Below are positions 1-25,872 of a stretch of DNA of 25,872 bases, in pieces. Under the pieces are notes generated by a model. The model saw only the letters and a program-made list of their open reading frames with translations. It was not told the DNA's origin and made no database searches. The position numbers and the translations under genes are program-made. The stretch's first letter is position 1, and the number at the start of each line of letters is the position of its first letter. Origin of the DNA: a virus; the IMG/VR virus record IMGVR_UViG_3300042691_023290, positions 1-25,872 of that record. The stretch is one strand, 5' to 3'.

Positions 1-12
1 AAGGATATCAAA

Positions 13-456
13 ATGGCACAGACGACTTGGAGCGGACCGCTCGCCTCTGGCGACCGCAACGCAGGCGAGAGCGGCGGCCCGAATATCGGCCTCGTCACCC
101 TCGCTCAGACCGCGCTCATCAACTTCGACGCCACGCTGGTACAGAACGCTACGTTCAACATCCCAGCGTCTAGCCAGATCGTTGACTTCTACGTCGACGT
201 CCTGACGCAGTACGACAGTGCCACTTCGGCGACGCTGTCGGCTGGCACGGCATCGGGTGGCACGCAGTATCTCAGCGGCATCAACGTCAAGACGGCGGCT
301 CGCCGTCCGAACGCATACAGCGCTGCGCAGCTTGCTGCCATGGACGACGTAGGCACCAACCGCACGGTTGTCGCGACCGTAACCTCTGTCGGTCAGCCGA
401 CGGCGGGTCAGGTTCGCGTCACCTTGCTGTACGTGCAAACGACGGCTGATGACTAA
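13..456 (+). CDS. Putative phage virion/decoration protein (147 aa)
   Basis: The first gene of the window is complete: an AAGGA-type ribosome binding site lies within the first bases and ATG follows at 13. The protein is neutral to acidic and rich in Ala, Thr and Val, with alternating hydrophobic residues typical of an all-beta virion protein. It has no signal peptide, no membrane segment and no catalytic motif. The first residues (MAQTTWSGPLASGDR) and the last third (the VATVTSVGQPTAGQVRV stretch) resemble a small protein family common in environmental tailed phages, usually lying just downstream of the capsid gene. A role as a decoration or minor head protein is inferred from position and composition only. 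It is followed by an 80-base gap holding a strong hairpin. Confidence 0.8.
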   Translation: MAQTTWSGPLASGDRNAGESGGPNIGLVTLAQTALINFDATLVQNATFNIPASSQIVDFYVDVLTQYDSATSATLSAGTASGGTQYLSGINVKTAARRPNAYSAAQLAAMDDVGTNRTVVATVTSVGQPTAGQVRVTLLYVQTTADD

Positions 457-477
457 TCGCTGACGCGATGGTATAAG

Positions 478-517
478 GCGGTTGGGTAGCGGCTCGGAAG
501 TCCCCGCTACCCACCGC
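478..517 (+). terminator. Strong intergenic hairpin without a U-tract
   Basis: Between the 147-aa and 132-aa genes, GCGGT (478-482) and GGGTAGCGG (484-492) pair with CCGCTACCC (504-512) and ACCGC (513-517), leaving T483 bulged. This gives about 14 base pairs around an 11-base loop. The downstream bases (ATTACTCG) are not T-rich, so this is not a textbook intrinsic terminator. It could be a weak terminator, an RNA-processing site or a stabiliser of the upstream mRNA end. A GAGGAA ribosome binding site for the next gene begins a few bases later, at 525. Confidence 0.5.
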
Positions 518-536
518 ATTACTCGAGGAATTTATC

Positions 537-935
537 ATGGCCGACGCTGTAACCACCCAGACCATTTTCGACGGCGAGCGTATGGCCGTCATGAAATTTA
601 CGAACATCTCCGATGGAACCGGCGAGACCGGCGTCTTGAAGGTTGATGTATCGGCTCTCAGCCCCAACGCTTTTGGCGCAGCATGCGACGGCGTGACCAT
701 TGAGAGGCTCCACTGCTCGATCAACGGCATGTCTGTGAGCCTCCTATGGGACGCCACTTCGGACGTGCCGGCTTTTATCGCGGCTCCGGGCGTATACACT
801 TTCGATTTCTGTAAGATCCAGATCCCCAACGACGCGGGCGCAGGCAAGACCGGCGACGTTCTATTCACCACCATCGGGGCGAGTGCAGGCGACACCTACA
901 CCATCGTCCTTGAGATGGTTAAGTCGTACGTGTAA
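537..935 (+). CDS. Putative phage virion structural protein (132 aa)
   Basis: The ATG at 537 has a GAGGAA site (525-530) at good spacing. The 132-aa product begins MADAVTTQTIFDGERMAVMKF and ends in a YTIVLEMVK strand, with an internal ISDGTGETG turn and a GAGKTGDVLFTT segment. This pattern belongs to a conserved but functionally unassigned family found beside capsid genes in many environmental tailed phages. GAGKTG looks superficially like a P-loop, but the rest of the protein is all-beta and too small for an NTPase, so that reading is rejected. No signal peptide or membrane segment is visible. A small head or neck structural role is inferred. Its TAA overlaps the ATG of the next gene by one base, suggesting translational coupling. 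Confidence 0.75.
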   Translation: MADAVTTQTIFDGERMAVMKFTNISDGTGETGVLKVDVSALSPNAFGAACDGVTIERLHCSINGMSVSLLWDATSDVPAFIAAPGVYTFDFCKIQIPNDAGAGKTGDVLFTTIGASAGDTYTIVLEMVKSYV

Positions 936-1369
936 TGGCTGGCGCGTGGACGCGTAAAGAAGGGAAGAACCCGGAGGGCGGCCTGAACGCCAAGGGCCGG
1001 GCCTCTTTGCGCGCTCAGGGCCACGATATCAAGCCGCCGGTCAGTGCCAAACAGGCGAAGAAGTCCCCCAAGGCCGCAGGCCGCCGTAAGAGCTTCTGCG
1101 CGCGAATGTCAGGCATGCCCGGCCCGATGAAGGACGAGAAGGGTCGGCCGACGCGCAAGGCCCTTTCGCTCCGCAAGTGGGACTGTAAAGCCGAGGGGGG
1201 CAGTGTGACAAAGCCGGTGTGGGACAAAAAGCGTCCGAAGGATCTCGGGAAGCCGAAGAGCCTGTCCGTCAAAAAGAAGGCCGCCGCAAAGCGTCGTGCC
1301 GAGGCTGCAGGCCGGCCATACCCCAATCTCGTTGATAATCTCGCCGTAGCGCGCAAGAAAGGTAAGTGA
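935..1369 (+). CDS. Basic DUF6321-like phage protein
   Basis: This 144-aa protein is very rich in Lys and Arg. The core (AGAWTRKEGKNPEGGLNAKGR at the N-terminus, then GRRKSFCARMSGMPGPMKD, then a KALSLRKWDC end) matches what I recall as the DUF6321 family, which occurs mainly in phages. Two Cys residues (in SFCARM and KWDC) belong to the conserved core. The C-terminal 55 residues are a Lys/Ala-rich basic tail. The function of the family is unknown; the charge suggests binding to DNA, RNA or another polyanion, which is inference. The ATG is embedded in the stop of the preceding gene (TAATG), and the next gene starts one base after its own stop, so it sits in a tightly coupled cluster with a second basic protein. 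Confidence 0.85.
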   Translation: MAGAWTRKEGKNPEGGLNAKGRASLRAQGHDIKPPVSAKQAKKSPKAAGRRKSFCARMSGMPGPMKDEKGRPTRKALSLRKWDCKAEGGSVTKPVWDKKRPKDLGKPKSLSVKKKAAAKRRAEAAGRPYPNLVDNLAVARKKGK

Positions 1370-1370
1370 C

Positions 1371-1823
1371 ATGGACGGTTACAAAGACAGCACCAAGGTC
1401 CAGTACATGAAGGGTGGATCCGCTGGCACGAAGGGCGCGGCTAAGATCTCCAAAGTCATGGGCGAGTTCAAGCGCGGAGAGCTGCACAGCGGCTCGAAGA
1501 AGGGCCCCGAGGTCACCAGCAAGAAGCAGGCTATCGCTATCGCCCTCAGTGAGGCGGGCAAGAAGCCCATGAAGAAGGCCCGAGGCGGTATGGTCGAGGA
1601 GGGCATCTCCACGCGTCCCGTCGACGCCAAGGGCCGCCGTATGCGTATGGACACCGTAGCCGTCGACAATTCGCCTAAGCCCCCGAAAAAGGGCATTGGC
1701 GCTATCGATCTCGCCATTATGGCCGCCAAGCGCGCCTCCAAGGCCGTGCCGGCCCACACCAACAAGCCAATGATCAAACGCGCATCGGGCGGTCTCGCCT
1801 GCATGCCGGGTCGCAAATCTTAA
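1371..1823 (+). CDS. Basic DUF6496-like phage protein
   Basis: This 150-aa Lys-rich protein contains a core near residues 24-65 (KISKVMGEFKRGELHSGSKK followed by GPEVTSKKQAIAIALSEAGK) that I recall as the DUF6496 family, found in bacteria and phages and without known function. The rest is low-complexity and basic: a KKARGG segment, a middle stretch with RPVDAKGRRMRMD, and an end in KRASGGLACMPGRKS. The start ATG at 1371 is preceded by AAGAAAGG and lies one base after the previous stop. Together with the DUF6321-like gene it forms a pair of basic small proteins beside the head genes; packaging-related DNA binding is possible but unproven. A strong terminator follows directly. Confidence 0.85.
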   Translation: MDGYKDSTKVQYMKGGSAGTKGAAKISKVMGEFKRGELHSGSKKGPEVTSKKQAIAIALSEAGKKPMKKARGGMVEEGISTRPVDAKGRRMRMDTVAVDNSPKPPKKGIGAIDLAIMAAKRASKAVPAHTNKPMIKRASGGLACMPGRKS

Positions 1824-1830
1824 CGGGGGA

Positions 1831-1865
1831 CGGCGGCTGGGTAGGGCCGGCCGCCGCAGTTTTTT
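1831..1865 (+). terminator. Rho-independent terminator
   Basis: CGGCGGCTGG (1831-1840) pairs with CCGGCCGCCG (1847-1856) as a 10-bp stem with one G-T (G·U in RNA) pair and a GTAGGG loop. A run of six T (1860-1865) follows. This is a classic intrinsic terminator for the transcript covering the small genes upstream. The next gene starts at 1880, so downstream expression needs read-through or a promoter; I could not identify a convincing -10/-35 pair in the remaining bases. Confidence 0.8.
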
Positions 1866-1879
1866 AGAAAGAGAAAGTC

Positions 1880-2284
1880 ATGGCCAACGCACTATACCCG
1901 CTCTGGAAGCAGTCGATCCTCCAGTTCGCGGCCAACAACAACCTCTCGTCGGGCACCGTCAACGTCGCCCTGATCGATACCGGCGTGTACACTTACAGCG
2001 CCGCGCACCAGTTTTGGACGTCTGCCTCGGCGGCGGCGGTAGGCACGCCGCAGGTAATCGGCTCCAAGACTTTCACTAACGGTGTGTTCGATGGTGCGGA
2101 TGTGACCTTTACGGCTGTTACTGGTAACTCCGCCGAGGCGCTGATTATTTACATCGACACCGGCACTGCGGGTACGTCCCCACTTGTGGCTTTCATCGAT
2201 ACAGGTGTGACGGGTCTCCCAGTCACTCCTAACGGCGGCAATATCAACGTGGTTTGGAACGCGTCGGGTATCTTCGCCCTGTAA
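1880..2284 (+). CDS. Conserved phage protein of unknown function (134 aa)
   Basis: Starts at the ATG at 1880 behind a purine-rich AAAGAGAAAG segment. The protein opens MANALYPLWKQSILQF and then reads as alternating beta strands: VNVALIDTGVYTYSAAHQFW, KTFTNGVFDGADVTFTAVTG, and VAFIDTGVTGLPVTPNGG near the end. I recognise this as a very common small protein of environmental tailed phages and some prophages, annotated only as hypothetical or structural. No signal peptide, membrane helix or catalytic motif is visible. It is the first gene after the terminator and lies 11 bases before the repeat protein, so it is probably co-expressed with the tail and fibre genes. A virion role is inferred from context. 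Confidence 0.75.
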   Translation: MANALYPLWKQSILQFAANNNLSSGTVNVALIDTGVYTYSAAHQFWTSASAAAVGTPQVIGSKTFTNGVFDGADVTFTAVTGNSAEALIIYIDTGTAGTSPLVAFIDTGVTGLPVTPNGGNINVVWNASGIFAL

Positions 2285-2295
2285 GGGGGTAGCCC

Positions 2296-4767
2296 ATGGC
2301 TTTTGCTAGTGTTGGCAACGGGGGTACGGGCGTAAGTTCGACCTCCGGCACGACCCTTAACGTCAACGCGTCGCGTGACATTACCGGGACTAGCCAGTTT
2401 GCAATCCTTGTTGTTTCTTGCGACAACACTTCCACCGGCGACGGTCCGAGCAACGATGTCACTTCGGTATCAAACGCGGACGGCGGCACTTGGACAAAAC
2501 TAGGGGAATACACCAACGGTAACGGCGCGGCTGCGGCTGGCGTCACTACCGCTATATTTCAGTATATTCCCGGCGCTGGCGGGGAAATCCGCCAAGGCGA
2601 TCCGGCAACTATTACCTTCGTCTCTGCCCGCGTCCAGAAGGCCGCCTCGATGTGGGTTTTCACAAGGGCGGCGAACACACCCATATCACTTGGCGCTGCC
2701 GCCATAGGTAATGGCGTTGACGCGACAACAGGCTTCGGCAGCGTTGCCTTCTCCGGTCTCAGCAACATCGCGCGTCTGTATATTCGTGGCTTGGGCAAAG
2801 AGGCTCAGACCACCACCCAGATAACGCCGACCACCAGCTTCACTGCGATGACGCAGGCGAACTCGGCTGCTGTCGCCGCTGCGATTGCCACTCGCGGCGA
2901 GTTCCGTATCTTTACGGGTACTGGCCTAACGTCCAACCCGACGCTGGCAGTAACTGGTGACACTTCTGGTGTTTTTGTCGCCCTTGTCGAAAGCGTTGCG
3001 CAAACGCTCACCCAGTCGGCGCGTTTTAATAATACCAACACCTTCTTTGGCCCTACAGTCACGCCCGACGCGGTGACGCTCACCCAGTCGGCGCGTTTCG
3101 ATGAAGTTGTCGATTTCTATTCGCCTACGGTGTCTCAACCGGCCGGCGGGCAGACGCTCGATCCAGCTCTGTTTACCAATACCAACACCTTTTACGCGGC
3201 CACAGCATCCGCCTCTGATACGCTGACCCCTGCGCGGTTCGACAACACCAACACTTTTTACGCGGCTACTGTAAGCCCCGGCGCAGTGACGCTCAGTCCA
3301 GCGCGGTTCGACAACGCTAACACTTTTTACGCCGCGACGGTCACGCGTGGGGCTATCACTCTCCAGCCCGCGCGATTTGACAACGCTAACGCCTTCTACG
3401 CGGCGACAGTCACTATCGGCGCGGTGACGCTGACCCCTGCGCTGTTTAACAACACCAATACCTTCTACGCGGCCACTGTAAGCCCCGGCGCAGTGACGTT
3501 GACCCCTGCACGTTTTGACAACGCCAACACTTTTTACGCGGCGACGGTCACTATCGGCGCGATTACTCTGCAGCCCGCGCGTCTTGATAACACCAACACC
3601 TTTTACTCAGCGACGGTCAACGCGGGCCCTGTCACCCTGACTGCGTCGCTGTTTACCAACAACAACGCTTTCTACAGCCCTGCGGTGGTCGCGGGCACTA
3701 CACTCGTCCAAACGTCACGCTTCGATAACACGAACACTTTCTACGCCGCTACAGTCGCGCGTGGAGCCGTGACACTGCAACCCGCACGCTTTGATAACGC
3801 CAGCACCTTCTACTCAGCTACGGTGTCACAAGGCGCAGGCTCGCAGACCCTGACCGCCGCGCTGTTTACCAATACCAATACTTTTTATGCCGTTACGGTC
3901 GCGCGCGGGGCTATCACTCTCCAGCCCGCGCGGTTCGATAACACGAACACTTTCTACGCCGCTACAGTCGCGCGTGGCGCGGTTACGCTGCAGCCCGCGC
4001 GTTTCGATAACACGAATATCTTTTACGCAACGGCAGTCGTCCCTGCGGCCATTACGCTTCAGCCAACGCGTCTGGACAATACCAACCAGTTCTATTCCGT
4101 AACGGTTACGGCCCGCAATCAGGTCTCACCGCCGTTATTCGAAAATACCAACACCTTCTATGCGGCGACGGTTGTCCCCGCCGCAATTACGCTCAACCCG
4201 CCGCGTGTAAACAACGTCAATACCTTCTACGCGGCGATAGTTGAGGACGATTACCCCCTTGATCCGTCATTGGTCGTCAACACCAACACCTTTTACGCGG
4301 CGACGGTGACGCGCGGCGCGGTGACGCTGCAGCCCTCGCGCTTCAACAACACCAACGTCTTTTACCCGGCGGTGCTGTTTGCCGACCAAAAGCTGCTGCC
4401 TGCGCGCTTTGACAACGACAATGAGTTCTACCCAGTTGTAGCCCAGTCGACGTACACCCTCACGCAGGCGCTGCGTTTCAACAACATTTCGACCATCTAC
4501 GGGCCAACTGTCGTCGCGCTCCCGCCGGTCCTGCGTCCGCCGCTGTTCGTTAACCCGAACACCTTCTACTCGCCTTACATTTTGGCTTTTCCACGGCCGG
4601 ATTTCCCGCAACCCGATGCGCGGCAGAACATGCCCACAATCGCCGAGACGCCGCGAACCACCGTCGAGATCCAGATTGCCGCGCGCCTGCCGGCTCCGAC
4701 CATCGTCGAGAGCGCGCGACGGCCGATGCCCGAACCCGCCGCCCCAAGATCGTCGATGGTGTTGTGA
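2296..4767 (+). CDS. Large 23-repeat virion/fibre-like protein (823 aa)
   Basis: ATG at 2296 follows an AAGGGGG site that begins in the previous stop codon. Residues 1-237 form a beta-rich N-terminal domain. Residues 238-768 consist of 23 tandem repeats of 22-26 residues with consensus LxPARFDNTNTFYAATVxxG; the most constant positions are the Leu-Pro opening, Phe, Asn-Asn/Thr-Asn and the FY pair. The last 55 residues are rich in Pro and Arg and non-repetitive. Several repeats end in GAVT or GAIT. I recall similar FNNTNTFY repeats in other phage proteins but know no named domain. Regular repeats of this length suggest an elongated beta structure such as a fibre or appendage, which is inference. 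The stop overlaps a possible GTG start of a 28-codon ORF. Confidence 0.85.
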   Translation: MAFASVGNGGTGVSSTSGTTLNVNASRDITGTSQFAILVVSCDNTSTGDGPSNDVTSVSNADGGTWTKLGEYTNGNGAAAAGVTTAIFQYIPGAGGEIRQGDPATITFVSARVQKAASMWVFTRAANTPISLGAAAIGNGVDATTGFGSVAFSGLSNIARLYIRGLGKEAQTTTQITPTTSFTAMTQANSAAVAAAIATRGEFRIFTGTGLTSNPTLAVTGDTSGVFVALVESVAQTLTQSARFNNTNTFFGPTVTPDAVTLTQSARFDEVVDFYSPTVSQPAGGQTLDPALFTNTNTFYAATASASDTLTPARFDNTNTFYAATVSPGAVTLSPARFDNANTFYAATVTRGAITLQPARFDNANAFYAATVTIGAVTLTPALFNNTNTFYAATVSPGAVTLTPARFDNANTFYAATVTIGAITLQPARLDNTNTFYSATVNAGPVTLTASLFTNNNAFYSPAVVAGTTLVQTSRFDNTNTFYAATVARGAVTLQPARFDNASTFYSATVSQGAGSQTLTAALFTNTNTFYAVTVARGAITLQPARFDNTNTFYAATVARGAVTLQPARFDNTNIFYATAVVPAAITLQPTRLDNTNQFYSVTVTARNQVSPPLFENTNTFYAATVVPAAITLNPPRVNNVNTFYAAIVEDDYPLDPSLVVNTNTFYAATVTRGAVTLQPSRFNNTNVFYPAVLFADQKLLPARFDNDNEFYPVVAQSTYTLTQALRFNNISTIYGPTVVALPPVLRPPLFVNPNTFYSPYILAFPRPDFPQPDARQNMPTIAETPRTTVEIQIAARLPAPTIVESARRPMPEPAAPRSSMVL
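3007..4599 (+). repeat. 23 tandem coding repeats of about 69 bp
   Basis: The region encodes 23 copies of a roughly 23-residue unit inside the 823-aa gene. Unit lengths vary from 22 to 26 codons while the frame is preserved. Most copies differ by synonymous changes, but one stretch (3721-3764 and 3934-3977) is repeated identically over 44 bases three units apart, a mark of recent duplication or gene conversion. Unit spacing is reminiscent of a CRISPR array but the array is coding throughout with no distinct spacers. Confidence 0.9.
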
Positions 4768-4850
4768 CGGTTTACGCGGGCAACTTTTTTTGGTATTCAT
4801 ACGACGCTAGAAATGCTTGCCTTCGCTGGCGAGCTGCTGCGTCTTGTTAG
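4764..4850 (+). CDS. Possible 28-aa coupled mini-protein
   Basis: A GTG at 4764 overlaps the TGA of the 823-aa gene as GTGA, the same junction seen at 6396, 16598 and 16942, where long genes start. The frame runs 28 codons to TAG at 4848: an aromatic, Arg-rich peptide beginning MTVYAGNFFWYSYDARNA and ending CLRWRAAASC. Without it, 95 bases between 4768 and 4862 hold no gene, which is unusual in this compact region. A T7 tract (4785-4791) lies inside it. No clear ribosome binding site precedes it. It may be a real coupled peptide, the remnant of a longer gene, or chance. Confidence 0.3.
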   Translation: MTVYAGNFFWYSYDARNACLRWRAAASC

Positions 4851-4862
4851 CGAGCGGAGCTT

Positions 4863-5849
4863 ATGGCGTACTCAGGAACAGTCTCTCAGACCCAATTTAA
4901 CACGCGTCGCGTTATCGAGAACGCGGCCCGGCGGTGTAAACTGCCGGCCCAGTCGTTGACACCTGAGCACGTCGATATCGCGAATGACCAGCTTTTTCTC
5001 CTCCTGTCGGATCTCGCGAACCGTGGCATCCAGCTCTGGTGCGTCCAAAAGAACATCTATCCGCTATACGAGGGGCAGTCACAGGTCGTCACCTACACCG
5101 GCACGGTTGATATCCTGAATAGCAACCTGCGCACCTTGCAGCGCGCCACCGGCATTACAACGACCGGCGCACAGTTTTACGAGGTGTTTTTTCCTACCCC
5201 GACTGCGGTGTCGACAGTCGGTGTCAAGTGGGCCGGCCCGTCAGTGCCGATCGCGATCCAGCGTAGTGACGACGGCGCGACGTGGGTGACGGTCCAGCAG
5301 GACAACCAGACCGCCGCAGCGGGCGAGTGGACGTGGTTCGATCTGACCACCGTGGTCGCCGCCTCATACAGCCGCATCATCGCTCTGAGCGGCAATTTGA
5401 GCGTGGAGCGGGTGTTTCTCGGCAACATGCCCATGGAGATCCCCCTCGCGCGCCTCAGCCGCGACGACTACACCAACCTGCCCAACAAGACCTTCTCCTC
5501 GAACCGGCCCCTCCAGTACTGGCTCGACCGCCAGAGCCTGTCGCCGGTCATGAACCTTTGGCCGGTGCCGAACGCGCAGGCTGAGACGCAGCAGATCGTT
5601 GTTTGGTGCCAGCGCCATATCATGGATGTCGGCACCATGACGCAAGAGATCGAAGTGCCTCAGCGCTGGTACGAGGCCATTGTGGCTATGCTCGCCGCCC
5701 GTCTCGCTATGGAGTATATCGAAGTCGACGTGAACCTCGTCGGCCTGCTTGACCAGAAGGCCAAGGAGAGCCTCTATTTCGCCCAGCAGGAAGAGCGGGA
5801 CAACAGCCCGATGATGATCCTGCCCAATATCAGCATGTACACGCGGTAA
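4863..5849 (+). CDS. P22 gp4/adaptor-like tail accessory protein with inserted discoidin-like domain
   Basis: The 328-aa product has an alpha-helical N-terminal part (residues 10-90: VIENAARRCKLPAQSLTPE, then LFLLLSDLANRG, then LYEGQ and GTVDILNSN) and a C-terminal part (200-328) with LNLWPVP-type and VPQRWYEAIVAMLAARLAMEY segments. These resemble phage gp4-type tail accessory or adaptor proteins. P22 gp4 is about half this length. The excess lies in residues about 92-190, which read like a galactose-binding (F5/8 type C, discoidin-like) beta sandwich: a TVGVKWAG strand, IQRSDDGATWVTV, then GEWTWFDL and SYSRII. A role in head completion or neck assembly is inferred from this resemblance. GGAG at 4856-4859 precedes the ATG at short spacing. 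Its TAA overlaps the next ATG. Confidence 0.7.
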   Translation: MAYSGTVSQTQFNTRRVIENAARRCKLPAQSLTPEHVDIANDQLFLLLSDLANRGIQLWCVQKNIYPLYEGQSQVVTYTGTVDILNSNLRTLQRATGITTTGAQFYEVFFPTPTAVSTVGVKWAGPSVPIAIQRSDDGATWVTVQQDNQTAAAGEWTWFDLTTVVAASYSRIIALSGNLSVERVFLGNMPMEIPLARLSRDDYTNLPNKTFSSNRPLQYWLDRQSLSPVMNLWPVPNAQAETQQIVVWCQRHIMDVGTMTQEIEVPQRWYEAIVAMLAARLAMEYIEVDVNLVGLLDQKAKESLYFAQQEERDNSPMMILPNISMYTR

Positions 5850-6079
5850 TGCCGGTAGAGGGCTTCCTCGACACGCGCGGCAAGCAGTGGCTCGGTGTGG
5901 GCCTTTGCGACCGGTGTAAGCGTAAATTCCCTATCGAGGAGTTGTGGAGCGATCGCAACAACCCGGCCCTGAAGGTGTGCCGCGACGACCTTGACGAGTA
6001 CGATCCTTACCGCCTGCCTGCACGGACTGGCGAACAGATCGCCCTTCGCTACCCGCGTCCTGACGAGGTGCTCAGCTGA
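5849..6079 (+). CDS. Small Cys-motif phage protein, copy 1 (76 aa)
   Basis: A 76-aa protein starting FLDTRG after five residues. It carries C20-x2-C23 in a GLCDRCKRK context, a third Cys at 44 followed by RDD, then DEYDPYRLPAR. Three Cys plus a nearby Asp (D46 or D47) could form a small zinc-ribbon-like site, an inference. It is a clear paralogue of the next gene: both share FLDTRG, LGxGxCxRCxRK, xVC, YDPYRLPAR and IAL in the same order. I recall such proteins next to neck or tail accessory genes in other phages, always without assigned function. Starts are coupled at both ends (TAATG and TGATG). Confidence 0.8.
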   Translation: MPVEGFLDTRGKQWLGVGLCDRCKRKFPIEELWSDRNNPALKVCRDDLDEYDPYRLPARTGEQIALRYPRPDEVLS

Positions 6080-6399
6080 TGCCGCTCTTTTTAGACACAC
6101 GCGGCAACTCGACGCTCGGCATAGGCATTTGCAGCCGCTGTAGCCGCAAGATGTCGCTAGACAAACTGCAGCCGGATCCGAACTATCCGGGCCTGCGCGT
6201 ATGCGATAAAGACATGGATGACTACGACCCCTACCGCCTGCCTGCGCGGCAGACGGAGAGTATCGCGCTGCCCTTCATGCGGACGGATACGCCGATATCC
6301 ACCAATCCGAGCGGCTTCATCACGCAGAACGAATTGCAGTTCCTCATCACCGAGGACAACGACGAATTTATCATCTTTTTCGAGGATGACGAGCTGTGA
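6079..6399 (+). CDS. Small Cys-motif phage protein, copy 2 with acidic tail (106 aa)
   Basis: Paralogue of the preceding gene: C18-x2-C21 (ICSRCSRK), C42 with D45, then DDYDPYRLPAR. After the shared region it continues for about 40 residues not found in copy 1, ending in a strongly acidic and aromatic tail (NELQFLITEDNDEFIIFFED). The tail may be an added interaction segment. The pair most likely arose by tandem duplication. Function is unknown; position between the gp4-like protein and the fibre genes suggests a minor virion or assembly role. Its TGA overlaps the GTG start of the 851-aa fibre gene. Confidence 0.8.
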   Translation: MPLFLDTRGNSTLGIGICSRCSRKMSLDKLQPDPNYPGLRVCDKDMDDYDPYRLPARQTESIALPFMRTDTPISTNPSGFITQNELQFLITEDNDEFIIFFEDDEL

Positions 6400-8951
6400 G
6401 TGTCCCCACAAATCTCATTCCGACGACCATAACCGGCCTGCCCGAATATCAGGGCTCCGAGACGTACGGCTTCATGCCGTATATCATCGACGGGCGCACG
6501 TATAAGGTCCAATTCAGCAACATCGCGGCCGTCGGCGCGGTGCCCTCCTCGCGCACGATCGCGACGGGTACGGGCCTGATAGGCGGCGGCAACTTGTCTG
6601 CCGACCGCACAATCGCCATTGCGAATGGCGGCGTCGGCACGGCCCAGCTGGCCCCGTCAGGCGTCAGCGCGGGCGTGTACGGCTCAGATACGGCCATCCC
6701 TATCCTCACGGTCGACGTCACAGGCCGCGTCACGGCGGCCAGCACGGCACCTATCACGTTGTCGGGCTTCGTACCCACTTCACGCAGCGTCCTCGCAGGC
6801 ACAGGCCTTACAGGCGGCGGTACGCTGGCCAACGACGTCACGCTCAATATAAACTTTTCGAACTCGACGCCTCAAGCTCTCGGTGCGGCCACGGCCGGTG
6901 TCTCGACTGCTGCTGCTCGCGGGGATCACGTCCACCCGGCCGTGAACCTTTCCGACACCGGCCAAACCCAAGGCGCGCTCCCCTTGGGTCGCGGCGGCAC
7001 CGGCGACGCTCTTTCCCCCGTTGCTGGTGCCGTCGTATACTCGACGGGCACTAAGTTCGCCCTGACGAACCCGGGTCTAGAGGGCCAAGTTCTTGTCTCC
7101 AACGGCACCGATGAGCCGCAGTGGCGGACGATCACGGGCGCGGGCACCGTCACCAGCGTTAATGTGAGTGGCGGATCCACGGGCCTGTCCTTCACAGGTG
7201 GGCCGATCACCGTGTCGGGCACAATCACCATGGGCGGTGTGCTTGACTTAGATAACGGCGGCACCGGCGCGATCAATGCCTCTGACGCGCGCTTTAACCT
7301 TGGCGCGGCCGCTTCGGGCGAAATTACCTCCAGCGGCCTGACCATGGCCACAGCGCGTCTGCTAGGCCGTACAACGGCGTCGACAGGCGCAATCGAGCAA
7401 ATCACGATCGGCGCTGGCCTGAGCCTCTCTGGCGGCTCTCTGGCGAATACGGCACCTGATCAGGTAGTGTCGCTGACAGGCGGCACGGCAATTTCGATCA
7501 GTGGCAGTTACCCGGCGTTCACGATTAACAACACGGCACCGGATCAGGTAGTGTCATTGACGGCCAGTACCGGCATGTCGGTGACCGGCACGTACCCATC
7601 CTTCACCCTGACTAACACCGCGCCCGATCGAATTGTCTCGCTGGCAACCGGCACGGGTATTTCGGTTAGCGGTACATACCCCTCCTTCACCATCACGAAC
7701 AGCGCCCCTGATCAGGTGGTCTCGCTGACTGCGGGCACGGGCATCTCGATCAGCGGCACGTATCCGTCGTTCACAGTGACCAACAGCGCGCCCAATCAGG
7801 TCGTGTCGTTGACGGGCGCTGGCACGACCGTTGTCAGCGGCACTTACCCAAATTTCACAATCACTTCAAACGACCAGTTCGCAGGAACTGTCACGAGTGT
7901 TGCGGCCTCTGGCGGTACGACGGGCCTGACGTTCACCGGGTCGCCCATTACGTCGAGCGGCACTCTTACGCTCGGAGGCACCCTCGCCGTCGCGAATGGC
8001 GGCACGGGCGCAGTAAATGCAGGCGCGGCGCGGGCTAATCTGAGCGCGGCGGCGTCCGGCGCAAACACGGACATTACCTCCATCGCCCTGACCAGCGGCA
8101 CGATTACGGCCGCGCCGACTAGCGGCACAGACATCGTCAACAAGACCTACGCGGACAGCATCGCGTCGGGCGTCAATTTCCATCAGGCCGTACGTCTGGC
8201 GACGACTGCCGCATTGCCCGCCAACACTTACAACAACGGCGCGAGCGGTGTCGGCGCGACCCTTACAGCCAACGCGAACGGCGCGCTGAGTATCGACGGC
8301 ACGGCGGCAGTTGCGGGCAACCGCGTCTTGGTCAAGAACGAGGCGGCGCAGGCAAATAACGGCGTTTACACGGTAACGCAGGTCGGCAGTGGCTCGACGC
8401 CCTACATCCTGACGCGCGCCACGGATTTTGACAGCGCGGGCACCGGTGTAGACCAGATCGACGCGGGCGACTTCTTCCTCGTCACTGCCGGATCTACGCA
8501 GGCCAATACATCATGGGTGCAGCAGACGCCGCTCCCGATCACGGTCGGCACTACGGCGCTTGTTTTCACGCAGTTTGGCGCGCCGATCACGTATTCGGCG
8601 GGCACAGGCCTGTCGCTCGCCGGCACGGTCTTCAGCATCGCCAACACGGGCGTGGCAGCCTCGACCTACGGCAGCGCGTCGTCGGTGCCTGTCGTCGCCG
8701 TCAACGCCCAAGGCCAGATAACAAGCGCGAGCAACAGCTCGATCGCGATCGGCGCGTCGCAAGTTACGTCAGGCCTTTTGGCTGTTGCAGTCGGCGGCAC
8801 AAACAGTAATGCGACGCCCACTGCGGGCGCAGTTGCGTACGGCACAGGATCCGCCTACGCGTTCACAACGGCTGGCACTGCCGGTCAGGTTCTGGTATCT
8901 AACGGCGCGGGCGCACCAACTTACGGCTCGGTCAACGGGGGCACATTCTAA
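6396..8951 (+). CDS. Tail-fibre-type protein with NGGTG repeats (851 aa)
   Basis: GTG at 6396 overlaps the preceding TGA (GTGA); no in-frame ATG lies nearby at the N-terminus. The first 60 residues (ITGLPEYQG, YIIDGRTYKVQFSNI) look like the virion-attachment end of phage fibres. Repeats follow: GTGLxGGGxLxxDxT modules, a GDHVHP motif with H178 and H180, and GTVTSVxxSGGxTGLxFTGGP modules with NGGTG turns. Residues 351-490 are five 28-aa repeats of the APDQVVSLTxGTGISxSGTYPSF type. Residues about 582-730 form a module with NKTYADSIASGVNF, VLVKNEA and LTRATDFD that recurs in many phage fibres. The protein ends NGGTF without a chaperone domain. It likely forms part of an elongated trimeric fibre for host binding. 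It shares modules with the two other giant fibre genes here. Confidence 0.85.
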   Translation: MSVPTNLIPTTITGLPEYQGSETYGFMPYIIDGRTYKVQFSNIAAVGAVPSSRTIATGTGLIGGGNLSADRTIAIANGGVGTAQLAPSGVSAGVYGSDTAIPILTVDVTGRVTAASTAPITLSGFVPTSRSVLAGTGLTGGGTLANDVTLNINFSNSTPQALGAATAGVSTAAARGDHVHPAVNLSDTGQTQGALPLGRGGTGDALSPVAGAVVYSTGTKFALTNPGLEGQVLVSNGTDEPQWRTITGAGTVTSVNVSGGSTGLSFTGGPITVSGTITMGGVLDLDNGGTGAINASDARFNLGAAASGEITSSGLTMATARLLGRTTASTGAIEQITIGAGLSLSGGSLANTAPDQVVSLTGGTAISISGSYPAFTINNTAPDQVVSLTASTGMSVTGTYPSFTLTNTAPDRIVSLATGTGISVSGTYPSFTITNSAPDQVVSLTAGTGISISGTYPSFTVTNSAPNQVVSLTGAGTTVVSGTYPNFTITSNDQFAGTVTSVAASGGTTGLTFTGSPITSSGTLTLGGTLAVANGGTGAVNAGAARANLSAAASGANTDITSIALTSGTITAAPTSGTDIVNKTYADSIASGVNFHQAVRLATTAALPANTYNNGASGVGATLTANANGALSIDGTAAVAGNRVLVKNEAAQANNGVYTVTQVGSGSTPYILTRATDFDSAGTGVDQIDAGDFFLVTAGSTQANTSWVQQTPLPITVGTTALVFTQFGAPITYSAGTGLSLAGTVFSIANTGVAASTYGSASSVPVVAVNAQGQITSASNSSIAIGASQVTSGLLAVAVGGTNSNATPTAGAVAYGTGSAYAFTTAGTAGQVLVSNGAGAPTYGSVNGGTF
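7446..7865 (+). repeat. Five tandem 84-bp coding repeats
   Basis: Five consecutive 28-codon units (residues 351-490 of the 851-aa fibre), each opening NTAPDQVVSL or NSAPDQVVSL and closing with SGTYPSFTxT. The unit length is exactly constant. Copies differ mainly at third codon positions, so they are conserved as protein rather than freshly duplicated DNA. Confidence 0.9.
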
Positions 8952-11900
8952 TGGCGCAGAGCGGCTTCACGCCTATCCAGCTCTTCAGGACAACCACAGC
9001 GTCGGCGGTGCCGACTGCGGGCAGCCTCGCCGACGGCGAACTCGCGATCAACCTGACCGACGAGAAGCTCTATTTCAAAAACGCTGCGGGCGTGGTCAAG
9101 CTGCTGTCTGCTTCGAGCGGCGCGTCGGGCACTGTAACCAGCGTCGATGTAAGCGGCGGCACGACAGGCCTGAGCTTTAGCGGCGGCCCTATCACCACCA
9201 GCGGCACGATCACCATGGCAGGAACGCTGGGCGTCGCCAATGGGGGCACAGGCGCGTCTACCCTGTCTTCAGGCTATCTGCTCAAGGGTAACGGCACGTC
9301 GGCCGTCAGCGCGTCTGTTGTGTATGACAACGGCACGAACGTCGGCATCGGTACGGCCAGTCCGGGATACCTGCTGCAAGTAGGATCGCGTGTGAGCGTG
9401 GGCAGCGACGGTGTTATTCAGTGGGGGCAAGCGCTCACTGGCAGTAACCGGGGCATCCTTTCGTGGGATACAAACATAGCGAGCGTTAACGCCGCTACGA
9501 ATTTGGTTCTGGCTTCAAACGGCACTACGGAACGCATGCGCATCACCACTGCGGGCGATGTCGGTATCGGCACTTCGGCACCGGGGACGAAGCTCCACGT
9601 ATTTGCCGGCGTGGCGACAATCACATCCCCGACAGTAAATGCGACTAGCTACGCTACGCGGGAAGACGGGCTGTATTTCACCCGCAACGATATTCCGACG
9701 ACGTGGCGAAACAAAATATCCAATAGCTGGAGTGCTGACCCGTCTTTCACCACTATGAACTTCGAACTGGCGACGGGATCCGCGACGAACAATACCGTCA
9801 TGTCGCTGTTTGCGAATGGCAGTGTGGGTATCGGCACGGTCACGCCAAGTGCAAAATTGGACGTAAACGGTACAGGCTATTTCAGCGACAACGTATCGAT
9901 TGTTCGGAACAATACCGCTGGGTCATTGTCCGGGCTTACGATCAACAACCCCGGGACAACCGCAGCTTATGCGGGGATAAATATCTCCAGCGGAACAGTA
10001 ACGTCCCAACTGTTCAACGATGCTGCTGGAAACGCGGTAGTGGCAGGCGCGGTCCTACGCACCACGACCAATCACCCCTTCGTTTTTGGCACCAATGCCA
10101 CCGAACGCATGCGTATCGATGTCAACGGCAACTTGCTGGTGGGCACGACTGTAACAAACGGCCGGCTGAGCGTTGTTGGGGACCAAATCAGTATTGCTGG
10201 CGGTGGCGGATCTGGGCAGCTTGGCTTACAGATTAAAGGGATCGCGTTAAACGCTATTCCGGCCGCGCAGGTACAAGGGTATATTGCTACTGGCGATAGT
10301 ACGATAGGCGTCGCCGGGGATCTTCTTATCGCCCCTCGAACAGACGTAACGGCAAGCGTGCGCTTTATCACAGGCACGACCCCCGCCGAACGTATGCGTA
10401 TTTCCAGCATAGGCGATGTCGGCATCGGTACCTCTTCGCCGGGGGTGAGATTGCACGTAGTCGCGAGTGCGTCACAAACGGCCGCGATAATAGAGAGTAC
10501 GTCGACGAGTGCTTTCATAGGATTGCGAAATTCGGGATCCACAGCATACATCGGCGCGGACAATACCGGCGCATTTATCGTCCAAACGCCCGGGTCGAGC
10601 TTCTCGACCAAGATGCTTGTCAGCTCTACAGGCGATGTTGGTATTGGGACGAATTCGCCCGGTGCAAGATTGCATGTTGTCGGTGGCAATATTGCGGTAG
10701 ATGCTGATAGTAGAAGAATTGGCTATATAACCGACGGCACCGCAGCTAATACTGGGTATATGATCCCGTACGACGGGTCGGGTTTCCTCAGCTTACACAG
10801 CAATTTTAGCAGCGGGGGTATTAAGTTCCACACCGGGACTTCGAACGTCGAACGCATGCGCATCACCGCTGCAGGCAATGTCGGGATCGGGGCGAGTTCG
10901 CCTTCTTCAAAACTTACCGTTTTGGATGGTGATATTGAAATCGGCGCAACGGGGCTAGGAAATACCCTGCTTTCGTTCAACGGAACAATAGCCAATATAA
11001 CCGTCAATTCAAGCTCGGCCCCATTGGCGTTCGGCACCAACAGCGCTGAGCGAATGCGCATCACCAGCGCGGGCGACGTCGGCGTCGGCACCTCTACGCC
11101 CGGTTACAAGCTCGAGGCTCGCACGGACAACGCGACAGCCAGTAACTGGATAACCTCGTTCAATAATACGGCTACGGGCCCGTATGGCGCAGGTTTCATC
11201 GCCCGTGCCGTGTCGAATTTTGGCTATTTCTATATTCGCGGGGACGGCGTCGCGTATGTGGAGAACGCGGGCAACAACCCGCTAGGTCTCGCCACTAACG
11301 GCATAGAGCGTATGCGTGTGACTGGCGGGGGCAATGTCGGGATCGGCACCTCTGCGCCGGGGGCGAGGCTTGACCTCGGCGCTTATACCGGCCCCGCACT
11401 AGCAACATCCATGCTCAAAATGCAGGATGGCTGGCACGACATTATTACATCGGCTGCGGTTGTCGGTAGCCGTTACTATTACGGTGCAGGCATTTACGGG
11501 CGTTTCTACGCTGATGTTAATGGCTTCAACATAGACACCTCAAGCACGTCTGGGCCTATAATTTTCGGTACGGCTGGCTCCGAACGCATGCGCATCACCG
11601 CAGCGGGTTTCGTCGGTATCAATACCCTCTCACCCAGCGCGCTCCTCCACGTTCAGGCTGGTGACGCCCTCATCAAGTCGAGCAGCGACGGCAGCAATGG
11701 TATCCTGCGTATCCAAAACACGGCGGGTACGACGACTGTCCAGTCATACGCAGACAACAACGACGGCTGGTTGGGCGTCGTAGAAGTCAAACGCATGTCT
11801 TTCGTCACCGGCAATATCCGCCGCATGTGTATCGACACCGCAGGCAACGTCGGGATTGGTACGGCTTCGCCTACGGCGATGTTGACCGTCAACGGCACCG

Positions 11901-14900
11901 CCAAAGTTGGCGAGGGCGTGGCTTCGAACACGTCGAAGTTCATGGTCAATACCCTGTCCGGTACTGCGGCAGGTATCCAACTTATTCAGGACGCCAACGA
12001 AAGTTGGATCATCCAGAACCCAGCGTCGACAAACGTGTTGACCTTCAGCAACAGCGGCACCGAGCGCATGCGCATCACTGCTGCGGGGCTTGTCGGGATT
12101 GGGACAAGCGCGCCCATCGCGCGCCTCGACCTCGGGACGCCGGGAAACACGACTTTTCTCTATGCCACCAATGGTGTTGACAGCACCTTTGGCGTGAGCT
12201 TCGCAACGAATGCCACGACGATAACCAACCTAGGCGGAAGTGCAGCAATTGCATTCGCCACCGGCGCCGCTGAGCGCATGCGCATCACTGATACGGGCAA
12301 CGTCGGGGTAGCCACGGCTGCACCCATCGGGCGCTTTGCAGTGCAAGCCTCGCAACAGGTAGGCTTCAATGGCGCGGTTAGCGGTTCGCCGCAAGCGGGC
12401 AACCTGTTCTACGGCACCGACAATACCGGCTGGAAGTTCGACATCGGCAAGCTGGTAAGCGGCACCTTCACTGCCCAAATGACGTTCCAAGACAACGGCA
12501 ACGTCGGGGTCGGCACGACTTCGCCCGCTGTTCGGTTTGTTATCAGCAACGCCGGCGCGAATGGGTTCGAGTTTAATACCGCAGACAATATCTTCCAGAC
12601 GTACAACCGCGCCACCTCCGCGTATACGGATATGCTGCTCTACGCCCTGCAGCATCGGTTTTTCGCCGGAACATCGCCTACCGAACGCATGCGCATCGAC
12701 AGCAGCGGCAACGTCATGGTCGGCACCACGGCGGCCAACAACAAGTTTCTGGTTACATACGCCAACCCGGTTTCGGTGCCTGCTGCGGGTGCTGGTGGAC
12801 ATTGCACTGCATTCGGTACGGTCGGCTATGGCCTTGCGACTGGCGCGCTCACTAACGGCAATGCCTATCTGCAGGTGACCCGTTGGGACGCCACCGCAAC
12901 AAACTACGACCTTCTCCTCCAGCCGAATGGCGGCAACGTCGGGATCGGGACAACCGCACCGGGCGCAAAATTAACTTTAACTGGGGCGTCCGAGCTTCTG
13001 CGTCTCGCTAATGCGACACCATTTCTTTCTTTCTACAATGCCGCACAGTCCGCACGTTTTGGTTATATTCAACACACAGGTACAGCCCTTGCTCTAGTGA
13101 ACGAGCAAGCAGGTCAGATGGAGTTCTACACCAACTCTGCTGAGCGCATGCGTATCGAAGCGGCGGGGAATGTTGTTGTAGGTACAACTGGGCAAACCGC
13201 TCGCGGTAATCTCGATATTAGCCTTGGAAACAATGCTACGGCTGGCATCGAGCGCAGTCTGCACTTCGGCTACTCCGCTGCCGATTTCTACGGTTTCAAA
13301 CTGTCTAACATCAACAGCCCGGGTAGTTTCGGCGCAGGTACATTCTCCATCCAGCGCGGCACAACCGCAGCATGGGTAGATGCGGTACTTATCAATGATG
13401 TCGGCAACGTCGGGATCGGGACGACTTCGCCGGAAAGCCCTTTCCAAGTCCTAGCCCGTTTCCGTGTCCAGAGTGATGGCGTTGTACGTTGGGGCAGCGA
13501 TGTTCGCGCTGGGCTCTTTAACGAAAGTGGCTATCTCACTTGGAACACTGGACGGGTTGCCGTCGGCTATCAGGGCATAGGTGCAGTAACCTTCGAAACT
13601 TCTGGTCAAGAACGCGTACGCATCGACAGCAGCGGCAACGTCGGTATCGGTACGAGTTCGCCGGGTGCGCCATTGGATGTGGTTGGCACCACAAGGTCAG
13701 GTAATTTCCGTGTTAACTCTGGCGGTAACGTCACCGGCGGCGGTATGTGGGGTAACGATACAAACCTCGCATTTAATACCGGCAGCACCGAGCGCGTACG
13801 CATCGACAGCAGCGGCAACGTCGGCGTCGGAACGGCCACACCTAACAATAGGCTACAGAGCGCCTACAGCGTTCCGGCCTCAGTGCCAGCCTCGGGTGCG
13901 GGGGCGCACGGCCTCGCTGTAGGCTCGGCCAACTTCGGGCTTGCCGCTGGGGCGCTCAGCAACGGCAACGGCTATCTGCAAGCAACCCGCTGGGATGGAA
14001 CCGCCGGGAACTACGACCTCCTTCTGCAGCCGAATGGCGGCAACGTCGGAGTTGGCACAATCGGGGCCGGCAACGTCGGCATCGGCACAACCGCGCCGGT
14101 TACGAAGCTCGACGTGTCTGGCAACCACAGCAATACCCGCGCACGCCTCTACTCCACCGGCGGAGACGGCACGAGTGGGTTCGGGCCGTCCATCCTGTCC
14201 CTCTGGGCTTCGGAGCCGGGCGTCAGCTACACTGGCGCTGGTATCGGCGGCAACATCAGCGGCAGCGTTGGACAAGGCCGCGTAGATAGCACAAACGGCC
14301 AGTCCTACATCCGCTTCATGCCCGCCGACATAGTCTTCGGCACCAGCGCCACAGACGCCGTCGAGCGCATGCGTATCGACAGCAGCGGCAATGTTGGCAT
14401 CGCCACGTCCTCACCCACAGGCACTCTGCAGGTGGCAGGCACCTCGGCCTTCTCGTGGTCGGGTGGCGGCGCTACGTCCGCACTCGCGGTAATCGGCACT
14501 CAAGGCACTGCAGGTGGCTCGCTCTTTGTCCACACCGCCAGCTTGAACTCGAGTTTCGCCTCCGGCCTCGCGATCGACGGCACCTACTCCAGCCCGCTCT
14601 CGACGATCAACATTAAGGCCGTTGGTGTCCGGTCTGGCGGCGGTTATGGCAGCAACATCTCGTTCCAGACATCGAACGAGAATACTCTCGCCGAGCACAT
14701 GCGTATCACCAATACCGGCAACGTCGGGATTGGAACGACTTCGCCGTCACTTAAATTTGTCGTCTCTAATGGCGGCGCAGCTGGACTTGAGATTGACCCG
14801 ACAGCTTTAGCCTCGGCACCTATTATCCAGTCCTACAACCGCTCAGGCGCGGCGTACACGCAACTTGGCTACAACGCCCTACAGCATATCTGGCAAGTTT

Positions 14901-15718
14901 CCGGTTCCGAAGGCATGCGCATCGACAGCAGCGGCAACCTCGGGATCGGGACGAGTTCACCCGGCGCGCGGCTACATATCCTAGGCGCGCAGCGAATAGA
15001 GCATGTCGGCGACAGGGTTATAGATTTCGTCCGTTCGAGCGCCAATACATTCAGCATCGAGCACGATACGGCGCGGATGTATTTCTACAACGTGACGACG
15101 GCGGCGACTGTCTTGGCGTTCGACAACGCCAGCAACGTCGGCATGGGCACCGCCAACCCAAGCGCGAAGCTGGAGGTGAACAACGGCGCTTCAGCTTGTC
15201 AGGTCCGCATACGCGGCGGCACGTCCGGGTCTTCCGCGCCAGAACTCATGCTCTATGGGAACAGCAGCGACCATAACTGGACAATTCAGGGCAACCACAG
15301 CGCCGCGTTGCAGTTCTTTAAGGGGACATTCGGATCGCTCGGCTCTGAGTTGATGCGTCTGTCCATTTCGGGCGGCTTCTCAGTCGGCACTACGACCGAC
15401 GCCGGCGCGGGGTCTATCCTCGCCTCGGGCAACGTCACGGCCTACTCAGATATCCGCGTCAAGGACAACATCGAACAGATCGACGGCGCGCTGGACCGCG
15501 TGCAGCGGATCCGTGGCGTCACCTACACGCGTACCGATAGAGAAGACACAGAGCGCCGCTTCGCAGGCGTCATCGCCCAAGAGATCGAACAGGTACTGCC
15601 CGAGGCAGTCTTCGACAGCGGCGACCTCAAGGCAGTCGACTATAACGCGACGATCGGCCTCCTCATCGAGGCGATAAAAGAACTCACCGCCCGCGTGGCA
15701 GAGCTAGAAGGGAAGTAA
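8951..15718 (+). CDS. Giant tail fibre with C-terminal S74 intramolecular chaperone (2255 aa)
   Basis: The start ATG overlaps the previous stop (TAATG). Residues 1-60 (SGFTPIQLFRTTTASAVP, then LADGELAINLTDEKLYFKN) are a common fibre N-terminus. One TSVDVSGGTTGL/NGGTG module follows. The stalk to about residue 2150 is built from roughly two dozen irregularly spaced modules carrying ERMRIxxxGNVGIGTxxP, each separated by variable sequence. The final 90 residues are a peptidase S74 (endosialidase-type) chaperone: NVTAY, then S2166-D-I-R-V-K2171-DNI, then RFAGVIAQEIEQVLPEAV, VDYNATIGLLIEAI and a short coiled coil. In the known family the Ser-Lys dyad, five residues apart as here, cleaves just before the Ser after guiding trimer folding. 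The product is therefore probably a trimeric fibre that releases its chaperone. No polysaccharide-lyase or sialidase motif was seen. Confidence 0.9.
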   Translation: MAQSGFTPIQLFRTTTASAVPTAGSLADGELAINLTDEKLYFKNAAGVVKLLSASSGASGTVTSVDVSGGTTGLSFSGGPITTSGTITMAGTLGVANGGTGASTLSSGYLLKGNGTSAVSASVVYDNGTNVGIGTASPGYLLQVGSRVSVGSDGVIQWGQALTGSNRGILSWDTNIASVNAATNLVLASNGTTERMRITTAGDVGIGTSAPGTKLHVFAGVATITSPTVNATSYATREDGLYFTRNDIPTTWRNKISNSWSADPSFTTMNFELATGSATNNTVMSLFANGSVGIGTVTPSAKLDVNGTGYFSDNVSIVRNNTAGSLSGLTINNPGTTAAYAGINISSGTVTSQLFNDAAGNAVVAGAVLRTTTNHPFVFGTNATERMRIDVNGNLLVGTTVTNGRLSVVGDQISIAGGGGSGQLGLQIKGIALNAIPAAQVQGYIATGDSTIGVAGDLLIAPRTDVTASVRFITGTTPAERMRISSIGDVGIGTSSPGVRLHVVASASQTAAIIESTSTSAFIGLRNSGSTAYIGADNTGAFIVQTPGSSFSTKMLVSSTGDVGIGTNSPGARLHVVGGNIAVDADSRRIGYITDGTAANTGYMIPYDGSGFLSLHSNFSSGGIKFHTGTSNVERMRITAAGNVGIGASSPSSKLTVLDGDIEIGATGLGNTLLSFNGTIANITVNSSSAPLAFGTNSAERMRITSAGDVGVGTSTPGYKLEARTDNATASNWITSFNNTATGPYGAGFIARAVSNFGYFYIRGDGVAYVENAGNNPLGLATNGIERMRVTGGGNVGIGTSAPGARLDLGAYTGPALATSMLKMQDGWHDIITSAAVVGSRYYYGAGIYGRFYADVNGFNIDTSSTSGPIIFGTAGSERMRITAAGFVGINTLSPSALLHVQAGDALIKSSSDGSNGILRIQNTAGTTTVQSYADNNDGWLGVVEVKRMSFVTGNIRRMCIDTAGNVGIGTASPTAMLTVNGTAKVGEGVASNTSKFMVNTLSGTAAGIQLIQDANESWIIQNPASTNVLTFSNSGTERMRITAAGLVGIGTSAPIARLDLGTPGNTTFLYATNGVDSTFGVSFATNATTITNLGGSAAIAFATGAAERMRITDTGNVGVATAAPIGRFAVQASQQVGFNGAVSGSPQAGNLFYGTDNTGWKFDIGKLVSGTFTAQMTFQDNGNVGVGTTSPAVRFVISNAGANGFEFNTADNIFQTYNRATSAYTDMLLYALQHRFFAGTSPTERMRIDSSGNVMVGTTAANNKFLVTYANPVSVPAAGAGGHCTAFGTVGYGLATGALTNGNAYLQVTRWDATATNYDLLLQPNGGNVGIGTTAPGAKLTLTGASELLRLANATPFLSFYNAAQSARFGYIQHTGTALALVNEQAGQMEFYTNSAERMRIEAAGNVVVGTTGQTARGNLDISLGNNATAGIERSLHFGYSAADFYGFKLSNINSPGSFGAGTFSIQRGTTAAWVDAVLINDVGNVGIGTTSPESPFQVLARFRVQSDGVVRWGSDVRAGLFNESGYLTWNTGRVAVGYQGIGAVTFETSGQERVRIDSSGNVGIGTSSPGAPLDVVGTTRSGNFRVNSGGNVTGGGMWGNDTNLAFNTGSTERVRIDSSGNVGVGTATPNNRLQSAYSVPASVPASGAGAHGLAVGSANFGLAAGALSNGNGYLQATRWDGTAGNYDLLLQPNGGNVGVGTIGAGNVGIGTTAPVTKLDVSGNHSNTRARLYSTGGDGTSGFGPSILSLWASEPGVSYTGAGIGGNISGSVGQGRVDSTNGQSYIRFMPADIVFGTSATDAVERMRIDSSGNVGIATSSPTGTLQVAGTSAFSWSGGGATSALAVIGTQGTAGGSLFVHTASLNSSFASGLAIDGTYSSPLSTINIKAVGVRSGGGYGSNISFQTSNENTLAEHMRITNTGNVGIGTTSPSLKFVVSNGGAAGLEIDPTALASAPIIQSYNRSGAAYTQLGYNALQHIWQVSGSEGMRIDSSGNLGIGTSSPGARLHILGAQRIEHVGDRVIDFVRSSANTFSIEHDTARMYFYNVTTAATVLAFDNASNVGMGTANPSAKLEVNNGASACQVRIRGGTSGSSAPELMLYGNSSDHNWTIQGNHSAALQFFKGTFGSLGSELMRLSISGGFSVGTTTDAGAGSILASGNVTAYSDIRVKDNIEQIDGALDRVQRIRGVTYTRTDREDTERRFAGVIAQEIEQVLPEAVFDSGDLKAVDYNATIGLLIEAIKELTARVAELEGK
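9337..15400 (+). repeat. Interspersed ERMRI / GNVGIGT coding modules
   Basis: About two dozen copies of a short module (ERMRIDSSGNVGIGTSSPGxxLxV and variants) recur through the stalk of the 2255-aa fibre at irregular spacing. At DNA level the Arg-Met-Arg part often uses GCATGCG, giving ten GCATGC sites at 9534, 10107, 10854, 11586, 12066, 12276, 12687, 13146, 14367 and 14913. Variants with ERVRI, EHMRI, EGMRI, RRMCI and LLLQPNG also occur. Confidence 0.85.
15446..15715 (+). other. Peptidase S74 chaperone domain and predicted self-cleavage site
   Basis: This segment encodes residues 2166-2255 of the giant fibre. Cleavage is expected between Tyr2165 and Ser2166, with Lys2171 as the partner of the Ser nucleophile, by analogy with endosialidase-type chaperones. 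The released piece would be 90 residues, ending in a heptad-like ELTARVAELEGK helix that fits a trimeric coiled coil. Confidence 0.85.
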
Positions 15719-15719
15719 A

Positions 15720-16070
15720 ATGGCAGTTACCAACACATGGGGCGTCGTGCAGATGGACGCCTACCCCGAATATGACGGCGAGACCGACGTGGTCTTCACC
15801 GTGCATTGGAACCTGACCGGGACCGAGACGGTCTCCGGCACGGCCTACACCGGCTACGTCTATGGCTCGGTCGGCGTCAGCCTCGACGAAGGTGCGACCT
15901 TCACACCTTACGCCGATCTTACTGAGGCGCAGGTCATCGGTTGGGTGCAAGACGCGCTTGGCGAAGATCAAGTTATTGCGTATGAAGATAACGTGGCCCA
16001 GCAGATTGCTGATCAAATCAATCCGCCTGTCGTCACCCCGCCTCTGCCGTGGGCTCCCCCGGCCGAGTAA
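15720..16070 (+). CDS. DUF7936-like small phage protein (116 aa)
   Basis: ATG at 15720 lies one base after the fibre stop, with AAGGGA just upstream. The sequence (NTWGVVQMDAYPEYDGETDV, VVFTVHWNLTG, then YVYGSVGVSLDEGATFTPY, LTEAQVIGWVQDALGE and AQQIADQINPPVVTPPLPWA) matches a very common phage family that I recall as DUF7936. The N-terminal half reads as beta strands, the middle as a helix, and the end is Pro-rich. There is no signal peptide or membrane segment. The family is typically found beside fibre genes; its function is unknown, and a fibre-associated or accessory role is only inferred from position. Confidence 0.8.
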   Translation: MAVTNTWGVVQMDAYPEYDGETDVVFTVHWNLTGTETVSGTAYTGYVYGSVGVSLDEGATFTPYADLTEAQVIGWVQDALGEDQVIAYEDNVAQQIADQINPPVVTPPLPWAPPAE

Positions 16071-16077
16071 CCTGTAG

Positions 16078-16083
16078 AAGGAG
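16078..16083 (+). promoter_or_regulatory. Ribosome binding site for the 53-aa gene
   Basis: AAGGAG six bases upstream of the ATG at 16090. It fixes the start of a gene short enough to be overlooked. Confidence 0.8.
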
Positions 16084-16089
16084 CGCAAA

Positions 16090-16251
16090 ATGGAAGTATC
16101 TCTGAAATTGTCCGTCGATGAAGTCAACGCCGTCCTCCAGACGCTGGGCCAGCTGCCCACGTCGAGCGGCGCTTGGCCTCTTCTCATGAAAATCCGTGAG
16201 CAGGCCGAAGGCCAGCTTCCGGCTCAACCACAAGAGGCCGAAGCCGAATGA
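16090..16251 (+). CDS. Conserved small phage protein (53 aa)
   Basis: A 53-codon gene from the ATG at 16090 to TGA at 16249-16251, with a strong AAGGAG site. The product begins MEVSLKLSVDEVNAVLQTLG, continues QLPTSSGAWPLLMKIREQAE and ends in a Gln/Glu/Pro-rich tail. A beta strand followed by two amphipathic helices is likely. I recall close relatives as tiny hypothetical proteins in other phages, often next to fibre or lysis genes. The function is unknown. Its stop overlaps the start of the DUF5856-like gene as ATGA, suggesting the two are translationally coupled and perhaps work together. Confidence 0.85.
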   Translation: MEVSLKLSVDEVNAVLQTLGQLPTSSGAWPLLMKIREQAEGQLPAQPQEAEAE

Positions 16252-16601
16252 TCGAACAGCTCATCAGCCGCGTCTTTTACGCGCGTAACCTTTCCCACTG
16301 GAACCACTGGCGTACGAAAAGCTACAGCCAGCATCAGGCTCTGGGAGCGTTTTACGACGACGTCATCGACGCGGTTGATGGGCTGGTCGAGGCGCATCAG
16401 GCCGTCAATGGTCTGGTCGGCGCGATCCCCTCGCCCAGTGAGACGGGATCGGACGTCCTCAAGATCCTCAAGGCCGACGCCGAGTGGATCGAAGAGAACC
16501 ATGAGAAGGTCTGCGGCGGCAACCGCGCGATCGGCAATCTCGTCGACGGCGTCACTGACGTATACCTCCGCACGATCTATAAACTCGAAAATCTGAAGTG
16601 A
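16248..16601 (+). CDS. DUF5856-like, Dps/ferritin-like small protein (117 aa)
   Basis: A 117-aa, probably all-helical protein. I recall the core (FYARNLSHWNHWRTKSYSQH, then ALGAFYDDVIDAVDGLVEAH) as DUF5856, a mainly phage family of unknown function. In this sequence H17, H29, D44 and E48 have the spacing H-x11-H-x14-D-x3-E. That is exactly the spacing of the E. coli Dps ferroxidase ligands (H51, H63, D78, E82), and H17-W-N also matches the Dps HWN. The C-terminal half (VLKILKADAEWIEENHEKV, then LVDGVTDVYLRTIYKLENL) offers two more helices for a four-helix bundle. At 117 residues it lacks the Dps N-terminal tail and is shorter overall than the usual 160-170. It lies inside a coupled operon between the fibre and lysis genes. 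Iron binding, DNA protection or a purely structural role are all possible. Confidence 0.8.
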   Translation: MIEQLISRVFYARNLSHWNHWRTKSYSQHQALGAFYDDVIDAVDGLVEAHQAVNGLVGAIPSPSETGSDVLKILKADAEWIEENHEKVCGGNRAIGNLVDGVTDVYLRTIYKLENLK

Positions 16602-16945
16602 GCCTAATGTCCGAGGATATTCTTTCCGTAAAGTTGGAAACCTTACACGCCGACGTCGGTGAGGTTAAGGCGGCCCTCAACCGCCTCTCGGACGCAATCA
16701 CAAAGCTCGCCCTTGTCGAGCAGCAACAGGGCCAGATATCACAGGCCCTCGAACGTGCCTTCAAGGCGATAGGCAAGCTCGAAGAGACCGTCAGTAAGGA
16801 TCTAGAAAACCTCGACGACCGCGTCACTGCCGTCGAGATGGCGCAGCCGGCGCACAGCGAGACGGCCAAGTGGGTTGATCGCGGTCTAGTGGCGCTGGCC
16901 GGCGCAGGCGCGGCGATGCTCGCCAAGGGCGTGGGGCTGCTGTGA
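16598..16945 (+). CDS. Coiled-coil protein with C-terminal membrane segment, lysis-cassette associated
   Basis: The GTG at 16598 overlaps the previous stop (GTGA); the in-frame ATG at 16607 is an alternative start giving a product three residues shorter. Residues 5-80 are a long amphipathic, heptad-like helix (VKLETLHADVGEVKAALNRL and onward to LENLDDRVTAVEM). After a short linker, WVDRGLVALAGAGAAMLAKG near the end forms one hydrophobic segment. This layout resembles XhlA-type haemolysin or holin-accessory proteins, but I cannot assign a named family. It directly precedes the endolysin with a four-base overlap, so a role in lysis control or membrane anchoring is a reasonable inference. Confidence 0.7.
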   Translation: MSLMSEDILSVKLETLHADVGEVKAALNRLSDAITKLALVEQQQGQISQALERAFKAIGKLEETVSKDLENLDDRVTAVEMAQPAHSETAKWVDRGLVALAGAGAAMLAKGVGLL

Positions 16946-17493
16946 AACAGAACTTTGACCGCTCCCTGCGCGAGATCCTCCAACACGAAGGTGGTTACGT
17001 GAACGATCCCCAAGACCCGGGCGGCCGTACCAACCTCGGCGTGACGCAGGCCGTTTACGAGAAGTGGGTCGGCCATAAGGTAAATGAGCGGATCATGCGC
17101 GGCCTGACGCCGCAGCTGGTCGGTCCGCTGTATAAAAAGGAATATTGGGCCAAGGTGCGCGGCGACGAGCTGCCAATCGGCCTCGACTTGTCCGTCTTCG
17201 ACTTCGCGGTCAACGCCGGCGTGTCGCGTGCGGGGCGGTACCTGCAGCGCGTCGTAGGGCTGCCTCCCGAGCAGCAGGACGGCGTCGTCGGGCCGAAGAC
17301 GATCGCCGCCACGACTGAGTTCGTCCGCAATAAGGGCCTCCTCCACACCATCGAGCGTTACGCCGACGCACGTCGCGAATACTACCCGCGCCTGCCGCAC
17401 TTCCCGCGCTTCGGCCGGGGCTGGATGCGCCGCGTCGAGGAGGTCGAGAAGGAGGCGTTGGCTATGGCCAAGGCGGCTGGGTATGAGCGTTAA
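16942..17493 (+). CDS. Endolysin, GH108 family muramidase
   Basis: GTG start at 16942 overlapping the previous TGA. Residues 11-35 (EILQHEGGYVNDPQDPGGRT followed by NLGVT) carry the GH108 signature, with E16 of HEGGY the expected catalytic acid. The middle part includes YKKEYWAKVRGDELP and LDLSVFDFAVNAGVSRAGRY. The C-terminal half (VVGLPPEQQDGVVGPKTIAA) fits the peptidoglycan-binding domain usually paired with GH108. The length of 183 aa is normal for the family. There is no N-terminal signal or signal-anchor segment, so export of the enzyme should depend on a holin, and one follows. It is expected to cut the N-acetylmuramic acid to N-acetylglucosamine bond in peptidoglycan. Confidence 0.92.
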   Translation: MKQNFDRSLREILQHEGGYVNDPQDPGGRTNLGVTQAVYEKWVGHKVNERIMRGLTPQLVGPLYKKEYWAKVRGDELPIGLDLSVFDFAVNAGVSRAGRYLQRVVGLPPEQQDGVVGPKTIAATTEFVRNKGLLHTIERYADARREYYPRLPHFPRFGRGWMRRVEEVEKEALAMAKAAGYER

Positions 17494-17740
17494 GGAACGC
17501 CTCCTCGCGGCCGAAAGGGTCGCCCTGTGCGTCATCCGCAAGTGGTGGCGACCGATTACCTGTATTTGGATTGCGGGCACGATGGCCGTACATGGCGTCA
17601 TCGTGCCTCTGCTCACTGTCTTCCGTGAGGGAGGATCTCCTGCTGACTTAACCGGCCTGTCGCTGCTCGTAACAGCGACGGCCGGCGCTTTCGCGGTCCG
17701 CGAGTGGGGAAAGATCAAGGGAGTGAGCAACAATGATTAA
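17483..17740 (+). CDS. Phage holin
   Basis: An 85-aa protein overlapping the endolysin end by 11 bases, with AAGGCGG upstream of the ATG. Two hydrophobic segments are visible, residues 24-46 (PITCIWIAGTMAVHGVIVPL onward) and 57-71 (TGLSLLVTATAGAFA). Each is flanked by charged residues (KWWRP before the first, REWGKIKG after the second). The RKWWRP entry and the size fit small phage holins of the GTA/3-TM type, although I see only two clear segments. Its position between endolysin and Rz genes supports the role of forming the inner-membrane lesion that lets the endolysin out. Confidence 0.85.
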   Translation: MSVKERLLAAERVALCVIRKWWRPITCIWIAGTMAVHGVIVPLLTVFREGGSPADLTGLSLLVTATAGAFAVREWGKIKGVSNND

Positions 17741-18128
17741 CCCGATCATGCTCTACACCGCCGGTGGATCCGTTCTGCTGGGCCTCGCCCTCGGCTGGAC
17801 GGTCCGCGACTGGAAGGCCGACAGCGACGCCCTCGACGCCGTTAAGGCCAGCCACAAGGCGCAGATCGAGCTGCTCGACGTGGTGGCCGAACCGTCTGCC
17901 GACCTCGAAAACACAATCGCCAATCTCCGCACCACTGAGACGGAGACCCGCAACACTATAAAGGAGGTCTACCGGAATGTGGAAGTGCCTGCCAATTGCG
18001 CTGTGCCTGCCGACGCTGTCCGCGTGCTCGTCGACGCAGTACGAGACGCCAATGCCGCCGCCGCCGGCGAACTTGGCGCAAGAGTGCAAAACACTGCCAC
18101 CCCCGCCGCTGCCGCTGATCGACCCTGA
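17733..18128 (+). CDS. Inner-membrane spanin subunit (Rz-like)
   Basis: The ATG at 17733 overlaps the end of the holin gene. Residues 5-24 are a single N-terminal membrane segment (IMLYTAGGSVLLGLALGWTV). A charged, helical periplasmic domain follows (residues 25-85) and then the EVPANCAVPADAVRVLVDAV motif that is characteristic of Rz proteins. The C-terminus is Ala-rich. The 131-aa length is normal for i-spanins. A second gene with a lipoprotein signal starts within it in another frame, which is the classic Rz/Rz1 arrangement. The two products should form a periplasm-spanning complex that fuses inner and outer membranes in the last step of lysis. Confidence 0.88.
   Translation: MINPIMLYTAGGSVLLGLALGWTVRDWKADSDALDAVKASHKAQIELLDVVAEPSADLENTIANLRTTETETRNTIKEVYRNVEVPANCAVPADAVRVLVDAVRDANAAAAGELGARVQNTATPAAAADRP
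17961..17967 (+). promoter_or_regulatory. Internal ribosome binding site for Rz1
   Basis: AAGGAGG inside the Rz reading frame, nine bases before the ATG at 17977. It supports independent initiation of the embedded lipoprotein gene. In the Rz frame it falls in the IKEVY codons. Confidence 0.85.
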
Positions 18129-18237
18129 TCGGATGCAGTGGGAGGCCGACTTGGTCTACGCGTACGGTGAGTGCGCCGCACGACACCGCGCGGCGATAGA
18201 GGCATGGCAAAAGGCGGTGCAAACTAGCCGCAAATGA
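17977..18237 (+). CDS. Outer-membrane lipoprotein spanin subunit (Rz1-like)
   Basis: This 86-aa protein starts inside Rz in a different frame and overlaps it by 152 bases before continuing past its end. The N-terminus (MWKCLPIALCLPTLSAC) is a lipoprotein signal with lipobox L14-S-A-C17, so Cys17 would be lipidated and the mature protein about 70 residues. Pro-rich stretches (PMPPPPANL, then LPPPPLPLIDP) follow, as in known Rz1 proteins. The C-terminus is a helix ending WQKAVQTSRK. The strong internal AAGGAGG site and the lipobox make the start secure. It would partner Rz across the periplasm, implying a host with an outer membrane. Confidence 0.9.
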   Translation: MWKCLPIALCLPTLSACSSTQYETPMPPPPANLAQECKTLPPPPLPLIDPDRMQWEADLVYAYGECAARHRAAIEAWQKAVQTSRK

Positions 18238-18252
18238 TGTAAGGAGGGCTTC

Positions 18253-18906
18253 ATGGCCACCGCGATGACATTCACGACGTTGAAAGAGGACGTGCAGCGC
18301 TATCTTGAGCGCGGCGCGACGCTGGCGTCCGACCCTATCGTCTTTGCCCAAATCCCGCGTCTGATCAACCTCGCTGAGCGGCGTATCGCCCGCGAATTGA
18401 AGATCCAAGGTTTCATAAACGTCGTCACGACGTCCATTTTGCCTAACTCTTCAGTCATCCCCAAGCCTGATCGTTGGCGCGATACCGTGTCGGTCTTTAT
18501 CGGCACGGGTACGAACAACGACACCCGCACCCCTCTGTATCTGCGCAGCTACGACTATATCCGCAGCTACTGGCCCGACGCAACGCAGACCGGCCAGCCG
18601 GTCTTCTACGCTGACTACGACTACAATCATTGGCTGGTCGGCCCGTCGGCAGACGCAGAGTATCCTATCGAGATCCTTTATTACCAGCTGCCTGCCCTCC
18701 TCGACGAGGAGGCGCAGACCAACTGGCTTACCGAAAATGCACCGGAAGTACTGCTCTACGGCACGCTTCTTGAGGCGACGCCCTTTCTCAAGAACGACGA
18801 GCGCATCCCGGTGTGGCAGAATATGTATGATCGCTCGGCGGCGATGCTCAATGGTGAGGATCTTGCGAAGATCCTCGATCGCACCGCCACGCGCAAGGAG
18901 GCTTAA
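18253..18906 (+). CDS. Head-tail adaptor protein (phage adaptor family)
   Basis: AAGGAGG at 18241-18247 precedes the ATG at 18253. The 217-aa protein shows the layout of phage adaptor proteins of the SU10/gp4-like group. The N-terminus is helical, with LKEDVQRYLERG and then the FAQIPRLINLAERRIARELK helix. A beta-rich centre follows (VIPKPDRWRDTVSVFI, YLRSYDYIRSYWPD, PVFYADYDYNHWLVGPS, IEILYYQLPALL). The C-terminus has helices with APEVLLYGTLLEATPFLKND and ending in DRTATRKEA. Such proteins bind the portal and form the ring that receives the tail nozzle. It is separated from the gp4-like gene by about 13 kb of fibre and lysis genes, and is followed at once by the third giant fibre gene. Confidence 0.8.
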   Translation: MATAMTFTTLKEDVQRYLERGATLASDPIVFAQIPRLINLAERRIARELKIQGFINVVTTSILPNSSVIPKPDRWRDTVSVFIGTGTNNDTRTPLYLRSYDYIRSYWPDATQTGQPVFYADYDYNHWLVGPSADAEYPIEILYYQLPALLDEEAQTNWLTENAPEVLLYGTLLEATPFLKNDERIPVWQNMYDRSAAMLNGEDLAKILDRTATRKEA

Positions 18907-18909
18907 CGA

Positions 18910-21900
18910 ATGTCTAACAGCTTCACTCAGGTCTTTGGCGGGACAACTATCTACCCCGCCGACGTCTCCTATCTGGCTCTTACCCTCGACGCCAACACGT
19001 CGTTGGAGTGGCCTCTTGAGGCGACTGCCGGAAGCACTGTCGTCGCGCGTATCATCGACATCACGCCCAGCGGCCCGTACACAATCACTATGCCCGACGC
19101 GACATCTGTCAGCGTCGGACAGACGGTCCTGTTTAACAACCTTGGCCCCAGCACGATTACCGTCAACAAGGCGGACGGCAACGCAATCCTGAGCATCGCG
19201 GCCGGTGAGCAGTGGCAGGCCTATCTCGTCGACAACACGACGCCCGGCGGCACTTGGCGTACGTTGCGCTACGGCGCGGCGACTGCGCAGGCTCAGGCGG
19301 CGGCACTGGCCGGCCCCGGTCTCACGACTAGTGGCTCTGAGTTGGCGCAGAATTACGAAGTCATCGACTTCTCCTCCACACCCTACACCCTCACCAATCC
19401 TGATCGGGCGCGCGTCTTTATCTGGACGGGCGGCCTCGGCACGCTCAACCTGCCGTCCGCCCCCGCCGCAGGCGACGGCTGGTTCGTGCAGGTCCGTAAC
19501 AGCGGCCAAGGCGTCCTGACCATCGACCCGTCGGGCTCGGAACAGATCAACGCCGGACCAACCCTACTTTTGCAGCCGGGCGACAGTGCCGTGGTCGTCA
19601 GCGACGGCCTCCAGTGGTACACGATCGGCCTCGGCCAACAGGCCGTTTTTGCCTTCGACTATACGTCGGTCGCCGTTACCGGCGGCACGTACACCTTGAG
19701 CGGCTCGGAACTGAACCGCATCGCCTACAAGTTCACCGGCACGCTGACCTCGAACGCTGTCATTGTCGTGCCTGCGACTGTGCAACAATACTGGGTCAAC
19801 AACGCGACTAGCGGCTCTTTTACACTCGGCCTGCGCGCGGCGGGCAGCGCCTCTGTCACGAACATTAACCAGACGGCGACAGCGATCTTGTATTGCGACG
19901 GCACGAACATTGTGCCCGCCACCACGTCGGCACCATTTGCGGGGATCCTCCCCATAGCGCAAGGCGGCACCGGGGCCGACAACGCCGCCTCGGCACGCGC
20001 AAATCTCGGAGCGACCGGCATCGGTTCGACCGTCTTTACCGCCGCGACTACTGCAGCCGCTCGCACGGCCATAGCGGCCGCAGCCAGTGGCGCGAATAGC
20101 GACATTACATCGTTGACGGGCCTCACGACGCCGCTCAGCGTCGCGCAGGGCGGTACCGGGGCAAACACTGCTGCGGGGGCCCGTTCGAACCTCAGCGCGG
20201 CCCAGAGCGGCTCGAATGCGGATATCACGGCCTTGACCAACGCCGCCGGTATCCAGATCGGCGCGCCCACTGGTGGCGCGCAGGGCGTCGGGACGATCAA
20301 CGCGGCAGGCCTGTTCATCAACGGCGTAGGCGTCGGCACGGGTTCCGGCTCGGTTACCAGCATCGCTGTAAGCGGCGGCACGACCGGCCTTACCACGTCA
20401 GGCGGCCCGGTTACTACGTCGGGCACCATAACCCTCGCCGGCACTCTTGCTGCGGCAAACGGCGGCACGGGCAACACGACGTACACGAACGGCCAGATCC
20501 TGATCGGTAACGCCGCCGGCAGTCTGACTAAGACAACCATTACGGCCGGCAGCGGTATCACTGTAACTAACGGCGACGGCGCGATCACTATCGCCGCCAC
20601 AGGCGCAGGCGGCTCTGTCACCTCCGTAGCCGCCTCGGGCGGCACGACCGGCCTGACCTTTACCGGTTCGCCGATTACCTCTAGCGGCACGCTCACATTG
20701 GGCGGAACTCTCGCCCTTGCAAGCGGCGGTACCGGCGCGTCGAGCGCGTCTGGTGCACGTTTGAATATCGGCGCTGCGGCGAGCGGCGCGAACAGCGACA
20801 TTACGTCGCTGGGCGGCCTCACAACCGCGATCTCAGCCGCGCAGGGCGGCACGGGGAACACCTCGTATACTGACGGCCAGTTGCTAATCGGCAACACCGC
20901 TACGAGTGGCTTGACGCGGGCCACACTGACCGCCGGCTCAGGCATCAGCATCACGAACGGTAACGGCTCGATCACCATCACGTCTTTGTCGGGCGGCGGC
21001 TCAGTCACATCTGTCGCCGCTTCGGGAGGCACTACTGGACTGACCTTTACCGGCGGCCCGATCACCACCTCGGGTACGTTGACGCTTGGCGGAACGCTCG
21101 CGATCGCGAATGGCGGTACCGGCGCAGCTACCGATAGCGGGGCCCGCACTGCGCTTGGCGTTCCCTCCCTTACCGGCGCAGGCGCGTCGGGCACTTGGGG
21201 CATCAGTGTATCCGGTAACGCGGCTACTGTTACCAACGGTGTCGTGACGACTGGCAGCTATGCTGATCCGGCGTGGATTACGTCCCTTGCTGGGTCCAAG
21301 ATCTCCGGCAACATTCCCGGTAACGCGGCGAACGTAACGGGCACTGTCGCCGTCGCGAATGGCGGCACGGGCGCTAATACTGAGGCTGGTGCCCGCACCG
21401 CGCTTAGCGTTCCCTCGACCACAGGCTCGGGCGCATCGGGCACTTGGGGCATCGACATCACCGGCAATGCCGCGACAGTAACTAACGGTGTCGTAACGAC
21501 TGGCAGCTACTCGAACCCGAGCTGGATCACAGCACTCGCCGGGTCAAAGATCACCGGCAACATCGGCGGTAACGCTGCGAATGTGACCGGCACTGTCGCG
21601 GTGGCTAATGGCGGAACCGGCCAGACAAGTTTCACCGACGGGCAACTTCTGATCGGTAATACCCTTACGAGTGGCCTGAGCAGGGCCACCCTATCGGCTG
21701 GCACCGGCATCACGATCAGTAATGGCAACGGCTCCATAACCATTTCGGCCACAACCTCGGGCGGCACCGTAACTAGCGTCAGCGGCTCAGGCGGTACGAC
21801 AGGCTTGTCCCTCACTGGCGGGCCGATCACCAGCAGCGGTACGCTTACGCTCGGGGGCACCCTTGCTGTCGCTAACGGCGGCACCGGCGGTATCACAGCC

Positions 21901-23445
21901 GCAGACGCCCGTACGAACCTGAGCGTCCCGTCGACAACCGGCGGCGGTGCGTCGGGCACTTGGGGCATCAATATCACTGGCAATGCGGCGACGGCTACCA
22001 ACGGCGTTGTCACGACGGCGAGTTACACAGACCCCTCGTGGATTTCGTCCCTCGCCGGATCTAAAATCACAGGCAACATCGGCGGAAACGCCGCCAACGT
22101 CACGGGCACTGTCGGGGTCGCAAATGGTGGCACGGGCCAAACGTCCTACACCAACGGCCAGCTTTTGATCGGCAACACCGCCACTGGCGGCTTGGCCAAG
22201 GCCACGATCACCGCAGGCAGCGGCATCTCAGTCACTAACGGTAACGGCACGATCACAATCGCGACCACGGCGTCGGGCGGAACAGTCAGCAGCGTAGACG
22301 TAAGCGGCGGCACGACTGGTCTCACGTTCTCCGGCGGCCCAGTCACGACCTCCGGTACCATAACGATGAACGGCACCCTCGCCGTCGCCAACGGCGGCAC
22401 TGGGGCGACTGACGCAGGCGCTGCGCGCACAAACCTCAGCGTTCCGTCGACCACTGGCGGTGGCGCGTCAGGTACTTGGGGTATCAACATCACCGGGAAC
22501 GCGGCGACCGCGACCAACGGCGTTGTCACGACTGGCACCTATGCCGATCCGTCGTGGATTACATCGCTGGCAGCCTCGAAACTTTCCGGCGCTGTTGCTG
22601 TTTTGAACGGCGGCACCGGAGCGACTGACGCAGGGACCGCGCGTACCAATCTCGGTGTCCCGTCGACCACTGGTGGCGGTGCCAGCGGCACTTGGGGTAT
22701 CAACATCACCGGCAACGCGGCGACCGCAACGAATGGTGTCGTCACGACTGGATCTTACGCGGATCCGTCGTGGATCACATCACTGTCGGCGTCTAAGATC
22801 GCTGGCACGCTTGCCGTCGGAAATGGCGGAACAGGCCAATCTAGCTACACTGACGGCCAGATCCTGATCGGCAATACTGCCACCGGAGGATTGGCCAAGG
22901 CCACGATTACCGCAGGCAGCGGCATTAGTATTACTAATGGTAACGGCGCGATCACCATCGCGGCCAGCGCGGCTGGTACGGTCACTAGCGTTAGCGGTTC
23001 GGGCGGCACGACTGGCCTCACCCTGTCTGGAGGCCCGATCACCAGCAGCGGCACGCTGACACTCGGCGGGACGCTGGCTGTGGCGAATGGCGGTACTGGC
23101 GCGGGCGATGCCGGCACAGCCCGCACGAACCTCGACGTGCCGTCACGCGCCGGATCTGGGGCAAGCGGCACTTGGGGCATCAACATTACTGGCAACGCCG
23201 CTACCGCAACGAATGGTATCGTAAGCACGGCCAGCTACTCCGACCCGACGTGGATATCATCGCTCGCGGGATCGAAGATCACTGGCACGGTGACCAACGC
23301 CGCGAACCTCGTCACCACGGGCTTCTCCATCATTGAGAGCGGCGGCGTCCTAATTTTCCGTTCCGGTACGACCAATATCGCCCGTCTTGATAGCTCGGGC
23401 AATCTGACCGTGCTAGGCAACGTCACTGCTTATGGGAGCCCCTGA
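18910..23445 (+). CDS. Giant tail-fibre-type protein with NGGTG/ASGTWGI repeats (1511 aa)
   Basis: AAGGAGG (18895-18901) precedes the ATG. Residues 1-345 are a non-repetitive N-terminal region (SNSFTQVFGGTTIYPADVSY, ITMPDATSVSVGQTVLFNN, AGEQWQAYLVDNT and a second similar beta block) that is common in phage fibre proteins and probably attaches to the virion. From about residue 345 onward there are 14 GGTG turns (NGGTG, QGGTG or SGGTG), six ASGTWGI modules followed by GNAATxTNGVVTT and SWITSLAGSKI, and several VTSVxxSGGTTGL and YTxGQxLIGN modules. The C-terminus reads SGGVLIFRSGTTNIARLDSS and stops at GNVTAYGSP, right where the S74 chaperone of the other giant fibre begins. There is thus no chaperone of its own. 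It likely forms a long fibre. Confidence 0.85.
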   Translation: MSNSFTQVFGGTTIYPADVSYLALTLDANTSLEWPLEATAGSTVVARIIDITPSGPYTITMPDATSVSVGQTVLFNNLGPSTITVNKADGNAILSIAAGEQWQAYLVDNTTPGGTWRTLRYGAATAQAQAAALAGPGLTTSGSELAQNYEVIDFSSTPYTLTNPDRARVFIWTGGLGTLNLPSAPAAGDGWFVQVRNSGQGVLTIDPSGSEQINAGPTLLLQPGDSAVVVSDGLQWYTIGLGQQAVFAFDYTSVAVTGGTYTLSGSELNRIAYKFTGTLTSNAVIVVPATVQQYWVNNATSGSFTLGLRAAGSASVTNINQTATAILYCDGTNIVPATTSAPFAGILPIAQGGTGADNAASARANLGATGIGSTVFTAATTAAARTAIAAAASGANSDITSLTGLTTPLSVAQGGTGANTAAGARSNLSAAQSGSNADITALTNAAGIQIGAPTGGAQGVGTINAAGLFINGVGVGTGSGSVTSIAVSGGTTGLTTSGGPVTTSGTITLAGTLAAANGGTGNTTYTNGQILIGNAAGSLTKTTITAGSGITVTNGDGAITIAATGAGGSVTSVAASGGTTGLTFTGSPITSSGTLTLGGTLALASGGTGASSASGARLNIGAAASGANSDITSLGGLTTAISAAQGGTGNTSYTDGQLLIGNTATSGLTRATLTAGSGISITNGNGSITITSLSGGGSVTSVAASGGTTGLTFTGGPITTSGTLTLGGTLAIANGGTGAATDSGARTALGVPSLTGAGASGTWGISVSGNAATVTNGVVTTGSYADPAWITSLAGSKISGNIPGNAANVTGTVAVANGGTGANTEAGARTALSVPSTTGSGASGTWGIDITGNAATVTNGVVTTGSYSNPSWITALAGSKITGNIGGNAANVTGTVAVANGGTGQTSFTDGQLLIGNTLTSGLSRATLSAGTGITISNGNGSITISATTSGGTVTSVSGSGGTTGLSLTGGPITSSGTLTLGGTLAVANGGTGGITAADARTNLSVPSTTGGGASGTWGINITGNAATATNGVVTTASYTDPSWISSLAGSKITGNIGGNAANVTGTVGVANGGTGQTSYTNGQLLIGNTATGGLAKATITAGSGISVTNGNGTITIATTASGGTVSSVDVSGGTTGLTFSGGPVTTSGTITMNGTLAVANGGTGATDAGAARTNLSVPSTTGGGASGTWGINITGNAATATNGVVTTGTYADPSWITSLAASKLSGAVAVLNGGTGATDAGTARTNLGVPSTTGGGASGTWGINITGNAATATNGVVTTGSYADPSWITSLSASKIAGTLAVGNGGTGQSSYTDGQILIGNTATGGLAKATITAGSGISITNGNGAITIAASAAGTVTSVSGSGGTTGLTLSGGPITSSGTLTLGGTLAVANGGTGAGDAGTARTNLDVPSRAGSGASGTWGINITGNAATATNGIVSTASYSDPTWISSLAGSKITGTVTNAANLVTTGFSIIESGGVLIFRSGTTNIARLDSSGNLTVLGNVTAYGSP
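19950..23290 (+). repeat. Interspersed NGGTG / ASGTWGI / SGGTTGL coding repeats
   Basis: Most of the 1511-aa fibre is a mosaic of a few module types: 14 copies of GGTG turns, six ASGTWGI blocks of about 45 residues, and six or more TSVxxSGGTTGL blocks. Blocks recur in the order SGGTTGL, NGGTG, ASGTWGI, SWIxSLAGSKI, NAANVTGT, but some cycles skip one. The same blocks occur in the 851-aa fibre and at the start of the 2255-aa fibre. Confidence 0.88.
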
Positions 23446-24014
23446 TGCCTCTACCTTCTAGCGGACCCTTGACACTAGCCGATATCCAAACTGAGTTTGG
23501 GGGCAGCAACCCGATCTCGCTCAGTGAGTATTATGCGGGAGGCAGCCTCGTTCCCGGCAGCACTACTGGCACCTACGGCGCTGTGCCGACGAGCGGCGCA
23601 ATTAGTATCCGCAATTTCTACGGTACGAGTGCGGGTGTCGTGTCTATCACCAACCAGAGCATTTCCGACATCAATTTCGGTTCGGCTGAGGCTTACTATT
23701 TCGTTACGTCTGGCGGCCAAATCGCGCAGTCTACACAAAGCGGTGGCATCAACCCCACCAACCTTGAACAGTGGGTAACACCCCTAAGCGCTGTCGGTCT
23801 TTTCGAGGCGCGTGTTACTATAACGTCGGGCGCGCTTACGGGCGGCAGTGGCACCGGCACTTGGCTGCCGCTATCCACCACCCGTAACTGGTACATAGAA
23901 AACAGTGTCAGCGGGACGTTTGAGGAATGCGTATTCACCATTGAAATCCGCCGCACAACCTCGGGGGTCATACAGGATAGCGCGACAATAACTCTGTATG
24001 CTGAGGTCTACTAA
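23445..24014 (+). CDS. Phage virion protein with common MPLPSSGPLTLADIQTEFGG N-terminus (189 aa)
   Basis: The ATG overlaps the preceding stop (TGATG). The first 60 residues (a SGPLTLADIQTEFGGSNPIS stretch, LSEYYAGGSLVP, then PTSGAISIRNFYG) form a short module seen at the start of many phage tail or virion proteins. The rest is a beta-rich domain: SITNQSISDINFGSAEAYYF, VGLFEARVTITSGALTGGSG, and an end in DSATITLYAEVY. There is no signal peptide or catalytic motif. It lies between the third fibre and the gp10-like gene with overlaps on both sides, so it is likely a minor tail or fibre-associated component. The exact role is unknown. Confidence 0.75.
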   Translation: MPLPSSGPLTLADIQTEFGGSNPISLSEYYAGGSLVPGSTTGTYGAVPTSGAISIRNFYGTSAGVVSITNQSISDINFGSAEAYYFVTSGGQIAQSTQSGGINPTNLEQWVTPLSAVGLFEARVTITSGALTGGSGTGTWLPLSTTRNWYIENSVSGTFEECVFTIEIRRTTSGVIQDSATITLYAEVY

Positions 24015-25795
24015 TGGCTGAGCAGATCGTCCAGATCCGATCAACTCCCGGTGTTAAGCGGGACGGCACCAAGTTCGAGGGCGACAATTACGTCGACGGA
24101 CAATGGGTGCGTTTTCAGCGCGGGCTGCCGAGAAAGATGGGCGGCTACCGGTCGATCAACAAGTTCCTGCGCGGCCTGCCGCGTACGCTGATCGAATATA
24201 CGCAGGATCTCCAGACTTACGTCCACGCAGGCTCGGCCAACCGCGTGGAGCGCTTCTACATCGACGGCTCGTACAACACGAGCGTCATCACGGACCGCAC
24301 GCCGACGACAGGCTTCACGGCGAGCGACGCGAACCTCTGGCAATTTGCGGTCTCCTACGACACGGCCAATGGCAACCAAATCGTCGCACAGGTCGCGCCG
24401 AACCTCAACTGCATCTGCAATTCGGATGGCGGAGAGATTTTCCACGGCAACCTCCTTGGCACCACGCCCCTCGCACCTGTGGCTGGTGCGAAGAAGCCCG
24501 GCAACTTTAGCTGCACTGGCGGCATCGTCAGCCTCGCCCCGCACCTCTTCGCCTTCGGCAATGACGGCTACGTTGCGTGGTCCGTGCCCAACCGCCCAGA
24601 CGACTTCACTGGCGCGGGTGCGGGCAACGCTTACGTCACGGGGCAGAAGATCGTGCGCGGCATGCCCCTGCGCGGCGGACCGGGCAACAGCCCCTCCGGC
24701 CTCTTCTGGTCGGCTGACAGCCTCGTTCGCGCCAGTTACATCGGCGGCACGGCCCTATTCCAGTTCGACACGATAAGCAGCCAGTCCTCGATCCTCTCGG
24801 CGCAGTCGGTCATCGAGTATGATGGCGTCTTCTACTGGATCGGCACGGACCGCTTCCTGATGTTCAACGGCGTCGTGCGCGAGATCGAGAACAACCTCAA
24901 CCTGAACTTCTTTTTCGACAACCTGAATTACGCGCAGCGGCAGAAGGTCTTTGCCATGAAGGTGCCGCGCTTCGGCGAGATCTGGTGGTGCTTCCCCATC
25001 GGGACGAGTACCGAGCCGAACCACGCCATCGTCTATAACGTCCGCGAAAATACGTGGTACGACACGGCCCTTCCGAATGAGGGCCGCGGCGCGGGTCTCT
25101 TCCCCGCAGTCTTTCGCAAGCCTCTGATGTCGGGCGTACAGCCACAAGAGTTTACCGCCTTTGAAGCCACAGTGGCTGCGGGCGGCACGGGGTACGTCGT
25201 GGGCGATACCCTGACCGTGTCGGGCGGTTTTGGCCAAATCGACGCGGAACTTACGGTGTCCACGATTGGCGCGGGCGGCGCGGTGACTGGCGTTACGATT
25301 AGCAATGCCGGTAGCTATACCGAAATCCCGACTAATCCCGTGGCTACCACCGGTGGCAGCGGTGTGGGCGCGACGTTCAATGTCGTCTTCGAGCAGCCCT
25401 ATAAGTTTTGGGTACACGAGGTCGGCACCGACGAGATTGACGGCCTGACGCTCAATCCGATCCAATCCTACTTCGAGACGGCGGACATCTCTCTGCCCGT
25501 GACCGGTGGGATCAACAAGGCCCTGCAGGTGTTGATGCTTGAGCCGGACTTTGTCCAAAGCGGCGACATGACGGTGCAGGTGACGGGTCGCGCTAACGCC
25601 CGCGCGCCGGAGGTTAACGGCCAAGTTATGACGATACCGGAGACGGCACAGACGCCGCAAGAGCAGGTTGTCTTCCTCAAAACCCAGCGGCGCGAGTTGC
25701 GCTTCCGCTTCGAAAGCAACACGCTTGGGGGTGATTATCAGATGGGATTGGTCCTCGCTCACGTCCAGCCGGGCGATGGGACCACCCTCGGATGA
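24014..25795 (+). CDS. Tail hub/nozzle protein, P22 gp10-like (packaged DNA stabilisation)
   Basis: The ATG overlaps the previous stop (TAATG). The 593-aa protein begins IRSTPGVKRDGTKFEGDNYV, then DGQWVRFQRGLPRKMGGYRS, which is typical of the gp10-like packaged-DNA stabilisation family. Repeated blade-like beta segments follow: LAPHLFAFGNDGYVAWSVPN, FWSADSLVRASYIGG, SVIEYDGVFYWIGTDRFLMF and GEIWWCFPIGTST. These fit the beta-propeller hub or nozzle below the adaptor. The C-terminus (FVQSGDMTVQVTGRANARAP, FLKTQRRELRFRFES) closes the fold. P22 gp10 is about 470 residues; much of the excess is an inserted module near residues 383-458 of the GGTGYVVGDTLTVSGG type that recurs in many phage proteins. 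It should cap the tail channel and retain packaged DNA. Confidence 0.85.
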   Translation: MAEQIVQIRSTPGVKRDGTKFEGDNYVDGQWVRFQRGLPRKMGGYRSINKFLRGLPRTLIEYTQDLQTYVHAGSANRVERFYIDGSYNTSVITDRTPTTGFTASDANLWQFAVSYDTANGNQIVAQVAPNLNCICNSDGGEIFHGNLLGTTPLAPVAGAKKPGNFSCTGGIVSLAPHLFAFGNDGYVAWSVPNRPDDFTGAGAGNAYVTGQKIVRGMPLRGGPGNSPSGLFWSADSLVRASYIGGTALFQFDTISSQSSILSAQSVIEYDGVFYWIGTDRFLMFNGVVREIENNLNLNFFFDNLNYAQRQKVFAMKVPRFGEIWWCFPIGTSTEPNHAIVYNVRENTWYDTALPNEGRGAGLFPAVFRKPLMSGVQPQEFTAFEATVAAGGTGYVVGDTLTVSGGFGQIDAELTVSTIGAGGAVTGVTISNAGSYTEIPTNPVATTGGSGVGATFNVVFEQPYKFWVHEVGTDEIDGLTLNPIQSYFETADISLPVTGGINKALQVLMLEPDFVQSGDMTVQVTGRANARAPEVNGQVMTIPETAQTPQEQVVFLKTQRRELRFRFESNTLGGDYQMGLVLAHVQPGDGTTLG

Positions 25796-25872
25796 TCAAC
25801 CCGCTCGGAATGACTTGGCAAGACTGGGCTTCATCGGTTATATTGGCCGTCGGCGACGCGTGGTCATTCGGG
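25792..25872 (+). CDS. Start of a further phage gene (partial, cut by window end)
   Basis: The ATG at 25792 overlaps the stop of the gp10-like gene (ATGA), and the frame stays open to the last base, giving 27 residues: MINPLGMTWQDWASSVILAV followed by GDAWSFG. The WQDWA start is a helix opening. It continues the coupled series of structural genes, so a neck, tail or needle-associated protein is plausible, but the visible part is too short to assign. Confidence 0.7.
   Translation, partial: MINPLGMTWQDWASSVILAVGDAWSFG

Follow-up and report, generated by a model that had tools for sequence, protein, structure and literature searches.

The window analysed here (the whole stretch of DNA, 25,872 bp) spans an entire IMG/VR virus record, which carries a gene for an 823-residue repeat protein, P0001 (Table 1). 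The phrog_644 gene ends 12 bp upstream of this gene, and a gap of 96 bp separates it from the phrog_12985 gene. Tail fibre genes with products of 851, 2255 and 1511 residues lie in the vicinity, and endolysin, holin and spanin-like genes are also found in the record. Two separate Rz-like spanin matches (13-456 and 17733-18128) are about 17 kb apart. Two other tail fibre genes contain tandem repeats of their own (7458-7815 and 21104-22785; periods 84, 249 and 216 bp). The phrog_12985 protein shows an apparent insertion at about residues 103-178, which weakly resembles F5/8-type galactose-binding domains (Pfam E 0.015-0.036, under the cut-off) and gives weak matches to beta-N-acetylhexosaminidases in the PDB (E 0.023-0.031).

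Table 1. Coordinates of P0001, its parts and neighbouring genes in the window
Feature	Position	Strand	Basis
phrog_644 protein	1880..2284	+	PHROG match; 45% identical to Brujita gp23
823-residue repeat protein P0001	2296..4767	+	ORF
P0001 N-terminal module, residues 1-235	2296..3000	+	AlphaFold2 model, relatives, structure matches
P0001 repeat array, residues 242-773, core [RL]FxNxNTFYAATV	3019..4614	+	core positions
P0001 C-terminal tail, Arg/Pro/Met motifs of about 10-12 residues (RQNMPTIAETPR...)	4585..4764	+	
phrog_12985 protein, next gene downstream of P0001	4863..5849	+	PHROG match
Tail-fibre-like protein	6396..8951	+	phrog_8745 over part; head decoration family also matches
Tail fibre protein, 2255 residues	8951..15718	+	phrog_9942, phrog_18345

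The repeat array of P0001 is real. As judged from core positions, it comprises 23 units, each 22-25 residues long, of which the first begins at residue 242, the next two at 266 and 291, and the last at 749; sixteen are 23 residues long, four 22, two 25 and one 24, the end of the last unit, which no unit follows, being assumed. The unit reads approximately [AP]-[RL]-F-x-N-x-N-T-F-Y-A-A-T-V-x-x-G-x-V-x-L-x-P, and the array, rich in Thr, Ala and Asn, accounts for 65% of the protein. The initial annotation had described 23 units of about 23 residues with a regular NTNTFY-type core over two thirds of the protein, which is borne out; its span of 3007-4599 (residues 238-768) is slightly displaced here. 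NxNxFY occurs 19 times, against a maximum of one in 2000 composition-keeping shuffles; autocorrelation peaks at 23, 46 and 69, and Tandem Repeats Finder reports periods of 69 and 207 bp in the DNA of the array. The copies are imperfect, with a mean pairwise identity of 55% (range 17-96%) among the sixteen 23-mers, and conserved Asn, Phe and Tyr are each encoded by both of their codons. Units 1 and 2 depart from the type, with FDEVVDFY as the core of unit 2, and a profile search retains 22 units at threshold versus 23 by position. The C-terminal tail overlaps the end of the last unit and is mostly of low model confidence; similar tails are found in relatives.

Relatives come almost entirely from uncultured phages. 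No phage record shares DNA with positions 1-20000 by megablast, a search from which near-identical records may be excluded. At the protein level, one of 50,697 phage records matches at 1e-5, namely Pseudanabaena phage Pam2, whose hypothetical protein Pam2_68 has 13 NTNTFY-type units by profile. Pam2 is a siphovirus whose tail measures about 300 nm (PMC9382816). Uncultured viral contigs gave 22 distinct loci with P0001 as query, and close repeat alignment confirmed 152 of 279 candidate stretches, of which the best 80 were kept. A search of cellular genomes (84,980 species), which needs short peptide patterns and may miss divergent copies, confirmed one candidate stretch out of 60, from Mesorhizobium sp. 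Root157; two weak matches were obtained among 72,556 plasmid records. After prior removal of L001 and L036-L047 as duplicates, 111 repeat ORFs were reduced to 60 non-redundant arrays at 90% identity: 58 from IMG/VR contigs (P0001 included), one from Pam2 and one from Mesorhizobium. Most units in P0001 plus the 20 first-found relatives are 22 or 23 residues long (96 and 89 of 210, respectively).

A phrog_644 homologue lies on the same strand within 4.5 kb upstream in 32 of the 34 arrays with at least 4.5 kb of upstream sequence, and is missing there in the two others. It is within 100 bp in 4 of these 34, and in 11 of the 54 arrays with at least 300 bp upstream; in Mesorhizobium, the distance is 4 bp. 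None of the 60 arrays has this homologue downstream. Of the 46 arrays with at least 1.2 kb of downstream sequence, 20 (P0001 included) are succeeded within 150 bp by a homologue of phrog_12985; such a homologue precedes the array in 4 of 60. One contig (L049:3095-5668) encodes, between its phrog_644 gene and its repeat gene, a protein of 857 residues with no PHROG match at E <= 0.001, the sequence of which resembles, by eye, a parallel beta-helix protein.

Comparison of 643 units from the 60 arrays revealed a strong coupling within the unit. When position 1 is R or K, position 3 is D, N or E in 206 cases and another residue in 13; when it is not, the figures are 19 and 405. This coupling may reflect a salt bridge on one face of a strand, or two lineages of units. 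Clustering or alternation of neighbouring unit types was looked for in 405 neighbour pairs and gave no clear signal: 234 pairs are of the same R/L type, for a shuffled mean of 242.6, and 151 of 1000 shuffles do not exceed the observed count. At positions 4 and 6, 549 units have N/N, 49 N/Q, 37 N/S and 8 D/D, under a search pattern restricted to N or D at position 4 and to N, D, Q or S at position 6. Asp stands at position 4, and mostly at 6, in a hypothetical protein of Microcystis phage Mwe-JY26 (XAI96042), where P0001 has Asn; an N-terminal stretch is followed there by 23-residue DGDTFG units. Twelve listed units of this protein carry Asp at position 4 and Asp or Glu at position 6, as the pattern required, and such D-type cores run along its array. 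In the diverged 23-residue array of Roseobacter phage CRP-6 gp57 (L129:5413-6681), 11 of 14 units show, by eye, the same residue at both positions, either Glu or Gln, and QxQ and ExE alternate in one run of six; its N-terminal leader, MFGTSPFAAATFAG, resembles the leaders of several NTNTFY proteins. The paired NxN, DxD, ExE and QxQ changes suggest, short of proof, that positions 4 and 6 are close together in the structure. The N, F and Y columns are invariant or nearly so across 46 array segments, and unit length appears by eye to change near one place.

The fold was modelled with AlphaFold2, both runs being of the monomer. In the full-length model (38-row alignment; mean pLDDT 63, pTM 0.41), residues 291-400 come in 10-residue blocks of pLDDT 74-84, and each unit has about three short strands; pLDDT is under 50 in units 1 and 2, and residues of about 490-514 and 744-823 are mostly low. 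A 204-residue array segment (46 in-register rows) gave a best model of pLDDT 87 and pTM 0.80, again with about three strands per unit, the other four models having pLDDT 73, 71, 64 and 62. The RFxNxNTFY stretch forms one strand in the segment model and two in the full-length model, strand boundaries differing between runs. The initial annotation had proposed a solenoid or a beta shaft. The monomer prediction that it recommended supports the regular, beta-rich character, with a solenoid as the leading prediction, but only one of the five segment models is confident.

Structural comparison with VIA-align 2 related the segment to parallel beta-helices, with a best Z of 14.6 (rmsd 2.7, 199 of 204 residues). 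The 15 best rows, which have the coil architecture predicted for P0001, show Z of 13-14.6 and rmsd of 2.7-3.5 over 192-204 residues, at a sequence identity of 4-16%. The matched proteins, including the polysaccharide lyase RbmB, SRRP adhesins and phage tailspikes, are helices that we take to be right-handed; OatWY and LpxD, presumably left-handed, align to the segment only at rmsd 12-13. Known beta-helices differ from coil to coil, unlike the regular array of P0001. For the full-length model, the top row (Z 16.6, rmsd 3.3, 276 residues) is an antifreeze protein with a calcium-dependent beta-helix. Foldseek found no match in the PDB at E <= 0.001, and seven matches to predicted viral structures at this threshold were left unused because of their poor superposition (rmsd 17-38).

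The models point to a beta-solenoid with one coil per unit. A right-handed parallel beta-helix would have coils of about 20-25 residues with three parallel strands, an arrangement predicted in both runs, with one of the five segment models confident. We lean only slightly towards this fold, because, according to PMC11795689, AlphaFold2 can produce unrealistic, sometimes confident, solenoids for perfect repeats; subject to this reported bias, the array is not predicted as disordered low-complexity sequence, the outcome that would have spoken against the initial annotation. A genuine solenoid is favoured by the average unit identity of only 55%, by Asn, Phe and Tyr being the most conserved residues and by indels that lie, as judged by eye, near one place. 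On the other hand, Arg at position 1 (16 of the 23 units of P0001, Leu in seven) and Asp at position 3 (12 of 23) would stack like charges, though the seven Leu units are interspersed.

The regularly alternating hydrophobic residues and the nearby tail fibre genes could also fit a trimeric fibrous shaft similar to a triple beta-spiral, with three intertwined chains and one rung of a tail fibre or spike per unit, the AlphaFold2 runs having covered the single chain. Triple beta-spiral shafts also tolerate indels in their turns. However, both runs show about three short strands per unit, the segment matches parallel beta-helices, and the repeat of the classic adenovirus shaft is shorter than the period of 22-23 residues, so that we regard such a shaft as rather unlikely. 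An extended or disordered low-complexity linker, which would only space two end modules, appears improbable: the Thr/Ala/Asn-rich composition, the single confident segment model among five and the solenoid bias reported in PMC11795689 agree with it, but the near-invariant N, F and Y columns, the coupling of positions 1 and 3, the many aromatics and the localized length changes fit a folded repeat.

In the N-terminal module, residues 1-135 are modelled mostly as beta strands, and most of 168-282 is below pLDDT 50. Residues 1-130 resemble domains of sandwich-like build (Z 5-8.2), among them the receptor-binding head of Tuc2009 (Z 6.6), which may just reflect a common arrangement. No match to the N-terminal module was found among PDB sequences, and comparison of profiles lent no support to a relationship with Brujita gp27.

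No Pfam or NCBIfam family matches P0001 above its curated cut-off (TMEM43, MapZ_C2, PRK06438 and others scored under it), and no PDB sequence matches at E <= 1. A three-unit profile gave ten weak PDB matches, with E 0.032 at best; eight were to chains of antibodies or nanobodies, and all were discarded. The absence of a named domain, as initially claimed, thus holds for Pfam and NCBIfam, but the array matches the PHROGs profile phrog_8501, a 'minor tail protein' classed as tail, at E 1.2e-22. Five stretches pass, the best aligning residues 469-586 with positions 10-125 of 133. The repeat is thus not wholly undescribed, and under the refuting condition set in the initial annotation this match to a described family weakens the claim of novelty, although the libraries searched name neither a domain nor a fold or mechanism for phrog_8501. 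Further matches, to phrog_25690 (5.7e-6) and phrog_26504 (0.0026), are to families of unknown function.

Full-length phrog_8501 matches are found in mycobacteriophages: Catdawg gp61 (8.6e-78), Brujita gp24 (2e-73) and Familton gp62 (4.3e-77). These proteins have 132-133 residues and lack the N-terminal module and the Pro/Arg tail of P0001. Since P0001, with 823 residues, carries these additional parts and departs from the build of about 133 residues with the repeat alone, it is filed as a phrog_8501 relative rather than a plain member. Brujita gp24 and Familton gp62 have the same 23-residue period, with core residues that differ from those of P0001 (RIASSASVGKPTV against RFDNTNTFYAATV). With the P0001-type repeat profile, gp24, gp62, CRP-6 gp57 and the Microcystis phage protein score above each of 500 permutations keeping period and composition. 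Among 500 plain shuffles, 2 attain the score of Familton gp62 and none those of the other three. Kinship of the NTNTFY repeat with the GVQATGQVG 22-mers, which come after the array in several relatives, was not supported, 109 and 279 of 500 period-keeping permutations reaching their scores. BLASTP of P0001 against Brujita gp24 gives E 1e-7 as a single comparison; with tblastn alone, array matches to mycobacteriophages are non-significant (E 0.1 or more).

The reach of the profile is partial. Of nine NTNTFY-array relatives scanned, phrog_8501 matches four (L062, L085, L115 and L024) and not the five others (L018, L102, L048, L111 and L016). It matches neither CRP-6 gp57 nor the Microcystis protein, which matches phrog_13352 instead and differs from P0001 in its end modules; the Mesorhizobium genome gave no match in a scan where the controls were silent too. 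The starts of the minor tail proteins phrog_553 and phrog_13352 match phrog_8501 members, and in phrog_553 a start of this kind is fused to the Brujita gp27 domain, so that an array plus a globular domain appears as a recurring design. The repeat comes first and the domain second, unlike in P0001, which matches neither family at E <= 0.1.

Gene order supports this relationship. Brujita gp23, directly before gp24, is the counterpart of the phrog_644 protein of the record, and in both Brujita and Catdawg the phrog_644 gene directly precedes the phrog_8501 gene, as it precedes P0001; two adjacent genes thus correspond between a metagenomic phage and mycobacteriophages. The mycobacteriophage counterparts sit among minor tail genes, two genes after a minor tail protein annotated with lysin or carboxypeptidase activity. 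Published LC-MS/MS (PMC4351075) detected 304 peptides of Catdawg gp61 in an unpurified lysate. The same source gives, for Corndog gp64 (41549-41950), which we infer to be equivalent to Catdawg gp61 from its same length and position, 89 peptides in once-banded and 9 in twice CsCl-banded particles, and, for gp63, at the phrog_644 position, 17 peptides in twice CsCl-banded particles. These mass spectrometry data concern Cluster O relatives only, P0001 itself being known from sequence. Family and gene order together make P0001 very probably a virion protein of the tail, and the tail appendage initially envisaged is partly supported, through its tail association. A role in decorating the capsid surface instead, which the matches of some record genes to 'head and packaging' PHROGs might evoke, is very improbable given the tail class of phrog_8501, the minor tail setting of the mycobacteriophage counterparts and the tail fibre genes close to P0001.

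Unit number varies widely, from 3 to 26 (median 10) by profile in 61 complete non-identical ORFs, even between proteins with similar ends: 10 units in L016 versus 8 in L022 (end similarity N 0.97, C 0.98), 9 in L087 versus 8 in L092 (N 1.0, C 0.96) and 14 in L105 versus 12 in L100 (N 0.91, C 0.86). P0001 and L027 have the N-terminal part alone in common (N 0.88, C 0.16), and L111 and L108 the C-terminal part alone (N 0.28, C 0.94). Modules at the N-terminus are of several beta-rich types (as judged by eye), Laminin_G_3 (L126), Gly_rich_2 (L080, L102) or short leaders. These comparisons show N- and C-terminal modules swapping independently of each other across relatives. L115 contains a Peptidase_M14 domain (7.3e-11), so that a zinc carboxypeptidase domain, NTNTFY units and an N-terminus that looks LamG-like by eye occur together in one protein (L115:5221-8070). 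In L085, L105, L100, L070, L063, L109 and L078, the NTNTFY array is succeeded by another tandem repeat, TGVQATGQVGTVTV, whose sequence did not support kinship with the first; its period is 22 in L085 and L105, and QTPxW-like motifs come next.

P0001 is probably, to our mind, a modular scaffold that gains and loses units. The reading that we cautiously favour overall is a length-variable scaffold of the virion tail with exchangeable ends. The array would be a rod built as a beta-solenoid, probably a right-handed one, to which every unit of 22-23 residues contributes a single coil of three short strands according to the models, and stacked columns of Phe/Val/Leu and of Asn would hold it together. 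This rod would act as a passive scaffold of adjustable length linking exchangeable modules: a beta-rich, LamG or glycine-rich domain or a short leader at the N-terminus, and, at the C-terminus, other repeats or a tail that is either charged or rich in Pro and Arg. The pattern of shared and distinct ends could result from recombination between similar units, which would alter rod length and swap end modules between phages. The likely benefit would be a varied reach and specificity of host contact; whether the end modules are adhesive seems to us evenly balanced.

In the openly licensed PMC literature, neither the NTNTFY motif nor the combination of phage, beta-solenoid and minor tail protein was found, and no description was found of the NTNTFY form, of its distribution among uncultured phages or of the way in which units are gained or lost and ends swapped. 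More tentatively, the array could be a widespread unnamed tail block and a recombination hub at which coils are added or removed and any N-terminal head is joined to any C-terminal tail, with unit number and end modules evolving independently and tuning tail contact, and the NxN/DxD/ExE/QxQ positions may form internal ladders, some of them metal-binding. If the favoured reading is right, a common uncharacterised class of phage tail proteins would gain a name, a boundary and a testable fold. Metagenomic phages would be linked to mycobacteriophage minor tail proteins of unknown function, and a component of the tail would be seen to evolve in length and in its end modules as repeats are gained, lost and swapped.
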